Assembly (NCBI GenBank): GCA_027487865.1
Contig: JAIYCT010000002.1
Location: forward strand, 217,038 to 281,037
Direction: 5' to 3'
DNA from: Microbacteriaceae bacterium
GTDB taxonomy: Bacteria; Actinomycetota; Actinomycetes; Actinomycetales; Microbacteriaceae
DNA length: 64,000 nt
Below, in pieces: positions 1 through 64,000 of the stretch. The translations under genes were made by a program, and so were the position numbers. Below the pieces are notes generated by a model. The model saw nothing but the letters and a program-made list of their open reading frames with translations, did not search any database and was not told where the DNA came from. Position 1 is the stretch's first letter. Every line of letters begins with the position of its first letter.

Positions 1-2
1 GC

Positions 3-782
3 GGACTACACCCAGACCTTGAGATGCAGCTTGAAGACAAGCTCGGCCTGCTGCAGGTGCACATCGTTTCATCGGTTGGAGAGAGCTCTAACCTGAACCA
101 GGATTTGGGCAGGGCGGCAGCTTCCTTGATTGAGGCGATGCCGCTTGAGGGAAAGAACATTGGGTTCACAGCCTGGTCTCGCTCGCTTCGCTCGCTAGCC
201 CGAGAGTTCAATCGCTTTTTGAAGATGGCCCCGGACAACATCGTTGAGCTGCTGGGAGATGTCGGTTCGCCACTGGTTCAACACGAGGCAACTTTGGCAA
301 CTGAAATGTTTGCCAATGCTCTGGGTGGAACCCCGGTGTTCCTCAGACTCCCGAGCGTGGTGACCAACTCTTTGATCGCTGAATCACTGATTCAGAACGA
401 CCCGCATGCGCGAGAAGCAATCGCCCTGATGGACAAGTTGGATCTGGCGCTGGTTGGTGTTGGCTCCTGCGACATCGCTTCACCAAACTACGCCGGTGCA
501 AACTTCTTCACCCAGGATCAGCTCGAGATCCCAGTTCTAAAAGGTGCCGTTGGCCAAATCAACCTTCGCTTCATTGACGCTGAGGGAAAGCCAGTCGATT
601 CCTCGCTAGATGCTCTAGTAATTGGAATCACTCTGGAGCAGCTTGCCAAGACCCCGATTCGCATTGCGGTGGCATCGGGCGATGACAAGCTCGCCGCGCT
701 TAGGGCGGCAGCCAAGGGAGAGTGGATCAACGTTCTCATCACAGACCTATCAACCGCAGAGCAGTTAATCAGCACCAGCTAA
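3..782 (+). CDS. SorC-family sugar-responsive transcriptional regulator, partial (5' end outside window)
   Basis: The open frame runs in from the left edge without a stop, so the N-terminal helix-turn-helix part lies upstream; the ATG at 24 is not the true start. The visible part is the SorC effector-binding domain, related to sugar-phosphate isomerase folds. It aligns along its length with the regulator at 8771-9745: both share an IGFT.WSRSLR segment, an IVELLG.VG segment, and an ATEMF/ATESF segment. SorC proteins bind a phosphorylated sugar or similar ligand and control a neighbouring uptake operon. It stands just upstream of the epoxide hydrolase and importer genes on the same strand, so it is probably a local regulator. 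Family confident; ligand unknown. Confidence 0.85.
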   Translation, partial: GLHPDLEMQLEDKLGLLQVHIVSSVGESSNLNQDLGRAAASLIEAMPLEGKNIGFTAWSRSLRSLAREFNRFLKMAPDNIVELLGDVGSPLVQHEATLATEMFANALGGTPVFLRLPSVVTNSLIAESLIQNDPHAREAIALMDKLDLALVGVGSCDIASPNYAGANFFTQDQLEIPVLKGAVGQINLRFIDAEGKPVDSSLDALVIGITLEQLAKTPIRIAVASGDDKLAALRAAAKGEWINVLITDLSTAEQLISTS

Positions 783-823
783 CCGGGCCTTGAACTTTGG
801 TTGAGGCTCGCAGGAGCAGTCAA

Positions 824-852
824 TTGACAAGACCCCAAAAAAACTAAATACT
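824..852 (+). promoter_or_regulatory. Candidate promoter for the epoxide hydrolase gene
   Basis: A perfect -35 box TTGACA (824-829) is followed after 17 bases by AATACT (847-852), a fair -10 box. It lies 80-110 bases before the gene at 934. Read by eye only. Confidence 0.4.
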
Positions 853-870
853 GAATAGCAAGTCAAACAA

Positions 871-884
871 TGAATCATCATTCA
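871..884. promoter_or_regulatory. Inverted repeat TGAAT-N4-ATTCA, possible operator
   Basis: A 5+5 inverted repeat lies about 20 bases downstream of the candidate -10 box, between promoter and gene start. Its place beside a SorC gene suggests an operator, but arms this short arise by chance. Confidence 0.25.
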
Positions 885-933
885 CAACACAGCGACGTGT
901 TTGAAGATTCTTACAAAAATGAAAGGGATGGCC

Positions 934-2169
934 ATGTCCTCAAAGTACGACGTCCGGCCTTACAAGATCCACATTCCTGATGCAGACCTGCAGGACATGA
1001 TGGAGCGTTTGCGCAGGACCAGATTCCCAGATGACTTCGGAAACGAAAACTGGGACTACGGCTACAACACCGATTATCACCGCACCCTGGTTGATTATTG
1101 GATCAACGAATACGACTGGCGCGACGTTGAGCGCAGGATGAACGAACTCCCACACTTCAAGGTTGACCTCATGGGAGTCCCACTGCACTTCATTCACGTC
1201 AAGGGCAGCGGCAAGAACCCAATGCCGCTATTGCTACACCACGGTTGGCCATGGACCTTCTGGGATGTTCGCAAGGTCATTGAGCCATTCACCAACCCTG
1301 AAAAGTTTGGTGGAGACCCAGAGGACTCCTTCAATGTGGTTCTAATCTCGCTTCCTGGATACGGCTTCTCTTCTCCACTGAAGGAAACCGGCTGGAACTG
1401 GTGGCACACTGCCGATCTAGAGAACACCCTGATGAAGGATGTTCTTGGATACGAGAAGTATGCAACTGCCGGTGGTGACTGGGGTGCTTTGATTGCACAG
1501 CAGCACGGTCACAAGTATGCAGACGATGTGATTGGTGTTTACACCCACTTCCCAGCTCAGATGAGCCACTACCTACCAACCCACCCAGACCAGCCGCCAG
1601 GGATTGACTTCGATCCAATCCTGGGACTACCAGCTGGCCACAACTACAACGCCGATGAGGCTGGTTGGTTCGAGCGCGGCAAGCTCTTTGTCGAGCGCGA
1701 GAGTGGCTACGGCGAGATTCAGCTAACCAAGCCCCAGACCCTGGGTGCTTTGGTCGCGGACTCACCAGCAGCCCAGCTTGCCTGGATCACCGAGAAGCGA
1801 TACTTCTGGGGCTTGGCAGAGCGTGGTGCAGGAACCGATGCATTTGAGAGGGTCTGGCCTAAAGAAGACCTAATCACTACCGCAGCGGTTTACTTCCTAA
1901 CCAACACCGGTGGATCATCTTCCCGTTACTACTGGGAGTGTCTAGGCAACCCATGGAAGCCTTCGCACACCAACTTCCCAGTGGTGTCGGTTCCAACCGC
2001 GGTAAGCATCTACCCAGGTGAGATTTACAAGCCGCCAATCGTTTGGACCGAGAAGTATTTCAACCTGCAGCAGTACCGCGTTCACAACGACGGAGGACAC
2101 TTCGCGCCACTAGAAGTTCCAGAAATCTACGTGGACGACGTTCAGACGTTCTTCCGTAACTTCCGCTAG
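934..2169 (+). CDS. Epoxide hydrolase, EHN / microsomal type (alpha/beta hydrolase)
   Basis: Predicted to hydrate an epoxide to a diol. It has the N-terminal EHN domain (about residues 5-100), the HGWP oxyanion motif at 103-106, the nucleophile Asp182 in GGDWG, and the catalytic His389 in a GGHFAPLE segment; 411 residues is normal for the family. I chose the ATG at 934 because an AAAGGG ribosome site ends six bases before it, whereas the in-frame starts further upstream (901, 919, 928) have none as good. It is followed by a strong terminator, so it is probably its own transcript within the SorC-bracketed cluster. Enzyme class is confident. The substrate is unknown, and an epoxide hydrolase next to a sugar-type importer is odd. 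Confidence 0.85.
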   Translation: MSSKYDVRPYKIHIPDADLQDMMERLRRTRFPDDFGNENWDYGYNTDYHRTLVDYWINEYDWRDVERRMNELPHFKVDLMGVPLHFIHVKGSGKNPMPLLLHHGWPWTFWDVRKVIEPFTNPEKFGGDPEDSFNVVLISLPGYGFSSPLKETGWNWWHTADLENTLMKDVLGYEKYATAGGDWGALIAQQHGHKYADDVIGVYTHFPAQMSHYLPTHPDQPPGIDFDPILGLPAGHNYNADEAGWFERGKLFVERESGYGEIQLTKPQTLGALVADSPAAQLAWITEKRYFWGLAERGAGTDAFERVWPKEDLITTAAVYFLTNTGGSSSRYYWECLGNPWKPSHTNFPVVSVPTAVSIYPGEIYKPPIVWTEKYFNLQQYRVHNDGGHFAPLEVPEIYVDDVQTFFRNFR

Positions 2170-2185
2170 AAACCTGATGAAACGG

Positions 2186-2219
2186 ACCCGTTGGCCATTT
2201 GGTCGACGGGTTTGTTTTA
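2186..2219 (+). terminator. Rho-independent terminator after the epoxide hydrolase
   Basis: An 11-bp stem (2186-2196 with 2201-2211, two G-T pairs), loop ATTT, then a T-rich tail TTGTTTT. Confidence 0.8.
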
Positions 2220-2259
2220 TCACATGTTAATAACAAATGAATAATTTTGCATTATCTGC

Positions 2260-2288
2260 TTGACTATCCAAATTTTTATAAATAGTCT
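2260..2288 (+). promoter_or_regulatory. Candidate promoter of the importer operon
   Basis: TTGACT (2260-2265), a 17-base AT-rich spacer, then TAGTCT (2283-2288). It is the best -35/-10 pair in the 150 bases before the binding-protein gene. Confidence 0.4.
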
Positions 2289-2295
2289 CTTGTGA

Positions 2296-2310
2296 ATGTC
2301 AATCCGACAT
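2296..2310. promoter_or_regulatory. Inverted repeat ATGTC-N5-GACAT at the predicted transcription start
   Basis: A 5+5 inverted repeat starts seven bases after the candidate -10 box, where a repressor would block initiation. It may be the site of one of the two SorC regulators, though it does not match the repeat at 871-884. Confidence 0.25.
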
Positions 2311-2371
2311 GCGAATAGAAATTCAGGAGCTTGGAAACAAGCCACTGAGATAACCCAAAAAGGAGTCAAAG

Positions 2372-3535
2372 ATGTCTCTCAAGTCGAAGGCAAACCGGCT
2401 AGTTAAGCTCTTTGGTATCGCAATGGTTGCCGGCCTAACCATGGCAGGCTGCACCACCGCAGCGACCGAAAGCACCTCAACCGGAACCGAAACCACTGAG
2501 CAAAAGGTAGTAAGCAAAGACGACATCGTTTTTGTAGCTTCAGTTATCAACACCACCAACCCATACTTTGCAGCAAACATTGCTGGTGCTCAGGCGCTAG
2601 CAAAGAAGCTTGGAGTCCCAATCGAGATCGTGGACTCTGAAGGCTCATCTCAGGTTCAGAACTCCAAGATCCAGGCAATCCTTGCAAAGGGCAAGACCGT
2701 AGTTATGTTCGTAAACACGGTTTCCAGTGCGGATGCTCCAATCATCGTGGAGGCCACTAAGGCAGCTGGCGGTTTCGTGACCATCTGGTGGAACAAGCCA
2801 GATGACTACGAGCCAAAGGATGTCGGCGACAACTTCGTTGCATTCCAGAAGCACCCTGGTGTTTCTTCCGGTGAATGTACTGCAGACCGCCTAGCCGAGT
2901 CCATCGGCGGCAAGGGCAAGATCATTGCTCTTCCTGGAGTACAGGACTCGACCACCAGCCAGACTCGTGTCGCTGGTCTTGAGTACGCACTTTCAACCAG
3001 ATGGCCAGACGTCGAGTTGGTTGACGTTCGTCCTTCGGACTGGGACCCAGAGCTTGCTTACAAGAACTCTCAGGACCTAATCACCAAGTACGGTGCAGAC
3101 ATCAAGGGTGTCTGGACTGCTGACGACGGTATGCAGATCGGTGCCATGAAGGCATTTGAGGACGCAGGTCTACTAGGTCAGGTTAAGTTCGTATCCGACG
3201 GTCTATACCCACCAACCATTGAAGACATGCGCTCCGGCCGTGGCAACAATGCAATTGTTGGCGAGACCTTCCACCGTGGCTGGGCAGCATCAGCTATCGG
3301 TCTATACACCGCATACCTTGCGGCCATTGGTGAGATCAAGCCTTCAGAGCTTCCAGACGAGAAGCGTCACAGCTTGTTTGAGATTGCTTGTGTTGGTCCA
3401 GAGAACTTCGAAGAGTTCGCATCTTTGGACAACGACATCGACGGCTGGATTGATCAGCTACTCGTCAACGGTCCTTGGGACACCGCACCATTCAAGCTAA
3501 TTGGTGCAGGCCCAGAGGTCCTTCCAGGACAGTAG
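2372..3535 (+). CDS. CUT2-type ABC importer, substrate-binding lipoprotein
   Basis: Captures the transported ligand outside the membrane and delivers it to the two permeases downstream. A lipoprotein signal ends in a TMAGC lipobox with Cys27, followed by a Ser/Thr-rich linker and a periplasmic-binding-protein type 1 fold of the ribose/LacI kind (Peripla_BP_4). An AAGGAG ribosome site precedes the ATG. First gene of a run binding protein, permease, ATPase, permease. Binding proteins of this class take ribose, xylose, rhamnose or autoinducer-2; the ligand cannot be read from sequence. A stable hairpin lies between this gene and the permeases, consistent with higher expression of the binding protein. 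Confidence 0.9.
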   Translation: MSLKSKANRLVKLFGIAMVAGLTMAGCTTAATESTSTGTETTEQKVVSKDDIVFVASVINTTNPYFAANIAGAQALAKKLGVPIEIVDSEGSSQVQNSKIQAILAKGKTVVMFVNTVSSADAPIIVEATKAAGGFVTIWWNKPDDYEPKDVGDNFVAFQKHPGVSSGECTADRLAESIGGKGKIIALPGVQDSTTSQTRVAGLEYALSTRWPDVELVDVRPSDWDPELAYKNSQDLITKYGADIKGVWTADDGMQIGAMKAFEDAGLLGQVKFVSDGLYPPTIEDMRSGRGNNAIVGETFHRGWAASAIGLYTAYLAAIGEIKPSELPDEKRHSLFEIACVGPENFEEFASLDNDIDGWIDQLLVNGPWDTAPFKLIGAGPEVLPGQ

Positions 3536-3558
3536 TCCAGAGCTAAAAGAAAAGTAGT

Positions 3559-3596
3559 GAATGCCCAGCTAGTTAGTAATAGCTAGCTGGGCATTC
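3559..3596 (+). promoter_or_regulatory. Intercistronic 14-bp hairpin
   Basis: Perfect 14-bp inverted repeat (3559-3572 with 3583-3596), 10-base loop, no T-run after it. Likely an mRNA-stabilising or partial-termination element between the binding-protein and permease genes. Confidence 0.6.
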
Positions 3597-3633
3597 GCCA
3601 CCCACCCAAACTGCCAAAGGAATGTGACTTAGC

Positions 3634-4659
3634 ATGGCAAACAACAACTCGGGGACCATCTCCCCAAGCGCTAACACCGCATCGATTTCCAATCGCATCA
3701 ACTGGCGCAGACTGGCGGAGCCAAGTGCTCTGATCGCCACCCTGTTCGCCCTCATCATTATTTTTTCGATTCTCAACCCTCGTTTCGCAAGCGTCGAGAA
3801 TCTTCGCAACCTAATGGACCAGGCAGCGTTGCCTCTGATCATTGGCGTTGGAGCAACACTTGTGATTTTGCTTGGTTCAATCGATCTTTCGATCGAGGGA
3901 ATCATGGGGTCCGCTGGATTGGCATTCGTACTTCTGAGTGCCAACTCCCGAAGTGAATCTGACTTTGGCCTCTTGGCCCTTCTGGCAGCACTGCTAACCG
4001 GCATCATCTTCGGTCTGCTAAACGGACTGATCGTTACTAAGGTCAAGGTTCCCTCCTTCGTTGTGACCTTGGGTATGTGGTTTGTTGGACTGGGATTCGC
4101 CACCGTCTTGTATGGCACCGAAACCATCCCAGTACTAACCAACCCAGAGGTTTCGAGCTGGAGCTCGACGTTGACCTTTGGAGCTCCGAACTCCTTCTGG
4201 GCAGCTGTGTTTGTGGTAATCCTGGGCGTAATCACGTTGATCTTGACCAAGACCGGTCGTTCAATCATGGCGATTGGTAACAACGAGGTCATCGCCAGAA
4301 ACTCCGGCATCCGCGTAGACAGAATCAAGATCACCGTCTTCGCACTAGCCGGATTGCTAAGCGCTGTAGCCGGAATCATCGCCGCCATCAAGCTCGGGTC
4401 CGGATCTCCATCGGTTGGTTTGGGCAGCTTGTTTATCACCATCCCAGCCGTGGTTATCGGTGGCACCGCGCTAGCCGGTGGCAAGGGTGGCGTCCTCAGG
4501 ACTGCACTCGGTGTGCTGCTACTTACTGTCCTAAACAATGGACTGATCTTGGCCGGGGTAAGCCCTAGCTTCCAGTCGGGTCTCGCGGGAGCGATCCTGA
4601 TTGCCGCCATCGTCTTCGCTGCATGGTCGCAGCGCGATCGTCTAAGGATTGCAAAATGA
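3634..4659 (+). CDS. CUT2-type ABC importer permease 1 (RbsC-like)
   Basis: Inner-membrane permease of the BPD_transp_2 / RbsC family, 341 residues, mostly hydrophobic with some eight or more membrane segments after a polar N-terminus of about 25 residues. The LLGSIDLSIEG segment near residue 80 is typical of this family. Its stop overlaps the ATG of the ATPase gene by 4 bases (ATGA), which indicates translational coupling. It pairs with the second permease at 6188, so the membrane domain is probably a heterodimer, as in Lsr- or rhamnose-type importers. Confidence 0.9.
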   Translation: MANNNSGTISPSANTASISNRINWRRLAEPSALIATLFALIIIFSILNPRFASVENLRNLMDQAALPLIIGVGATLVILLGSIDLSIEGIMGSAGLAFVLLSANSRSESDFGLLALLAALLTGIIFGLLNGLIVTKVKVPSFVVTLGMWFVGLGFATVLYGTETIPVLTNPEVSSWSSTLTFGAPNSFWAAVFVVILGVITLILTKTGRSIMAIGNNEVIARNSGIRVDRIKITVFALAGLLSAVAGIIAAIKLGSGSPSVGLGSLFITIPAVVIGGTALAGGKGGVLRTALGVLLLTVLNNGLILAGVSPSFQSGLAGAILIAAIVFAAWSQRDRLRIAK

Positions 4660-6191
4660 GCAATAGCGATAAGAACAAGACAATTGCACTATCGGTAAAG
4701 GACATCCAGATTTCATTTGGAGACCTGATGGCCGTAAAGGGCGTCACCTTTGATCTCTATGAGAATGAGGTAATCGGCCTGATCGGCGAGAACGGTGCTG
4801 GCAAGTCAACCATGCTGAAGATCCTCTCCGGCATTTACAAGCCAGACAAGGGAACTATCGAGCTCGGTGGAAAAACCCTGAAGCTCAAAAGCCCCGAGGA
4901 CGCTAACGCCGCAGGAATCGGCGTGGTTCACCAAGAGCAGTCGCTGTTCACCAACCTCTCGGTTGCAGAGAACATGGACATTAGCGTTGGAAAAACCGGT
5001 AGCTCAAGCCTGATGGGTTTCTACAACTGGGCAAAAGTAAATGCTTCGGCCCGCCAGACGCTAGCAAAGATGGGATCAAAGCTTGACCCTAGGACGCTAG
5101 TGGGAGACCTTCCATTCGTGGACCGCCAGATGGTGGAAATCGCAAGAGCCATTCGAGTTGGCGAAGGTGCAAACACCAAGCCGGTCGTTATCTTGGACGA
5201 GCCAACTTCTTTGTTGGAACCCCACGAGACTGCAGTTTTGGAGCGCGAAATCTCAAAGATCCGTGAACTCGGGTCAGTCGTGTTCGTCTCACACCGTTTG
5301 GACGAGGTAATTCGTGTCTGCGACCGCATCCTGGTCATGCGCGACGGTGAACTAGTTGCGATTAGGTCCAAGTCTGAAGTTGATCAAAATGAGTTGTTCA
5401 GACTCATGGTTGGACGCGAGGCCAAGTCTGAAAAGCGTGAATACCGCAGACAGAACCAAGGTGAAGCACCTGTTGTTGAGCTCAAGTCTCTAACCAAGAA
5501 GGGCAAGTTCAAGAATGTGAATCTTGCTCTGGCGGCCGGTGAAATTACCGCCATCGTTGGCACCAACGGGTCTGGGCGCGAAGAGCTCTGCAAGGCCATC
5601 TACGGTGCCCTTCCAGCCGACAGCGGAAAGCTGCTGATTCACGGCGTTGAGGCTAGAAACTGGAGTGTGCCAAAGGCCATTAAGTTGGGCTTCGGTCTAG
5701 TCCCTTCCGAGCGAAAAGTAGAGGGCATGGTTGGCGGCCTCGATGCGTCCTCCAACCTGAGCCTGATTTTCGGCAAGGAAAGCACTGTGGGTCCGTTAAT
5801 CAACACCAAGAAGCAGAAGGCCGTGGCCGACACCTGGTTCGAGAAACTGGATGTCAGGCCTAAGAACCCAACTCTTGAGCTAGAGCGCTTCTCGGGTGGT
5901 AACCAGCAGAAGGTCGTAATGGCCAAATGGTTAAAGTCCGAAGAGCTAGAGCTGCTAATTCTCGACCACCCGCTGCGTGGCCTGGACCCGGGTGCTGCGG
6001 CAACAGTGAACTCACTGATCAGGCAGGCAGTCCAGAACAACACTGCGGTCATTCTCTTGGCCGACACATTAGAGGAGGCCCTGGAAATGGGAGACCAAAT
6101 TGTGGTCATGAGGGACGGCGAAGTATCTTCCGTATTTGACCTCCACAAAGAGCAGCCAACCTCGTTGGATCTGCTGGAAAAGATGGTGTGA
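4656..6191 (+). CDS. CUT2-type ABC importer ATPase, two nucleotide-binding domains (RbsA-like)
   Basis: A 511-residue tandem ATPase that powers the importer. The first domain has Walker A GENGAGKST (44-52, Lys50) and Walker B ILDEPTS, but where the signature motif LSxGQ should be it reads LPFVDRQ. The second domain has an altered P-loop (GTNGSGREE, also usual in RbsA), an intact signature FSGGNQQ, and a Walker B reading LILDHPLRG with His in place of the catalytic Glu. Thus the site made by Walker A1 and signature 2 is intact and the other is degenerate. I chose the ATG at 4656, overlapping the previous stop, rather than an upstream in-frame start at 4623 that lies inside the permease gene. 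Confidence 0.9.
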   Translation: MSNSDKNKTIALSVKDIQISFGDLMAVKGVTFDLYENEVIGLIGENGAGKSTMLKILSGIYKPDKGTIELGGKTLKLKSPEDANAAGIGVVHQEQSLFTNLSVAENMDISVGKTGSSSLMGFYNWAKVNASARQTLAKMGSKLDPRTLVGDLPFVDRQMVEIARAIRVGEGANTKPVVILDEPTSLLEPHETAVLEREISKIRELGSVVFVSHRLDEVIRVCDRILVMRDGELVAIRSKSEVDQNELFRLMVGREAKSEKREYRRQNQGEAPVVELKSLTKKGKFKNVNLALAAGEITAIVGTNGSGREELCKAIYGALPADSGKLLIHGVEARNWSVPKAIKLGFGLVPSERKVEGMVGGLDASSNLSLIFGKESTVGPLINTKKQKAVADTWFEKLDVRPKNPTLELERFSGGNQQKVVMAKWLKSEELELLILDHPLRGLDPGAAATVNSLIRQAVQNNTAVILLADTLEEALEMGDQIVVMRDGEVSSVFDLHKEQPTSLDLLEKMV

Positions 6192-7201
6192 AAATGAAAA
6201 CAAGTACCCCAACTGAGGCTAGAGCAGTCATCGATAACACGACACCGCCAAAGAAGATTCAGTTTCGCAAGCTCTGGCAAACCTTTGGTCCGGCAACCAT
6301 TTTCCTCGCAGTTTTCCTAATGATCTCTGCTTTCAACCCCAACTTCCTAACAAGCGGCGGTATGGGAATTGTTGCAACCTTGTCTGCTCCAATCCTGATG
6401 GTCGCCCTAGGTCAAGCCATAGTTCTGAACGTTGGATCGATTGACCTATCCAATGCCTCAATGAGCTTGCTGGGAGCAATCCTGCTTGCTTTAGCACTTC
6501 CGAATTTCGGAGTTACCTCACCAATCATCATCTTGTTGGTGACAACGGCATTTGGAATCTTCAACGGGTTCTTCGTTGCCTACACGAAGGTTCCATCCTT
6601 CGCACTGACCCTCGGTACCCTCGGTATCTTTCAGTCCGGAGCGCTAGTTTTCAGCAATGCGACAGCTGTTTACGTCTCCGATAACAAGGACTTCCTGGGC
6701 CACCTTCACACCACCAAGCTCGCTGGTGCTCCGACAACCTTCTTTATCGGTTTGGCGATGGCAGTGATCCTGTGGTTCGTCTTGCGCTACACCAAGGTGG
6801 GTCGAGGCATGACCGCAATTGGACTCAATGAGACCGGAGCGGTCTATTCGGGTCTCAAGAACCGCGGTCTAAAGGTCGTTGCATTTGGAATCTCAGGATT
6901 CATGAGCGGTCTTGGATCCTTGGTGATCATTGCTCAGTCTGGATCCGCATCACCTAACGGTCTAGGAAGCGACCTATTGCTACCGGGCATTGCTGCCGCG
7001 ATTGTGGGAGGAACTTCGATCCTTGGTGGAGCTACCAATCCGATAAACGTGGTTTTTGGAGCTCTAACTGTGTCTATGATTCCGATTGCAAACGCAGTTC
7101 TTGGAGTAAATGCTCAGGCCCAGAGCCTGGTCTACGGTCTCGCCATCATCTCAATCGCCGCACTGATGTTGAATGGTTCTCGAAGCGGCATAGTCAAATA
7201 A
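6188..7201 (+). CDS. CUT2-type ABC importer permease 2 (RbsC-like)
   Basis: Second permease of the BPD_transp_2 family, 337 residues, with LNVGSIDLSNAS near residue 85 matching the motif in permease 1. The GTG at 6188 overlaps the ATPase stop as GTGA with a GGAAAAG site five bases before it; the ATG at 6194 is an alternative. Only moderately similar to permease 1, so the two are not a recent duplication. It is followed after 12 bases by the dipeptidase gene, with an AAGGAGAG ribosome site in the gap, which ties the dipeptidase to the importer operon. Confidence 0.9.
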   Translation: MKMKTSTPTEARAVIDNTTPPKKIQFRKLWQTFGPATIFLAVFLMISAFNPNFLTSGGMGIVATLSAPILMVALGQAIVLNVGSIDLSNASMSLLGAILLALALPNFGVTSPIIILLVTTAFGIFNGFFVAYTKVPSFALTLGTLGIFQSGALVFSNATAVYVSDNKDFLGHLHTTKLAGAPTTFFIGLAMAVILWFVLRYTKVGRGMTAIGLNETGAVYSGLKNRGLKVVAFGISGFMSGLGSLVIIAQSGSASPNGLGSDLLLPGIAAAIVGGTSILGGATNPINVVFGALTVSMIPIANAVLGVNAQAQSLVYGLAIISIAALMLNGSRSGIVK

Positions 7202-7213
7202 GGAGAGTAAGAA

Positions 7214-8713
7214 ATGCTTGGAAAAGTTACCCCAGGAGAACTGGCCAATGATGGCGTTCTCTCAAACTTGGAGCCAAAGGAAGTACTGGTCTACTTCGAG
7301 ACCTTGGCAAACATCCCGCGCGGCTCTGGCAATGAGGAAGAAGCTGCGAACTGGGTTGTTGCATTTGCAAAGAAGCACGGTCTAGAGGCAGTCAAGGATG
7401 ACATGCACTGCGTTCTGGTCAAAAAGCCTGGACAGCACGGCCTTGAGTCTGCAGCTCCGCTAATCCTGCACGGGCACCTAGACATGGTTTGCGAAAAGGG
7501 AGAGGGAGTCGAGTTTGACTTCATCAAGCAGCCAATTTCGCTGATCGTGGATGGTGACTACATCACCGCTGATGGCACCAGCCTCGGTGCCGACAATGGC
7601 ATTGGAGTCTCATACATTTTGGCGCTGCTAGCTTCTTCCGACATCCCACACCCACCACTTGAGGCAGTTTTGACCGCCATGGAGGAGAAGGGCAAGGTCG
7701 GTGCAGGCCAGTTCGACACCACCAAGCTCAAGGGTCGCAGAATGATCGACTTTAACTGGATCACCGACAAGGAGATCCTGGCCGGCTGCAGCGGTGACGT
7801 GACTTTCCACGTTGACATTCCTGCCGAGTGGGAGGCTGTTCCTTCCAACCACGACACCGCATTTAGCCTTAGGGTCAGAGGACTCCAGGGCGGTCACTGC
7901 GAGTTTGATATCCAACTCGAGCGTGCCAATGCGCTTCAGGTGCTATCTCGTGCCATCGCCGATCTAGCAAGAGTGCTGGACATCAGAATCGAGTCCCCAT
8001 TTGGTGGTGCTCAGAACAATGCCATTCCAGCGGATGCAGAGGCGATTGTGACCTTGCCATCGGCTCAGGCCGCGCAGGCAAAGTCGATCATTGAGAAGCT
8101 GGATGCAGCTCTGAAGCACGAGTACGACCTAGCAGATCCAAAGGTCCGTCTAGAGCTTGAGGCCACCTCACTACCATCGAGGGCTTTCTCAAAGGCTGCC
8201 ACCGGCCGATTCGCCTACGTCACCTCACTGATCCCAACCGGCGTAATCAGCTGGAACATGCACGTTCCAGGTCGAGTTGCCTCGTCAAACAACCTAGGAA
8301 CAGTCCGACCAATTGAAAATGGTGTTCGCCTGGCGTCCACCATCACAGCGGCGGTAACTTCCAAGAAGCACGAAATTCTTGACCGTGTCATCTCCCTTGC
8401 AAACCTGGCAGGTGGCGGAGTGAAGGTGGAGATGTTTGGATTGGATGCCCCAGAATTCCCATACCGTCCCGACTCGGAGCTTTTGGCAACCGCCACAAAG
8501 GTCTACCGAGACGTCATGAAGTCCGAACCTAACGTTGAGGTTTCCCAGTGCTCATTGGAGCTAGGAATGTTCAGCCGCAGGGTTCCTGTGGCCGACATCA
8601 TCTCGATCGGAACAGAGCTGCAGGCACTGCACTCACCGGCGGAAAAGGTTAATCACACATCGGTGGCTCGAGTTTGGCCTTACGTCCAAAAGGTCGTAGC
8701 TCAGCTCGCCTAG
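7214..8713 (+). CDS. pepD: Aminoacyl-histidine dipeptidase family protein (PepD, M20C)
   Basis: Predicted cytoplasmic zinc dipeptidase of the PepD group, which cleaves unspecific dipeptides including beta-alanyl-histidine. Visible active-site residues: HGHLDMV with metal ligand His88 and catalytic Asp90, Asp127 in GADNGIG, and catalytic Glu157 plus metal ligand Glu158 in MEEKG; a further His lies in the late segment LHSPAEK. At 499 residues it is close to E. coli PepD. It is the last gene of the importer operon and ends at a strong terminator. Co-transcription with a sugar-type importer is unusual and suggests that the imported compound carries an amide or peptide bond; that is inference. Confidence 0.88.
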   Translation: MLGKVTPGELANDGVLSNLEPKEVLVYFETLANIPRGSGNEEEAANWVVAFAKKHGLEAVKDDMHCVLVKKPGQHGLESAAPLILHGHLDMVCEKGEGVEFDFIKQPISLIVDGDYITADGTSLGADNGIGVSYILALLASSDIPHPPLEAVLTAMEEKGKVGAGQFDTTKLKGRRMIDFNWITDKEILAGCSGDVTFHVDIPAEWEAVPSNHDTAFSLRVRGLQGGHCEFDIQLERANALQVLSRAIADLARVLDIRIESPFGGAQNNAIPADAEAIVTLPSAQAAQAKSIIEKLDAALKHEYDLADPKVRLELEATSLPSRAFSKAATGRFAYVTSLIPTGVISWNMHVPGRVASSNNLGTVRPIENGVRLASTITAAVTSKKHEILDRVISLANLAGGGVKVEMFGLDAPEFPYRPDSELLATATKVYRDVMKSEPNVEVSQCSLELGMFSRRVPVADIISIGTELQALHSPAEKVNHTSVARVWPYVQKVVAQLA

Positions 8714-8720
8714 ATTGACA

Positions 8721-8767
8721 AAAAGACAAATCCCCCGGGAGCTTACGCTTCGGGGGATTTGTCTTTT
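8721..8767. terminator. Strong bidirectional terminator between convergent genes
   Basis: A perfect 17-bp stem, 8721-8737 with 8751-8767, starts with AAAA and ends with TTTT, so it works on both strands: for pepD on plus and the SorC gene on minus. Confidence 0.9.
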
Positions 8768-8770
8768 GGC

Positions 8771-9745
8771 TTAGTTCTTTAGCAGGTACTCCGCAGTTTC
8801 GTGGTCGGTCACCAGGACGTTGACCCACTTGCCTCGAGCTACTGCAAGGGTGGCAACCCGCTTGCTCTTGCCACCGCTGACTCCAATTACCAGCGGAATC
8901 TTTTTCAGCTGGTCCAGAGAAACTCCAATGATGAACTCATTTAGCTCAGTTCGAACCGGCTGGCCATCTTTATCTAGGAACCTGAGGTTGATTTCGGCCA
9001 CTGCGCCGGCCTTTTTGGCCGACTCAAATTGCTCAAGGGATAGAAAATTGGTGCCCTCTTGAAGGTGGGCTGGCATTTCTGCCACACCAATACCGACCAT
9101 CGCGATATCTAGAGAGTCAAACTCCTCGATGGTTTCGTTTGCGTGAATATCGCCTTCCAGCAGGGCGTTCTTCATTGCCTTACTGCTTACCACTCCTGGA
9201 ACCCTGAGGAACTCCGCGGAAGCATTGGTTAGTTTTGAAAAACTCTCGGTTGCAGTCGTGGCCGCATGTTGCAGCGAGGGATTTCCAACTCCGCCAAGTA
9301 GCTCAACAATCTTTGAAGCCTTGACCTTCGGAAACGGCGAGAGTGAATTTACAAAGCCGCGCAGCGAGCGGCTCCAAGAGGTAAAGCCAATTGACTTTCC
9401 TTCAATCGGCATCAGGTGAAAGACCGAAGCCAGTGCCATGCCCAAAGAGTCCACAAGTTCTGCGTCGTTTTCACCGGTGGCATCCACAACATGTACTTGC
9501 TCTAGGCCAAACTTCTCTTCGATTTGGCGCTCAAGCTCGGAGAAAAGTCCGGCAGGTGGAACGACAATTCGTCTAACGATGCCACGCTCTTCGGCGGAAG
9601 ATAGCAGTCTCGAAACTCTTGCCTGGGAGAGGCCTAGCTTCTTAGCAATATCGGTCTGCACCATGGATTTTGAATGATAAAGGTGTGAGACCTTCGTCAT
9701 CATTCTCAGACTCTCGACGTTCTCGTATTGATCTTCGCTTGCCAC
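8771..9745 (-). CDS. SorC-family transcriptional regulator
   Basis: A complete 324-residue SorC regulator. The N-terminal helix-turn-helix (about residues 15-60) contains the DIAKKLGLSQARVSRLL recognition segment; the rest is the sugar-binding domain. It is a clear paralog of the truncated regulator at 3-782. It faces the importer operon and shares its terminator. With two related regulators at the ends of one cluster they may bind different ligands, form mixed oligomers, or regulate separate promoters. The upstream gap has a TAGAAT that could be a -10 box but no good -35. Confidence 0.9.
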   Translation of the reverse strand: MASEDQYENVESLRMMTKVSHLYHSKSMVQTDIAKKLGLSQARVSRLLSSAEERGIVRRIVVPPAGLFSELERQIEEKFGLEQVHVVDATGENDAELVDSLGMALASVFHLMPIEGKSIGFTSWSRSLRGFVNSLSPFPKVKASKIVELLGGVGNPSLQHAATTATESFSKLTNASAEFLRVPGVVSSKAMKNALLEGDIHANETIEEFDSLDIAMVGIGVAEMPAHLQEGTNFLSLEQFESAKKAGAVAEINLRFLDKDGQPVRTELNEFIIGVSLDQLKKIPLVIGVSGGKSKRVATLAVARGKWVNVLVTDHETAEYLLKN

Positions 9746-9905
9746 TGTAATCTCCCAGCATTTCTCGCTCTGCCATTGTGACTAAGCGACGCTACCTTGA
9801 CTGTTTATTCTAGGACCGAAACAGGCCTCAAAGTAGCTCACTTGGCTTGGGATTTACTTGTCAAACCTAGGGTCAGCTACAGCGAGCGGAGTGAAAACCT
9901 TTAGG

Positions 9906-11810
9906 CTAAACCTCAATAGAGATATCGAAGGTGATAACCCTGCGCTCCGGCAGGTGGTAGAAGTGCGCCGGAGTGGTGGCATTTCGGTGCAGGGTCGTGA
10001 AGATTAGCTCCTCGGCCTTGTTCAAGCCGGTCTTATCGGCAGGAATTAGGGTCCTGTCGGTGACAAAGTAAATGGCGTCGCGCTCATCAAAGTGTTCGGA
10101 TACCGAGTGCGAACGAAGCGCTCTTGGGACGTTTCGCTGCTCCATGAATCCTGATGGCACAGAAACTGATGCGAGGTAGTCGTTTACCTCTTTGTACACC
10201 GGTGGCTTGTGGCAAATCGGGGTGTCCATGGACTCTACGTTCACTACCAGGATCTTCTTTGGCATGCTGCCCAATACTCTGATCTGCTGCTCAAGTGCCT
10301 GTGGCACAAGGCCAACAACTGCTGATGGGTAAATACCAATGTTGTCGGTAATCGCAACCTTTCCACTGTTGCGCATGCGAGTGACCTGAGACCAGCTCAT
10401 CGAGGTCTCGCTTAGGCGCTTATCTAGTTCGAAGCGACCCTTGCGCCAGATCCACATCATCGATGCCACGCAGAAGCCTGCGAGAAGTGGCAACCATGCA
10501 CCGGTTATCAACTTCGTTGAGCTTGCGGCAAACAGCGTTAGATCCATGATCAAGAACAGCGAGAAGATCGGCAGCAGGACATAGCGGAAGCGCTGCCACT
10601 TGCTAAGGGCTAACAGAATCAATCCGATTGTGGAGACCAGCATCGTGAAGGCGATTGCAAAGCTATAAGCACCGGCCAAAGCGGATGATGAGCCAAAGAC
10701 AATTACCAGCGTGATAGAGCCAAGGCCAACCACTGTGTTTACAAATGGCACGAAGATCTGGCCACGCTCTTGCTGGTTGGTGTGCTTGATGCGAAGTCTT
10801 GGCAGCAGTCCCAACTGAGATGCCTGGCTAGCAAGTGATGCAACTGCGCTGATCAAAGCCTGCGAGGCGATGATGGTCGCCAGAGTCGTGATGAGCAAAA
10901 GAAGAAGCGCTGGAATGCCGGCTGGAGCCATACCGAAGAAGCTGTTTCCAATTGCACTCGGGTCACGAAGCAATAGCGCTCCCTGACCGAAGTAGCTAAG
11001 TGGAAGTGCAATGCCCGCAAGACCAAACCAACCAATGCGAATCGGACCTCTACCAAAGTGACCGAGGTCGGCAAACAGTGCCTCTGCACCGGTAACCGCG
11101 AGGATTACCGAAGCCATTACAAATAGGGTTTGGAAACCATGGTCAATCACAAAGTTCGCCGCATACATCGGGTTTAGCGCGACCAGTGACTCAGGGTTCA
11201 GGGTGATCTGGTAGATACCGACAACCGACAGGGTGATAAACCAAATGATCATCACCGGACCGAATACCTTGCCAAGGTTGTGGGTCCCCTTGAACTGGAA
11301 GGTGAAAATAAGCACCAAGATAATCACAGTAATTGGGACCACCAGATACTCGAGCTCTGGGTTTATGGTCTTGATGCCCTCAACCGCCGAGATGACCGAA
11401 ATCGCAGGGGTCAAAATGCCATCCGAGAATTCCATTGCGGCAGCCATCAGAAACATAAATACGGTGAAACCCAGAATTCCCTTTTTGCCAGCTCGAATCT
11501 TGCCGGAGAGCTGCGAGAACATTGCCAGGGTGCCACCCTCGCCACGATTATCTGCGCGCAGCACAAAGATTAGGTACTTGATTGAAACGACTAGGGTTAG
11601 CGTCCAAAAGACTAAAGACAGCACTCCAAGGATTTCATCCCGGGTGTCACCACCGGCTCTTACCGCTTCGTTGAATGCGTAGATCGGGCTGGTCCCTATG
11701 TCGCCGTATACGACACCCATTGCTCCGAGGGTAAGGGCAGAAGTTCGCTTGAAACCGCTCTGCTTTTTCTGTTTTGGCATTAGACCTGTCTTTTTGTAAC
11801 CCCACCACAT
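9906..11810 (-). CDS. kup: Kup-type potassium uptake protein
   Basis: A proton-coupled low-affinity potassium importer of the KUP/HAK/KT family. The N-terminus has the family hallmark GVVYGDIGTSPIYAF, followed by about twelve membrane segments, and a soluble C-terminal domain of about 170 residues. At 634 residues it is full length. The start is uncertain: the ATG at 11810 has AGGAG only two bases before it, while an in-frame ATG at 11780 gives the more usual MPKQKK start. A second potassium system (TrkH/KtrA type) lies at 60.8-62.9 kb. Confidence 0.93.
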   Translation of the reverse strand: MWWGYKKTGLMPKQKKQSGFKRTSALTLGAMGVVYGDIGTSPIYAFNEAVRAGGDTRDEILGVLSLVFWTLTLVVSIKYLIFVLRADNRGEGGTLAMFSQLSGKIRAGKKGILGFTVFMFLMAAAMEFSDGILTPAISVISAVEGIKTINPELEYLVVPITVIILVLIFTFQFKGTHNLGKVFGPVMIIWFITLSVVGIYQITLNPESLVALNPMYAANFVIDHGFQTLFVMASVILAVTGAEALFADLGHFGRGPIRIGWFGLAGIALPLSYFGQGALLLRDPSAIGNSFFGMAPAGIPALLLLLITTLATIIASQALISAVASLASQASQLGLLPRLRIKHTNQQERGQIFVPFVNTVVGLGSITLVIVFGSSSALAGAYSFAIAFTMLVSTIGLILLALSKWQRFRYVLLPIFSLFLIMDLTLFAASSTKLITGAWLPLLAGFCVASMMWIWRKGRFELDKRLSETSMSWSQVTRMRNSGKVAITDNIGIYPSAVVGLVPQALEQQIRVLGSMPKKILVVNVESMDTPICHKPPVYKEVNDYLASVSVPSGFMEQRNVPRALRSHSVSEHFDERDAIYFVTDRTLIPADKTGLNKAEELIFTTLHRNATTPAHFYHLPERRVITFDISIEV

Positions 11811-11878
11811 TACTCCTGTGATTCGCGCACTTTCCCCTGATTGGAAAAATACCTGGACGCGACTTGAGACACCTTGAG

Positions 11879-13588
11879 TTAGCGCTTCCGGAAGATCCCT
11901 AAAGCGCTAACCAGCGGCACAACGGAGACCAAAAGCAGCCAATTCCCTAATGGATCGGCGGACTGCCTCAGCGAAATCCCGGCGAATAGAAGTGCCCCGA
12001 AGATAACCGCTGAGCCAAGCAATCGAACACTGCGGTCGGCACGTTTGACTCGCTTTTCTAGTTCGGGATTTCGATTCACCAATTCACCGCGCTCAACCCG
12101 ATTCGCCAAAGATTCAAATCGCTGTGGGAGTCTTGTCAAAGTCGAAATAAAACCAAAGATCTCCTGACCAATCCTTGCAACGCTTTGATTAGCACTTCCA
12201 TTTAGCAACGAGCGTGCAAATGGGTCAACCGCATCCCACATGTTGAAGCTTCGATTCAGCGCACTTGTCACGCCAGAGATAACCGAAATGCTTCGAACCA
12301 AAAGCAGATAGTTCTCTGGAAGTTGGAAAGGTAATGTCAAAACCAAATCGCTAAATCGAAGAGCAAACTCCTTGAGTTCTTTGGGGTCAGTTTGAGTCAG
12401 TTCTGCCACGCCAATTCCGCCAAATCTCTTGAACAGCTCCGCAACCGCGCGCTCTAGCTGAACGGTGTCGGCCGTTGGCAGCAAGACCCCTAGGTCTTCG
12501 GTGGCCGAAACCCACGCTCTGGCGTCGCGGGCCACCACCGCAAAAATGAAGTTTTGTAGCTTCCTGCGCTGGTCATCGCTGATCTCACCCATCATCCCAA
12601 AGTCGATAAATGTCAGCGCAAACTGCGAAGGATCCTCGGAATTAGGTGTGACAAAGATGTTGCCCGGGTGAGGGTCGGCGTGAAAGAAACCGTGAACAAA
12701 AAACTGTTCAAAAGTGACCCTGGCCAGTTCCGCCGCAACGGCGTTCGGATCGATTCCTGCGTCATCTATTGACGTGACATCGGTGATCTTTATCGCCGTT
12801 ACGTCGCTTAGGGTTAGCACTCTTCTGGCTGAGCGCTCCCAAACTATCTCTGGGGTTGAGACTCTTGGGTCGTTTATGAAATTGGCCTTGAAGCGCTCAA
12901 GGTTTTTGGCCTCGAATCGGTAGTCAATTTCTTCCAGGCTAGTGAACGCGAATTCCTCGACCAGTTTCGGTGCATCTGTCCTGCGAGAAACCAGCTTGAC
13001 CTTGGCTAGCCAGTTGCCAATCTTTCGAAGTGCCGCGAGGTCAACCTCGACAATTTGCTCAATTCCCGGCCTGAGAACTTTTACGACCACATCGGTGTAA
13101 CCAAGTTCTGATTCAAACCTCGGCCTAAGCCTGGCCCGGTGCGCCTGGCCCAGGGATGCAGCAGCCAAGGGCTCGGTGTCAAAAAACTCAAATGCCGTCG
13201 ATGCTTCCATCCCAAGTTCCTGAGCGATCTGGCTCAGAATCGCATCCGCGCTTTCGGGTGCGACTTCATCCTGGAGGCCTTCGAGTTCGCTGGTTATCTC
13301 CCTGGGCAAAACATCTAGGCGCGAGGATAGAAACTGCCCCGCTTTGATCATTAGCCCGCCGAGATCTGCGGCTAGCGAGTGAAACTTGCGTGCAAGTTTT
13401 TGAAAGCGCTTGATTCTGGTGGATTTAGTAATACTGCCGAGCCCAAGTCTGGGCAAGGCGATCTCGTACCACCAAGACTGCGCAAGCGCGAGAGCGGCAA
13501 ATCTGACTATTCGTCGATAGCGAGCCCGAAGTGCTGGGTTGGTTTTTAGCTCAGATTCGATTTGGGACAAATCAGTGCTTCTCGGCAA
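11879..13588 (-). CDS. ABC1/UbiB-family atypical kinase (AarF-like)
   Basis: A 569-residue member of the ABC1/UbiB family. It shows the KAGQ motif in GGLMIKAGQFLSSR, the VKVLRPGI Lys region, the catalytic loop HADPHPGN and the metal-binding FIDFGMMGE, and ends in two hydrophobic helices that probably anchor it to the membrane. In proteobacteria UbiB supports ubiquinone synthesis; in actinobacteria a role in quinone or lipid handling is possible but unproven. The first 17 bases overlap the end of the winged-helix gene upstream, indicating coupling. Confidence 0.9.
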   Translation of the reverse strand: MPRSTDLSQIESELKTNPALRARYRRIVRFAALALAQSWWYEIALPRLGLGSITKSTRIKRFQKLARKFHSLAADLGGLMIKAGQFLSSRLDVLPREITSELEGLQDEVAPESADAILSQIAQELGMEASTAFEFFDTEPLAAASLGQAHRARLRPRFESELGYTDVVVKVLRPGIEQIVEVDLAALRKIGNWLAKVKLVSRRTDAPKLVEEFAFTSLEEIDYRFEAKNLERFKANFINDPRVSTPEIVWERSARRVLTLSDVTAIKITDVTSIDDAGIDPNAVAAELARVTFEQFFVHGFFHADPHPGNIFVTPNSEDPSQFALTFIDFGMMGEISDDQRRKLQNFIFAVVARDARAWVSATEDLGVLLPTADTVQLERAVAELFKRFGGIGVAELTQTDPKELKEFALRFSDLVLTLPFQLPENYLLLVRSISVISGVTSALNRSFNMWDAVDPFARSLLNGSANQSVARIGQEIFGFISTLTRLPQRFESLANRVERGELVNRNPELEKRVKRADRSVRLLGSAVIFGALLFAGISLRQSADPLGNWLLLVSVVPLVSALGIFRKR

Positions 13589-14147
13589 GAATTTCCTGCA
13601 ACCTACGTCGAGTGTCTTCTAGCATGTCGACGATCCGCTGGTGCTTTGAGGCGTGGCTTGGGCCGGATGATTCAGCTACGGTCTGTGCCAAACGAGCGCC
13701 AGCTTTCAGGACTCCGGCGTGGGGCGCCCAGTTCTGCATGTTGCACTGGGTGCAGTTAGGAACATGTTGGTGGTCGGCATTAGGAATTGGTCCGGCGAGC
13801 TCGCGAGATTCAAACTCGGCTGTACCTGCCTTTGTTAGCTCATAGAGTCTGAGGTCTTCACGCACCACGATCTTTGCCCAGCGCTTTTCGATCAAGTAAT
13901 CAAGCACTGACTGAACTTGAGCTTGGGTGGGGCTGTAGGTGCCAGCGCTAGCGAGGCGGATGTGAGAGACAACTCCGGCACCATTTTTTGCTCCACTACT
14001 TAGGGCGGCCAAGACGCCAAGTTCCAAGTCGGGCTGTAGAGCGGGGGTTGCGCTTTGAAATGGACTGTTTGCAAGACTTTTAGTTATGACCCTGCGCACG
14101 CCGTCAACGATGTCTTTGATGTCTTGGCTCATCGGGGAATTGTCCAT
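13572..14147 (-). CDS. PadR-like winged-helix protein
   Basis: A 191-residue protein. Residues of about 40-115 look like a PadR-type winged helix (LELGVLAALSSGAKNGAGVV, then YLIEKRWAKIV and a YELTKAGTAEF wing). The C-terminal part is a predicted coiled coil (MLEDTRRRLQEILAE). Between them is a CTQC pair in a His-rich stretch (HQHVPNCTQCNMQNW), which could bind a metal or sense redox. An AAAGG ribosome site precedes the ATG at 14147. Coupled to the ABC1 kinase gene. The regulator assignment is moderate; no target is evident. Confidence 0.65.
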   Translation of the reverse strand: MDNSPMSQDIKDIVDGVRRVITKSLANSPFQSATPALQPDLELGVLAALSSGAKNGAGVVSHIRLASAGTYSPTQAQVQSVLDYLIEKRWAKIVVREDLRLYELTKAGTAEFESRELAGPIPNADHQHVPNCTQCNMQNWAPHAGVLKAGARLAQTVAESSGPSHASKHQRIVDMLEDTRRRLQEILAEKH

Positions 14148-14181
14148 GTCACTTGCCTTTCAGTGCAGTGCGATTACTCCT

Positions 14182-14210
14182 TGATTTCAAGCCCCCAAAC
14201 ATTGAAATCA
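14182..14210. repeat. 9-bp inverted repeat TGATTTCAA with 11-base spacer
   Basis: Perfect 9-bp arms (14182-14190 and 14202-14210) in the divergent gap between the winged-helix gene and the Rieske gene. It could be an operator for the winged-helix protein or an RNA hairpin; there is no T-run. Confidence 0.45.
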
Positions 14211-14258
14211 TTCCCATTTGCTCGCTCTAACAGCAGGCAGGAGCGTGGTTTGATTAAT

Positions 14259-14269
14259 TGTGATTCACA
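14259..14269. promoter_or_regulatory. 11-base palindrome TGTGATTCACA
   Basis: A short perfect palindrome about 40 bases upstream of the Rieske gene. The half-sites resemble CRP half-sites, but the spacing is one base rather than six, so it is not a standard CRP site. Confidence 0.25.
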
Positions 14270-14306
14270 GTTGGAATGTTTCTAAATCGACTTTGTTTTA
14301 TTAGGC

Positions 14307-15026
14307 ATGGAAATCGATCGTCGCTCCGCTCTAGCCGGTGCACTTGCCGTTGGGGCAGCCTTAGTCTTTGACCTTCCCGCTCACGCCACCGAGTTCAACC
14401 TGGGCAAAGTGACAGCCATCAAAATTGGTGCGGCCAAGATCTTTACCCTTGGGCAATCTCGGGTACTGATTTATCGATCCAGTTCTCAAAAATTCTTGGG
14501 TTACACCGCTGTATGCCCGGTTGATAAGAACCCCCTTGCACTTACGGGCGTCAGCGGCTCTCGCATTACCTGCTCAAAAGACAGAATTGCATTCAGTATG
14601 ACCACTGGAAAAGCGACCAGCAAGGTTGCCCCTTTGGCGAGTGTCAAGGTGCGCTTGCAAAATGGTTTTGTGCTAGCCACCCTTGCCGGTACTGCATCGA
14701 TAGCACCGACCCAAGCGGCTTCGCCATCGATGACTAAAGAGATCATCGAGGCGAGCAAGGTTCCAAACTCGACCGCGGTTAAAGTGAACACCAGCGTTGG
14801 CACACTCATGATTAGCCAAGTGCAGCGCGGGACTTACGTTGCGCTGTCAGCAATCTGCACACACGCCGGGTGTGAGGTCTCCGATGCTAATGCCACCACC
14901 TTGGCTTGCGGCTGTCACGGAGCGGTCTTTGCCAAGGCAGACGGCTCAGTTATTGAAGGGCCTGCCAAAACCCCGCTGAAGCGCTACGACTTGGTTGAAC
15001 GAGAAGGTTTCCTCTACTTCTCCTAA
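14307..15026 (+). CDS. Exported protein with tandem Rieske domains, the first degenerate
   Basis: A 239-residue protein with an N-terminal signal (DRRSALAGALAVGAALVF) that resembles a Tat signal. The C-terminal Rieske domain is complete: Cys184-x-His186 and Cys201-x-x-His204 bind a 2Fe-2S cluster, and Cys189 and Cys203 are placed to form the stabilising disulfide. The first half (about 30-125) aligns with the second half in length and pattern, but its ligand sites read Cys70-P-V and Cys89-S-K-D, so both histidines are gone and it should not hold a cluster. Likely an electron-transfer protein outside the membrane; the partner is unknown. Nothing downstream identifies an oxygenase or bc complex. 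Confidence 0.8.
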   Translation: MEIDRRSALAGALAVGAALVFDLPAHATEFNLGKVTAIKIGAAKIFTLGQSRVLIYRSSSQKFLGYTAVCPVDKNPLALTGVSGSRITCSKDRIAFSMTTGKATSKVAPLASVKVRLQNGFVLATLAGTASIAPTQAASPSMTKEIIEASKVPNSTAVKVNTSVGTLMISQVQRGTYVALSAICTHAGCEVSDANATTLACGCHGAVFAKADGSVIEGPAKTPLKRYDLVEREGFLYFS

Positions 15027-15129
15027 ACGGAGTGTGCCTGAACTCAACCACGCAAAGCTGTCTCACAGGAAATGTTTGCAATTTGTAACATTCGGCGGGT
15101 AAGGACTTTGTAACGAATAGGTTATCTAG

Positions 15130-16671
15130 ATGATGGAACTGAAACTAAAGAGCAACTCAGAGTTTGCTCAGGTCTACAAAGAGGCCAAGGCTATTGCCCC
15201 TGAAGCATTTGGGCAGTCATCGCTAAACAACCTGATTGACGGGCAGTGGGTCTCAATAGGTCAAGCCCAATCCCACTTCAACGCAGTCGATGGGCAGCAG
15301 ATCATCGGCCCAACCATGCTCAATCTCGAGCAGGTTCAGCACGCGGTCGATCAAGCGGTGAAGCAAGATTCAGATTGGTCCAAGACCCCGCTCGAGGAGC
15401 GCAAGGCAAGGGTCGCCAAAGCTATCGAGCTTCTTCGCGAGCACAGGGACGCTATCGCCAGGCTAATCATTTGGGAAATCGGTAAGCCTTGGAAGCTAGC
15501 CTGTGCCGACGTGGATCGCGCTATTGAAGGTGTCGAATGGTACCTGGGTGAAATTGATCGTCAGATGCACGGCAGGACCCCACTACCTGGACCGATCTCC
15601 AACATCGCAAGCTGGAACTATCCGCTAAGCGTTCTAGTTCACGCCGAGTTGGTACAGCTTTTGGCAGGTAACGCAGTTATCGCTAAGACTCCAACCCAGG
15701 GTGGTTTTCACGCTCTAACCCTCTCTCACGCTCTTATGGCAAGGGCGGGACTGCCGGTGACACTGATTTCTGGTTCTGGTGCGGAGCTTGCGCCGGCTTT
15801 GGTTAGCTCAGATTCATTGGGAGCCCTAGCTTTTGTTGGAGGTCGAAACAATGGCCGTGCAGCCGCTAGCTCGCTTACCTCACTTGCCACCAGACACATT
15901 TTGGAGCAGGAGGGCTTGAACTCCTGGGGCGTATGGAACTACTCGAACTGGAGTGAGCTTTCAGCGCACCTAGCTAAGGGTTTTGAATACGCCAAGCAGC
16001 GCTGCACCGCTTACCCGCGCTATGTAGTTCAGCGCGAGCTGTTTCCAGAATTCCTAGAGATGTACACCGCGATGCTGGGATCTCTAAAGTTTGGTCACCC
16101 GCTGGCCGTTGAAGATCCAAACGATGACTACCCAGATCTACACTTCGGCCCAGTTATTTCTGGCAAGAAGGCTGGGGAGTTGCAGCAGGCATATCAGGAG
16201 GCAATTGAACGAGGCGGCATTCCACTAATCCGTGGCTCCCTAGATAACGGCAGGTTCTTACCTGGCCAAGATCGCTCGGCTTACGTGGCACCAATGACGG
16301 TATTGGACCCACCAAAAGCTTGGTCTATTCACCACTCTGAGCCTTTTGGACCTCTGGACTCGATCGTGTTGGTCGACACCGAAGCAGAACTGATCTCTGC
16401 GATGAATGTTTCTAACGGAAACCTAGTGAGCTCAGTTGCAACCGATGACCTAGCCTTCGCGGAGCGAGTCAAGGAAGAATCCCAGGCCTTCAAGTTTGGC
16501 GTGAACAAGCCGAGGTCTCGCGGCGATAAGGCTGAAGTATTTGGTGGTCGCGGAGCCAGCTGGAGAGGTTGCTTTGTCGGCGGTGACTTGCTAGTTCAGT
16601 CGGTGACCGAGGGCGATGGACCACTGTATGGAAACTTTGCCGACGGATCTCGTTACCCAGCGGTCGTTTAG
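15130..16671 (+). CDS. Aldehyde dehydrogenase family protein
   Basis: A 513-residue NAD(P)-dependent aldehyde dehydrogenase-fold protein. It retains SWNYP (equivalent of PWNFP), the general-base region reading LEQEG rather than the usual LELGG, and a catalytic Cys in KQRCTAYPR. The pattern departs from the well-known subfamilies, with a 40-residue N-terminal extension, so I do not name a substrate. ATG 15130 or 15133 may be the start. The preceding 100 bases hold two copies of TTTGTAAC (15082-15089 and 15107-15114), of unknown role. Confidence 0.75.
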   Translation: MMELKLKSNSEFAQVYKEAKAIAPEAFGQSSLNNLIDGQWVSIGQAQSHFNAVDGQQIIGPTMLNLEQVQHAVDQAVKQDSDWSKTPLEERKARVAKAIELLREHRDAIARLIIWEIGKPWKLACADVDRAIEGVEWYLGEIDRQMHGRTPLPGPISNIASWNYPLSVLVHAELVQLLAGNAVIAKTPTQGGFHALTLSHALMARAGLPVTLISGSGAELAPALVSSDSLGALAFVGGRNNGRAAASSLTSLATRHILEQEGLNSWGVWNYSNWSELSAHLAKGFEYAKQRCTAYPRYVVQRELFPEFLEMYTAMLGSLKFGHPLAVEDPNDDYPDLHFGPVISGKKAGELQQAYQEAIERGGIPLIRGSLDNGRFLPGQDRSAYVAPMTVLDPPKAWSIHHSEPFGPLDSIVLVDTEAELISAMNVSNGNLVSSVATDDLAFAERVKEESQAFKFGVNKPRSRGDKAEVFGGRGASWRGCFVGGDLLVQSVTEGDGPLYGNFADGSRYPAVV

Positions 16672-16757
16672 TAGATACCCACTGGGTGCTAGAGCACTTA
16701 GCATTGAACTCCAGAGGCGATAGCAGGCCTGGTTCCAGCGGTTGAAAGAGGATAAGT

Positions 16758-17396
16758 ATGCCGGTTATGCCGATGTTTCCCCTCACAACCGTTTTGCTAC
16801 CCGCAATGCCGTTACCGCTGAGAATCTTCGAAGAGCGCTACCTCAAACTGCTCGGCGATCTGCTCGGTGAAGAGACCCCTGAGTTCGGAGTGGTTCTAAT
16901 TGCTCGCGGCCCCGAGGTTGGGGGAGGCGAAAAGCGCATGGACATCGGAACCATAGCCTCGGTGACAAACATCGGCACGACAGAGGAGTTTTACGGCCTG
17001 GAATCTATCGGGTCAAAACGCTTCAGGGTAAACGCTTGGCTACCAGACGATCCCTATCCGCTTGCAGACATCGATCTAATTCCTGATCTGATTTGGGTTG
17101 ACACCCTCATGCCGGCGCGCGTTCACCTGGAAACCAAGGTGAGGCAATTGCTGGCTTTTGCAAGTGAATTTGGCGATCTGCAATACGGGCCAGATGTTGA
17201 GTTCAGCGATGACCCCATGGAGGCATGCTGGCAGCTAGCTGGGGTTCTCCCGGTGGGTCAGCTCGATCAAATGGATTTGCTCGGCTCAGAATCAGCCGAC
17301 GAGTTGATTGCCAGAACCTACGAAATAGTCACAGCCGCTGAATCGGGGCTGAAGGCCATGCTGGATCAATCTGGCGAGGGTGAGCCAACTAGCTAG
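16758..17396 (+). CDS. LON peptidase substrate-binding-domain protein
   Basis: A 212-residue stand-alone LON N-terminal domain (PUA-like), opening with MFPLTTVLLPAMPLPLRIFEERY, the family signature. It has no AAA+ or protease domain, so it is not Lon itself. Such proteins are common in actinobacteria, role unclear. A GAAAGAGGA purine stretch lies before the ATG. Convergent with the osmoprotectant operon. Confidence 0.85.
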   Translation: MPVMPMFPLTTVLLPAMPLPLRIFEERYLKLLGDLLGEETPEFGVVLIARGPEVGGGEKRMDIGTIASVTNIGTTEEFYGLESIGSKRFRVNAWLPDDPYPLADIDLIPDLIWVDTLMPARVHLETKVRQLLAFASEFGDLQYGPDVEFSDDPMEACWQLAGVLPVGQLDQMDLLGSESADELIARTYEIVTAAESGLKAMLDQSGEGEPTS

Positions 17397-17421
17397 TTGA
17401 CCCGCCCTTCCAAATCGAGAA

Positions 17422-18288
17422 TTACTTGATTAGACCCTTAGAGAACAACCACTCGCGTGCAATTTGATTAGGTGACAACTGCTCCTGGACGCTGCGGACG
17501 TTCATTGCGATTAGGTCCTGAGCAGTCATAGCTTGAGACACCTTATTGATCAGGTCTCTTGCTTTTTGGTCTACCGCATCAGATGCAATTGGCACAACGT
17601 TTGATGCCAGGAATAGGCCCAGCGGATCTGCGAGGGTCACTAGACCCAGCTGCTGAATTCTTGGGTCTGCGCTGTAGACATTTGCCATGTTGACCAGTCC
17701 AGCAACCAAAGCCTCAACTGTCGCGTCGCCGGTTGCCTCAAACTCAACCTTCACTCCGTAGAAAGAATCCAGTCCGGTCGGTCCATATGGACGTTCTGCA
17801 AGTTCTGGCGCTCCACCCAGCTTGAGTCCAGTTAGGGCGGCAAGATCGCCGATGGAGGTTAGGTTGTTCTGTGCAGCAAAGTTTGCTGTGACGTTATAGG
17901 AATCCTGGTCGCTGGCACCCGACATCTCAAGAGCGCTTAGGCCTGCTGGCAACGCAGCGGTTAGGGCACTGTAGACGTCGTCAGCCGCGGTTGCGGTTGC
18001 GGTCGCGTCAAAGTACTGCAGCAAGTTTCCGGTGTATTCCGGGAACAGGTCTACCTCGCCAGACAAAAGTGCCGGGACGTATACATCGCGCTGGCCCAAT
18101 GAGAATTGGCGGTCCACTGTGTAGCCAGCATCTTCCAAGACCAGAGCGTAAGCCTCAGCAATGATTTCATTGGAGTAGTAGGCCTGAGAACCGATAACAA
18201 TCGGTTCGCTCGGGGTCTGAGCACAGCCAGCTAGAGCAAGAACTGCTGTCATCGCGCTCGCGATTAGAAGTTTTGCGGTCTTTTTCAT
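17422..18288 (-). CDS. Osmoprotectant ABC importer, substrate-binding lipoprotein (OpuCC/OsmF-like)
   Basis: Binds quaternary ammonium compounds such as glycine betaine or choline. A lipoprotein signal ends in LALAGC with Cys22. The rest is an OpuAC-type binding domain (IVIGSQAYYSNEIIAEAYALVLEDAGY; VDLFPEYTGN). Last gene of a four-gene operon on the minus strand, five bases after the second permease. The ligand was not established from binding-pocket residues. Confidence 0.9.
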   Translation of the reverse strand: MKKTAKLLIASAMTAVLALAGCAQTPSEPIVIGSQAYYSNEIIAEAYALVLEDAGYTVDRQFSLGQRDVYVPALLSGEVDLFPEYTGNLLQYFDATATATAADDVYSALTAALPAGLSALEMSGASDQDSYNVTANFAAQNNLTSIGDLAALTGLKLGGAPELAERPYGPTGLDSFYGVKVEFEATGDATVEALVAGLVNMANVYSADPRIQQLGLVTLADPLGLFLASNVVPIASDAVDQKARDLINKVSQAMTAQDLIAMNVRSVQEQLSPNQIAREWLFSKGLIK

Positions 18289-18293
18289 TTCAG

Positions 18294-18974
18294 TTACCTT
18301 GCCCTTATTTGTCGTAACGTACTCAATCGCGTTTTCTGTTGCAGCATTCCCAACACTAGGTTTCCAAAAAGGGTCAAAAGCACTATTGCAATTGCACCCG
18401 CGGTGACCTGAGCAAAGTCTCTAAGGGCAAGGCCTTGAATGATGGCAAAGCCCAGGCCCCCTAAGCCAACCAGCGGCGCCAAAACAACAGTCGAGACAAC
18501 CTGAATAAAGGCGATACGTAGACCGCCGATTATTGAGCTTGCGGCCAGCGGCAGTTCGACATGCCAGATCAATTGGATAGGACGCATTCCCTGCGCAATC
18601 GCTGCAACCTTGGTGCTTCGCTCAATGGTGCTTATCCCCGAATATGCCCCTGCCAAAATTGGTGGGACTGCGATTGCTGCAAGCGCCAAAGTAACCGCTA
18701 GTTCTCGATTGACTATGCCCAACAGCATTACCAGAGCAAACAGTAACCCCATGGTTGGTATGGCTCGTGAAATCGAAGATAACCCCACCACTAAGGCTTC
18801 GCCCTTACCAAGGTGACCTATGAGTATGCCCAACGGAAGTGCTAACAGGCTGGCCAGCAAGATAGAGCTGAGGCTGATAGCTAAGTGCTCTCCAAGGAGA
18901 TTCAACAGGCCGTAACGGCCGAGCCAGTTTTCTGGTTCGGCAAACCACATCCAAAGATCTGCGAGGCTAAACAC
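18294..18974 (-). CDS. Osmoprotectant ABC importer permease (OpuCD/OpuCB-like)
   Basis: A 226-residue binding-protein-dependent permease with about five or six membrane segments and the EAA-like loop around AQGMRPIQLIWHVELPLAASSI. Overlaps the preceding permease gene by 8 bases. The two permeases of the operon form the heterodimeric channel. Confidence 0.9.
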   Translation of the reverse strand: MFSLADLWMWFAEPENWLGRYGLLNLLGEHLAISLSSILLASLLALPLGILIGHLGKGEALVVGLSSISRAIPTMGLLFALVMLLGIVNRELAVTLALAAIAVPPILAGAYSGISTIERSTKVAAIAQGMRPIQLIWHVELPLAASSIIGGLRIAFIQVVSTVVLAPLVGLGGLGFAIIQGLALRDFAQVTAGAIAIVLLTLFGNLVLGMLQQKTRLSTLRQIRAR

Positions 18975-19608
18975 TAACCGCCCGCTTTCTCGCCCACGGC
19001 GTCAAAGCGCGGCCAATTAGCCAGATCAGCAGATCAAGAGCAATGGCAATTACAAAAATCGCTAGCAGTCCGGCCGTTACCTCTTCCGCGATTTTGCGTT
19101 GAAAGCCATCCAAAAACAAATAGCCGAGGTTTCTAACTCCAACTACCGCACCAATAGAAGCCATCGAGACCGTGCTCGCCGCAGCAACCCTAAAACCCGC
19201 CACTAGACCGGGGATGGCAAGTGGCAGCTCAACATGAATAAAGTGCTGCCACCGGTTCAGACCTTGCGCCCGGGCAATGAAGTTTGCAGATTCTGGCACC
19301 TGAGAAAAGGCGTCACGTGCTGAGAAAAACATCGATGCAATGACGTAAATGGTGAGCGCGATGATCACGTTGGTCGGCCCCAGGTAACTAGTGCCGATAA
19401 GCACTGGAAGGGTGACGAACAGGGCAAGCGATGGCACCGCATAGACGGCGCTCAACAGACCATTTGTCGATGCCACAAGTTTTCGTGGAATGAATTTAGC
19501 CAGCACCACCGCAAGCAGTGAACCCAAAACAAGTGGAATCAGCGATACCCAAAGGTGAGTAGTCGTTAGACCAAGAACAAAGTCGATGTTTTTTAGAAAC
19601 CATTCCAT
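18967..19608 (-). CDS. Osmoprotectant ABC importer permease (OpuCB-like)
   Basis: A 213-residue permease of the same family, with the EAA-like loop ARAQGLNRWQHFIHVELPLAIPG. Its ATG follows directly on the stop of the ATPase gene, so the two are translationally coupled. Confidence 0.9.
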   Translation of the reverse strand: MEWFLKNIDFVLGLTTTHLWVSLIPLVLGSLLAVVLAKFIPRKLVASTNGLLSAVYAVPSLALFVTLPVLIGTSYLGPTNVIIALTIYVIASMFFSARDAFSQVPESANFIARAQGLNRWQHFIHVELPLAIPGLVAGFRVAAASTVSMASIGAVVGVRNLGYLFLDGFQRKIAEEVTAGLLAIFVIAIALDLLIWLIGRALTPWARKRAVSV

Positions 19609-20325
19609 TTAGACGCCGAGCAGTTTTTTAACGAAGTCGTTCTTTGGGGTAGCTCTGAACTGAGCGGGAGTTCCCTGCTGCTCAATGCGGCCGCCCGCTG
19701 AAAGCAAAACGAGATTGTCAGCCAGCCGCAGTGCTTCGTGCCTGTCGTGGGTGACGAAAATGATCGTCAGTGAAAGCTCACGCTGAATTCGGATCAACTC
19801 GGCCTGTAGCTCCTCTCGGACAATAGGGTCCACCGCACCGAAAGGCTCATCCATCAGCAGGATATTTGGCTTGATTGCCAGAGCCCTGGCAACTCCGACT
19901 CGCTGCTGTTGGCCGCCAGAAAGTTGGGCAGGGTACCGGTCAAAAAAACTTTCGTTGAGTCCAACAAGGTGCAGCATTTGAGTTGAGTTGGCTCGGGCTT
20001 CTTGTTTACTTTGGCCGGAGATTAGAGCAATTAGTTCGACGTTATCGAGGATCGTCTTGTGCGGCAGAAGTCCAACCTCCTGCATCACGTATCCAATGGA
20101 TCGACGCAATTTCACCGGATCCAGACCCGAGACATCCTGGCTGTCAATTGTGATGGCACCGGAGGTTGGTGAAACCATTCGGTTGACCATCTGAAGCAGG
20201 GTTGTTTTTCCAGACCCGGAAAGCCCCATTAAGACTGTTATCTGCCGACTGGGAACGACTAGCGAAAAACCGCTTATTACCTCAGGTCCTGCAAAGGCCT
20301 TTGAGACATCTCTAAATTCAATCAA
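19609..20325 (-). CDS. Osmoprotectant ABC importer ATPase (OpuCA-like, no CBS domains)
   Basis: A 238-residue ATPase with Walker [11 protein letters not shown]-loop, signature LSGGQQQR, Walker B ILLMDEP and the switch His in FVTHDRHE. OpuCA/ProV proteins usually carry C-terminal CBS domains that sense ionic strength; here the protein ends soon after the ATPase core, so osmosensing by CBS domains is absent. First of the four importer genes. Confidence 0.92.
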
Positions 20326-20347
20326 CGGATTGACCTTCGGGCAGAGA

Positions 20348-20635
20348 TCAGATCTTGGTTACTTCGACGCCTCGCCAAAAAGCCACATGACCGGCGATCT
20401 GCTTGGCGCGCTCTTTGGGATCGCGGTAGATCCAAACGGCATCCTTGTTGGTCTGACCAGCAACCTCAAGGTTGTAGTAGCTGGCTTCACCCTTCCAAGG
20501 GCAGGTCGACTTCAAAGTCGAGTCAGAGAGAAACTCTTTGTTCACGCTGTCCATTGGGAAGTACTGGTTGCCCTCAACCTCGACGGTTTTGTCAGATTCT
20601 GCAATTACATGACCATTCCATTTAGCTTGGTACAT
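20348..20635 (-). CDS. DUF427 domain protein
   Basis: A 95-residue protein with the DUF427 pattern (CPWKGEASYYNL, VAGQTNKDAVWIYRDP, HVAFWRGVEV). Function unknown in the family. An AAGGAG site precedes the ATG at 20635. Its stop is 22 bases before the importer ATPase, so it may be co-transcribed with the osmoprotectant genes. Confidence 0.85.
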   Translation of the reverse strand: MYQAKWNGHVIAESDKTVEVEGNQYFPMDSVNKEFLSDSTLKSTCPWKGEASYYNLEVAGQTNKDAVWIYRDPKERAKQIAGHVAFWRGVEVTKI

Positions 20636-21007
20636 TTTTTACTCCTTGGGTGAACCGTTGTATTTCTTGGGCAGAGAGTGGGGGATTCGAACATCCCCTA
20701 CCTGCACTACTTGTATTGAACCGCGGGATATTTGGTCCAAAGTAACACGCTTTCGATGCTGTATCTGCAAATCTTTGGGATTTCTTGACCATTTCGCCGA
20801 CGGCTCTAGATGCCCAGCGGTGGCTTGGAAACGAGCTTGCGATCTCAATTGGTCTACAGCCATGTTTTGGAACTAATCACTGGCTTTGCTTCAACCGCAA
20901 AGAATCAAATGTTGCAACCTCTCCGCTCCAAATTGTTATGTCAAGATTCGGATAAACAACGCTAAACATCGTAGAATTACGGCAGATTTCCGAAGATAAG
21001 GTGCAAA
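20636..21007. other. Gene-free stretch with a tRNA T-arm-like remnant
   Basis: No convincing gene on either strand in these 372 bases. On the minus strand, 20679-20696 forms GGGGA-TGTTCGAA-TCCCC, which resembles a tRNA T-arm but with an 8-base loop; no matching acceptor or anticodon arm was found. A TAGAAT at about 20972-20977 may be the -10 box of the gene at 21008, without a good -35. Otherwise I see nothing. Confidence 0.4.
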
Positions 21008-23098
21008 GTGCAGAGAAAATCCCGAATTCTCATAGATCAGTCCCACTCCCAGGCCTGGACTATTGACCTTGATCTTGCAGCCGAAATGAACCCGGCAAAC
21101 CCTGCCGATGCTAGCTATGCAAACTTCAAAGAGCTTGCCGAATCCGCCGGCTTTGAAGTTCTCGCCCACACCTCGGGAACCATCAGTGAGTCAACCCTGC
21201 AAGGTGTCGATGTTTTGGTTTTGCCACATGCTGCATCGCCTGAGTGGGAACACACCGTTGGCTATGGATCACCACTTCTTGAAAAGTCAGAGATCACTGC
21301 GATTAAAGCCTTCGTTGCATCGGGCGGGGGACTCTTGGTGCTTGGTGAAAACGAGCAGGCTAAGTACGGTAACAACTTCAATGAGCTGATTGCCGATTAC
21401 GGCATCAAGCTAACCAATGAAACCGTTCAGGACCCAGCTAATAACTTCAAGGATGTAGCGTCTTGGCCAAAGCCAGAATTCCCAACCCTACTGCTTTCAG
21501 ATTTTAGGTTTATGGTCCACGAGGTGGTGCTCTATCGCACTGGAACGCTGGATCTCGGAACCGATTTTGCCGGTGAAGTCTTCTTGAGGACAAGCGAATC
21601 CGCGCTGCCAGCTCAGGCTGCGGTCGCAGCCGCAACTCGAGTTGCTGATGGTCAAGTTGTCGTGATTGCTGACTCGGATATCTTTGGAGACGATTCGATT
21701 AATGACCTAGATAACTCCAAGCTTTTGCTCAACATCCTTGGCTTTTTGGCACTTGGTTCAAAACAAGGAACTCGAGACGTCGCTGAGGTAAAGCGACAGC
21801 TAGCAGAAAGTCCAGCGTGGACCAAACTGCAAGCAGCCATAGAGTCGATGCGTCCGATGCAGAACAAGGACGGAGCAATCGAGGATGCGTCACACCATTC
21901 GCAAGTCTCTAGTTTGCTAGATCAAGTAATCGCCAGCATCAGAGCTCTGACTCCAAACTTCTCTCACCAAACCGAATACCTAACCCAGGTTGTGAAGGAC
22001 CTAGAAGCTTGGCGTCAGGGTGGATTCGCAAAGCCAGATTTCTATCAGTCGCTAGAACTGTTTAGGCCAGACCTAAAGCGCAGCGATGACGTGCAGCACC
22101 TAGCGGTGTTCTCGATGTATACCCAGAACGGCAATCCAAATCGCAACCTGGAAGCTTTGGTAACTAACACCTTCTGGCCCGCATGGCTTGCGAATAAGGA
22201 AAAGAAGTACTCAAACCCTGCCTTTATCCCAATCGAATTCATTGGCTTTACCGCAGGCTACGACACCAACTCCGCAGTGTTTTTCCCCGAGACTGTAGCC
22301 GTTCGCGAAGTAGCCACCTACCACTGGGGCGGCATCTTCTGCGATCGTGAGGCAGCGCGTTTCCGCAAGGTGGTCGCTGGTGCCAAAGAGCTACTGCACC
22401 TGCCACTTCCGGTAAACGCCGAGGAGCTGCTGGATGATCAGCTACTTGCTCAAGAGACCTTCGTGCTTTGGGACCTTATTCACGATCGAACCCACTCCCG
22501 TGGGGACCTACCTTTTGACCCGTTCATGATCAAGCAGCGCATGCCGTTTTGGATGTATTCCCTAGAGGAACTTCGGTGCGACCTCTCAACCTTCCGAGAG
22601 ACTCTTGTTTTGGAGGCCGAAGGCGACAGGCTTGCCAAGTACATCAGGTATGCGATCTTGTTTGACAGACTGTTCCGCTTCCCAATCACCGGCGGCAGAA
22701 CCAGAAACTATGACGGTCTTGGCGGTCAGATCATCTTTGCCCACCTTCACCAAGCAGGTGCTTTGCACTGGAGAGATAACCGCCTTACCTTTGAGTGGGA
22801 CAAGGTGATTGATGCTGTTGTGGAGCTGAGCAACCAGGTTGATGCGCTCTACCACGATGGCATCAACCGCTCGCGATTGGCGCAGTGGATTACAGCCTAT
22901 GACTTTGTCAAAGAGCTAGTGCCACCGCACCCAGCATCCAACTGGGCTAAGGGTGCCGACCAGCTTCCAACCGCGGGCGAGCTCAAAGAGGTTGTGAACT
23001 TGGTGCTGGATGATGAGTTCCCACTGAATGTCTTCTACGAGACCCTGAACCGCAAACTCTCCGACTTGGTGTTGTCCACCAAGGGAATTACGGCCTAG
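21008..23098 (+). CDS. DUF6421-like protein with N-terminal amidotransferase-like domain; candidate metalloenzyme
   Basis: A 696-residue protein I recognise only in outline. Residues 1-240 resemble a class I glutamine-amidotransferase/DUF4350 fold (RILIDQSHSQAW, VDVLVLPHAAS, SGGGLLVLGENE, VVVIADSDIFGDDS) without an obvious catalytic Cys. Residues of about 330-690 look like the DUF6421 family. There His492-D-R-T-His496 is followed by Glu520/Glu521 about 24 residues on, a spacing like the zinc site of gluzincins but with Asp in place of the first Glu. The start is the GTG at 21008 with AAGGTG just upstream. Fourteen bases later comes an Lrp regulator and then threonine aldolase, so a link to amino-acid metabolism is possible. 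Function unknown. Confidence 0.65.
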   Translation: MQRKSRILIDQSHSQAWTIDLDLAAEMNPANPADASYANFKELAESAGFEVLAHTSGTISESTLQGVDVLVLPHAASPEWEHTVGYGSPLLEKSEITAIKAFVASGGGLLVLGENEQAKYGNNFNELIADYGIKLTNETVQDPANNFKDVASWPKPEFPTLLLSDFRFMVHEVVLYRTGTLDLGTDFAGEVFLRTSESALPAQAAVAAATRVADGQVVVIADSDIFGDDSINDLDNSKLLLNILGFLALGSKQGTRDVAEVKRQLAESPAWTKLQAAIESMRPMQNKDGAIEDASHHSQVSSLLDQVIASIRALTPNFSHQTEYLTQVVKDLEAWRQGGFAKPDFYQSLELFRPDLKRSDDVQHLAVFSMYTQNGNPNRNLEALVTNTFWPAWLANKEKKYSNPAFIPIEFIGFTAGYDTNSAVFFPETVAVREVATYHWGGIFCDREAARFRKVVAGAKELLHLPLPVNAEELLDDQLLAQETFVLWDLIHDRTHSRGDLPFDPFMIKQRMPFWMYSLEELRCDLSTFRETLVLEAEGDRLAKYIRYAILFDRLFRFPITGGRTRNYDGLGGQIIFAHLHQAGALHWRDNRLTFEWDKVIDAVVELSNQVDALYHDGINRSRLAQWITAYDFVKELVPPHPASNWAKGADQLPTAGELKEVVNLVLDDEFPLNVFYETLNRKLSDLVLSTKGITA

Positions 23099-23112
23099 GG
23101 CATACTTCAATC

Positions 23113-23571
23113 ATGGAATCTCTAGACCGACAGATTGTCTTAGCCCTAGCTAAAGACTCTTCTCTTTCGCTCACTGACTTTGCAGCGCAACTCGATGTTC
23201 CAAGTTCAACCCTGCACCAGCGAGTAAAGAAGTTAGAGGCCAGGGGAGTCATCACTGGGTATCGAGCTGAGGTAGATAAGCGTCAGGTTGGGCTAAAAAT
23301 CAATGCGCTGATTTCGCTCACCCCTATTGATCCAGCAGCACCTGATGACATCGCCGAGAAGGTCTCTGAGATTCCAGAGATTGAATCCTGCTGGTCGGTG
23401 GCCGGAGTCGAGTCATACATCGTGAAGGTCGCTGTTGCAGAGCCTGAGGCTTTAGAGGAACTACTCGCCAGAATCAGAGCAGCCGCAAATGTCTCAACCA
23501 AGACCAGCGTTATTCTCTCCACCGCTTTTGAGTCCAGACCACCAGCCATTCCAGAGGAATCCAATGACTAA
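23113..23571 (+). CDS. Lrp/AsnC-family transcriptional regulator
   Basis: A 152-residue Lrp/AsnC protein. The N-terminal helix-turn-helix (about 1-60) reads LSLTDFAAQLDVPSSTLHQRVKKLEARGVI; the C-terminal RAM domain binds an amino-acid effector (IPEIESCWSVAGVESYIVKV). The end overlaps the threonine aldolase gene by 8 bases, so it probably governs this small operon in response to an amino acid. Confidence 0.9.
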   Translation: MESLDRQIVLALAKDSSLSLTDFAAQLDVPSSTLHQRVKKLEARGVITGYRAEVDKRQVGLKINALISLTPIDPAAPDDIAEKVSEIPEIESCWSVAGVESYIVKVAVAEPEALEELLARIRAAANVSTKTSVILSTAFESRPPAIPEESND

Positions 23572-24640
23572 TCAAAGAGGCTTTGCAAGCGACAACTACG
23601 CAGGTATTCACCCTGCAGTGCTGGACGCAATCGGCAATGTCAACCAGGGACACCAGGTCGCATACGGCGAAGACAGTGAGACCGAAAGGTTCCAAGAGGT
23701 CGTCAGAGAACTCTTTGGTCCAAACGCCGAAGGGTTCCCTGTTTTCAATGGCACTGGTGCGAACGTCATTGCGCTGCAGGCAGCAACCCAGCGGTGGGAA
23801 GCTGTGATATGTGTCGAGAGTGCTCACATCCACGTTGATGAGGGTGGCGCTCCAGAGAAGATGGCAGGACTCAAGCTTTGGACTGTTCCATCCCCTACCG
23901 GCAAGCTAACCGTTGAACTTGCCAAGAGTCAGCTATTTGATATTGGAGTGGTTCACCGAGCTCAGCCGGGAGTTATCAGCATCACCCAAACCACCGAGAT
24001 GGGAACCCTGTACCAGCCAGATGAGATCAAAGCGCTAGCAGACCTAGCGCACGAGCACGGTCTGCTATTTCACCTCGATGGCGCAAGGCTTTCAAACGCA
24101 GCTGCCGCCCTGGGTGTGAGCTTTGCGGACTTCACCACCAAGGTCGGTGTGGATTTAGTTTCCATGGGAGGCACCAAGATTGGTGCTTTGGCTGCGGAGG
24201 CGGTTGTAGTAACTGACACCAAGTCAGGTCGTGGCAAAGAGCTTGCGGCAGCAATGCCATTTTTGAGAAAGACCTCGATGCAGTTGGCATCAAAGATGCG
24301 CTTTATCTCCTGTCAGCTCAACGCACTGTTTGAAGACGGTGCAAAGGTCGCACTAGAAAACGCTAAGCATGCCAATGCAATGGCATCGAAACTCTTTGAT
24401 GGCATTACGGAGATTGCTAAATCTCACCCGGTGGTCTCAATGCCTAACAGAGCTGAAGCGAATGCGGTGTTCCCGATTCTTCCTGCGGACATTACCGAGA
24501 AGTTGCAGCAGTTCTATCGCTTCTACGTTTGGAATCAGGCGACCGGACAGGTGAGGCTGATGTGTGCTTTTGACACCACTGAAGCAGATGTCGAGGGGCT
24601 ACTGTCAAAGCTGAGAGAGTTGCTGGCGGCGCGTTCCTAA
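23564..24640 (+). CDS. ltaE: Low-specificity L-threonine aldolase family protein
   Basis: A PLP enzyme that cleaves threonine or allo-threonine to glycine and acetaldehyde. 358 residues from the ATG at 23564, which has AGAGGAA six bases upstream and overlaps the regulator's stop region; an earlier in-frame start at 23489 would sit deep in that gene. Visible features are SDNYAGIHP at the N-terminus, FNGTGANVIAL, HLDGARLSNAA and the PLP-binding Lys in SMGGTKIGAL. Aldolases on phenylserine or related beta-hydroxy amino acids share the fold, so the substrate is an assignment by family. Confidence 0.85.
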   Translation: MTNQRGFASDNYAGIHPAVLDAIGNVNQGHQVAYGEDSETERFQEVVRELFGPNAEGFPVFNGTGANVIALQAATQRWEAVICVESAHIHVDEGGAPEKMAGLKLWTVPSPTGKLTVELAKSQLFDIGVVHRAQPGVISITQTTEMGTLYQPDEIKALADLAHEHGLLFHLDGARLSNAAAALGVSFADFTTKVGVDLVSMGGTKIGALAAEAVVVTDTKSGRGKELAAAMPFLRKTSMQLASKMRFISCQLNALFEDGAKVALENAKHANAMASKLFDGITEIAKSHPVVSMPNRAEANAVFPILPADITEKLQQFYRFYVWNQATGQVRLMCAFDTTEADVEGLLSKLRELLAARS

Positions 24641-24703
24641 CTTGGCCTCGAGCCTCAAGGGTTGTCGATTCGCAGAGCGTAGTCTTTTGAAAAAGGAGAA
24701 ATT

Positions 24704-24913
24704 GTGGACAAGTGGATCAAGGTTTTGATGTGGCTAACCGCAGCCATCTTTTTCTCGCTAGGGGCTATCGCAGTCCCTTATGGACCGTGGCTTTCGAGTA
24801 ACCAAGATACAAATCCGATCCTCGATTGGGCCATCTACCTGGCAACCGTTGGCATTCCAATGGCAATCGCATTCGGAATTGTGCGCTACTCGCTCAAGAA
24901 GCACGAGGACTGA
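24704..24913 (+). CDS. Small membrane protein, unknown function
   Basis: 69 residues starting at a GTG with a good AAAGGAG site six bases before it. Two hydrophobic helices (about 5-27 and 42-60) are joined by a short polar loop and end in a charged tail. A terminator follows 55 bases later, supporting a real gene. No family recognised. Confidence 0.7.
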   Translation: MDKWIKVLMWLTAAIFFSLGAIAVPYGPWLSSNQDTNPILDWAIYLATVGIPMAIAFGIVRYSLKKHED

Positions 24914-24968
24914 GAGAAAAACTCGGACTCTCGCCCTTGCTGCGGAACTCTGCTGTCTTTTAAAGGAC

Positions 24969-24998
24969 AAAACCCTCTGATTTCTCAGAGGGTTTTTC
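24969..24998. terminator. Rho-independent terminator
   Basis: A perfect 12-bp stem (24969-24980 with 24985-24996), loop TTTC, and a run of T; AAAA on the other side means it could also act on the minus strand for tRNA-Ser. Confidence 0.85.
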
Positions 24999-25034
24999 AC
25001 TGTCTCATTAGTGAACAAGCGTTTTCACACCGCG

Positions 25035-25119
25035 CGGAGAATGGGGGATTCGAACCCCCGAGGGCTTGCACCCAACCAACTTTCCAAGCTGGCGCCATAG
25101 GCCACTAGGCGAATTCTCC
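25035..25119 (-). tRNA. tRNA-Ser (anticodon GGA)
   Basis: On the minus strand an 85-nt class II tRNA: acceptor GGAGAAT pairs with ATTCTCC, the anticodon stem CCAGC/GTTGG carries the loop TTGGAAA (anticodon GGA), a long variable arm follows, then the T-arm GGGGGTTCGAATCCCCC. The discriminator is G, as in tRNA-Ser. CCA is not encoded. Reads UCC/UCU codons. Confidence 0.95.
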
Positions 25120-25226
25120 GAGGGAGAGTTTAGCCCGAAAACAGCAATCGAAACCAAGAATCCTTAATCTCATGATTGGCTAGCATGGTTACAAAGCCCT
25201 TGTCGGGCAGTTAGTGGGATTCAAAG

Positions 25227-26714
25227 ATGAGCCTTGTTGGACACTGGATCAATGGCGCCGAGGTAAAAAGCAACTCTGGTCGATTGGGCGATGTCTACGA
25301 CCCCGCTCTAGGTGAGGTCACCAAGCAGGTTGGCTTTGCAAACCAGGCCGAAATCAACCAAACCATTGCAGCTGCAAAGGCCACGTTCCCAGCTTGGCGT
25401 GATGCCACCTTGGCAAAGCGTCTAGGCATCATCTTCAAGTTCCGTGAGCTGCTCGATGCTCGCAAGGGCGAGCTTGCAGCAATCATCACCGAGGAGCACG
25501 GCAAAGTGCTCTCGGATGCACTGGGTGAAATCACCCGCGGTCAAGAGGTCGTTGAGTTTGCCTGCGGCATGCCTCAGATGCTGAAGGGCGAATACTCCGA
25601 GAACGCATCAACCAATGTTGATGTTTATTCGATCAAGCAGCCACTGGGCGTAGTTGGGATCATCAGTCCGTTCAACTTCCCAGCCATGGTTCCAATGTGG
25701 TTCTTCCCGGTTGCTATTGCTGCTGGTAACTGTGTTGTTCTAAAGCCGAGTGAGAAGGATCCATCTTCGGCAATGTGGTTGGCGAAGCTCTGGAAAGAAG
25801 CAGGACTTCCGGATGGTGTATTCAATGTTCTACAAGGCGATAAAGAAGCCGTAGATGGGCTTTTGACCCACCCTGATGTTGCATCGATTTCGTTTGTTGG
25901 CTCTACTCCAATTGCTCAGTACATTTACGAAACCGCAGCCCACCACGGCAAACGAGTCCAGGCACTAGGTGGAGCTAAGAACCACATGCTGGTCTTGCCA
26001 GATGCCGATCTTGACCTAGTTGCCGATTCTGCAATAAATGCCGGATTCGGTTCTGCCGGTGAGCGCTGCATGGCAATCTCCGTTGTAGTCGCGGTCGAGC
26101 CGGTGGCAGATGACCTGATTGCAAAGATTGCCTCGCGAATGGCGCAGATCAAGGTCGGTGACGGCAGGCGCTCTTGCGACATGGGACCTCTGGTCACCAA
26201 GGTGCACCGCGACAAAGTTGCCTCATACATCGAGATTGCTGCGCAGGATGGTGCCGAGATCGTGGTTGATGGTCGCGGAGTGGTTGCCGATGGTGCGCCA
26301 AATGGATTCTGGCTTGGACCTACCTTGATTGACAAGGTCCCACTGTCTTCGAAGGTCTACCAAGAAGAGATCTTTGGTCCCGTACTCTCTGTGGTTCGAG
26401 TGCAGAGCTACCAAGAAGGTTTGGATCTGATTAACTCCGGAGCCTTTGGTAATGGAACTGCAATCTTCACCAACGATGGGGGAGCGGCAAGACGCTTCCA
26501 GCACGAGGTTGAGGTCGGCATGATCGGCATTAACGTGCCGATCCCGGTGCCGGTTGCTTACTTCTCATTTGGTGGTTGGAAGCATTCGCTATTTGGAGAC
26601 TCGAGGGCTCACGGCGAAGAGGGCTTTAGATTCTTTACCCAGACCAAGGTCATTACTTCTCGTTGGCTTGACCCAAGCCACGGTGGCATCAACCTAGGCT
26701 TCCCACAGAACTAA
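25227..26714 (+). CDS. mmsA: CoA-acylating methylmalonate-semialdehyde dehydrogenase
   Basis: Converts methylmalonate or malonate semialdehyde with CoA and NAD to propionyl-CoA or acetyl-CoA, in valine, beta-alanine or inositol breakdown. 495 residues with ISPFNFPAMVP, the catalytic Cys in AGERCMA, and GGAKNH at the position where other aldehyde dehydrogenases have LELGG; the lost Glu there is the mark of this CoA-dependent subgroup. The C-terminus has FGGWKHSLFGD. No inositol or valine genes lie nearby. Confidence 0.93.
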   Translation: MSLVGHWINGAEVKSNSGRLGDVYDPALGEVTKQVGFANQAEINQTIAAAKATFPAWRDATLAKRLGIIFKFRELLDARKGELAAIITEEHGKVLSDALGEITRGQEVVEFACGMPQMLKGEYSENASTNVDVYSIKQPLGVVGIISPFNFPAMVPMWFFPVAIAAGNCVVLKPSEKDPSSAMWLAKLWKEAGLPDGVFNVLQGDKEAVDGLLTHPDVASISFVGSTPIAQYIYETAAHHGKRVQALGGAKNHMLVLPDADLDLVADSAINAGFGSAGERCMAISVVVAVEPVADDLIAKIASRMAQIKVGDGRRSCDMGPLVTKVHRDKVASYIEIAAQDGAEIVVDGRGVVADGAPNGFWLGPTLIDKVPLSSKVYQEEIFGPVLSVVRVQSYQEGLDLINSGAFGNGTAIFTNDGGAARRFQHEVEVGMIGINVPIPVPVAYFSFGGWKHSLFGDSRAHGEEGFRFFTQTKVITSRWLDPSHGGINLGFPQN

Positions 26715-26763
26715 ACGTAACCGCCTGGATTTACGCTCTGGTGTGCTCAGGGCTAATCTGCCG

Positions 26764-26769
26764 TAGAAT
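26764..26769 (+). promoter_or_regulatory. Likely -10 box of the SRP RNA gene
   Basis: TAGAAT ends about five bases before the predicted 5' end of the 4.5S RNA. The -35 region is not recognisable. Confidence 0.5.
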
Positions 26770-26773
26770 TTGA

Positions 26774-26868
26774 GGCGACTCCTCGTGTGGCGTCACCTTG
26801 GCTAATCCCCCAGGACCGAGAGGTAGCAAGGGTAACTGAGCTCTGGCGGGTGCACGGGGAGTCGCTTT
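26774..26868 (+). ncRNA. ffs: Signal recognition particle RNA, small bacterial 4.5S type
   Basis: The conserved apical hairpin CCAGGACC-GAGA-GGTAGCA (from about 26810, GNRA tetraloop and the asymmetric AGCA loop) binds Ffh. The ends close as GCGACTCC (26775-26782) with GGAGTCGC (26858-26865), giving about 95 nt. It lies between mmsA and dnaX, and an SRP RNA upstream of dnaX is common in Gram-positive bacteria. Ends are accurate to a few bases. Confidence 0.92.
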
Positions 26869-26925
26869 ATTCACACACCTTCCCCAAGACAAATCTTTGT
26901 CTGAAATGGGGGTTAGGCTTGGGGC

Positions 26926-28629
26926 GTGACTACCGCTCTCTACCGCCGCTATCGCCCAGAATCCTTTACGGAGCTGATTGGGCAAACTCAGGTTGTAGAG
27001 CCACTGATGTCTGCACTTCGAGCAGACCGCGTAAACCACGCCTATCTTTTCTCCGGTCCTCGCGGTTGCGGTAAGACCACCTCGGCAAGAATCTTGGCCA
27101 GGTGCCTCAATTGCGCTGAGGGTCCAACCGATACCCCCTGTGGCAAGTGCCCGTCCTGCATTGATCTTTCCCGTGGCGGATCTGGTTCATTGGATGTTGT
27201 CGAAATTGACGCAGCCAGCCACAACGGTGTTGACGATGCACGTGATCTAAGAGAGCGAGCAATCTTTGCTCCAGCTCGCGACCGATACAAGATCTTTATT
27301 CTCGATGAGGCCCACATGGTTACGACCCAGGGCTTTAATGCGCTACTAAAGATTGTCGAAGAACCACCTGCCCACGTGAAGTTCATCTTCGCCACCACTG
27401 AGCCAGACAAAGTTATTGGCACCATCCGTTCCCGCACTCACCACTACCCATTCCGGCTCGTCCCACCGGGGGAGCTGCTTGAGTATCTGACCTCGGTATT
27501 GGAGTCAGAGGGCTTTAGTGCAGAAGGTGGCGTAATGCCACTTGTGGTTAGAGCTTCCGGCGGCTCAGTGCGAGATGCCTTGAGTTTGCTGGACCAGCTA
27601 ATCGCCGGCAGTGACACCAAGGAGATTGCCTACGAGCGAGCAGTGAACCTGCTCGGCTTCACGCACGATCAGCTGATGAGCGAAGTAATTGATGCTTTTG
27701 CTGAGATTGATCCGGCAAAGGCTTTTGCTGCGGTGGACAAGGTAATCCAGTCCGGCCAGGACGCTAGGCGATTCCTTGAGGATCTTCTGGAGCGAATTCG
27801 CGATTTGATGCTGGTGTCTTCGCTTGGGGACGGCGCTCGCGCAATCCTTAGAGGTCTAGGTCCGGAGCAGTTTGACATCCTGACTATTCAGGCAAATCGA
27901 TTCGGTCTCAACCAGCTCACCTCTGCCGCTGAGGCCACCTCAAAAGCTTTGGCAGATACCTCTGCGGCATCGAACCCCAGGCTTCAGCTTGAACTACTTT
28001 GCGCAAGAGTGTTAGCTCCAGCAATCGAAGCTCCGGTAAAACGCAGCGCACCGGTAGCCGCACAGCCACAGGCTTCTGAGCCTGTAAAGGTTGCAGCGCC
28101 TGCTAAGGCTCCAGCAGTCAAGGTTGAGTCAGCGCCTGAAGTCGCTACCCAAAAGCCAGAGCCGGTTGCTCAGGGGCCACTCAACACCGCTTCATTCAAG
28201 AGCGGTTGGCAGGACATTCTGGATGCACTAGCGAAGAAGTCACGCTCAGCTTGGGCGGTGGCATTCACCACCAAGGTTTTGGACTTTGAGGGCGATGTAC
28301 TTACCCTTTTGTTCCAGTCGCAGCGAGATGTGGATGCATTCAAAACCTCACAGGGTGCTTCTGAAGTTCTAAGAACCGTCATCAAAGAAAAACTTGGTGT
28401 GGTCGTGAAGTACCGAGCCAAGGTTGCCGAAGAGGCCCCAGCTCCGGTGACAGCTGCGGTTATCGAACCAACAGCTGCAGAAGAGTTTGTAACCGAAGAA
28501 GAGATTGAAGCTCAAGAGCCGGCTACCGAGGTCATTCAGCAGCCGGTGGCTGCAGAGGATGAGCAAGCCGGGGAGTTCTTCCTACGCGAAGTTTTAGGTG
28601 CCACTCCAATCAAGAGTGATGAGAACTAA
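26926..28629 (+). CDS. dnaX: DNA polymerase III subunit gamma/tau
   Basis: Clamp-loader ATPase. GTG start; Walker [12 protein letters not shown] (about 45-55), a four-Cys zinc module ([19 protein letters not shown]), Walker B ILDEAHM, sensor region, then a Pro/Ala-rich linker from about residue 365 and a C-terminal tau domain. The 567-residue length fits an actinobacterial DnaX. I saw no convincing slippery site for a short gamma form. The stop overlaps the recR start by one base (TAATG). Confidence 0.95.
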
Positions 28630-29225
28630 TGTACGACGGCATTGTTCAGGAACTTATTGACGAGCTCGGTCGGCTGCCGGGTGTTGGCCCTAAGTCTGCC
28701 CAGCGCATCGCTTTTCACCTGATTGAATCCGATTTGGAATCGGTGAACAAGTTGGCCGATGTTCTTCGAGAGGTAAAGCAAAAGGTTCGCTTTTGCGAAG
28801 TCTGCGGCAATGTTTCCGAGAACCAAAGATGTGGGATCTGCGTTGACCCTAAGCGCGACTTGAGCGTTATCTGTGTGGTTGAGGATTCCAAGGACATCAA
28901 CGCAATTGAGCGCACCAGAGAATTCCGCGGCAGCTATCACGTGCTCGGTGGAGCTATTTCGCCAATTGCTGGAGTTGGTCCCGACCAGCTTCGCATCAAG
29001 GATTTGATGAAGCGTTTGGCTGATCCTGGGATCAAGGAAGTGATTTTGGCAACCAACCCAAATCTTGAGGGTGAGGCAACCGCCACCTACCTAACCAGAC
29101 TGCTTGGTGCCATGGAAATCTCGGTTACCAAGCTCGCATCAGGGCTACCTGTGGGTGGCGATCTGGAATATGCGGATGACATGACTTTGGGCAGAGCCTT
29201 TGAGGGTAGACGCCGAGTCAACTAG
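28629..29225 (+). CDS. recR: Recombination mediator protein RecR
   Basis: 198 residues with the helix-hairpin-helix [16 protein letters not shown], a four-Cys zinc finger ([16 protein letters not shown]), a Toprim domain ([12 protein letters not shown]), and the C-terminal [15 protein letters not shown]-like motif. Acts with RecO/RecF in loading RecA. Translationally coupled to dnaX. Confidence 0.96.
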
Positions 29226-29278
29226 AATTGGGAGACTACCACGGAGGTAGAATCCCCCTTTTTTCCAAGGAGCGCCCC

Positions 29279-30544
29279 TTGGCACTAATCGTGCAAAAAT
29301 TCGGTGGGTCTTCCGTCTCTGACGCTGAGAAGATCAAACATGTCGCTGCGCGCGTTTTGAATACTCAGGCTGAGGGCAACCAGGTGGTAGTTGTGGTTTC
29401 AGCAATGGGCGACACCACCGATGAACTTATTGATCTGGCGGATTCAGTTTCAATTGATCGCGGTAGCCGGGAAATGGACGTGCTCCTTACTGCTGGCGAG
29501 CGTATTTCAATGTCGCTCCTTGCGATGGCCATTCAGGAGATGGGTGGCAAGGCCAAGTCTTTTACCGGTTACCAGGCCGGTATCTCAACCGATTCCAACC
29601 ATGGTTCAGCCCGCATTTGGAAGATTGAGCCAGCAAGAATCAAAACCGCGCTTGAAGCGGGCGAGGTTGCAATCGTTGCTGGATTCCAGGGTTTTTCTTT
29701 TGAGACCGGAGACGCCACGACCTTGGGTCGCGGTGGATCTGACACCACCGCAGTTGCACTGGCAGCATCGCTAAAAGCAGATGTTTGCGAGATCTACTCT
29801 GACGTTGACGGTGTTTACACCGCCGATCCTCGCGTGGTTCCAAGAGCACACAAGTTGTTCCAGATCGATATTGATTCAATGCTGGAACTCTCCTCATCCG
29901 GAGCCAAGATTCTTTACATTCGTGCGGTGGAGTTCGCTCGCCGTCACTCTGTACCACTTAGGGTTCGTTCAACTTTTAGCCTTGACCCGGGCACCCTCGT
30001 TTACACCAACCAGCCAGGAGATGAAGTGGAAGAACCAGTCGTTTCAGGTGTTGCATCAGATGACACCCAGTCCAAGATCACCGTAGTGGGATTGCCAGAC
30101 CGTCCAGGTAAGGCAGCCGAGGTGTTCCAAGTGGTCGCAGAGTCAGGTGCGAACATCGACATGATCGTTCAGAACGTTTCAACCACCGAGAACCACCTAA
30201 GCGATATCTCATTCACCCTGCTACACGTTGACCGTCCAAAGGTGGTTGAAGCCCTCAAGGCTAAGCAGGCTGAGGTTGGCTTCCAGTCGGTCTCATACGA
30301 TGACGAGGTTGGCAAGCTTTCCATTGTTGGAGCGGGTATGAAGACCTCATCAGGTGTTTCCGCCAAGTTCTTTGGTGCGCTTGCCCGCGCAGGCATCAAC
30401 ATCGAGATGATTTCAACCTCTGAAATCCGCATCTCGGTGGTTACTCGTGCGGACCAGCTCAAGGAAGCTACTCGCATTGTCCACACCGCATTCGAACTTG
30501 ACGCCGCCGACACCGCAGTGATTTACGCCGGCACTGGAAGGTAG
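29279..30544 (+). CDS. ask: Aspartate kinase (alpha subunit frame)
   Basis: Phosphorylates aspartate, the first step to lysine, threonine, methionine and diaminopimelate. I place the start at TTG 29279 because AAGGAG lies six bases before it and the protein then opens LALIVQKFGGSS, as in its relatives; an upstream in-frame start at 29228 has no support. 421 residues. The kinase domain is followed by two ACT domains (about 265-420) that bind lysine/threonine for feedback. An internal ribosome site and GTG at codon 250 suggest a separate beta subunit. Asd follows three bases after the stop. Confidence 0.95.
   Translation: MALIVQKFGGSSVSDAEKIKHVAARVLNTQAEGNQVVVVVSAMGDTTDELIDLADSVSIDRGSREMDVLLTAGERISMSLLAMAIQEMGGKAKSFTGYQAGISTDSNHGSARIWKIEPARIKTALEAGEVAIVAGFQGFSFETGDATTLGRGGSDTTAVALAASLKADVCEIYSDVDGVYTADPRVVPRAHKLFQIDIDSMLELSSSGAKILYIRAVEFARRHSVPLRVRSTFSLDPGTLVYTNQPGDEVEEPVVSGVASDDTQSKITVVGLPDRPGKAAEVFQVVAESGANIDMIVQNVSTTENHLSDISFTLLHVDRPKVVEALKAKQAEVGFQSVSYDDEVGKLSIVGAGMKTSSGVSAKFFGALARAGINIEMISTSEIRISVVTRADQLKEATRIVHTAFELDAADTAVIYAGTGR
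30016..30028 (+). promoter_or_regulatory. Internal ribosome site and GTG start for aspartokinase beta subunit
   Basis: AGGAG (30016-30020), five bases, then GTG (30026-30028) in frame, at codon 250 of ask. It opens a 171-residue product covering both ACT domains. In Corynebacterium glutamicum LysC-beta starts at residue 250 of the alpha frame (recalled from the literature). Confidence 0.65.
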
Positions 30545-30547
30545 CTA

Positions 30548-31615
30548 ATGTCAAAACCAAATCTTGCACTAGTTGGAGCAACCGGAGCCGTTGGCACCGT
30601 GATGATTGACATCATCAACGCACGAGAGAACATTTGGGGCGAGATTCGCCTGATTGCCTCTGCGCGCTCAGCTGGTAAAGAGATTATGGTTCACGGCACC
30701 CCTCACACCGTTGTTGCACTGAGCGAGGAGGCCTTCGATGGCATAGACATCGCAATGTTTGACGTGCCGGACGAGGTCAGCGAAATCTGGGCTCCAATCG
30801 CTGCTGCCCAAGGCGTTGTCGCAGTTGATAACTCAGCAGCTTTCCGCATGAACCCAGAGGTTCCACTGGTGGTTCCAGAGGTCAACCCACACGCCGCTAA
30901 GTCGCGTCCGCTGGGCATCATCGCAAATCCGAACTGCACCACCTTGACCATGATGGCTGCCCTTGGTGCGCTGCACCGCAAGTGGCAGCTAACCGAGTTG
31001 GTCGTATCTTCCTACCAGGCAGTATCAGGTGCTGGCGCTCCTGGAATTGAGCGCCTACAGCTTGAGATCCAAGCGGTTGCTAAGAACCAAGATGCTGGTT
31101 TGTTCTCTGACAACGTGACCGCGACTGTCGACGCTCATGGAGCACCACTTTCTGATTCGCCATGGCCAGTGCCAATTGCGCTAAACGTTATTCCCATGGC
31201 TGGTTCGCTAAAGGAAGACGGACATTCCTCCGAGGAGCTAAAGGTTCGAAACGAATCTCGCAAGATTCTTGGTATCAAGGACCTCAAGGTTGCTGCCACC
31301 TGCGTTCGTGTGCCAGTTCAGGTTGCACACTCACTCTCAGTCCACGCCACCTTCGCTCACCCGCTAACCGCGGATGAGGTTCGTGCAGAGCTTGAGAAGC
31401 AGCCAACTGTGGTTGTGATGGATGACCCAGCAAATGGCATCTACCCAACCCCAGCACATGTTGCCGGTCAGGACCCAACCTTTGTCGGTCGTATTCGCCA
31501 GGCACAGGATTTCCCAAACACCATTGACCTGTTTGTGGTTGGAGACAACCTTCGTAAGGGTGCTGCACTAAACACCTACGAGATCGCCGAACTGGTAGCT
31601 GCGGAGCTTGGCTAA
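30548..31615 (+). CDS. asd: Aspartate-semialdehyde dehydrogenase
   Basis: Reduces aspartyl phosphate to aspartate semialdehyde. 355 residues with the NADP loop [14 protein letters not shown] and the catalytic Cys in NPNCTTLTM, followed by YQAVSGAG and the His of the substrate site in the RVPVQVAHS segment. In one operon with ask. The stop codon overlaps the stop of the convergent phosphoesterase gene (31612-31615). Confidence 0.96.
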
Positions 31616-32439
31616 CTAATAGTTAATAGCGTTGCACTTGGTGGGCAGAACAGCCTCACCGGGGCAAATATTGAGCAACCCATACCGCCAGAAACATGCA
31701 GCAAGCTCTGCTTTTCGCCAAACTCCCAACCGCTGACACCTTGGGCGTATTCGGTTGGTAAATCACAGTTGGTAACCAACGCTTTTGAACCCGGCAAACA
31801 AATCTGACCACCGTGAGTATGTCCGGCAAACACCACGCTGGCGTCATGGTTTGTGAAGGCTTCGATTACTCGCAGGTATGGCGCGTGAGCAACACCAATC
31901 AAAAGATCTGCCTCGGTGAGTGAGTGCTTTTGGATTGCTAGAGAGCCAAGATCATCAAGGTTTTCATGAGGATCGTCCAGCCCCATAAATCCAAGCTTTG
32001 TGCCCGCTACATCAAGAAATCCAGACTGGTTGTTCAGATCTAACCAGCCGGCACCTCTGAGTTCCGAGGTGAATCGTTTGGTGTCTAGATCCACTTCGTT
32101 TCGCACCGTTGAAGGTCCCTGGAAATAGCTGAGTGGGTTTCTAAACTTTGGTGCTCGGTAATCGTTTGATCCGTTTACAAAGACACCTGGGAAATCAAAA
32201 AGTGGTCGCAGTGCGCCAAGGCAAGGGTTTATGGCGTCTTTGTGTCCAAGGTTGTCGCCAGTGTTTACCACCAGGTCAGGATTCAGACCCGCTAGCTCCT
32301 TCAGGAAACCGGCCTTTTTGCTTTGCCCGGGAGCGAAGTGAATGTCGGAAATGTGAAGCACGCGAATCGGCTTGTCTACACCGATTGCAAGCTCTACTTC
32401 TCTAAGCTCAAATGGCCCAGCGTTACCGGCTAGCCACAT
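31612..32439 (-). CDS. Calcineurin-like metallophosphoesterase (YkuE-like)
   Basis: A 275-residue two-metal phosphoesterase: [24 protein letters not shown] (GNHD variant), and the C-terminal [12 protein letters not shown]. It lacks an N-terminal membrane helix. The gene overlaps the end of the PBP gene by 10 bases, so it is translated from the same message and may act on an envelope lipid or nucleotide. Substrate unknown. Confidence 0.85.
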
Positions 32440-34976
32440 TGGTTCGGTATCAAAACAATCGCGCTGTTGGCACTGATTTCTGAACCTGCGGCAGGCAGAG
32501 TGCTGTTGGCAAGGCCTTCGGCAAGAGCCGGGTCACACTGCTTGAGCTGGCTTTGGCTGGACTGCGGCAAAGAGACCGTGAAGCCCATAGCCTCTAGGTT
32601 GGCCTTCGCCTGGTTTAGTTCTAGCCCTCGGACCGTTGGGACAATTTGCTTGCCACCGGCTGAGATAAAGACCTTCACGATCGAACCGCGGGCTATGGTT
32701 TCACCGGCGGCTGGGACTGTGTAGGCAACGGTGCCGGCAGGGGCAGTTGAGGAGACTTCGTTCTTTTGGATTGCGATGTTTAGCTGTGCACCTGTGATGG
32801 TTAGCTTGGCTGATTCCAAATCAATGCCTGTGGTATTTGGAATTGCGATCATGGTGGCTGCGGTGTACTGCGGTAGCGCGGCAGGGAAAGCTTCACCGAC
32901 GTATCTCTTGTTGACCTCGGTCATGATCTCTTTCCAGATCGAGTGTCGAATCGTCGAGACTGCGCGGCCATTGACACTCTTGGAAGACTGCGAGGTGAGC
33001 CCCGAGACATTGCCGACCCAGGTGGCGGTTGCGACCTTGGAGGAGAATCCAGTCATCCAGGTGTGGATGCGCTTGTCTGTGGTACCGGTCTTTCCGGCAA
33101 GCGGGGTGCCATCGCCTGGATTTGCAGCAGCACCGGTTCCACCGGATACCACGCCGCGCAGGGCTTCGACCATGGCGTGCGCGATATCTGGGCTGACTGC
33201 TTGCGAGCAGATGGTTTTTGGCACTTCAAGTTCTTCGCTGCTGCCTCTAAGAATGACCTTGTCGATTGCAACCGGCGAGCAAACCGTTCCATTGTTCGAG
33301 ATTCCAGCGTAAGCAGCTGCCATGGTGAGTGGCGCAATTTCATTGGTTCCCAGAATGGTTGCCGGTACATAAAGTAGCTCGGTTCCATCCGCGCGGTGGA
33401 CTCCAAACGATGCCGCAGTGTCGCGAATTGCGCACAGGTCAAGCTTTGATGCCATCGCCGCAAATGCGGTGTTCTGCGATGTAACAACGGCTTGACGAAC
33501 GCTTAAATCATCGATGGTCTGGTCTCCGGAGTTATTGACTTCCCAGAGTCCCACCACACCACCGCAGCTAGCGCGGAAATCCTTCTCAACGTTCCAGATC
33601 TTTACCTTGTCGGCTGCGCCGTCAAGGTCAACGTCTTCACCGGTGAAGATTCGACCGTCAACGTGATCTCCCAGGGTGTAGCCATTCTTTAGCCATTCGG
33701 CCAGGGTAAACACCTTGTAGGTAGATCCAGGCTGGAAGCCAGAGGAGCCACCGTAAGGCTTATCGGTGTTGAAATTCACTGAGGTTCGACCGGGTTCTGG
33801 ATTATCAGACTGGTCGAAGAATCGGTTTTGAACCATGGCTAGCACACGTCCTGTGCCAACCTCAACCGATACCGAGGCGGTGCCAAAGGCCCACTCGTTA
33901 TCACCTGGCAGTTGGTCCATGGTGGCGTTGAAGGCTACCTCTTGGACATCTAGGTCCAAGGTGGTGTAAATCTCAAGCCCACCGCGACGAAGCAGCATTT
34001 CACGGTCTTCCGCAGTCTCACCAAACTCGGTTGAGTTACGAATCGTCCAAACCGTAAAGTCGCAGAAGAAGGCGGTTGATTGATTTGCTTCGCAACCCTG
34101 TCGGGTCTTGGTGATTTTGGTTTGAATCGGAGACTCTTTGTAGCCATCTGCTTCGACCTGGGTGATAAAGCCCTCATCTGCCATCGCTTGAATAACATAG
34201 TTTCTGCGACCGATACCGCGCTCTAAGTTCTCAGAGTTATCTGGCTTGTAGTCATTCGGGGATTTCAGCATCGCCGCAAGGTAGGCAGACTGCGGGACAT
34301 TTAGGTTCTTGGCGCTGGTGCCAAAGTAGTACTGGCTAGCTGTCTCAACACCATTTATCTGGTTTCCTAGGAAAACCAAGTTCAAGTAACCGGCGAGGAT
34401 TTCCTTCTTTTCCACTTCGTTTTCCAAGGCGATGGCAAGGCGAATCTCTCGAAGCTTTCTGCCAACAGTCACCTCTGTTGCAGCGGCAATTGCTTCCGCA
34501 TCACCGGTTAGGTTCGCAACCTCCACCTGAGATTGGCGGACGTACTGCATGGTGATGGTTGATGCACCAGGACCTTCACCGAAGGTTGCCAGGTTGGTAA
34601 GGGTTGCTCGCAACAGCGAGATGATGTCCACACCACCGTGCTCGTAGAATCTTGGGTCTTCAACCGCGATAACGGCGTTGATCAAGTTGGGGGAGATCTC
34701 CTCAAAAGGGACCTCAATACGGTTCTCGTGGTAGAAATCTGCCATCTTGACCGGCTTGCCATCGCGTAGCGCGAAGATAGTCGAGGCCTGAGAGGCATTT
34801 ACCGGCTTGATATAGGCGGGTAGGCCTTCGAATAGGCCAGCGCCGGTGGATGCTGTGACGCCTGCAACGGCTGCCATTGGAGCCAAGATTGCCACCGACA
34901 ACACACCGGCTACTGCACTGAGTAAGCCAAACTTCAGTAAGTTTGTCAGCGCGGATTGAGATTTCTTTCCGGACAT
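32430..34976 (-). CDS. Bifunctional class A penicillin-binding protein with PASTA domains
   Basis: Polymerises and cross-links peptidoglycan. 848 residues: an N-terminal membrane helix (about 15-40), GT51 glycosyltransferase with catalytic Glu106 in AVEDPRFYEH, transpeptidase with Ser418 in PGSTYK, SQN in TSQNTAF, and KTGTTD, then two C-terminal PASTA domains (about 710-845) that bind muropeptides or beta-lactams. PonA-type organisation typical of actinobacteria. Leads an operon with the phosphoesterase. Confidence 0.95.
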   Translation of the reverse strand: MSGKKSQSALTNLLKFGLLSAVAGVLSVAILAPMAAVAGVTASTGAGLFEGLPAYIKPVNASQASTIFALRDGKPVKMADFYHENRIEVPFEEISPNLINAVIAVEDPRFYEHGGVDIISLLRATLTNLATFGEGPGASTITMQYVRQSQVEVANLTGDAEAIAAATEVTVGRKLREIRLAIALENEVEKKEILAGYLNLVFLGNQINGVETASQYYFGTSAKNLNVPQSAYLAAMLKSPNDYKPDNSENLERGIGRRNYVIQAMADEGFITQVEADGYKESPIQTKITKTRQGCEANQSTAFFCDFTVWTIRNSTEFGETAEDREMLLRRGGLEIYTTLDLDVQEVAFNATMDQLPGDNEWAFGTASVSVEVGTGRVLAMVQNRFFDQSDNPEPGRTSVNFNTDKPYGGSSGFQPGSTYKVFTLAEWLKNGYTLGDHVDGRIFTGEDVDLDGAADKVKIWNVEKDFRASCGGVVGLWEVNNSGDQTIDDLSVRQAVVTSQNTAFAAMASKLDLCAIRDTAASFGVHRADGTELLYVPATILGTNEIAPLTMAAAYAGISNNGTVCSPVAIDKVILRGSSEELEVPKTICSQAVSPDIAHAMVEALRGVVSGGTGAAANPGDGTPLAGKTGTTDKRIHTWMTGFSSKVATATWVGNVSGLTSQSSKSVNGRAVSTIRHSIWKEIMTEVNKRYVGEAFPAALPQYTAATMIAIPNTTGIDLESAKLTITGAQLNIAIQKNEVSSTAPAGTVAYTVPAAGETIARGSIVKVFISAGGKQIVPTVRGLELNQAKANLEAMGFTVSLPQSSQSQLKQCDPALAEGLANSTLPAAGSEISANSAIVLIPNQCG

Positions 34977-35017
34977 AGACTCTAGGTTACCTGTCCCTTG
35001 CTGAAACGGAGCTGTTA

Positions 35018-35173
35018 ATGACTAAGTGGGAATACATCACAACCCCCCTGCTACTGCACAAAGAAACTCAGATCTTGAACACCTGGGGTAACCAGGGTTG
35101 GGAGCTGGTTCAGGTGACCACCGGCCCTCAGGGCGGCCTAATTGCCTTCTTCAAGCGTCAGGTTCAGGCATGA
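35018..35173 (+). CDS. DUF4177 small protein
   Basis: A 51-residue gene with a GGAG site six bases before its ATG. The protein (MTKWEYITTPLL..., WGNQGWELVQV, AFFKRQ) matches the DUF4177 pattern of aromatic residues and GWEL. Its TGA overlaps the RidA start as ATGA, so the two are coupled. Function unknown. It lies divergently 41 bases from the PBP gene. Confidence 0.8.
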   Translation: MTKWEYITTPLLLHKETQILNTWGNQGWELVQVTTGPQGGLIAFFKRQVQA

Positions 35174-35628
35174 CCATCGAGCAGAAGCTGGCCGAGCTAG
35201 GACTCGAACTACCAAGTGTTGCAGCTCCCGCTGGCGCTTATGTCCCAGCTGTGATCTCGGGCAACCTAGTGTTCACCGCCGGCCAGATTCCCCTGGTTGA
35301 TGGGGTCCTGATGGCGACGGGCAAGGTTGGAAACGAGATTTCTCCGGAGTTTGCAAAGGAGATTGCCCAGCGCTGTGCGCTAAATGCGCTGGCTGCAATC
35401 AAGAGCGTGCTTGGTGACCTCTCTCGCGTAAAGCGCGTCGTCAAAGTAGTTGGCTTTGTCGCTTCCACTCCAGAGTTCACCGGTCAGCCAGGAGTGCTTA
35501 ACGGTGCTTCGGAACTTCTGGGCAAGGTGTTTGGCGATGCCGGACTGCACGCTAGAAGCGCAGTTGGCGTTGCATCGCTGCCACTTGATGCTCCAGTCGA
35601 AGTCGAACTAATCGTCGAATTCGTCTAG
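35170..35628 (+). CDS. RidA family protein (enamine/imine deaminase)
   Basis: 152 residues of the YjgF/YER057c/UK114 family, with VFTAGQIPLVDG, a RCALNALAAIKS helix and the C-terminal VASLPLDAPVEVELI. RidA hydrolyses reactive enamine/imine products of PLP enzymes. The ATG at 35170 overlaps the DUF4177 stop. The family's catalytic Arg near the C-terminus (usually in an ARs.V.V..LP pattern) is present as HARSAVGVASLP. Convergent with acs, 3 bases between stops. Confidence 0.9.
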   Translation: MTIEQKLAELGLELPSVAAPAGAYVPAVISGNLVFTAGQIPLVDGVLMATGKVGNEISPEFAKEIAQRCALNALAAIKSVLGDLSRVKRVVKVVGFVASTPEFTGQPGVLNGASELLGKVFGDAGLHARSAVGVASLPLDAPVEVELIVEFV

Positions 35629-35631
35629 GAA

Positions 35632-37605
35632 CTAGTCGTTTGCCCCGGCGTTGATGCGCCCGGTGATGGTGTCCATCACTGAGCTATCGGCCAGGGTGGT
35701 CACATCTCCAATTGGCCTATCTTCGGCAACATCGCGCAGTAGCCTGCGCATGATCTTGCCGGAGCGGGTCTTTGGTAATTCGCTCACCACAAAAATGGTT
35801 CGAGGTTTTGCAATTGGACCAATTTCCTTGGCTACGTGGTCGCGCAGCATCTTGGACGTGTCCTGATCTGAACCGATCTGGTCTTGGTGTGAGCTGCGCA
35901 AAATAACGAATGCCACAACCGCTTGGCCAGTGGTCTCATCCTTTGCTCCAACCACAGCTGCCTCAGCAACAAACGGGTGGGATACCAAGGCCGACTCAAT
36001 CTCCGCGGTGGACAGTCGGTGGCCAGAGACATTCATGACGTCATCGACTCGGCCCAAAAGCCATAGGTCGCCATCGGCATCAAACTTGGCTCCGTCGCCA
36101 GCAAAGTATTTACCCTCAAAGCGTGACCAGTAGGTCTCCTTATAGCGCTCCGGGTCACCCCAGATTCCGCGCAGCATCGAAGGCCATGGTTCTTTGATTG
36201 TTAGGTAACCGCCATGACCAGGGCCAACCTCAACACCCTCATCATTTACAATCCCGATCTCAATTCCTGGAAGCGCCACATGAGCGCTACCCGGCTTGGT
36301 GGCCGTGATTCCGGGCAGTGGGGAGACCATGATTGCACCGGTTTCGGTCTGCCACCAGGTGTCAACAATTGGAGCCTTGTTGCCACCTATGACGTCTCGG
36401 TACCACATCCAAGCCCCAGGGTTGATTGGCTCACCAACGCTGCCAAGCACGCGGATTGAACTTAGGTCGTAGTGGGTGGTAACGCCTTGGCCGATCTTCA
36501 TAAAGCTGCGAATGGCGGTAGGTGCGGTGTAAAGGATGTTCACGTGGTACTTCTGAACGATGTCCCACCATCTTCCCCAGTCTGGAGAATCCGGAGTACC
36601 TTCGTAAATCACCTGGGTAGCTCCGTTTGCAAGTGGTCCGTACACAACGTAGGAGTGACCGGTGATCCAACCAACATCTGCGGTGCACCAGTAAACATCC
36701 TGACCTTCGTGCAGGTCAAAAACATTCTTGTGAGTGTAGGCAGTCTGGGTTAGATAGCCACCGCTGGAGTGCAGAATTCCCTTTGGTTTTCCGGTGGTTC
36801 CTGAGGTGTAGAGGATAAACAGCGGGTGCTCGGCATTGAAGCCCTGAGCAACGTGTTCCCTGTCTGCCAGGTTGAGCTGTTCTTCCCACCAAAGATCGCG
36901 TCCCTCTTCCCAGTCCACCTCTGAATCGGTGCGGTTTACGACCAAAACGTGCTCTACGGTTGGACACTTATTGTCAGCCAATGCTTCATCAACGGCTGGC
37001 TTTAGCAAGCTGGCCTTGCCCTTGCGGTAACCACCGTCTGCGGTGATAACCAGCTTGGCCTGAGCATCTTGGATACGAGAGGCTAGTGAGTCTGCCGAGA
37101 AGCCACCGAATACAACCGAGTGCACAGCGCCAACGCGGGCAACGGCTTGCATCGCGATGATGGCCTCTGGAATCATCGGCATGTAGAGAGCTACTCGGTC
37201 ACCTGGTTGAATACCCAGTTTGATAAGGACGTTGGCAGCCTTCTTTACCTCGATAAGAAGATCAAGGTAGGTGTAAACCTTGGTGTCGCCTCTCTCGCCC
37301 TCAAAGAACAATGCCACGCGCTTGCCCCAGCCGGCTTCAACGTGACGATCCAGGCAGTTGTAGCTGACATTCAATTCACCGTCGTGAAACCACTTGGCAA
37401 AAGGCGCATTGGACCAATCCAGGGTTTGCGTGAAGGGCTTGTGCCAGTGCAAATTTCTGGCCTGTTCGGCCCAGAACTCCAGGCGATCTGCCTTGGCGCG
37501 CTCATACATTTCCGGCTGCGCAATCGCATTGGCAGTAAATTCTTTGCTCGGTGCGAAGCGTCTTTCCTCGTGCAGCAGGTTCTCTATCTCGTGTTCAGCA
37601 GACAT
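35632..37605 (-). CDS. acs: Acetyl-CoA synthetase
   Basis: Activates acetate to acetyl-CoA by way of acetyl-AMP. 657 residues from the ATG at 37605, which has a strong GGAGG site seven bases upstream; an ATG at 37632 has none. Motifs: LYTSGTTGKPKG, DTWWQTETG, the core YFAGDGAKFDADGDLW, GRVDDVMNVSGHR and the late KTRSGKIMRR whose Lys is the acetylation-controlled residue. Single gene; an inverted repeat lies upstream. Confidence 0.96.
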   Translation of the reverse strand: MSAEHEIENLLHEERRFAPSKEFTANAIAQPEMYERAKADRLEFWAEQARNLHWHKPFTQTLDWSNAPFAKWFHDGELNVSYNCLDRHVEAGWGKRVALFFEGERGDTKVYTYLDLLIEVKKAANVLIKLGIQPGDRVALYMPMIPEAIIAMQAVARVGAVHSVVFGGFSADSLASRIQDAQAKLVITADGGYRKGKASLLKPAVDEALADNKCPTVEHVLVVNRTDSEVDWEEGRDLWWEEQLNLADREHVAQGFNAEHPLFILYTSGTTGKPKGILHSSGGYLTQTAYTHKNVFDLHEGQDVYWCTADVGWITGHSYVVYGPLANGATQVIYEGTPDSPDWGRWWDIVQKYHVNILYTAPTAIRSFMKIGQGVTTHYDLSSIRVLGSVGEPINPGAWMWYRDVIGGNKAPIVDTWWQTETGAIMVSPLPGITATKPGSAHVALPGIEIGIVNDEGVEVGPGHGGYLTIKEPWPSMLRGIWGDPERYKETYWSRFEGKYFAGDGAKFDADGDLWLLGRVDDVMNVSGHRLSTAEIESALVSHPFVAEAAVVGAKDETTGQAVVAFVILRSSHQDQIGSDQDTSKMLRDHVAKEIGPIAKPRTIFVVSELPKTRSGKIMRRLLRDVAEDRPIGDVTTLADSSVMDTITGRINAGAND

Positions 37606-37617
37606 CTTTGCCCTCCA

Positions 37618-37661
37618 GGTGTTGACTTTCAAATCATGCCAGATACGGGGGTGTCAACACC
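37618..37661. promoter_or_regulatory. 9-bp inverted repeat GGTGTTGAC...GTCAACACC upstream of acs
   Basis: Perfect 9-bp arms at 37618-37626 and 37653-37661, 26 bases apart, directly before acs. Each arm contains a TTGAC core, so one may double as a -35 element. A plausible two-half-site operator for acetate control. Confidence 0.45.
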
Positions 37662-37743
37662 AAAAACATCAGTATTGAGGCGACTGGGCGAAAAAGTTCC
37701 TCAAATGGGGGACAAGCGTAGTGATAACCGAATAGCATTTATC

Positions 37744-37836
37744 TCTGGCTTCGGCCAGATGGCGACTGCAGCGTTCCCCCAATGCGCAGTCGCTCGCCGG
37801 CAGGTTTCCCCCAAACCTGCCGGCCCTTTCTTTTTC
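37744..37836 (+). ncRNA. 6C-like actinobacterial small RNA
   Basis: Three consecutive hairpins: a UUCG-capped stem (TCTGGC 37744-37749 with GCCAGA 37754-37759); a 13-bp stem with one bulged A (37762-37775 with 37781-37793) and loop CCCCC; and a perfect 12-bp stem (37796-37807 with 37813-37824), loop CCCCC, followed by a T-run (37827-37835) that makes it an intrinsic terminator. Two adjacent stems with C-only loops are the defining feature of the 6C RNA of actinobacteria, and that RNA sits beside the ssd/tad locus in mycobacteria (recalled). The loops here have five C rather than six. The 5' end is not located and may lie some tens of bases upstream. Confidence 0.75.
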
Positions 37837-37890
37837 CACAGAAAACCTTTCTTGGCCAGATAGTTTTCCGCAGCAGTCCACCATCTAGTC

Positions 37891-38796
37891 ATGGAGATTC
37901 AGTTACCCAAACCACTAGCCGAATTAATGGCTCAGCCTGGGCTAACCGATCTAACCCTCAATGGCCACGCTCACACCTATATAGATGTCGGTGAGGGACT
38001 TCACCGAACCAGCAATCCTTTTGAGTCGGAACAAGACCTTTTTGAGTTTTTGATTGAGCTGGGATTTCAAACCGGTTCTCGGATTGACATGTCAAAGCCG
38101 ATTTCGGACTTTATGGTCCAGGGTTTTAGGTTTCATGCCGTGCTTGGGCAAGGAGTCTCTCCAAAGCCACTGGTATCAATCAGAAGGCACCCGCATGCGG
38201 TGATTCGATTGGAACACCTGGTCGAGGTGGGCATGCTCTCTCATCTTCAGCATGAGTTTCTAGAAGCTGCGTTGATGCAGCGCCAAAACATAGTGGTTGC
38301 CGGAGCAACTTCTTGTGGCAAAACCACCTTGCTCGGTGCGCTGATCGCAGAACTTGATGAGCGGGTCATATGTATTGAGCAGATTCCAGAGCTGATGGTT
38401 TCTGAGCCAGCCGTATCGCTGCACGAACGATCGGCAAACCAAGAGGGCGCGGGGGCGATCTCGATGCAGCAGTTGGTGATTGAAGCGCTACGAATGAGAC
38501 CCGATCGAATCGTGGTGGGTGAGGTTAGGGGGAGCGAGTTTGGCGTGCTGCTGCAAGCCATGAACAACGGTCACACCGGCACTATGGCGACCCTGCACTC
38601 CAAGAGTCTTGCAGATCTGCCCAATCGATTGATATTGCTTGGACTGCTCTCTGGTTTTGACAGGGAACTAACCGTGCAGATGGTTAGCCAATCATTCGAT
38701 CTGGTACTTCAGCTGCAGCGGGTTGCGGGGCTGCGCAAGTTGACTCACATCGGAAGGCTCACCCCAGAGTTGAGCGTCATCGAGGTGGTGCTTTGA
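37891..38796 (+). CDS. tadA: Type IV/Tad pilus assembly ATPase TadA (CpaF-like), compact
   Basis: A secretion ATPase of 301 residues, short against the 350-450 usual for TadA because the N-terminal domain is trimmed. Walker A GATSCGKTT, an Asp-box equivalent reading CIEQIPEL, Walker B region DRIVVGEVRGSE, and a His box GHTGTMATLHSKS are all present. It heads a run of five pilus genes (37.9-40.3 kb) each overlapping or nearly touching the next. The septum-site (ssd) gene usually upstream in actinobacteria is not present here. Confidence 0.9.
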   Translation: MEIQLPKPLAELMAQPGLTDLTLNGHAHTYIDVGEGLHRTSNPFESEQDLFEFLIELGFQTGSRIDMSKPISDFMVQGFRFHAVLGQGVSPKPLVSIRRHPHAVIRLEHLVEVGMLSHLQHEFLEAALMQRQNIVVAGATSCGKTTLLGALIAELDERVICIEQIPELMVSEPAVSLHERSANQEGAGAISMQQLVIEALRMRPDRIVVGEVRGSEFGVLLQAMNNGHTGTMATLHSKSLADLPNRLILLGLLSGFDRELTVQMVSQSFDLVLQLQRVAGLRKLTHIGRLTPELSVIEVVL

Positions 38797-39506
38797 GTTC
38801 GGTGGCAAACTTCGGGGCCCTGATGTCTTCGGGTTTGAGCATAAAGACCGCGCTTGAGATTTCCGGTCTGCAGCTAGCGGGGTCAAGCCCGATCGAGAAA
38901 CTGCTGTCATCGGCTATTTACTCAGGCGCTCCAGTGCGTAAAGTTGCCAAGCGACTAGTTGGTTTTGAGTTAGACCTGGAGCGTTTCCGCTCCGAACTTG
39001 CAACCGCCAACGCCGTGCCAATAGCCACCAGGAAGCTTTTACTTTGGCTACCAGCGCTCTCGCTGGTGATTGGCCAACTCGCAGGGTTTGGAACTCTCGC
39101 CGCTATCTTTCAGCCACTTGGTGCGGTAGCGCTCGCGATCGCTGGAGTATTGATTTTGATAGGAATCCGTTGGTCGGGGAAATTGCTACGACCGCTTCTA
39201 AAAGAACCTGAGCATCCAGCCTTTGACCTGCTGCGATTCAGTCTGCTGCTCTCGGCTGGCTCGCCACTGAGTAACTCTCATCCCGATGCGCTGTCAAAGC
39301 TGGTGGACCTCAGTCGCCTTACCGGTGCCCCACTGCAAGAGCTGGTCGAGATCGAAATAGAACTGACCACCCAACGTGCCCTGCAGGAGTCGATGGCAAA
39401 AGCCAAGCGCATGTCGATCGAGCTGCTGGTTCCGATGTCGCTAACTGTTCTGCCCGCTTTTTTGATTTTGACAATCGTCCCGATGCTGATCGGTTTCGGG
39501 CTCTAA
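38793..39506 (+). CDS. Tad pilus inner-membrane protein, TadB/TadC fused or reduced
   Basis: A 237-residue T2SSF-type protein beginning at a TTG that overlaps the tadA stop (TTGA). The N-terminal part (about 5-70) has a partial F-domain-like segment (GLSIKTALEISGL), two adjacent membrane helices follow (about 85-130), then a complete second F domain (FDLLRFSLLLSAGSPL, ELVEIEIELTTQRA) and a final hydrophobic helix (about 208-235). Most actinobacteria have separate TadB and TadC; here one short protein may serve for both. Confidence 0.75.
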   Translation: MSSVANFGALMSSGLSIKTALEISGLQLAGSSPIEKLLSSAIYSGAPVRKVAKRLVGFELDLERFRSELATANAVPIATRKLLLWLPALSLVIGQLAGFGTLAAIFQPLGAVALAIAGVLILIGIRWSGKLLRPLLKEPEHPAFDLLRFSLLLSAGSPLSNSHPDALSKLVDLSRLTGAPLQELVEIEIELTTQRALQESMAKAKRMSIELLVPMSLTVLPAFLILTIVPMLIGFGL

Positions 39507-39520
39507 GGAAAGGAAAGAAA

Positions 39521-39682
39521 ATGAAGCAATTGGTAAGCGACCGCGGCGCCATCACCGCCGAGTATGTAATCGCAACTTTAGGAGGAGTGGCATTTGCAGG
39601 GCTGTTGATTCTGGTTATGCGATCGGATGCGGTACGCGATTTGCTATTTGGACTGGTGGCGAGGGCTCTTGGTATTCAGTGA
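39521..39682 (+). CDS. DUF4244 / Flp-pilin-like small protein
   Basis: 53 residues with an AAGGAAAGG ribosome site. RGAITAEYVIATLGGVAFAGLLILVMR is a class III pilin-type signal: a Gly before the cleavage point, Glu at mature position 5, then a single membrane helix. Equivalent to the small DUF4244 gene between tadC and tadE in mycobacteria; the probable pilus subunit. Confidence 0.8.
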   Translation: MKQLVSDRGAITAEYVIATLGGVAFAGLLILVMRSDAVRDLLFGLVARALGIQ

Positions 39683-39965
39683 TCAAAAAGGAGCCGTTAC
39701 GGCAGAGTTCATGCTGTTGTTTCCAACCGTTGTGCTGGCCCTGGCTGGATTACTTGGGGTATTCCAGCTCGGGGTAGCGCAACTGGAGCTGACTCGTGAT
39801 GCGTTTACTCAGGCGAGGCAACTTTCGATCAAAGAGTCGCTGTTGCCAATCGAAGGAGCTCAGTTCGAAAGCTATCGAGACGGGCAATTGGTATGTGTGG
39901 TTGCCCAAAAAAGGCTTGCGATTGATTTGGAGGCAACAGCTTGTCTTTTCCAACATGGAAGTTAG
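39669..39965 (+). CDS. TadE-like pseudopilin
   Basis: About 98 residues. SDQKGAVTAEFMLLFPTVVLALAGLL is a TadE-type N-terminus with Gly/Ala before a Glu-containing helix. The start is uncertain: a TTG at 39669 (with GAGGG before it) overlaps the pilin gene by 14 bases; an ATG at 39627 in the same frame would reach deep into that gene. Minor pilin or assembly protein. Confidence 0.75.
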   Translation: MVFSDQKGAVTAEFMLLFPTVVLALAGLLGVFQLGVAQLELTRDAFTQARQLSIKESLLPIEGAQFESYRDGQLVCVVAQKRLAIDLEATACLFQHGS

Positions 39966-40288
39966 ATTCCGGCAGTGTTTCCGCATCACTTGCGATCTTG
40001 TTGGCTGCCGTTCCGAGCTTCTTGCTGGTCTGCGGATTAGCTATTCAGCTGGCTTATTGGCAGCAGCAGGTGCAATTGGTGGCGGATGCGGCAGCCCTCA
40101 CGGCAAGTGAAACGGCGAGAGGGTTAATCTCCGGTTACTCTTGCGAAAACCCGGAACAAATTGCCACTGCATTTGACTTAGAACTTGACACATGTCGTAT
40201 TGTCGGATTCAGTGCGTTGGTGAAGGTGTCAAAATCTTTGCCGCCATTTCGGCTGACAGCCCAGGCATTAGCTGGGCCGCCTAAGTAA
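39941..40288 (+). CDS. TadE-like protein of the Rv3654c type
   Basis: 115 residues starting at TTG 39941, overlapping the previous gene by 25 bases. After a short polar start (KLDSGSVSASLAILL) comes a hydrophobic helix and then a soluble domain (QVQLVADAAALTASETARG) with two Cys (68 and 80). The QQ.QLVADAAALTAA pattern is typical of TadE/TadG-like secretion proteins of this neighbourhood in actinobacteria. Last gene of the pilus run. Confidence 0.75.
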   Translation: MSFPTWKLDSGSVSASLAILLAAVPSFLLVCGLAIQLAYWQQQVQLVADAAALTASETARGLISGYSCENPEQIATAFDLELDTCRIVGFSALVKVSKSLPPFRLTAQALAGPPK

Positions 40289-40301
40289 TAAGGAGAGCTT
40301 T

Positions 40302-42878
40302 TTGCCAAAGAGATTGGTGATTGTTGAGTCACCGGCCAAGGCCAAAACCATTGCCAAGTATCTGGGCAGTGATTTTGAAGTGCTTGCGTCCGTTGGTCAC
40401 ATTCGCGATTTGGCCGAGCCAAAGGATGTTCCAGCCGACAAGAAAAAGGGTCCGCTGGGCAAGTTCTCCATCGATGTCGACAATGACTTCCTACCTTTCT
40501 ATGTGGTGTCGCCGGGTAAATCCAAGACCGTTAGCGACCTAAAGGCCGCGCTCAAGAAAGCTGACGAGCTCTACCTCGCAACCGATGAAGACCGCGAGGG
40601 CGAGGCAATTGCTTGGCACCTGCTGGAGGTTCTAAAGCCGAAGGTTCCGGTTCGCCGAATGGTGTTCAACGAGATCACCAAGGAAGCAATTCAAGAGGCT
40701 GCGAATAACACCAGAGCTCTAAACGAAGACCTGGTTCAGGCGCAAGAAACTAGGCGCGTAGTAGACCGCTTGGTTGGCTATGAGATTTCCCCGGTGCTGT
40801 GGAAAAAGATCAACCGCGGACTATCCGCCGGTCGAGTCCAGTCTCCCGCGATCAGAATGATTGTTCAGCGCGAGCGCGAGCGCATGGCATTCGTAACCGC
40901 CGGTTACTCGAGCGTGACCGCAGCGCTAAGCAAATCCGACATTGATTTTGAGGCGAAGCTCACCGCAATCGACGGGCAGAAGCTGGCATCTGGCAAAAGC
41001 TTTGACGAGAACGGCAAGCTAAGCGGTTCGGCCCTAGTGCTTGCTCCAGCCAAGGCTGAGCAGCTAGCGACTTCCCTGAAGTCCCAGCAGCTAACCGTTG
41101 GGCAGGTTGAGGCAAAGCCTTCGACCCGCAAGCCATACGCACCTTTCACCACCTCTACCTTGCAGCAGGAAGCTTCACGCAAGTTGGGTATGAGCGCTAA
41201 GCAGGCTATGGATACTGCTCAGCAGCTCTACCAAGAGGGTCACATCACCTACATGCGTACTGACTCTCCAGCGCTATCACAGCAGGCAATTACTGCCGCC
41301 AGGGCTCAGGCAGCCGAGCTATTTGGCAAAGAGTTAGTGGCCGATGCCCCAAGGATCTACGGTTCAAAATCTAAAAATGCCCAAGAGGCCCACGAGGCAG
41401 TTCGCCCATCCGGTGAGGTATTCAAGCACCCAAGTGAGCTAGCCGCTGTCCTTCACGGAAGATCACTTGCCCTTTACGAATTGATCTGGCGCAGAACCGT
41501 TGCATCTCAGATGGCAGATGCCAAGCTCTCGACAACTTCTGTGAAGTTCAGCGTGAACCTTTCCGGTGAAGAGCTAGAGCTCTCGGCAAGTGGAACGACC
41601 GTCACCTACAAGGGATTCCTTGCGGTTTATGACGAGACTCGCGAAGACGATAGCGATGAGCAGGCTAAGTTGCCTCAGCTTGCGGTCGGTGACCAGATTG
41701 CCGTAAGTGAGGCAACCGCAAAGTCACACCAGACTCAGCCACCTGCCAGGTATACCGAAGCATCCCTGGTGAAGGCTTTGGAAGAGCAGGGGATCGGAAG
41801 ACCTTCCACCTATGCCGCCATCATCTCGACGATTCTGTCTAAGGGGTATGTCGTCAAGCGCGGTAGCGCTTTGGTTCCAGAGTGGATCGCCTTCACCGTT
41901 ACTCGCTTTTTGGAGGAGAACTTCGGCAACCTGGTGGACTTTGAGTTCACCGCAAAGATGGAAGAGGATCTTGACCGGATCGCCCTTGGTGAGCTGGATC
42001 GCTCCAGCTGGCTCAAGAACTTCTACTTCTCTGAGACAGGGCTCAAGAACACCGTTGAGTCCCTAGGGGAATCAGATCCGAGACTGATCAACAGCTTCGA
42101 AATTGCCGAGGGAATCCAGCTTCGAACCGGAAAGTACGGTCCATACCTTGAGGTTATGGAGGATGGCGAGCGCAAGCTTGTGAATATCCCTGAGGGCCTA
42201 ACCCCAGATGAGCTAACCCACGAGAAGGCAATTGAACTAATCAATACCCCGGTAGCTGAGGACAGGGTATTGGGTGCTGAGCCGACCAGTGGTTTGGACA
42301 TCATCGTCAAGGACGGTCGCTACGGCGCATACGTGACCCTCGTCGATGAGGGTAACCCAAAGCCAAAGACCGCTTCGCTATTCAAGACCATGACTGTTTC
42401 AAGCGTCACCCTCGAAGAGGCCATCAAGCTACTCACACAACCTAGGGTGCTGGGACTAGATCCAGAGTCCGGCGTTGAGATTACCGCTCAGAACGGTAAG
42501 TTCGGGCCATACCTCAAGCGCGGGAATGACTCTCGATCACTAACCGCAGAAGAGCAAATTTTCGAACTCACTCTCGATGAGGCAGTCGAGATCTACAAGC
42601 AGCCAAAATACGGCGCTCGCAGAACCGCATCGACTCCACTTCGCGAGTTTGGCGAGGATCCAGCATCTGGTCAGCCGGTTTTTGCAAAGACCGGTCAATT
42701 CGGAAACTACGTGACCGACGGCGTGATCAACGCCACCGTGCCAAAGGACGAGCCATTGGATGAAATCTCCAACGACCGTGCCTTCGAGCTGCTTGCGATT
42801 AGACGTGAGAAGCTTGGGGTGGGACCGGGAGAGGTGCCAAAAACTTCAAAGGCTAAGAGTTCTAGGAAAAAGCGCTGA
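40302..42878 (+). CDS. topA: DNA topoisomerase I
   Basis: Relaxes negative supercoils. TTG start with AAGGAG upstream; 858 residues. Toprim domain (VIVESPAKAKTIAKYLG; ATDEDREGEAIAWHL), the nicking Tyr in GHITYMRTDS, then four Topo_C-type repeats in the C-terminus (each with a SG.DI...GRYGAY-like core, from about residue 600) and a short Lys/Arg-rich tail, without zinc fingers, as in other actinobacteria. Followed with one base gap by tmk. Confidence 0.97.
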   Translation: MPKRLVIVESPAKAKTIAKYLGSDFEVLASVGHIRDLAEPKDVPADKKKGPLGKFSIDVDNDFLPFYVVSPGKSKTVSDLKAALKKADELYLATDEDREGEAIAWHLLEVLKPKVPVRRMVFNEITKEAIQEAANNTRALNEDLVQAQETRRVVDRLVGYEISPVLWKKINRGLSAGRVQSPAIRMIVQRERERMAFVTAGYSSVTAALSKSDIDFEAKLTAIDGQKLASGKSFDENGKLSGSALVLAPAKAEQLATSLKSQQLTVGQVEAKPSTRKPYAPFTTSTLQQEASRKLGMSAKQAMDTAQQLYQEGHITYMRTDSPALSQQAITAARAQAAELFGKELVADAPRIYGSKSKNAQEAHEAVRPSGEVFKHPSELAAVLHGRSLALYELIWRRTVASQMADAKLSTTSVKFSVNLSGEELELSASGTTVTYKGFLAVYDETREDDSDEQAKLPQLAVGDQIAVSEATAKSHQTQPPARYTEASLVKALEEQGIGRPSTYAAIISTILSKGYVVKRGSALVPEWIAFTVTRFLEENFGNLVDFEFTAKMEEDLDRIALGELDRSSWLKNFYFSETGLKNTVESLGESDPRLINSFEIAEGIQLRTGKYGPYLEVMEDGERKLVNIPEGLTPDELTHEKAIELINTPVAEDRVLGAEPTSGLDIIVKDGRYGAYVTLVDEGNPKPKTASLFKTMTVSSVTLEEAIKLLTQPRVLGLDPESGVEITAQNGKFGPYLKRGNDSRSLTAEEQIFELTLDEAVEIYKQPKYGARRTASTPLREFGEDPASGQPVFAKTGQFGNYVTDGVINATVPKDEPLDEISNDRAFELLAIRREKLGVGPGEVPKTSKAKSSRKKR

Positions 42879-42879
42879 C

Positions 42880-43488
42880 GTGTTTATTACTTTCGAGGGT
42901 ATCGACGGAGTTGGAAAGTCAACTCAGTTAGACCTATTGCAAAGCTGGCTTGAGGGCCGTGGCCGCGAAGTACTCAGAACCCTTGAACCCGGTGGCACCG
43001 AACTTGGTCAAGAGATTAGGCACCTATTACTTCACCGCAAAGGCGATGTTGCCGCTAGGGCCGAAGCACTGCTCTATGCCGCTGACCGCGCTCACCACGT
43101 TGCAACCAAAATTCGCCCAGCTCTAGCCGACGGCAAAGTGGTTCTTAGCGATAGATACTTCGATTCCTCGGTTGCCTATCAGGGCGCAGCCCGGGAGCTG
43201 GATGTCACCGAGGTTAGAAACATTTCGCTTTGGGCGGTGGACAACCTGATTCCAGATCTCACCGTACTTTTGGATCTTGATGCCCACGCTGCGATTTTGC
43301 GCAGAAACAAAACCGGAACTGAGCCCGATCGCCTAGAGCGCGAGAAGGTTGACTTTTTTGAAAGAGCGCGCTCGCAGTATCTGGAACTTGCCAAAGAGCC
43401 TCGCTTTTTGGTGGTCGATGCAACCTTGTCTATCGATGAGATTCAAGAACAAATCAGAGCTCGGGTTTTGACCATGGAGAAAAGTTGA
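42880..43488 (+). CDS. tmk: Thymidylate kinase
   Basis: Phosphorylates dTMP to dTDP. 202 residues from the GTG at 42880, giving VFITFEGIDGVGKSTQ with the P-loop at once; upstream in-frame ATG codons lie inside topA. Other marks: LEPGGTELGQEIR, SDRYFDSSVAYQG and a LID region RLEREKVDFFER. One base after the topA stop; its own stop overlaps the holB TTG. Confidence 0.95.
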   Translation: MFITFEGIDGVGKSTQLDLLQSWLEGRGREVLRTLEPGGTELGQEIRHLLLHRKGDVAARAEALLYAADRAHHVATKIRPALADGKVVLSDRYFDSSVAYQGAARELDVTEVRNISLWAVDNLIPDLTVLLDLDAHAAILRRNKTGTEPDRLEREKVDFFERARSQYLELAKEPRFLVVDATLSIDEIQEQIRARVLTMEKS

Positions 43489-44642
43489 GCCACCCGGTTT
43501 GGGATGAACTGCTTGGCCAGCCAGAGGCAATTGAGCAACTTCAGAAAGCAGTGGCAGGCAAGCCAGATTCGGTGCATCACGCCTGGCTCTTTACCGGCCC
43601 CGCAGGATCAGGTCGCTCCAATCTAGCCAGGAGCTTTGCTGCTGCCCTGGAATGTGCCGTGGATGGCTGCGGTCAGTGCCAGCAGTGTCGCTTGGTGCAG
43701 GCAGATGCTCACCCGGATGTTGCCATGTTGGTCACCGATCGAGTGGTCATCAGCATCGAAGAGGTTAGGGACTTGGTATCTCGCTCCTCGATGTCAACCA
43801 CAATTGGTGACTACCGAGTGGTCATCATCGAGGATGCCGATCGCATGACGGAGCGCACCTCAAATGTTTTGCTAAAGGCCCTAGAGGAACCTGCCGAGAA
43901 AGTGGTCTGGATCCTATGTGCTCCAAGCGTCTCGGATCTACTACCAACCATTCGTTCAAGAACTCGCAACGTGAACCTAAGACTGCCTTCTGTTGATGAG
44001 GTTGCGACCCTGTTGGTGCAGCGCGATGGCGTGGCATTGGATTTGGCTAGAAAGTCTGCGCTGTTGGCACAGAACCACGTGGGCATGGCAAGAAGACTCG
44101 CACTCTCTTCGGATGCGAGGTCGAGAAGGTCAGAAACCCTAAGGGTCCTGATGTCGATCTCAAATCTCAGTTCTGCCATGGTTGCCGCCGATAAGCTTTT
44201 GGGTGTTGCTAAGCGCGATGCCGAAGCATCGAGTGCAGAAAAAGATGCTGTCGAAAAAGACGCGCTTATGAAGGCATACGGCTTGGCGGTCGACGAAAAG
44301 CTTCCACCTAACCTTCGCTCGCAATTCAAAGAGCTAGAGGAAAACCAAAAGCGCCGTGCAACCAGAGCGCTTCGCGACGGGATCGATCGCATTTTCACAG
44401 ATGCCGAGTCGATTTATCGAGATTTGATGGCGCTGCAATTAGGCGCTGAAGTAGAGCTTGTGAACACCGAGATTGAGGCGGATCTGCTTCAGCGATCACA
44501 GGGCACCTCGATTGAGCAAACCATCGCTATCTTGGATGCCATTACCCAATCCAGGCAGCGGCTGGCCTCCAACGTTAGAGACCTGCTGGTTCTGGAGGCT
44601 CTTTGCACCAACTTCATCTTCCGGGGTCACCTTGCGGCTTAG
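43485..44642 (+). CDS. holB: DNA polymerase III subunit delta'
   Basis: 385-residue clamp-loader subunit, TTG start overlapping the tmk stop (TTGA). WDELLGQPEAIEQLQKAV, modified P-loop GPAGSGRSNLA (non-hydrolysing type), Cys-rich zinc module CGQCQQC, and IIEDADRMTERTSNVLLKALEEP. The tmk-holB order is common in actinobacteria. Confidence 0.94.
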   Translation: MSHPVWDELLGQPEAIEQLQKAVAGKPDSVHHAWLFTGPAGSGRSNLARSFAAALECAVDGCGQCQQCRLVQADAHPDVAMLVTDRVVISIEEVRDLVSRSSMSTTIGDYRVVIIEDADRMTERTSNVLLKALEEPAEKVVWILCAPSVSDLLPTIRSRTRNVNLRLPSVDEVATLLVQRDGVALDLARKSALLAQNHVGMARRLALSSDARSRRSETLRVLMSISNLSSAMVAADKLLGVAKRDAEASSAEKDAVEKDALMKAYGLAVDEKLPPNLRSQFKELEENQKRRATRALRDGIDRIFTDAESIYRDLMALQLGAEVELVNTEIEADLLQRSQGTSIEQTIAILDAITQSRQRLASNVRDLLVLEALCTNFIFRGHLAA

Positions 44643-46101
44643 TGGACTGGCACTCTCGGCGCTGCTGTTACTTACCGGCTGTGTAGCGCAAGTCCCAAGT
44701 CCAATAGAGCAGGTTGAGTCCGGCGTTGATTTCTTGAAGCAGCAGATCAGCTGGGAGGCGTGTGATGCTGGCTTTGAGTGCTCATCCGTCGCTGTTCCGC
44801 TCGATCACCTAAGCCCGGATGGACAGGTTTTTGAAATCTCGCTGATCAGGAAAACCGGCACAGAAGACCTTTCTCCGCTTTTGATCAACCCGGGTGGTCC
44901 GGGAGCGAGTGGCGTGGCTTACCTTCGCGATAGCTATGACAGCCTCGGCACCGAAAAGCTTCGGAGTATTTTTCAGCTGATTGGCTTTGATCCCCGTGGA
45001 GTGGGGGAGTCAGCTCCAGTGACCTGTAGCGATCTGAGTCTGAAGGATCAGATTTATTACGAAGAATCTGGTTTCCCACTGGGATCTGACCAAGACATTG
45101 AAATCTCCAAAGATCTGTTGACGAGGTTTGCCGCCTCCTGCCAAGAGTCCGGTTTTGATGTTGCTTACTTCAACACCCAGCAGGCTGCGCGAGATTTGGA
45201 TGTGATTCGCTCTGCCCTTGGAGTTGAGGAGCTGGATTACCTAGGTTTCAGCTACGGCACAGAGCTCGGGGCCACCTACATCGCACTTTTCCCTAATCGA
45301 GTTGGCAGATTCGTGCTTGATGGAGCAGTTGACCCAACCCTGAGTTCTGGTGAGTCAACGGTGAAGCAAGTGGAGGGATTCGACAAAGCCTTCAGGACTT
45401 ACCTGGCGGACTGTCTCGCGCAAGCCGGTTGTCCATTCACAGGCACCGTGGACGACGCTTTGAAGCGGGTAGATGAGCTTTTAGTAGATCTTCAAACAAC
45501 CAAGCTGTCCAGTCAGTATGAGCGTGAGGTTGGACTGACGGCTGCGCTCTATGGAATCTTTGCGGCGCTTTATTCGCAAGCTTCGTGGCCTTATCTAACC
45601 CAAGCTTTTGAAGAGGCGTTTGAGGGTGATGGTTCGACGCTAATGCTGCTTGCCGACTTCTACAACGACAAAGACCCGGAGGGCGGTTACCTCTCCAATA
45701 TCAATGAGGCAAACACCGCCATCAATTGCGCCGATGAGCGAGTTGCCCCAGAGGACTTTGCGATTGTGAAGCAGTCCGCGCTTGATGCCAGCAAAGTCTT
45801 TGGCAAGTACTTCGCCTTCCCAGAACTAGGTTGCCTTGGCTGGCCCGAGGGGAAATCCATGGTCGAAATTGACTACGCGGTCGGTCTAGAAGTCGGTCCG
45901 TTGGTGATTGGAACAACTGGAGATCCGGCAACTCCTTATCAGCAGGCGGTCAGCTTGGCAAAGATCCTAAGTGGAGCGACGCTACTGACATTCCAAGGCG
46001 AAGGTCACACAGCCTACGGTTCGGATACTTGCGTCAATGACCATGTTGAGAATTATTTGTTGGGTGACAATCTTGGATCTGCAGAACTTATCTGCAATTA
46101 G
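44632..46101 (+). CDS. Secreted alpha/beta-hydrolase lipoprotein, tripeptidyl-aminopeptidase-like
   Basis: 489 residues from a TTG at 44632, overlapping holB by 11 bases; starting there gives an immediate lipoprotein signal, LSALLLLTGC. The body has INPGGPGASG (oxyanion region), DPRGVGES, the nucleophile Ser in GFSYGTELG, Asp in GTTGDPATP and His in GEGHTAYG. This is the pattern of SCO7095/Slp-type peptidases that trim N-terminal residues outside the cell. Peptidase role inferred from family. Confidence 0.87.
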   Translation: MRLSGLALSALLLLTGCVAQVPSPIEQVESGVDFLKQQISWEACDAGFECSSVAVPLDHLSPDGQVFEISLIRKTGTEDLSPLLINPGGPGASGVAYLRDSYDSLGTEKLRSIFQLIGFDPRGVGESAPVTCSDLSLKDQIYYEESGFPLGSDQDIEISKDLLTRFAASCQESGFDVAYFNTQQAARDLDVIRSALGVEELDYLGFSYGTELGATYIALFPNRVGRFVLDGAVDPTLSSGESTVKQVEGFDKAFRTYLADCLAQAGCPFTGTVDDALKRVDELLVDLQTTKLSSQYEREVGLTAALYGIFAALYSQASWPYLTQAFEEAFEGDGSTLMLLADFYNDKDPEGGYLSNINEANTAINCADERVAPEDFAIVKQSALDASKVFGKYFAFPELGCLGWPEGKSMVEIDYAVGLEVGPLVIGTTGDPATPYQQAVSLAKILSGATLLTFQGEGHTAYGSDTCVNDHVENYLLGDNLGSAELICN

Positions 46102-46104
46102 TTC

Positions 46105-46473
46105 TTAGGCGAACAGTCCCAGCAGAATCGCGATAAAGATTCCAACGAAGATTGCCGGGGTCACAAACTTGGCGATTTCAAGCCACGGTCTGAAGCTAAT
46201 GATTCTCTCGACCAGTGGGTACTTGTCGGTTACTAACTTCAGTGAGTCAATGGTTGCTTGGGCCTGTGAGGCAGCTGAATACTCAGCAAGTGCCCCAAGG
46301 ATTCCGCTTGCCAGAAGAATCAGGGCGAAACCAATCTTGAGATAATTGCCTGACCCGGCAATTTCTGGGGTAGCGATTGCAGCGAATGCCAATAGTCCTG
46401 TCGGTGCCAGCTGGGCCAAAATCAGGTGCAGGCGATTTGTATTGAATTCTCGGATTAGTTGCGAGGTTTCCAT
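46105..46473 (-). CDS. Small membrane protein, unknown function
   Basis: 122 residues with three or four hydrophobic stretches (about 20-38, 45-65, 98-120) and an Ala/Gln-rich loop (EYSAASQAQATIDSL). No family recognised. Head-to-head with the MpaB-like gene with only 27 bases between start codons. Confidence 0.6.
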   Translation of the reverse strand: METSQLIREFNTNRLHLILAQLAPTGLLAFAAIATPEIAGSGNYLKIGFALILLASGILGALAEYSAASQAQATIDSLKLVTDKYPLVERIISFRPWLEIAKFVTPAIFVGIFIAILLGLFA

Positions 46474-46500
46474 GGTTGCCCTTTCAGGAGATATAGACAG

Positions 46501-47406
46501 ATGCCTAGTAAGAACACCAAGCTACAAGAAAAGCTTTCAATTCGCTTTCGAAAGCTGCTCTCTGGAGCAACCGATGGAAACCCACCGTGGCTTTCGGTGG
46601 TTGCCGAAGGCGATGACATCGGAATGTTTTCCCCTAATGATGCTCCCTGGATTATTCACCGAGACTTCTCCACCTTGGTAGGGGGAGTAAGAGCGCTATT
46701 GATGCAGGCCCTTCACCCAGGATCTCTTGCTGGCGTTGCCCAGCACTCAAGGTATGAGCAGGATCCATTAGGCCGACTCTCCGGAACCATTCGCTGGCTG
46801 ACCATCACAACTTTCGGATCCAACCAGGCCGTTCAGAATGAAGCTGGCCGAGTCAATCGCATGCACACCAGAGTTAGCGGCGAGTACCAAACGGCACAGG
46901 GTGAAACCTCAAGCTATCGAGCTGCTGACCCAAGACTTCTGCTTTGGGTACACATCGCCTTTATGGAGAGTTTCCTGAGGTCTCATCAGAACTACTCCAA
47001 GGCTCCCATTCCGGGCGGTGCAGATGCCTACGTGAGGCTCTGGGGTAAATCTGTCGCGCCACTTGGGCTGGACGATGTTCCAACTTCGGAAGCAGAGCTC
47101 AACCTGTTGCTGGATGAGTTTTCAGAGGAGCTAATAGTCACCGACCAGACCCGCGCTGTGATCAAGTGGATTAAGAACGCGCCGCTGCCGCCACTGACTA
47201 AACCCGTCTACAAACTTCTCTTCTACTCTGCGGTCGCAAGCCTAGATCCAAGGTTCCGAGCGCTAATTGGAATTCGCTCAGCTCCACTTTGGCTACTGCG
47301 TCCGATCACCACCAGCCTGCTATCGCTAATGAGATTTGCCATTGGACCTGAATCTCCAATCGAGGATGCGGCACTTAGGCGAATTGATCGGGTAAAGGCC
47401 TCCTAG
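46501..47406 (+). CDS. MpaB-like / DUF2236 oxygenase-family protein
   Basis: 301 residues of the DUF2236 family, relatives of latex-clearing protein and mpaB, some of which bind heme b. The marks are WIIHRDFSTLVGGVRALLMQALHPGSLAGVAQHS, RLSGTIRWLTITTFG, and RVNRMHTRVSGEY with the conserved His pair candidates. ATG at 46501 with CAGGAG ten bases upstream, chosen over an in-frame start at 46459. Oxidative function likely, substrate unknown. Ends at a terminator. Confidence 0.8.
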   Translation: MPSKNTKLQEKLSIRFRKLLSGATDGNPPWLSVVAEGDDIGMFSPNDAPWIIHRDFSTLVGGVRALLMQALHPGSLAGVAQHSRYEQDPLGRLSGTIRWLTITTFGSNQAVQNEAGRVNRMHTRVSGEYQTAQGETSSYRAADPRLLLWVHIAFMESFLRSHQNYSKAPIPGGADAYVRLWGKSVAPLGLDDVPTSEAELNLLLDEFSEELIVTDQTRAVIKWIKNAPLPPLTKPVYKLLFYSAVASLDPRFRALIGIRSAPLWLLRPITTSLLSLMRFAIGPESPIEDAALRRIDRVKAS

Positions 47407-47407
47407 A

Positions 47408-47444
47408 GAAACGGGCAACCTCAATAGTTGCCTGTTTTTCTTTG
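47408..47444 (+). terminator. Rho-independent terminator
   Basis: A 12-bp stem (47408-47419 with about 47427-47438, including G-T pairs), 7-base loop, and T5 tail, right after the MpaB-like gene and before tRNA-Thr. Confidence 0.8.
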
Positions 47445-47475
47445 CCGCTAAACTTTTGACGTGCCGAAGGCATGC

Positions 47476-47548
47476 GCCACCCTAGCTCAGTCGGTAGAGC
47501 AGCTCCCTCGTAAAGAGCAGGTCAGGAGTTCGATTCTCCTGGGTGGCT
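47476..47548 (+). tRNA. tRNA-Thr (anticodon CGT)
   Basis: 73-nt tRNA: acceptor GCCACCC with GGGTGGC, D-arm GCTCAGTCGGTAGAGC, anticodon loop CTCGTAA (CGT), T-arm AGGAGTTCGATTCTCCT, discriminator T. The anticodon stem has one C-A mismatch next to the loop. CCA is not encoded. Reads ACG. Confidence 0.95.
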
Positions 47549-47605
47549 CTGAACAAGTTGAACCGTAACCCCGTTGGAGATCTAGAAGCAGGAAGGACTA
47601 TCGAG

Positions 47606-48319
47606 ATGGCACTGAAGGCATTGTTTGTGCAGCACGATCACGTCTCTCCGGTCGGACCAGTGGGCGAGAGACTTGAGATGCACGGATTTGAGATTGAGAC
47701 TCTTCCAATCGTGTCAGAGGAAAACTACCGAACTCCCAACATCGAGTTCAGTTTTCCTGACTTCAACGATTACGACCTCATCATTCCTCTCGGCTCCCCT
47801 TGGGGGGTCTGGGATGACGCCTGCATTGGAAACTGGTTGCAAAGTGAGCTCGACTGGATTGCAGCGGCAGTTGAAGCAGGTAAGCCAGTCCTTGGAATCT
47901 GTTTTGGTGGCCAGCTTCTGGCTCGAGCTCTAGGCGGCAAAGTCGACAGAGCACCCAGCCCAGAATTGGGGTGGACATACATCTTTAGCGATGACCCGTC
48001 ACTGGTGGGAAATGGACCTTGGTTCCAGTTCCACTATGACCGCTGGGAGTTGCCTCCGGGATCGGTAGAGATCGCACGCACCCCTAAAGCCTCTCAAGCC
48101 TTTACCTATAAGCGCGCACTCGCCCTGCAGTTTCATCCCGAGCTGAACGCCTCCACGCTTGAACAGTGGCTGGTTTGGGACGGTCGAGAAGAGATAACTG
48201 AGGATGGCCAAGATCCGGATGTGATGTTGCGTCAAACCCAAAACGAGGACCCTGCAGCGCGGCTTCGCACATTTGACCTAGTGGATCAGTTTCTAGAGCG
48301 AGTTGCAGGGCTTCGCTAA
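47606..48319 (+). CDS. Class I glutamine amidotransferase-like protein
   Basis: 237 residues of the GATase1 fold: nucleophile Cys in GICFGGQLLARALGG and His-x-Glu in LQFHPELN, so the triad is complete. No synthetase domain is attached. Such stand-alone proteins resemble GMP-synthase amidotransferases but may hydrolyse gamma-glutamyl amides. It sits convergent with (4-base overlap) the operon coding a PuuD-type hydrolase and a glutamine-synthetase-like ligase, so a role on gamma-glutamyl compounds is plausible. ATG at 47606, with GGAAGGA upstream. Confidence 0.8.
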   Translation: MALKALFVQHDHVSPVGPVGERLEMHGFEIETLPIVSEENYRTPNIEFSFPDFNDYDLIIPLGSPWGVWDDACIGNWLQSELDWIAAAVEAGKPVLGICFGGQLLARALGGKVDRAPSPELGWTYIFSDDPSLVGNGPWFQFHYDRWELPPGSVEIARTPKASQAFTYKRALALQFHPELNASTLEQWLVWDGREEITEDGQDPDVMLRQTQNEDPAARLRTFDLVDQFLERVAGLR

Positions 48320-49059
48320 GAAAGAAAACCTCGCAGCAATGCGGCCGATCCCTCTAGGTGAGTCCTCATGAGTTCGGAGGCAAGGGTTGGATTGCGGCTA
48401 ATAATGGCTTCCAGAATCTCCCGGTGTTGCTCATTGGAGTGCTTGATGTTTGGTGGCAGCAACGGAATTTGATCGAGCATCTCGTTGATCCTCGAGCGCG
48501 AAAAAGCCACCTCTTCGAGCAGTTTGTTTGATCCACAAGACTCCGCGATTAGCAGGTGAAATCGAGAATCAAATCTTCGGTAGTCAGCTGCCGATGACAA
48601 GGTGGTGTCCCGGTGAGCTTGATGTAGTGCTTTTTGCTGGTCTGCGCTTAGGTCAGACTTAGCCGACTGATAGGCCGCGCCGCACTCCACCACCTCCCGA
48701 AACAAAATGGCTTCCTCAAGAGCTTTTGACTCGAACTTGGCGTGCGGCCTGACTTGCTCAGGAAGCGATGCAGAGACGAATGTTCCTCCGTAGCGACCTC
48801 GGCTTATTTCCAAGAAACCAGCTTCAACCAGCGAGGAAATCGCCACCCTAACAGTGTCTCGAGAGACTCCCATAAGCCCAGCGAGATCTCGTTCCGCAGG
48901 CAGTTTTTGTCCAGGCGAGGCAAAGCCGAGCTTTATGGTTTGCAGAATCCGCTCCACAGTTTCTTCGTAGACGTTTCCACTGCGAATCCTGGTCAACAGC
49001 AGAGTGGAGTTTGCTACAGCAAAAACTGAGTCAGGTATTGCCGTCTCGGCTTGCATCAC
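48316..49059 (-). CDS. GntR/FadR-type (FCD) transcriptional regulator
   Basis: 247 residues: N-terminal winged helix (about 30-95; LPAERDLAGLMGVSRDTVRVAISSLVEAGFL) and a C-terminal FCD ligand domain with Asp/His metal-site candidates (FDSRFHLLIAES, NEQHREILEAI). Last gene of the operon 53291-48316, so likely its own regulator, sensing a pathway metabolite. The start is GTG 49059 or ATG 49056, overlapping the SDR stop. Confidence 0.88.
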   Translation of the reverse strand: MMQAETAIPDSVFAVANSTLLLTRIRSGNVYEETVERILQTIKLGFASPGQKLPAERDLAGLMGVSRDTVRVAISSLVEAGFLEISRGRYGGTFVSASLPEQVRPHAKFESKALEEAILFREVVECGAAYQSAKSDLSADQQKALHQAHRDTTLSSAADYRRFDSRFHLLIAESCGSNKLLEEVAFSRSRINEMLDQIPLLPPNIKHSNEQHREILEAIISRNPTLASELMRTHLEGSAALLRGFLS

Positions 49060-49844
49060 ATGGGTGTTACGTAGTGGCCTGAGATTCCACCATCGACCAA
49101 GAAGGTAGAGCCGGTAATAAATGAGCTGTCATCCGAAGCCAAGAACGCTACGGCTGCCGCTAGCTCGTCTGGGTCTGCAAACCTTCCCATCGGAATGTGG
49201 ATTAGACGTCGCGCTGCACGCTCAGGGTCTTTTGCAAAGAGCTCCTGAAGCAGTGGAGTGTTCACTGGACCAGGGCAGAGCGCGTTAACTCGAATGCCCT
49301 GGCGAGCAAACTGCACACCGAGTTCGCGGCTCATCGCCAACACACCACCCTTAGATGCTGTGTAGGAGATCTGACTGGTAGCACTTCCCATCACTGCCAC
49401 AAATGAAGCAGTGTTGATGATTGAGCCAGATCCCTGCTGGGTCATGTACTTCAGGGCTGCTCGGCAGCAGAGGTAAACACTCTTTAGGTTTACGTCTTGC
49501 ACTTTTTGCCAAGCAGGCATCTCGGTGGTCTCGATTGAGTCGTCATCCGGTGGCGAGATTCCAGCGTTATTGAAGGCAACGTCGACGCTGCCGTGCATTT
49601 TGAAGACCGTTTCGAACAGGTTGTTCACCTGCTCCTCGTCCGCGACGTTGACCTGCACGAAGTTACCGCCGACCTCATCGGCTGCGCGCTGGCCGCTTGC
49701 CGGATCCATGTCGGCAATCACAACCTTTGCCCCCTCCGCCGCAAATCTTCTGGCGGTGGCAAGACCAATTCCTGAAGCACCTCCGGTGATCACGGCGACT
49801 TTGCCCGCCAGTCTTTGGGTCAGATCCAGTTTCTTGATGCTCAT
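49056..49844 (-). CDS. Short-chain dehydrogenase/reductase, candidate gamma-glutamyl amino-alcohol dehydrogenase
   Basis: 262 residues of the classical SDR family: cofactor loop TGGASGIG, a following Asp in VVIADMD pointing to NAD, NNAGIS, catalytic Ser and YTASKG, and a C-terminal TGSTFLVDGG. In the operon it stands in the place where putrescine pathways have an FAD oxidase. The inferred reaction is oxidation of a gamma-glutamylated amino alcohol to the aldehyde used by the next enzyme. Family sure, substrate inferred. Confidence 0.85.
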   Translation of the reverse strand: MSIKKLDLTQRLAGKVAVITGGASGIGLATARRFAAEGAKVVIADMDPASGQRAADEVGGNFVQVNVADEEQVNNLFETVFKMHGSVDVAFNNAGISPPDDDSIETTEMPAWQKVQDVNLKSVYLCCRAALKYMTQQGSGSIINTASFVAVMGSATSQISYTASKGGVLAMSRELGVQFARQGIRVNALCPGPVNTPLLQELFAKDPERAARRLIHIPMGRFADPDELAAAVAFLASDDSSFITGSTFLVDGGISGHYVTPM

Positions 49845-49853
49845 TGCTTTCTC

Positions 49854-51209
49854 CTATTCAGCCGAGTAGTAAACAGTTTTTTCTTCTGTGAAGTGCAGCG
49901 GAGCGTCTGGGCCTAGCTCGCGACCAAGTCCAGACTGCTTCATTCCTCCAAAGGGGGTGTTGTATCGAACGGAGGAGTGAGAATTCACCGATAGATTTCC
50001 ACTCTCAATTCCCCTGGACACTCGAATCGCTCGACCCAGGTCCCTGGTCCAGATCGACCCGCTTAGTCCATAGATGGAATCGTTCGCGATTCTGATTGCA
50101 TCCGCCTCATCTTCGAAAGGCAATACCGAAACCACCGGCCCGAATACTTCTTCTTTGAAGCAGCGGTCATTTTCACCCTTTGCCATCAAAACGGTTGGTG
50201 CCATGAAATATCCCGGGCCTGATGGAGCACTGCCTTTGAACAAGACATCAGCGCCATCGAGGTAGCCCGACACTGAATCAAAATGCTTCTTCGAAACCAG
50301 TGGCCCCATATCCGTGCTCTCGTCCCTCGGGTCCCCGACCTTGAAGGCTTTAACCGAGGTCTCCAAACCGCTCAGGAATTCATCCAGCACGCTGCGCTGG
50401 ACAAGGATTCTGGAACGCGCGCAGCAATCCTGGCCGGCATTTTCAAACACTGAACTTGGCGCTGTCGCAGCCGCCTTGGCGACATCTGAATCCGCGAAAA
50501 CTATGTTTGCGCTTTTTCCGCCGAGCTCAAGGGTTACCCGCTTCACCTGATCGGCTGCCCCGCGCATAACCTGCTTACCCACTTCGGTTGAGCCTGTGAA
50601 GACAACCTTCCCAATTTCTGGGTGAGTGACAAACCTTGATCCGACTACAGATCCGCTTCCAGGTAGCACCTGGAAGAGACCCTCGGGTAGACCAGCCTCT
50701 TGCGCTAGTTCACCAAGCCGGATGCTCGTCATTGGAGTCCACTCCGCTGGCTTGAGCAATACAGCATTACCCGCTGCCAGAGCCGGGGCAAAACCCCAGC
50801 TACCGATGGTCATTGGAAAGTTCCAAGGGGTAATGATTCCAATGACACCAATTGGGTCGTGGAATGTGATGCTCATTCCATTAGCAACTGGAATTTGCTT
50901 GCCTGCCATGCGCTCCGGTGCTGCGGCGTAGTAGTCCAGCACATTTCGAACGTGGTTGGCTTCCCATCTAGCCTGAGAAATGGGGTGTCCAGAGTTAGCG
51001 ACCTCAAGCTGTGCAAGTTCCTCAACGTGCTGCTCAACCACCCGAGCAAAGTCATGCAGACCGCGGGCGCGCTCGGATGGAGCAAGAGCAGCCCACTTGC
51101 GCTGGGCGGCTTTAGCTCGAATAACAGCCTTGTCCACCTGCTCCTCGGTGGTGTGCTCTATCGATGCAATCTGCTCTTCGGTCGCAGGATTTATTACGTG
51201 GAAGGTCAT
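49854..51209 (-). CDS. NAD(P)-dependent aldehyde dehydrogenase (PuuC/GabD-like)
   Basis: 451 residues with TPWNFPMTIG, LKPAEWTP, Glu in LELGGKSAN and catalytic Cys in the GQDCCARSRI segment, plus FGGMKQSGLGRE near the end. It would oxidise the gamma-glutamyl aldehyde to the acid. Overlaps the PuuD-like gene by 4 bases. Succinate-semialdehyde dehydrogenase or betaine-aldehyde dehydrogenase activities are alternatives from sequence alone. Confidence 0.88.
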   Translation of the reverse strand: MTFHVINPATEEQIASIEHTTEEQVDKAVIRAKAAQRKWAALAPSERARGLHDFARVVEQHVEELAQLEVANSGHPISQARWEANHVRNVLDYYAAAPERMAGKQIPVANGMSITFHDPIGVIGIITPWNFPMTIGSWGFAPALAAGNAVLLKPAEWTPMTSIRLGELAQEAGLPEGLFQVLPGSGSVVGSRFVTHPEIGKVVFTGSTEVGKQVMRGAADQVKRVTLELGGKSANIVFADSDVAKAAATAPSSVFENAGQDCCARSRILVQRSVLDEFLSGLETSVKAFKVGDPRDESTDMGPLVSKKHFDSVSGYLDGADVLFKGSAPSGPGYFMAPTVLMAKGENDRCFKEEVFGPVVSVLPFEDEADAIRIANDSIYGLSGSIWTRDLGRAIRVSRGIESGNLSVNSHSSVRYNTPFGGMKQSGLGRELGPDAPLHFTEEKTVYYSAE

Positions 51210-51940
51210 TTTGCTCCTCTGCGCGCCTTAGCGGCGGCAACTAGTGCTTTGAATAGATCTAGGTTGTCGAGCGTCTGCTCAGGGTGCCACTGCACAGCCA
51301 CTCCAAATGGGTAATTCTCAAGTTCGATTCCCTCAATCACACCGTCTGGGCTCTTCGACGAGACAACAAGGCCCTCGCCCAATTGGTCAATTGCCTGGTG
51401 GTGATAAAGAGCTGCCCCTGAAACTACCGGGCTTGAAACAGACTGACTCAGCTTTGTGCCGGGTAAGACATTCAGATCCATATGGGTGAATACACCACCA
51501 CCGAGCTGGTATCGGTTATCGCCCAAAACATCCGGTAGGTGTTGAATCAGTGTTCCACCACGATTTACATTGAGCATCTGGGCGCCTCGACAGATTCCGA
51601 GCAGCGGCAGCTCCGCCTTTATGGCGGCGGTTAGGAGTGTGTCCTCCATCTCATCGCGTACCGAATCCGCATCCTCAGCATTTGGGTGAGGGGCCTGGCC
51701 ATATCTGGTTGAATCAACGTCGCGACCGCCGCAAATAATCAGACCGTCGAGCCTTGAAACAATTTCTGCGGCATCAGCTTGACCGATTGCCTGCGGCGGA
51801 ATAATCACAGGGACGCCACCGGCTCTGGACACACCCTCTAGGTAGAAGGCAGGCAACATTGCCATCTCGGTGTCCCAAACACCCGTTTGTCCACGCTGTC
51901 GGTAGCTAGTTAGACCAATAAGCGGATTAGACACGCTCAA
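51206..51940 (-). CDS. Gamma-glutamyl-gamma-aminobutyrate hydrolase family protein (PuuD-like)
   Basis: 244-residue peptidase C26: catalytic Cys in LLGICRGAQMLNV and the His in VAVQWHPEQT, plus IICGGRDVDSTRYGQ. It splits gamma-glutamyl amides, regenerating glutamate. Overlaps the ligase gene by 14 bases. In this operon it should release the amine-derived acid from its gamma-glutamyl conjugate. Confidence 0.9.
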   Translation of the reverse strand: MSVSNPLIGLTSYRQRGQTGVWDTEMAMLPAFYLEGVSRAGGVPVIIPPQAIGQADAAEIVSRLDGLIICGGRDVDSTRYGQAPHPNAEDADSVRDEMEDTLLTAAIKAELPLLGICRGAQMLNVNRGGTLIQHLPDVLGDNRYQLGGGVFTHMDLNVLPGTKLSQSVSSPVVSGAALYHHQAIDQLGEGLVVSSKSPDGVIEGIELENYPFGVAVQWHPEQTLDNLDLFKALVAAAKARRGAK

Positions 51941-53291
51941 ATCCTCTGACTCGCTCCCACTCTGTCACTGCGGAGTTGTAGTCCCTGATCTCGGTTTTCG
52001 CGTAGTGCACATAGTGATCTACTACTGCGTCTCCAAAAACCTCTCGGGCAATCTTCGAATTTGCGAACAGCTCCATCGCCTCGGGCATGCTGGAGGGGAT
52101 ACGAGGCTTGTCAGATGCGTAACCGTTTCCGACCGTCATTTCCTCAAGGTCAAGATTGTTCTCAATCCCGTAGATTCCTGCTGCGATCATGGCAGCAGTC
52201 GCGAGGTATTGATTTACATCGCCACCCGGCACTCGATTCTCAACCCTCATGCCGTGCCCCTGGCCAACAACCCTCAACGCCAAAGTTCGATTGTCAAGGC
52301 CCCAGGCAATCGCGGTGGGGGCAAAGCTGCCCTCCACGTAGCGCTTGTAGGAGTTGATCTGAGGAGCGTAGAGCAGCGAGAACTCGCGCATTAGCTTCAT
52401 CTGTCCGGCAAGGAAGCTCTTGAAAGTAGCCGACATTCCGCGAGGGTCGGACTTATCAGCGAATACCGCCGATCCGTCGAGGCCTCGGAAAGACATGTGG
52501 ATGTGGCAGGAGTTTCCCTCCCGCTCGTTGTACTTTGCCATGAAGGTAAGTGACTTGCCGTGCTTCTCGGCGATTATCTTGGCTCCGGATTTGTAGACAC
52601 CGTGGTTATCGCAGGTGCGCACTACCTCGTCATAAAGGAAAGCGATTTCCTGCTGACCGAGATTGCACTCGCCTTTGACGCCCTCGCAATACATGCCTGC
52701 AGCATCCATTGAGTTTCGAATTTCGCGCAGCATTGGTTCTAAGCGGGTGGAAGCCAAGATGTCGTAGTCCACGTTGTAATCGGTCGAAGCCTTGAGGTCC
52801 TTATAACCCTTTGCCCAAGCCTCGCGGTAGGTGTCGTCAAAGACAATGAACTCCAGCTCGGTACCGACAAATGCCCGCATCCCCAACTTCTCCAGGCGTT
52901 CGACCTGGCGTAACAAAATCGACCTGGGAGACTCGGCAATGAGCTCATGACTGGTGGTGTAGAGATCTGTGTTTACGATGACGCTGCCCGGAAGCCAGGG
53001 TGCCATTCGCATAGTGCTCATGTCGGGAATCATCGCCATGTCCGCATAACCGGTGTCCCAAGAGCTGATGTCATAGCCCTGCACGGTGTTGTTCTCGATG
53101 TCAACCGCCAGTAGGTAGTTGCAACACTCGGCGCCATGCCCAGCAAGATTCTCAATGAAGTGACGGGCAGAGGCCCGCTTGCCAATTAGGCGGCCCTGCA
53201 TGTCTGTGAACCCCATGACCACGGTGTCAATCTCACCTGATTCATAGAGGTTCTTCAGTTGCTCGAGGCTAATGAATCCTTTGTTCGACAT
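51927..53291 (-). CDS. Glutamine-synthetase-like gamma-glutamyl-amine ligase (GlnA3/GlnA4/PuuA type)
   Basis: 454 residues, ATP-dependent ligation of glutamate to an amine. Glutamine-synthetase motifs are present: metal ligands in FVGTELEF and EGVKGECNLGQQEIAF, EGNSCHIHMS, NSYKRYVEGSFAPT and NRVPGGDVNQY, but there is no adenylylation Tyr motif, as in this subgroup rather than true GlnA. Start at ATG 53291 with an AGAGGG site; an upstream in-frame start at 53333 is less likely. First gene of the five-gene operon. The amine could be ethanolamine, putrescine or another; context favours ethanolamine. Confidence 0.88.
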   Translation of the reverse strand: MSNKGFISLEQLKNLYESGEIDTVVMGFTDMQGRLIGKRASARHFIENLAGHGAECCNYLLAVDIENNTVQGYDISSWDTGYADMAMIPDMSTMRMAPWLPGSVIVNTDLYTTSHELIAESPRSILLRQVERLEKLGMRAFVGTELEFIVFDDTYREAWAKGYKDLKASTDYNVDYDILASTRLEPMLREIRNSMDAAGMYCEGVKGECNLGQQEIAFLYDEVVRTCDNHGVYKSGAKIIAEKHGKSLTFMAKYNEREGNSCHIHMSFRGLDGSAVFADKSDPRGMSATFKSFLAGQMKLMREFSLLYAPQINSYKRYVEGSFAPTAIAWGLDNRTLALRVVGQGHGMRVENRVPGGDVNQYLATAAMIAAGIYGIENNLDLEEMTVGNGYASDKPRIPSSMPEAMELFANSKIAREVFGDAVVDHYVHYAKTEIRDYNSAVTEWERVRGFERV

Positions 53292-53554
53292 AACACCCTC
53301 TTCTTTGAGGTCGAATTTCCTACCTTTGACCAAACACTACAACTATCTCTGGATGTGCGTTGGCTACTTTTGGACCTCAGAGCGAAAAAATATAACAATC
53401 TGATGCGTCTGAAGGAATATTTCAGATATTGCAAAATCAACACACGAGGTGCCCTCTTTTGGGTCTAGATTGAAATTGTTTCATCCATTCACAACGTCGT
53501 GCGTGGAGAGCCCTCGACTCGGGGACTTTTCTGGGGCGACAGATTAGGAAGCAA
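53292..53554. promoter_or_regulatory. Divergent control region between ligase operon and permease
   Basis: 263 bases with no gene. They must hold promoters for both directions and probably the GntR site. The AT-rich part at about 53385-53445 contains TATATT on the minus strand and an imperfect palindrome around 53418-53430. I could not find a clean GntR consensus. Confidence 0.5.
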
Positions 53555-55030
53555 ATGTCTTCAGAGCATGTCAAAGTCTCAGGCGCAACCTACAAGCGTC
53601 CTGAGGACGGTTATTTTGAAAAGCGCCAGCTGAAACGAGCGGCTGGAATCTATGGCCTTTGGGGATTGGCTGTCGCGGCCGTTATCTCCGGAGACTTCTC
53701 CGGCTGGAACTTCGGGCTGGACGTAGGTGGTTTCGGCGGTCTACTAATCGCCTTCGCAATCCTCGTCGTCATGTACTACGGTCTGATGTTCTCAATCGGT
53801 GAGATGTCCTCAGCTATGCCTCACACCGGAGGCGCGTACTCATTCGCCAGATCTGCAATGGGCCCGTGGGGTGGATTCATCACCGGCTTGGCGGAGACCA
53901 TTGCCTATGTTGCGACGACCGCAGTTATTGTGTTCTTCTCGGCAAGCTACGCAGATGGCATCTTCTCCGAACTGTTCGGGTTATCTCTGCCGAACTGGGC
54001 TTGGTGGATCATCCTCTACGTTGTATTCGTGGCCTTGAACGCCACCGGCGCGAAGGTCGCATTTAGATTTGCAATTGTGGTGGCGATCATTTCCCTCGCA
54101 ATCCTTTTGGTTTTCTCAATCATGGCCGCAGCATCGGGTCTGTTCTCATGGGACAACCTCTTCAACATCGCTCCAGACCCTGGCCAGACAGCGTTCTTGC
54201 CATTTGGCTGGGAGGGAATCCTGTGGGCAATTCCGTTTGCGGTTTGGTTCTTCCTTGGTATCGAGGAACTGCCACTTGCTGCGGAAGAATCCCACAACCC
54301 AGTGCGTGACATCCCAAGAGCTGGACTTTGGGCTCGCACCACCCTAATTGTCTTCGGTCTACTAATTCTTTTCTTGAACACCGGAATCGTTGGTGCCGAG
54401 GAACTTAGGGTCGCAGGCGAGCCGCTTTTGGATGGCTTCCGTGCGATGGTTGGCGATCAGGCTGCTGCACTACTGGGCCTAGTTGCACTAATCGGTCTGT
54501 TGGCCTCGCTGCAGGGAATCATGTTTGCTTACGGTAGAAACATGTACTCACTATCCAGAGCGGGTTACTACCCGAGGTTCCTCTCGATTACCAACCGTTC
54601 AAAAACCCCATTGGTGGCATTGATTGCCGGAGCGATTATTGGGTTCGTAGCGCTGTTGGCTATTGAGGTACTAACGGCTGTTGACGCCGAGGGTGCCGGA
54701 GCAGTTGCCGGTGCAATCGTGCTAAACATTGCGGTTTGGGGAGCAATGCTTGCCTACATGATGCAGGCAATCAGCTTCCTGCTGCTTCGTCGCAACCTAC
54801 CAAACATCGACCGTCCATACCGTTCTCCTTGGGGAGTCCCAGGAGCGGTTATTGCAGCGGTTATCGCCGGTATCTCATTCGTGGGTTACCTCATTAACCC
54901 TGCATTCCAGACCGCAATCGCCGGTATCGCTGTGATTTACATCGTGATGCTGATTGCGTTCGCTGTTCGAGGCCGTCACAACCTAGTGATGTCTCCGGAA
55001 GAGCAGTACGCAGTAGACAACACCAAGTAG
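53555..55030 (+). CDS. APC-family permease, ethanolamine-permease-like
   Basis: 491 residues with about twelve membrane segments. The opening LWGLAVAAVISGDFSGWNFGL, MPHTGGAYSFARSAMGPWGG and PFAVWFFLGIEELPLAAEESHNP are the features I associate with the ethanolamine permease (Eat) branch of the APC family rather than with PuuP-like putrescine carriers. TAGGAAG ribosome site. Divergent from the ligase operon and followed by a hairpin terminator and sdaA. Transport of another small amine or amino acid cannot be excluded. Confidence 0.82.
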   Translation: MSSEHVKVSGATYKRPEDGYFEKRQLKRAAGIYGLWGLAVAAVISGDFSGWNFGLDVGGFGGLLIAFAILVVMYYGLMFSIGEMSSAMPHTGGAYSFARSAMGPWGGFITGLAETIAYVATTAVIVFFSASYADGIFSELFGLSLPNWAWWIILYVVFVALNATGAKVAFRFAIVVAIISLAILLVFSIMAAASGLFSWDNLFNIAPDPGQTAFLPFGWEGILWAIPFAVWFFLGIEELPLAAEESHNPVRDIPRAGLWARTTLIVFGLLILFLNTGIVGAEELRVAGEPLLDGFRAMVGDQAAALLGLVALIGLLASLQGIMFAYGRNMYSLSRAGYYPRFLSITNRSKTPLVALIAGAIIGFVALLAIEVLTAVDAEGAGAVAGAIVLNIAVWGAMLAYMMQAISFLLLRRNLPNIDRPYRSPWGVPGAVIAAVIAGISFVGYLINPAFQTAIAGIAVIYIVMLIAFAVRGRHNLVMSPEEQYAVDNTK

Positions 55031-55044
55031 GTGTAACTCCAATA

Positions 55045-55083
55045 GCGAAAGCGGGTCGACTAGTTTTGTCGGCCCGCTTTTCG
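55045..55083 (+). terminator. Hairpin terminator or attenuator before sdaA
   Basis: GC-rich stem, 55045-55060 with 55068-55083 (one bulge, one G-T pair), loop rich in T, tail CTTTTCGC with only four T. It ends one base before the sdaA ribosome site, so it may give partial read-through or block the site. Confidence 0.65.
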
Positions 55084-55095
55084 CGAGGAAAGACT

Positions 55096-56445
55096 ATGAA
55101 GCAAATTGGCGCACTAGATCTATTCACAATCGGCATCGGACCGTCTTCATCTCACACCGTGGGTCCGATGCGTGCAGCATTTCGCTTTGCCCATCTAGTG
55201 GAGGGCCAGGAAATAGATCGAGTCCAGGTGATTCTCTACGGCTCACTGGCGGCCACCGGAGTTGGGCACGGCACGAAGGACGCCCTCGCAGCTGGTCTGG
55301 CTGGTTACACCCCAGAGCTGTGCGACCCAGAAATGGTTCGAGGTGCATTTGAAAGATCTATTGAATCCGGAAGAATTTCTATCCTGAACCGCGAGGTCCC
55401 ATTCGCGGAAGAAAACCTCGAGCTGCGCTCTCGAGAAAGACTCTCTCATCACTCAAACGGAATGACTTTTCAGGCACTGCTTGCAGGTCACGTGGTCCAG
55501 GAGCAGACCTACTTCAGTGTCGGGGGAGGCTTTATTGAGACCCTCGGACTGCAGCAGGAGGAGGACGGAACCGAGGTTCCATATCCCTTCGCATCGGCGG
55601 TCGAACTGATTCAGTTGGCTAAAGCTAATTCGATGACCATCGCCGAGTTGACATATGCGAATGAGATCGCCATGCACCCCAAAGATGTTGTCGACCAGAA
55701 GCTGAAAAGTATCTGGGAGGCGATGCGCAACTGCATCGAGAACGGTCTGCAAGCCGAGGGAATCCTCCCTGGTTTTCTCAAGGTCCCCAGAAGGGCAAAG
55801 TCGATGACTGCCGCTCTGCACCGCGTGGTGGAAGACGGGACCGCGGTCGGAGACCTGACAGCGGAGTGGCTGCAAGCCTTCGCCATTGCGGTCAATGAAG
55901 AGAACGCTGCCGGAAACAGGGTTGTCACTGCTCCGACCAATGGAGCTGCCGGAATCATTCCAGCGGTTGCCTATTTTGCCCACCGGTTTCGTGGCGTGAG
56001 CGACGAGAAAATTGCCTTTGATTACCTGCTAACGGCAGCCGCGATTGGCTCGCTCTACAAACGCAACGCCTCGATCTCGGGCGCTGAGGCGGGTTGTCAG
56101 GGTGAGGTGGGCTCGGCCTGCTCTATGGCTGCGGCAGCCATTACCGCTGTCATGGGTGGGACCCTAGAGCAGATTGAAAACGCTGCTGAGATTGCCATGG
56201 AGCACAACCTGGGTCTGACCTGCGACCCTGTTGGTGGATTTGTGCAGCTGCCATGCATCGAGCGCAATGCGATTGCGGCCGGGACTGCAGTGGCGGCCAT
56301 GAGGCTTGCCCTGATGGGAGATGGTGTGCACAAGATTTCGCTGGACACCGTTATTGAGACCATGCGCCAGACGGGGTTGGATATGTCATCGAAGTACAAA
56401 GAGACCTCCACTGGCGGGCTGGCCGTGAACGTAGTGGAGTGCTAA
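55096..56445 (+). CDS. sdaA: L-serine dehydratase, iron-sulfur type, single chain
   Basis: Deaminates L-serine to pyruvate. 449 residues from ATG 55096 (GAGGAAAG upstream); an in-frame start at 55066 lies within the terminator stem. The N-terminal beta domain has the IGIGPSSSHTVGPMRAA signature, and the alpha domain has the Cys set (GCQGEVGSAC and LTCDPVGGFVQLPC) that binds a 4Fe-4S cluster. Next to the ethanolamine-like permease and the ligase operon, it would use serine made from released glycine. Ends at a terminator. Confidence 0.95.
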   Translation: MKQIGALDLFTIGIGPSSSHTVGPMRAAFRFAHLVEGQEIDRVQVILYGSLAATGVGHGTKDALAAGLAGYTPELCDPEMVRGAFERSIESGRISILNREVPFAEENLELRSRERLSHHSNGMTFQALLAGHVVQEQTYFSVGGGFIETLGLQQEEDGTEVPYPFASAVELIQLAKANSMTIAELTYANEIAMHPKDVVDQKLKSIWEAMRNCIENGLQAEGILPGFLKVPRRAKSMTAALHRVVEDGTAVGDLTAEWLQAFAIAVNEENAAGNRVVTAPTNGAAGIIPAVAYFAHRFRGVSDEKIAFDYLLTAAAIGSLYKRNASISGAEAGCQGEVGSACSMAAAAITAVMGGTLEQIENAAEIAMEHNLGLTCDPVGGFVQLPCIERNAIAAGTAVAAMRLALMGDGVHKISLDTVIETMRQTGLDMSSKYKETSTGGLAVNVVEC

Positions 56446-56462
56446 GGATCAGGCTTAAATGT

Positions 56463-56500
56463 GAAAATGCCCCTCCCTTTCAGGAGGGGCATTTTCCTTT
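56463..56500. terminator. Strong bidirectional terminator
   Basis: A perfect 14-bp stem (56463-56476 with 56483-56496) with AAAA and TTTT flanks, between convergent sdaA and the PhoX-like gene. Confidence 0.9.
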
Positions 56501-56503
56501 GAA

Positions 56504-58081
56504 CTAGTTGTAGATTGCTGCCCAGTCGGAGATCTCGAGGACGTAAAGCTGTCCACCCTCGATGATGCTTGCCAAGCTGGTTGCTGCGTCTGCGATGTCT
56601 GGTCTAGAGATTGCAGGGGTAGCGTGGATCTGTGCGTTCAAGATGTAGTAACGGCTCTTGTCGCTAGTGCTCTTTCGGAAGAACTTGGTCACATCGGTAA
56701 CACCGCTGGACTCCTCGTCTTCGGTCATGAATGCTGCCTGACCCTTTTCGAAGTACTGCTGCTTGAACTGTAGAACGGTTGCTAGCTGAGCGGTCTTGGT
56801 GTTGTAAGCCACTAGACGCGCACGGAGAGCGTTGTTACCCGGATCCTCCTGGATCAACACGTTGCCAAGGTCGTCGACCTCAATGTTGTCTGGCTTGGAT
56901 AGGTAAGGAGCCTCAGAACCATCTAGCAGCATGGTTAGTGTCGCACCAGCTAGCGGCTTCTTGACGTCCTTGAAGGTTAGCTTCCATAGCGCTCCACCGT
57001 CACGGGAGACGGTTGGGGTTGCTGGGTTTGGAGTAGTAGCCTTTGCATCCTTGTTGGACTGAGTGGTTACGAAGTAGTAGACGTTTGGGTTCTTAGGGTC
57101 AAACGCGCCATCTTCAACGCGAGAGAAACCAACACCCCAGGTCTGTGCGAATTCGTTCTGAAGGGTTCCGCTGTTCCTCCAGTTAACCTCGTTGAAGGAA
57201 ACCGGTACGGATACGTTCTTCGAGTAGGAAGCGCGGAATGCGGTGTCAGTCCTGACGCCGTTGATTCCCAAAACGTAGTTCTTACCGTTGTTTAGTCCGG
57301 CCTTTTCGAACCAAAGACCCTTGTTGTTCTTGGTTCCAACATACATCCAAAGCTGAGAGTCGATGTCGTTGCCGTCCTCGCCACCTAGAACAACGGTGGT
57401 TGCAGTCTTGGTGTTAGCTACCTGGAAAGACTCCCAAGATGCAAGACCTAGGCGTGGTAGCTGAACTAGCTGACCAGCTTCGTTTGCAGCGAATGCACGA
57501 GACTCAACACCAGCTTCTTCACCGGTTAGGAAAACGTTGCCGGTGTAGCCAATGGTGGTCTTGCCAGACTTGTAGGAAAGTACGCCGGCTGCTGCCAATC
57601 CTGCAGAGCAGAAGCGGTTTAGCATGCGGGTGTGAGCCACAGTCGATGCCGGAGCGTAAGCTGGTGCGCCCGGTGCAGCCGCGTGTAGGCCGAGTGCGTA
57701 GTCGTACCAGATGACGTCGTTTAGGTGCTCTTTGGCATCTAGAACCTTGCCGGTTACTGGGTCAACGGTGAAGCGAGTGATGGTTGAACCACCGGTTGCG
57801 TCACCTGCAGCGCGAGAAATGCTTGCTGCGATGCCAGTCGCTGCGATCTCGTGGTTCATTAGGATCTGAAGCTTGCCGCCCTGGGTGTAAGCACCCATGC
57901 CGTCTGGAATACCTGGAACCATCCAGCTGCCGTAGGTGTTACCAGATGTTGCAAGCACCGAAAGCTTTGCGGTTGCCTTTACTGACTCTAGGTAAATCGG
58001 CTCAGTTGAGTTTGCCGAAGCTGGGATGCTCATACCTAAAATTGCTGCCGGGATTAGCGACAAAGCAATGTATTTGCGCAT
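56504..58081 (-). CDS. PhoX-like DUF839 secreted protein (putative alkaline phosphatase)
   Basis: 525 residues with a Sec-type signal peptide ending about ASANS (residue 24). The body has PhoX/DUF839 marks: ILMNHEIAATG, FLTGEEAG, VLGGEDGND, DNIEVDDLGNVLIQEDPGNN and MTEDEESSGVTDV. PhoX enzymes are calcium/iron phosphatases scavenging phosphate outside the cell; here the classical Cys and Arg residues were not verified, so phosphatase activity is likely but not proven. AAGGAG site before the ATG. A single GTTCACC half-site, like PhoP boxes, lies upstream (about 58150-58156, minus strand). Confidence 0.8.
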   Translation of the reverse strand: MRKYIALSLIPAAILGMSIPASANSTEPIYLESVKATAKLSVLATSGNTYGSWMVPGIPDGMGAYTQGGKLQILMNHEIAATGIAASISRAAGDATGGSTITRFTVDPVTGKVLDAKEHLNDVIWYDYALGLHAAAPGAPAYAPASTVAHTRMLNRFCSAGLAAAGVLSYKSGKTTIGYTGNVFLTGEEAGVESRAFAANEAGQLVQLPRLGLASWESFQVANTKTATTVVLGGEDGNDIDSQLWMYVGTKNNKGLWFEKAGLNNGKNYVLGINGVRTDTAFRASYSKNVSVPVSFNEVNWRNSGTLQNEFAQTWGVGFSRVEDGAFDPKNPNVYYFVTTQSNKDAKATTPNPATPTVSRDGGALWKLTFKDVKKPLAGATLTMLLDGSEAPYLSKPDNIEVDDLGNVLIQEDPGNNALRARLVAYNTKTAQLATVLQFKQQYFEKGQAAFMTEDEESSGVTDVTKFFRKSTSDKSRYYILNAQIHATPAISRPDIADAATSLASIIEGGQLYVLEISDWAAIYN

Positions 58082-58282
58082 TTGTTCTCCTTGTTTGGGG
58101 GACGTTCGGGGAAACTATCGATTAGCGAAGCAAACTTCTTTGATGCAAATGGTGAACAAAGGACGCGCCGACGGTTTCCTAGAGATGAATTCCTTAGAAT
58201 TTCCTGAGAGTTTTTGGCGTTAGTCGCACAGCACTCATTCCCTTAAGCTTTGAACCAGTTTTAGTTGTGAAAAGGAAGTGCC

Positions 58283-58690
58283 GTGCCTACTTTCAGCGAT
58301 GCCGAAAAAGCCGCCATGCAGGAGAGGGCTCGCGAGCAGCGAGAGTTCAAAAAGCTATCTGGTGAGGAGCAGGTCAGTCGCAAGATTTCGGAGATGAATC
58401 CCCAAGAGAAGAAACTCGCCCAGGGGATTCATGATCTAGTGCTTGCAATTGAACCGAAGCTCAAACCTCAGACTTGGTATGGCATGCCTGCCTACTACCT
58501 CGATGGCAAGGTGGTTTGTTTCTTCCAGGCCGGTTCGAAGTTTGAATCTCGCTACTCAACCTTTGGGTTCCAAGAGGCAGCCCAGCTGGATGACGGTCAT
58601 ATGTTCGCAACCAGTTTCGCGGTTCTGGAATTCACTCCAGCGGTGGCAGAGCAGATTTCAAAGCTCGTGCGTAAGGCAGTTGGTCAGTAA
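58283..58690 (+). CDS. DUF1801 domain protein
   Basis: 135 residues, GTG start with AAAAGGAAG. The DUF1801/YdhG pattern is visible in LVLAIEPKLKPQTWYGMPAYYLDGKVVCFF and the STFGFQEAAQLDDGHM segment. An N-terminal charged helix (about 1-40) is added. Function unknown. Convergent with the GH13 gene, with stops adjacent. Confidence 0.8.
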   Translation: MPTFSDAEKAAMQERAREQREFKKLSGEEQVSRKISEMNPQEKKLAQGIHDLVLAIEPKLKPQTWYGMPAYYLDGKVVCFFQAGSKFESRYSTFGFQEAAQLDDGHMFATSFAVLEFTPAVAEQISKLVRKAVGQ

Positions 58691-60157
58691 CTAAAAGCTT
58701 GCCAGTTCGGCAATCGTTGTAAACCGGCGCTCACCGGCTGCTGATTTGTGAACCAAGCTGAAGCTAGGCGCACCGACGGTAGTTGCAAATTCAAAGTGCA
58801 GCTCATCTTTAGCTCCGGTCCAGCTCATGGCTAGCCTGTCCGAACCCAATACCTGCCAGGCGAAGTTGCCTTCGAAGGCGCTCGATCTGCGAATTCTCGC
58901 CATCGCAATAATCGCCTGGGTTACCTCACTCTTGAGAGCCTGGTCAATTTCCGCAGGGGTGTAGTTGTGGCGGTTGGTGTCACGACCCTGGGCAGTTGTT
59001 GCAAAAAGCTCTTTGTCATCCATGCCGTTGAAGAGCCCGACGTAGTAGACCTGCGGTTCTCCCGGCAGCAAGAACTGCACCATGCGAGAGATTACATAAG
59101 CGGTGTCATTAGCCAAGATGTTCGGCAAGGTGGCATTGATCTGGTGTGGCAAGTCAAACCACTGCGGGATCACGCTGGCAATTGCGGAGTGGCCGCCGGT
59201 GTTCTCCTCGGCCTTTTTGAAGATAAAGGCCATCTCGTCTTGGGTGATAAGACCTGGGCGACCGCCAATTGGTCCGCCATCAATCACGCCGTAACCATCG
59301 TGGGTATCCAGCACATTTAGGCAGTTGTCTGGGCGAATCTTGAACCAGTTGTCCAAGCGATCAACCGTGCCAGTGAAGAAAGAGTGCAATAGCAGCGGCG
59401 CGGTTTGGAAATCGTAGATCAGATCAACCAGCGGTGCGATGTCCAACTGCTGGGTGTAGTGAGCGTGAACCTCGACTAGAACTCGCATGTCGTAACCGTG
59501 GATCTTCTCGGTCAGCTCTTTTACGAACTCCAATGTCTCTGGAGTCATAAACGAGTCTGTGCCCGGAGTCTTTACGGCATAGCCAATTGCATCTAGGCGA
59601 ACGACCTTGACGCCACCGGACTTTAGGGCACGCAACACTCGGTCCAGGTAGTCCTGTCCAGCTGGGTGGTTGATGTCGATGTCAACCTGCGATGGCATGA
59701 AGGTTGTCCAAACCAATCTGCGCTCACCGGCAACGTTGTAAGCGGTGAAGGGGAAGCCCGGTCTAGGTCGGTAGAAAGAGGTAATACCTTCTTCGGTTCC
59801 GCCATTTGGGAACACCACATCGTAGGTGAGGAACATTCCTGCAAACTCTGAGTCATCACCCTTTTCCTGCCAATCCAAAAACTCCGGGGAGAGGTAGGAG
59901 GCGTGGTTCACAATCAGGTCAGCTGTGAGCTCGTGGGTCTCGGAAATGCGCTTGAAGTCAGTCCAGTTGCCAAGACGAGGATCCACAATGCTGTGGTCAA
60001 TTGGGTCAAAGCCCGCGTCATCACCGTCATACGGGTGAAAGAACGGAAGCACGTGAATGCCGCTGAAGTCTTTTAGTGGACCCGCAAGTAGCTTCTCAAT
60101 CTCGGAAAGGCTTCCTCCCACGCGCTCGGCGTAAACGAGAATGCTGGCGCCCGACAT
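58691..60157 (-). CDS. GH13 subfamily 18 glucoside phosphorylase (sucrose-phosphorylase-like)
   Basis: 488 residues. Catalytic set of the sucrose phosphorylase group: nucleophile Asp in VRLDAIGYA, acid/base Glu in VLVEVHAHY and Asp in LDTHDGYG; the start (ILVYAERVGGSLSEIEKLL) and HVLPFFHPYDGDDAGFDPIDH are typical. It phosphorolyses sucrose or a related glucoside (sucrose-6-phosphate, glucosylglycerate) to glucose-1-phosphate. Strong AGGAGG site. Two LacI-like operator sites lie upstream, so it is probably sugar-inducible. Which glucoside cannot be told from the sequence alone. Confidence 0.88.
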   Translation of the reverse strand: MSGASILVYAERVGGSLSEIEKLLAGPLKDFSGIHVLPFFHPYDGDDAGFDPIDHSIVDPRLGNWTDFKRISETHELTADLIVNHASYLSPEFLDWQEKGDDSEFAGMFLTYDVVFPNGGTEEGITSFYRPRPGFPFTAYNVAGERRLVWTTFMPSQVDIDINHPAGQDYLDRVLRALKSGGVKVVRLDAIGYAVKTPGTDSFMTPETLEFVKELTEKIHGYDMRVLVEVHAHYTQQLDIAPLVDLIYDFQTAPLLLHSFFTGTVDRLDNWFKIRPDNCLNVLDTHDGYGVIDGGPIGGRPGLITQDEMAFIFKKAEENTGGHSAIASVIPQWFDLPHQINATLPNILANDTAYVISRMVQFLLPGEPQVYYVGLFNGMDDKELFATTAQGRDTNRHNYTPAEIDQALKSEVTQAIIAMARIRRSSAFEGNFAWQVLGSDRLAMSWTGAKDELHFEFATTVGAPSFSLVHKSAAGERRFTTIAELASF

Positions 60158-60167
60158 GGGTTCCTCC

Positions 60168-60181
60168 TGTAAGCGATTGCG
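60168..60181. promoter_or_regulatory. LacI-family operator-like site 1 (TGTAAGCGATTGCG)
   Basis: Fits the LacI/GalR pattern TGnAAnCGnTTnCA except for the last base. It overlaps the region just before the ribosome site of the phosphorylase gene. Confidence 0.45.
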
Positions 60182-60223
60182 GTACTTAATTACACCAATA
60201 GTAGTGAGACAAAAGGGAGTAAA

Positions 60224-60237
60224 AGCAAGCGTTTACA
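60224..60237. promoter_or_regulatory. LacI-family operator-like site 2 (minus: TGTAAACGCTTGCT)
   Basis: Same pattern with one mismatch, on the minus strand, 42 bases from site 1 start to start. It lies at the probable -35 of a promoter with TACTAT as -10. Confidence 0.45.
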
Positions 60238-60245
60238 AAACCGCT

Positions 60246-60605
60246 TTACCTACCATCAATCGAGCAGGCCGGTGTGCCTCCGGGTAGCCGGTGTCGGTTT
60301 TTTGCTACCCAGTGGTAAACCACAAAAGCAATGCTGGTAATCACCGGCCACTTCAAAACGTATCCCGCCAAAGACCAAATGGTCTTGGAATCGATCAACC
60401 CCTGGGAAATCGCCAGGTGGCCGGATTCAATCCCTTTGTCACTGACATACTGAACGGCCTGTTCGCAGTCCTGCAGATTCAATCCCAAAGCGCTTAGGTC
60501 TGATCGCTGGTATGGGGCGGTGGGAATACGATTTTTGGTCATGCGGACAAATGCACGAGCGCTCGAAGAGCAGAACTTGCAGTCGCCGTCAAAAATCAAA
60601 ACCAT
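60246..60605 (-). CDS. DUF393 / DCC-family thiol-disulfide oxidoreductase-like protein
   Basis: 119 residues with the hallmark FDGDCKFCSSS (D-x-x-C-x-x-C) at the N-terminus, which is the thioredoxin-like active site of the DCC family, and a hydrophobic C-terminal part (VLKWPVITSIAFVVYHWVAKNRHRLPG). Role in redox not established. Confidence 0.85.
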   Translation of the reverse strand: MVLIFDGDCKFCSSSARAFVRMTKNRIPTAPYQRSDLSALGLNLQDCEQAVQYVSDKGIESGHLAISQGLIDSKTIWSLAGYVLKWPVITSIAFVVYHWVAKNRHRLPGGTPACSIDGR

Positions 60606-60646
60606 GCTTTAGTCAACCACTGCACCGTTTAGCTATTTCCAGAATC

Positions 60647-60669
60647 CGGTTTGGATACTTGCCAAACCG
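60647..60669. repeat. 8-bp inverted repeat CGGTTTGG...CCAAACCG
   Basis: Perfect arms (60647-60654 and 60662-60669) with a 7-base spacer in the gap between the DCC gene and the potassium-channel gene. No T-run, so more likely a protein site than a terminator. Confidence 0.4.
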
Positions 60670-60762
60670 CTCCCAGAAAGGCGTAAAGTTGCATGGTGAA
60701 TTCTGAGCTGGCTAAATCAGCGCCTTGCGTGGCTTTGTCACACACCCAGACCCAAGTGGCAG

Positions 60763-62139
60763 GTGAGTGATTTGAAGAAGCAGATTCACCCCTCCAGACT
60801 GATTGTCCTCGCTTTTATGGGCGTAGTGGCACTTGGCACTGTTCTATTGATGATGCCGTTTACTTCGGTCAGCGGCACTCCAACCAGCTTTGCTGATGCC
60901 CTGTTCACCTCTGCAAGTGCGGTGACGGTTACCGGTTTGTCATCTGTGGACACCGCACCGCACTGGAACATCTATGGCCACTTCGTTATCGCCCTGCTGA
61001 TTCAAATCGGTGGATTTGGAATTGTTGGCTTTGCAACCCTGCTGGGATACCTGGTTGATGGTCGTATTTCTCTAAGCAGTCGAGTATCGGCTAGAGCAGA
61101 AGCAACCGTCAGCGGTAATCCGGATGTTCGCAAGCTAATCACCAGCATCTTGCAGATGATGCTGTTCTTTGAAGCATTGCTATTCATTTTCTTGTTTTAT
61201 CGCTTCTTCACCGAGTACGGCTATGACTTCCAGGACGCGGTTGGCCACGGTGCCTTCCACGCAATCTCTGCATTCAACAACGCCGGTTTTGCTCTTTACA
61301 GCGACAGCTTGATGAGCTTTGCGCGAGACAGTTGGATAATCATCCCGATCTTCTTTGGTGCCTTCATGGGATCTCTTGGATTCCCTGTGTTGGCAGAGGG
61401 ATGGGACCGAATCAAGAATTCCACTAACAAGTTCTTGGGTCGCAAGTTTGTTTTCCTACCGGTTCAGTGGTCGTTGAACTCCCGCATCATTCTTTGGGCA
61501 TCTCTGGTGTTGGTGGTCGGTGGCACCGCTTACATTGCAATTCTGGAGTGGAATAACCCACGGACTCTTGGGCCGCTTGATCCATTTACCAAGATTCTTG
61601 ATTCGATTTTCGCTTCGATTATGCCTAGAACTGCAGGGTTCAACGCTCAAGACATAACCGCAATGCATCCTTCAACCTGGCTGGGTATGGACCTACTTAT
61701 GTTTATCGGTGGTGGCTCAGCATCGACTGCCGGCGGTATCAAGATCGGAACCGCGGTGGTTTTGGCCTACATCGTTTTCACTGAGATCCGCGGTGAGACT
61801 GCGGTCAACATCGGTAACCGCAGATTGCCAAGATCTATCCAGCGCCAGGCACTAACCATCGTCGGTCTAACCGCCTCGGTTTCGGCATTCGCCATTGTGA
61901 TCATGCGACTAACAACCGAGTTCCCACTGGACATGATTATCTTTGACGTACTGTCGGCGGTTTGCACGGTGGGGTTGTCAACCGGTGTCACCATGGACAT
62001 GCACGATCCAGGCAAGGTCATGTTCGCAATTTTGATGTTCATCGGCCGTGTTGGCCCGGTGTCGATGGCAACAGCTTTGGCGCTTAGAAAAGCTAAGCGT
62101 CACTTTGAATATCCAAAAGAGAGCCCACTTATCGGGTAG
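60763..62139 (+). CDS. ktrB: Potassium uptake channel subunit, TrkH/KtrB family
   Basis: 458 residues, with the four selectivity-filter segments around VTVTGLSSVD, FNNAGFALY, PRTAGFNAQD and CTVGLSTGVT. The start is GTG 60763 or TTG 60772, the latter with AGGTGAG a few bases upstream. Forms a potassium channel controlled by the RCK protein encoded next. Confidence 0.93.
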   Translation: MSDLKKQIHPSRLIVLAFMGVVALGTVLLMMPFTSVSGTPTSFADALFTSASAVTVTGLSSVDTAPHWNIYGHFVIALLIQIGGFGIVGFATLLGYLVDGRISLSSRVSARAEATVSGNPDVRKLITSILQMMLFFEALLFIFLFYRFFTEYGYDFQDAVGHGAFHAISAFNNAGFALYSDSLMSFARDSWIIIPIFFGAFMGSLGFPVLAEGWDRIKNSTNKFLGRKFVFLPVQWSLNSRIILWASLVLVVGGTAYIAILEWNNPRTLGPLDPFTKILDSIFASIMPRTAGFNAQDITAMHPSTWLGMDLLMFIGGGSASTAGGIKIGTAVVLAYIVFTEIRGETAVNIGNRRLPRSIQRQALTIVGLTASVSAFAIVIMRLTTEFPLDMIIFDVLSAVCTVGLSTGVTMDMHDPGKVMFAILMFIGRVGPVSMATALALRKAKRHFEYPKESPLIG

Positions 62140-62169
62140 TAGTACCCAATAAAAAGAAAGAAGCTAGAA

Positions 62170-62853
62170 ATGGGAAACAGCAAGCCAAAGGTGAAGCGCA
62201 GATTCCACAGCGCAAACGTGGCGGTAATTGGTTTGGGCCGCTTCGGTTCAGCGTTGGCAACCGAATTAGTGAATTCCGGTCACCAGGTTTTGGGCATCGA
62301 CAGCGATGATCGAATTATTCAGCACCTTGCACCAACGCTTACCCACGTGGTTGCTGCTGACACCACAGACGAAGAGAATCTTCGCGAACTAGGCATTGCG
62401 GAAATGGATAGCGCCGTTGTTGCCATCGGTGCCGACCTAGAGGCCTCGATTCTGACCGCGTCACTGCTACTACAGATCGGAGTCAAGCAGGTTTGGGCAA
62501 AGGCCAACTCAGCATCTCACGGTCGCATCCTGACTCAAATTGGTGTCCACCACGTGATCTTCCCTGAGTACGAGATGGGCCGACGAGTCGCCCACCAGGT
62601 TTCGGGTGAGTCTTTGGATTACGTCCACATCGATGAGGACTTTGTAATGGTGAAAACCTATGTCCCAGTCGTTTTTGAGGAACAGCCACTTTCGGAGGCG
62701 AAGATTCGTGCCAGCTATGGCGTCACAGTAGTCGCCGTAAACGACGGTTCCGGCTACAAGCCAGCCTTCCCAGATACCGTGCTTCGCAAGGGAAATACCA
62801 TCGTTATCGCCGGGCCTAAGGGACCACTAGACCAGTTCTGCCAGCTGGATTAA
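62170..62853 (+). CDS. ktrA: Potassium uptake regulator, TrkA/KtrA family (RCK)
   Basis: 227 residues with an RCK-N Rossmann domain (VAVIGLGRFGSALATEL, ending with Asp at the second strand in LGIDSDD) and an RCK-C ligand domain. One RCK unit, as in KtrA rather than the double TrkA. Gates the channel encoded 30 bases upstream in response to nucleotides. Confidence 0.93.
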   Translation: MGNSKPKVKRRFHSANVAVIGLGRFGSALATELVNSGHQVLGIDSDDRIIQHLAPTLTHVVAADTTDEENLRELGIAEMDSAVVAIGADLEASILTASLLLQIGVKQVWAKANSASHGRILTQIGVHHVIFPEYEMGRRVAHQVSGESLDYVHIDEDFVMVKTYVPVVFEEQPLSEAKIRASYGVTVVAVNDGSGYKPAFPDTVLRKGNTIVIAGPKGPLDQFCQLD

Positions 62854-62860
62854 TCGCAAA

Positions 62861-63223
62861 TTGAGAACCACCATCTTTTGGATTGCTCAGGCAATCCTGC
62901 TCGCTCTGTTGCAGTACCTCTATCACCCAAGCGTTGTTTTGGCAGCAGTTGGCCTAGCACTCATGCTTGGGCTAGTGCTTCTTTCGACCTGGAGTGCCAG
63001 GCGCAGTGCTAAGGGTGCTCGGGGAATGGTGATTGGTTTGATTGTCGCCGGAGTATCCGGCTTTATGTTCTCGCAAGCCATGGATGTGGCTTACGCCCTG
63101 CTTTCAGCCCCGGAGGGTTTGAGATTCACTGTGATTTTTGAGTCGCTCTTTGCAGGACTTTGGATTGCAGTCTCCTCGCTAGTTGCTAGGGCGTGGCTTC
63201 CGAGGGCGCAAAAACAGGAATAG
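62861..63223 (+). CDS. Small membrane protein, unknown function
   Basis: 120 residues from a TTG seven bases after ktrA. About four hydrophobic helices (7-23, 27-45, 54-72, 92-110). It ends 45 bases inside the convergent CopC-like gene. Coupled in position to the potassium genes; no family recognised. Confidence 0.65.
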   Translation: MRTTIFWIAQAILLALLQYLYHPSVVLAAVGLALMLGLVLLSTWSARRSAKGARGMVIGLIVAGVSGFMFSQAMDVAYALLSAPEGLRFTVIFESLFAGLWIAVSSLVARAWLPRAQKQE

Positions 63224-63703
63224 TCCAGCTGCTGCGAGCCCCAAAGACCCAAAGAGTAGCCAGTAGTTGGCTGGCTCTTGTGGAGCCGGTGCAGAGGTTG
63301 CAATCAGGCAAGGCTCGATGTTTGCACTTGCCACATAGCCTGAAGTGTTGAGAAGTTCAAATTTGTAGGTGCCCTCAATCGGGTGTCCATCGGACGACAC
63401 CACTCTCCAGGCAACGTTGTAAGTTCCTGCCTGGTCTAGATCGGTTTGGGCTGAAGCTAGCGTGCCATTCAGCGCAGCGCAGGTAGCAGCCGCCGGGCTG
63501 CCATCGGGTCCGGTCACCAGAATTTCCGCACCACTGCCAAGATCCAGTAGCTCATTAGAGAAGTCGAGTTTGATCTCAATCAGACCGGCTTCGACCTGAG
63601 AACCGGGCGCTGGAATCTGATCAATAACGTCATCGTGAGCTGTTGCGCCGGGTCCAACCAGCAGTGATACGAGCAATCCAAGGCCAATCAAGTTAAGCTT
63701 CAT
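63179..63703 (-). CDS. CopC-domain protein with C-terminal membrane anchor
   Basis: 174 residues: signal peptide cleaved after about ATA (residue 22), so that the mature protein begins with His (HDDVIDQIPAPGS) as in copper-binding CopC; the domain has SSDGHPIEGTYKFEL with a second conserved His; a membrane helix (about 148-168) and an Arg/Lys tail follow. Probably copper handling or an envelope function. No CopD neighbour is visible. Confidence 0.85.
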   Translation of the reverse strand: MKLNLIGLGLLVSLLVGPGATAHDDVIDQIPAPGSQVEAGLIEIKLDFSNELLDLGSGAEILVTGPDGSPAAATCAALNGTLASAQTDLDQAGTYNVAWRVVSSDGHPIEGTYKFELLNTSGYVASANIEPCLIATSAPAPQEPANYWLLFGSLGLAAAGLFLFLRPRKPRPSN

Positions 63704-63727
63704 GGGTAAAAGCGTAAGGCAGGTTTA

Positions 63728-64000
63728 ATGAAGCAGGCCCTTTATGGGATTTCCGGTGGCTTGGTAGCCGGGCTACTCTTTTTGTCAATTTTGTTTTTGG
63801 GACCGCTGTCGAACCGCCAGGACGCAGCGCCAGTTGAATCGCAGGCTGCAACCGTCTCTGCCGTTGCCACAAGTTCTGCCGTTGCAACCGAAAGCGCAAC
63901 TGTTAGCGCTGTGGTTTCACAGTCCTGCAGCGTCAAGGAGTTTTTAGAAGCTGACGGCATTTTGGATCTGCAGGCTCAGGTGGTGGATGTTTCAACCTCC
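63728..64000 (+). CDS. Secreted or membrane-anchored protein, partial (3' end outside window); possibly D-Ala-D-Ala carboxypeptidase
   Basis: An open frame of 91 codons from ATG 63728 runs off the right edge. One N-terminal hydrophobic anchor (about 8-28), then an Ala/Ser/Val-rich linker (AATVSAVATSSAVATESATV) and the start of a domain, CSVKEFLEADGILDLQAQVVDVSTS. The arrangement and the AQVVDVST segment recall the S13 (DacB/PBP4) carboxypeptidases, but too little is visible. Only 24 bases from the CopC-like gene start, divergent. Confidence 0.5.
   Translation, partial: MKQALYGISGGLVAGLLFLSILFLGPLSNRQDAAPVESQAATVSAVATSSAVATESATVSAVVSQSCSVKEFLEADGILDLQAQVVDVSTS

Follow-up and report, generated by a model that had tools for sequence, protein, structure and literature searches.

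A probable gamma-glutamyl ethanolamine utilization module beside a serine dehydratase gene in a small Microbacteriaceae genome

Introduction

Which amine is degraded by a gene cassette that pairs a glutamine-synthetase-like ligase with a hydrolase, two dehydrogenases, and a permease, and does the adjoining L-serine dehydratase gene take part? We addressed both questions for a Microbacteriaceae bacterium, probably aquatic, with a 1.47 Mb genome that is 99.1% complete. The window analyzed here comprises 64,000 nucleotides. An earlier sequence-only reading proposed that the cassette converts ethanolamine to glycine through gamma-glutamyl intermediates, and then to serine and pyruvate. Our analysis indicates that the cassette is very probably a gamma-glutamyl (GlnA4-type) ethanolamine utilization module, a conclusion drawn from orthology, residue conservation, and gene neighborhood. 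The pathway itself is known and the arrangement modestly new; the addition here is sdaA.

Results and Discussion

Gene content and layout

All genes named in the sequence-only reading proved open and intact, and their Pfam and NCBIfam families match its assignments. The features of the locus are as follows.

47476 to 47549, plus strand: tRNA-Thr (cgt), left edge of the variable module
47606 to 48319, plus strand: class-I glutamine amidotransferase, possible accessory gamma-glutamyl hydrolase (PF00117)
48316 to 49059, minus strand: GntR/FCD regulator, proposed module repressor (PF00392 and PF07729)
49056 to 49844, minus strand: short-chain dehydrogenase (SDR), proposed gamma-glutamylethanolamide dehydrogenase (PF13561)
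49854 to 51209, minus strand: aldehyde dehydrogenase (ALDH), proposed to convert the gamma-glutamyl aldehyde to gamma-glutamylglycine (PF00171, 537.8 bits)
51206 to 51940, minus strand: PuuD-type (peptidase C26) hydrolase, proposed gamma-glutamylglycine amidohydrolase (PF07722, 193.2 bits)
51927 to 53291, minus strand: predicted GlnA4-type gamma-glutamylethanolamide synthetase, the glutamine-synthetase-like ligase (PF00120, tree, residues)
53292 to 53554, no strand: divergent promoter region of ligase and permease, with at best a degenerate copy of the candidate operator
53555 to 55030, plus strand: APC-family permease, proposed ethanolamine permease of the Eat type (TIGR00908, 357.5 bits, below cut-off)
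55096 to 56445, plus strand: SdaA, L-serine dehydratase, proposed last step from serine to pyruvate (TIGR00720)

The five minus-strand genes form the single operon (53291 to 48316) that had been proposed: ligase and hydrolase overlap by 14 bp, hydrolase and ALDH by 4 bp, and SDR and GntR by 4 bp, while 9 bp separate ALDH from SDR. The divergent Eat-like permease and L-serine dehydratase are likewise present, with Pfam and NCBIfam in agreement; SdaA scores 583 bits on TIGR00720, above the cut-off of 345.1. The amidotransferase gene is convergent with gntR and overlaps it by 4 bp.

The neighborhood was counted in the best 80 of at least 583 confirmed relatives, that is, the nearest kin, with identity cut-offs applied and only loci with enough flank in each denominator. 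Among these, the hydrolase adjoins the ligase in 77 of 78 loci, ALDH is next in order in 70 of 72, the divergent permease occurs in 59 of 74, and GntR lies downstream in 52 of 68. Because the neighborhood recurs across the 80 loci, the gene order is not due to chance. The co-occurrence check suggested earlier was thus borne out for hydrolase, ALDH, SDR, permease, and GntR.

Ligase

The closest solved chains to the ligase are 11zs (398.5 bits) and 5dm3 (384.2 bits), the latter of which we take to be the C. salexigens ethanolamine ligase; the next best chain scores 161.5. In a quick tree with SH-aLRT support, built from 59 of 116 prepared rows, the window ligase groups with the GlnA4-type ligase of S. 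rimosus, 5dm3, and 11zs (support 99), apart from PuuA, two ordinary glutamine synthetase (GS) groups, and other GS-like paralogs. The tree placement called for by the sequence-only reading therefore came out on the GlnA4 side and not with PuuA. An ordinary glutamine synthetase was considered and rejected, as the ligase falls in a separate group and shares only 25–26% identity with the other GS-like proteins encoded in its genome, three in number.

S. coelicolor GlnA4 has been reported to be specific for ethanolamine with a Km of 0.47 mM, and deletion of epuRI to derepress glnA4. Of the residues published for that enzyme as metal, glutamate, or ATP ligands or as part of the flap, the window ligase keeps 13 of 13, as mapped by residue number alone with an offset of −11 up to residue 276 and −8 from residue 325. 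On the amine side, a constant offset retains D186, while D69, D81, and V189 are not kept. Identity is 58% to the S. rimosus ligase and 43–44% to the two solved chains, so a shift of amine preference away from ethanolamine is possible.

Oxidation, hydrolysis, and transport

A Puu-like route, in which putrescine is glutamylated and then degraded, would share the glutamylate-oxidize-hydrolyze logic, and both do employ an ALDH and a hydrolase of the PuuD type; the E. coli MG1655 counterparts are 28% and 39% identical, respectively. We nevertheless regard this route as exceedingly improbable. The ligase is only 27% identical to PuuA and reaches 154.3 of the 650 bits required by the gamma-glutamylputrescine synthetase model. 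Where E. coli uses the FAD oxidase PuuB, the window encodes an SDR, which is present in all 71 loci with flank among the best 80 of at least 583 relatives. As previously noted from the sequence, no FAD oxidase occurs among the cluster's eight proteins (Pfam); the genome holds 12 DAO-family matches at E ≤ 0.001, none within the cluster, and the nearest such gene ends ~0.5 kb beyond the window's left end, ~47 kb from the cluster.

The permease also argues against putrescine. Its best model by far is TIGR00908 (ethanolamine permease), at 357.5 bits against a curated cut-off of 381.75, whereas models for a basic amino acid/polyamine antiporter and a putrescine-ornithine antiporter give 79.7 and 37.6 bits, respectively; PuuP has no TIGR00908 match at 1e-20. 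The in silico comparison with putrescine carriers thus leans toward the ethanolamine type, with a score below the curated cut-off. On the same model, the cluster permeases of S. rimosus and R. rhodnii score 479.7 and 539.4, and the S. rimosus protein is ~40% identical to that of the window.

For the ethanolamine route, the SDR, ALDH, and gamma-glutamyl hydrolase share one cluster with the ligase. The SDR passes NF004713, a model named 3-oxoacyl-ACP reductase (503 versus a cut-off of 404 bits), and carries GGASGIG and SYTASK motifs. The ALDH carries GQDCCAR and LELGGKS and reaches no NCBIfam cut-off among the best 25 models listed. The hydrolase contains GICRGAQ and QWHPEQ, whose Cys and His-Glu, respectively, are presumably its catalytic residues; solved PuuD (6vtv) matches it at 2e-21, and it scores 88 of the 266 bits that the NCBIfam PuuD model demands.

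Ethanolamine is also the substrate of the Eut ethanolamine ammonia-lyase pathway. EutB has no match in the genome (99.1% complete), although the E. coli control was positive, and the acetaldehyde intermediate of that pathway is not expected for the window module.

Proposed pathway

In the proposed route, the permease would import ethanolamine, and the ligase would spend ATP to couple it to glutamate. At the hydroxyl group of the resulting gamma-glutamylethanolamide, the SDR would then produce an aldehyde, ALDH would convert the aldehyde to gamma-glutamylglycine, and the C26 hydrolase would release glycine and return glutamate. GntR may repress the module until an inducer is present. In this lineage sdaA probably belongs to the module: two glycines would yield one serine via glycine cleavage and serine hydroxymethyltransferase (SHMT), and SdaA would convert serine to pyruvate and ammonia; ethanolamine would therefore serve as a carbon and energy source besides a nitrogen source. 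The sequence-only reading placed only SHMT outside the cluster, and SHMT is indeed encoded elsewhere in the genome, as are glycine-cleavage P (GcvP) and T (GcvT). Its ethanolamine-to-glycine chain finds good support in orthology, residues, neighborhood, and the lack of EutB; we infer each enzymatic step, the inducer, transport, and joint use of sdaA from sequence. The gamma-glutamyl ethanolamine route is now placed in a small genome. Ethanolamine is a constituent of membrane lipids, and with sdaA joined to the route, lipid head groups would supply carbon in addition to nitrogen, an ecological point that involves no new biochemistry.

Candidate operator

A candidate operator, AAWGGT-N10/11-ACCWTT, was found at ≤1 mismatch in 34 of 46 divergent regions (shuffles averaging 1.03), with the pattern AAWGGT-N(6–14)-ACCWTT picked by eye from gapped words and an alignment of the same 46 regions and the shuffles uncorrected for that choice. 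The 45 sites have gaps of 10 (n = 20), 11 (n = 23), or 12 (n = 2). Eighteen further regions (loci L051–L085, outside the 46) hold one occurrence; 64 of 70 regions were used, the other six being copies. Exact 5+5 dyads are common to at most six of the 70 regions, copies included, versus at most two in shuffles. The window's own region (53292 to 53554) has no site at ≤1 mismatch, and the nearest reading by eye, AAAGGT-N10-ACCTCA, has two.

Linkage of sdaA

The sdaA gene adjoins the cassette in 10 of 80 loci (best 80 of at least 583 relatives). One group (99/97) holds 14 of 15 linked SdaA proteins, and the fifteenth is a separate case (AU p 0.000135). This tree omits copies (L001, L099, L154) and matches covering <60% of the query, and includes 20 genomes chosen as best matches and kin with a ligase from the 108 that carry sdaA beyond the four linked; two Leucobacter loci with sdaA 6–7 kb away were scored unlinked in it. 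These data indicate that a serine dehydratase was added to the gamma-glutamyl ethanolamine route in one group of Microbacteriaceae, as judged from the sequence relationships.

Alternatively, sdaA may be a mere neighbor with its own promoter that serves general serine breakdown, the module ending at glycine; this reading is compatible with the main pathway, and we consider it rather unlikely. In a family sample of 199 genomes, 52 have both ligase and sdaA, and only four pairs lie within 2 kb by position, as expected of a mere neighbor. Locus L080, whose ligase is 83% identical, likewise has the module without linked sdaA. Against this stand the 65 bp between permease and sdaA on the same strand, and linkage kept in several ligase-tree branches (the window with L144, L008, and L009; L013; L015 with L145 and L146), whose SdaA proteins form one group. 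A second, separate linkage occurs in G003, and ligase and sdaA are jointly absent, at the cut-offs used, from the three other genus members in the sample (G013, G095, G157). Given the 10 of 80 linked loci, the unlinked L080, and the 60 of 112 sdaA-bearing genomes in the family sample that lack a ligase match, sdaA is not required for the pathway.

The linkage also bears on the substrate. It could be another amino alcohol; serinol (2-amino-1,3-propanediol), for one, would pass through gamma-glutamylserine to serine and, by SdaA, to pyruvate, bypassing SHMT and glycine cleavage. Such a route would need no enzyme from elsewhere and would employ all the genes, sdaA among them, and both the separate grouping of linked SdaA proteins and the modest identity of the ligase to its S. 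rimosus relative fit it. Serinol is rare in nature, however, and the ligase/SDR/ALDH/hydrolase block lacks an adjacent sdaA in 61 of 68 sufficiently flanked loci (best 80 of at least 583). Moreover, the family member tested in the literature is reported to be specific for ethanolamine. We thus find a substrate other than ethanolamine quite improbable; that the Microbacteriaceae with linked sdaA use an amino alcohol such as serinol, cassette and SdaA forming a self-contained route to pyruvate, is likewise very doubtful. Ethanolamine remains the preferred substrate.

Comparison with described cassettes

The sequence-only reading called a whole operon of this kind little described. That is wrong for the operon, because PMC6529630 describes the gene set, permease included, for several Streptomyces together with a proposed chain that ends in glycine and glutamate, and PMC10132767 shows that growth of Phaeobacter on phosphoethanolamine raises the corresponding enzymes. 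What stands is the linked sdaA, which we did not meet in a narrow search of open-licence literature on gamma-glutamyl ethanolamine cassettes; nor did that literature yield anything joining Rhodoluna and ethanolamine. Streptomyces SCO1610–SCO1615 shares with the window SDR, ALDH, GlnA4 ligase, regulator, permease, glutamine amidotransferase, and the chain to glycine and glutamate, although S. coelicolor's own cluster has no permease (PMC6529630). Unlike in the window, the Streptomyces type (S. rimosus, L076) has regulator and hydrolase upstream of the ligase, and sdaA is neither in the published Streptomyces gene list (PMC6529630) nor adjacent in S. rimosus. According to PMC10132767, the Phaeobacter sp. 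MED193 operon unites the same four catalytic functions, but its transporter is of the TRAP type (EtoVWX) and its regulator is RpiR, in place of an APC permease and GntR; ethanolamine operons of Chromohalobacter salexigens and Agrobacterium are cited there likewise.

A variable site beside tRNA-Thr

The module is accessory, because in one relative tRNA-Thr directly adjoins the flanking gene and the module is absent. A mobile-element reading was tried and rejected: none of the 20 direct-repeat families listed (≥14 nt, 47400 to 56700) has copies at both the tRNA-Thr end and the opposite end, and no integrase was recognized among the 12 window proteins of 44473 to 60157 (Pfam). The evidence supports a variable site next to a tRNA and nothing further.

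The amidotransferase next to the tRNA (47606 to 48319) lies inside the coordinates of the sequence-only reading and is absent from its text. Neither it nor a PhoX-like protein matched defense-system models. Its closest solved chain is 7d54 (1.7e-64), which we take to be the polyamine hydrolase PauD2. The gene is missing in one near relative (G206, L154) and present in another (G199, L144).

Results and Discussion

All genes of the operon and divergent pair proposed in the sequence-only reading were found, intact. On the minus strand, the coding order runs from ligase through C26 hydrolase, aldehyde dehydrogenase (ALDH) and short-chain dehydrogenase (SDR) to the GntR regulator, where three junctions overlap, by 14, 4, and 4 bp, and one is a 9 bp gap. 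The permease gene and sdaA lie in the opposite direction, 65 bp apart. Three further features surround this module:

47476-47549, tRNA-Thr (cgt)
47606-48319, class-I amidotransferase, convergent with gntR
56504-58081, PhoX-like protein flanking the module (partial PhoX match, 38.3 bits)

The proposed assignment of the ligase to ethanolamine rather than putrescine agrees with its placement in a 59-row tree built by a quick method. One group (SH-aLRT 99) unites the window ligase with its orthologs, the ligase of S. rimosus, and the solved chains 11zs and 5dm3, leaving E. coli PuuA, two ordinary glutamine synthetase (GS) groups, and other GS-like paralogs outside; the deep order is unsure because long branches meet, as the tool warned. 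The same two chains are the closest solved structures (398.5 and 384.2 bits), followed by an archaeal glutamine synthetase (161.5 bits). Judged from motif positions against the published residue list, 13 of 13 GlnA4 residues are kept: metal (E145, E147, E208, E215, H263, E351), glutamate (E258, G259, R317, R353, with E147 also acting here), ATP (H265, R340), and flap (F323). A constant offset mismatches past position 276, where a three-residue shift restores the match. Under one constant offset, D186 of the GlnA4 amine-side residues is kept, and D69, D81, and V189 are not.

For the permease, the best model is TIGR00908 (ethanolamine permease), at 357.5 bits versus 111.7 for the next but below the curated cut-off of 381.75. 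The Agromyces permease likewise falls short (343.3), and the cluster permeases from S. rimosus and R. rhodnii score 479.7 and 539.4. E. coli PuuP gave no match to this model at 1e-20.

Gene neighborhoods were compared for the best 80 of at least 583 confirmed ligase relatives, hence near kin, counting only loci with sufficient flank at the script's identity cut-offs. Within this set, the hydrolase adjoins the ligase in 77/78 loci, ALDH comes next in 70/72 and SDR in 71/71, a divergent permease is present in 59/74, and GntR lies downstream in 52/68. In the S. rimosus locus, the genes for hydrolase, permease, and regulator instead all stand upstream of the ligase gene, the arrangement also found in published Streptomyces clusters. 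In three Salinibacterium loci, the ethanolamine block is accompanied, ~5-8 kb off, by a second GS-like ligase (26%) and a protein related to the window's amidotransferase. The half-site pair AAWGGT-N10/11-ACCWTT, a pattern picked from the same sequences in which it was counted, occurs in 34 of 46 permease-ligase gaps (shuffle mean 1.03); the window's own gap holds it only in degenerate form.

According to PMC6529630, GlnA4 is specific for ethanolamine, EpuRI represses glnA4, and expression of a cluster permease from another Streptomyces improved growth on ethanolamine; the chain to glycine proposed there is the same as the one predicted here. PMC9397018 repeats this pathway, with glycine and glutamate as end products. 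PMC10132767 describes the operon in Phaeobacter, at increased levels during growth on phosphoethanolamine, and refers to its demonstration in C. salexigens and A. tumefaciens. Given the published Streptomyces and Phaeobacter pathway, the pathway predicted for the window is already known, and sdaA is a modest extension.

EutB was sought in the window's genome and not found. SHMT, GcvP, and GcvT are encoded there, so two glycines could yield one serine, which SdaA would convert to pyruvate.

Among the same 80 relatives, sdaA lies directly past the permease in 7/68 loci with sufficient flank and in three truncated loci (10/80 in all); near kin lacking it at that place include L080, whose ligase is 83% identical, and L012, L014, L023, and L038. 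Across 199 Microbacteriaceae genomes, the ligase occurs in 89, sdaA in 112, and both in 52. Printed positions put four pairs within 2 kb (G000, the window's own genome, and G131, G184, and G003), with distances computed for eight same-contig pairs and judged by eye for the others. Both genes are missing from the three other genus members in this sample (G013, G095, G157). A carefully built SdaA tree has 37 rows, the unlinked ones author-selected (20 fetched plus two Leucobacter loci); in it, 14 of 15 linked SdaA proteins form one group (support 99/97). The fifteenth, from G003, stands apart on a long branch (AU p 0.000135 against one group). Taken together, these observations favor recruitment of sdaA to the module, with mere neighborhood a less likely alternative.

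In the G003 locus (L147, G003:C1:1986000-2002000), a different, separately placed sdaA lies at the usual permease site, upstream of the ligase at a distance of 0.3 kb; no permease match was found within the 16 kb examined.

The host genome comprises 1,465,243 bases in 13 contigs (99.1% complete). Among the matches listed, the nearest named ligases, at 99%, come from MAGs labeled either Micrococcales or Microbacteriaceae, one of the latter being a pond MAG, and that of Rhodoluna limnophila is at 83%; to judge from such record titles, the group may be freshwater.

The module is accessory. A ligase ortholog (at least 89%) is present in 4 of 22 genus genomes, the window's own included, and in 3 of the 13 with completeness of 90% or more and contamination no higher than 5%. 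At the tRNA-Thr (cgt) site (47476-56454), the genus shows the full module, the module without amidotransferase (G206, whose DNA is 94-95% alike here), or an empty site. The G211 contig runs from the PhoX-like gene through a terminator-like stem straight to tRNA-Thr, and the counterpart of 47550-56454 is therefore missing; this assembly is 70% complete, yet its contig spans the site. A search for an integrase or end repeats at the module found none.

The PhoX-like protein occurs in 5/22 genus genomes, and gene and module come apart: G211 has the gene with an empty site, and G199 the module without the gene. Phaeobacter PhoX helps free ethanolamine from phosphoethanolamine, according to PMC10132767, so a link of the PhoX-like protein to the module is possible.

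The window's genome also holds a second gamma-glutamyl type locus (L143, G000:C7:212000-224000), encoding an APC permease, an acetoacetate-decarboxylase-family protein, a GS-like ligase, a class-I amidotransferase (63% to the window's), a cytochrome P450, a MarR regulator, a C26 hydrolase, and an ALDH. To our knowledge, a P450 adjoining such a GS-like ligase is unusual.
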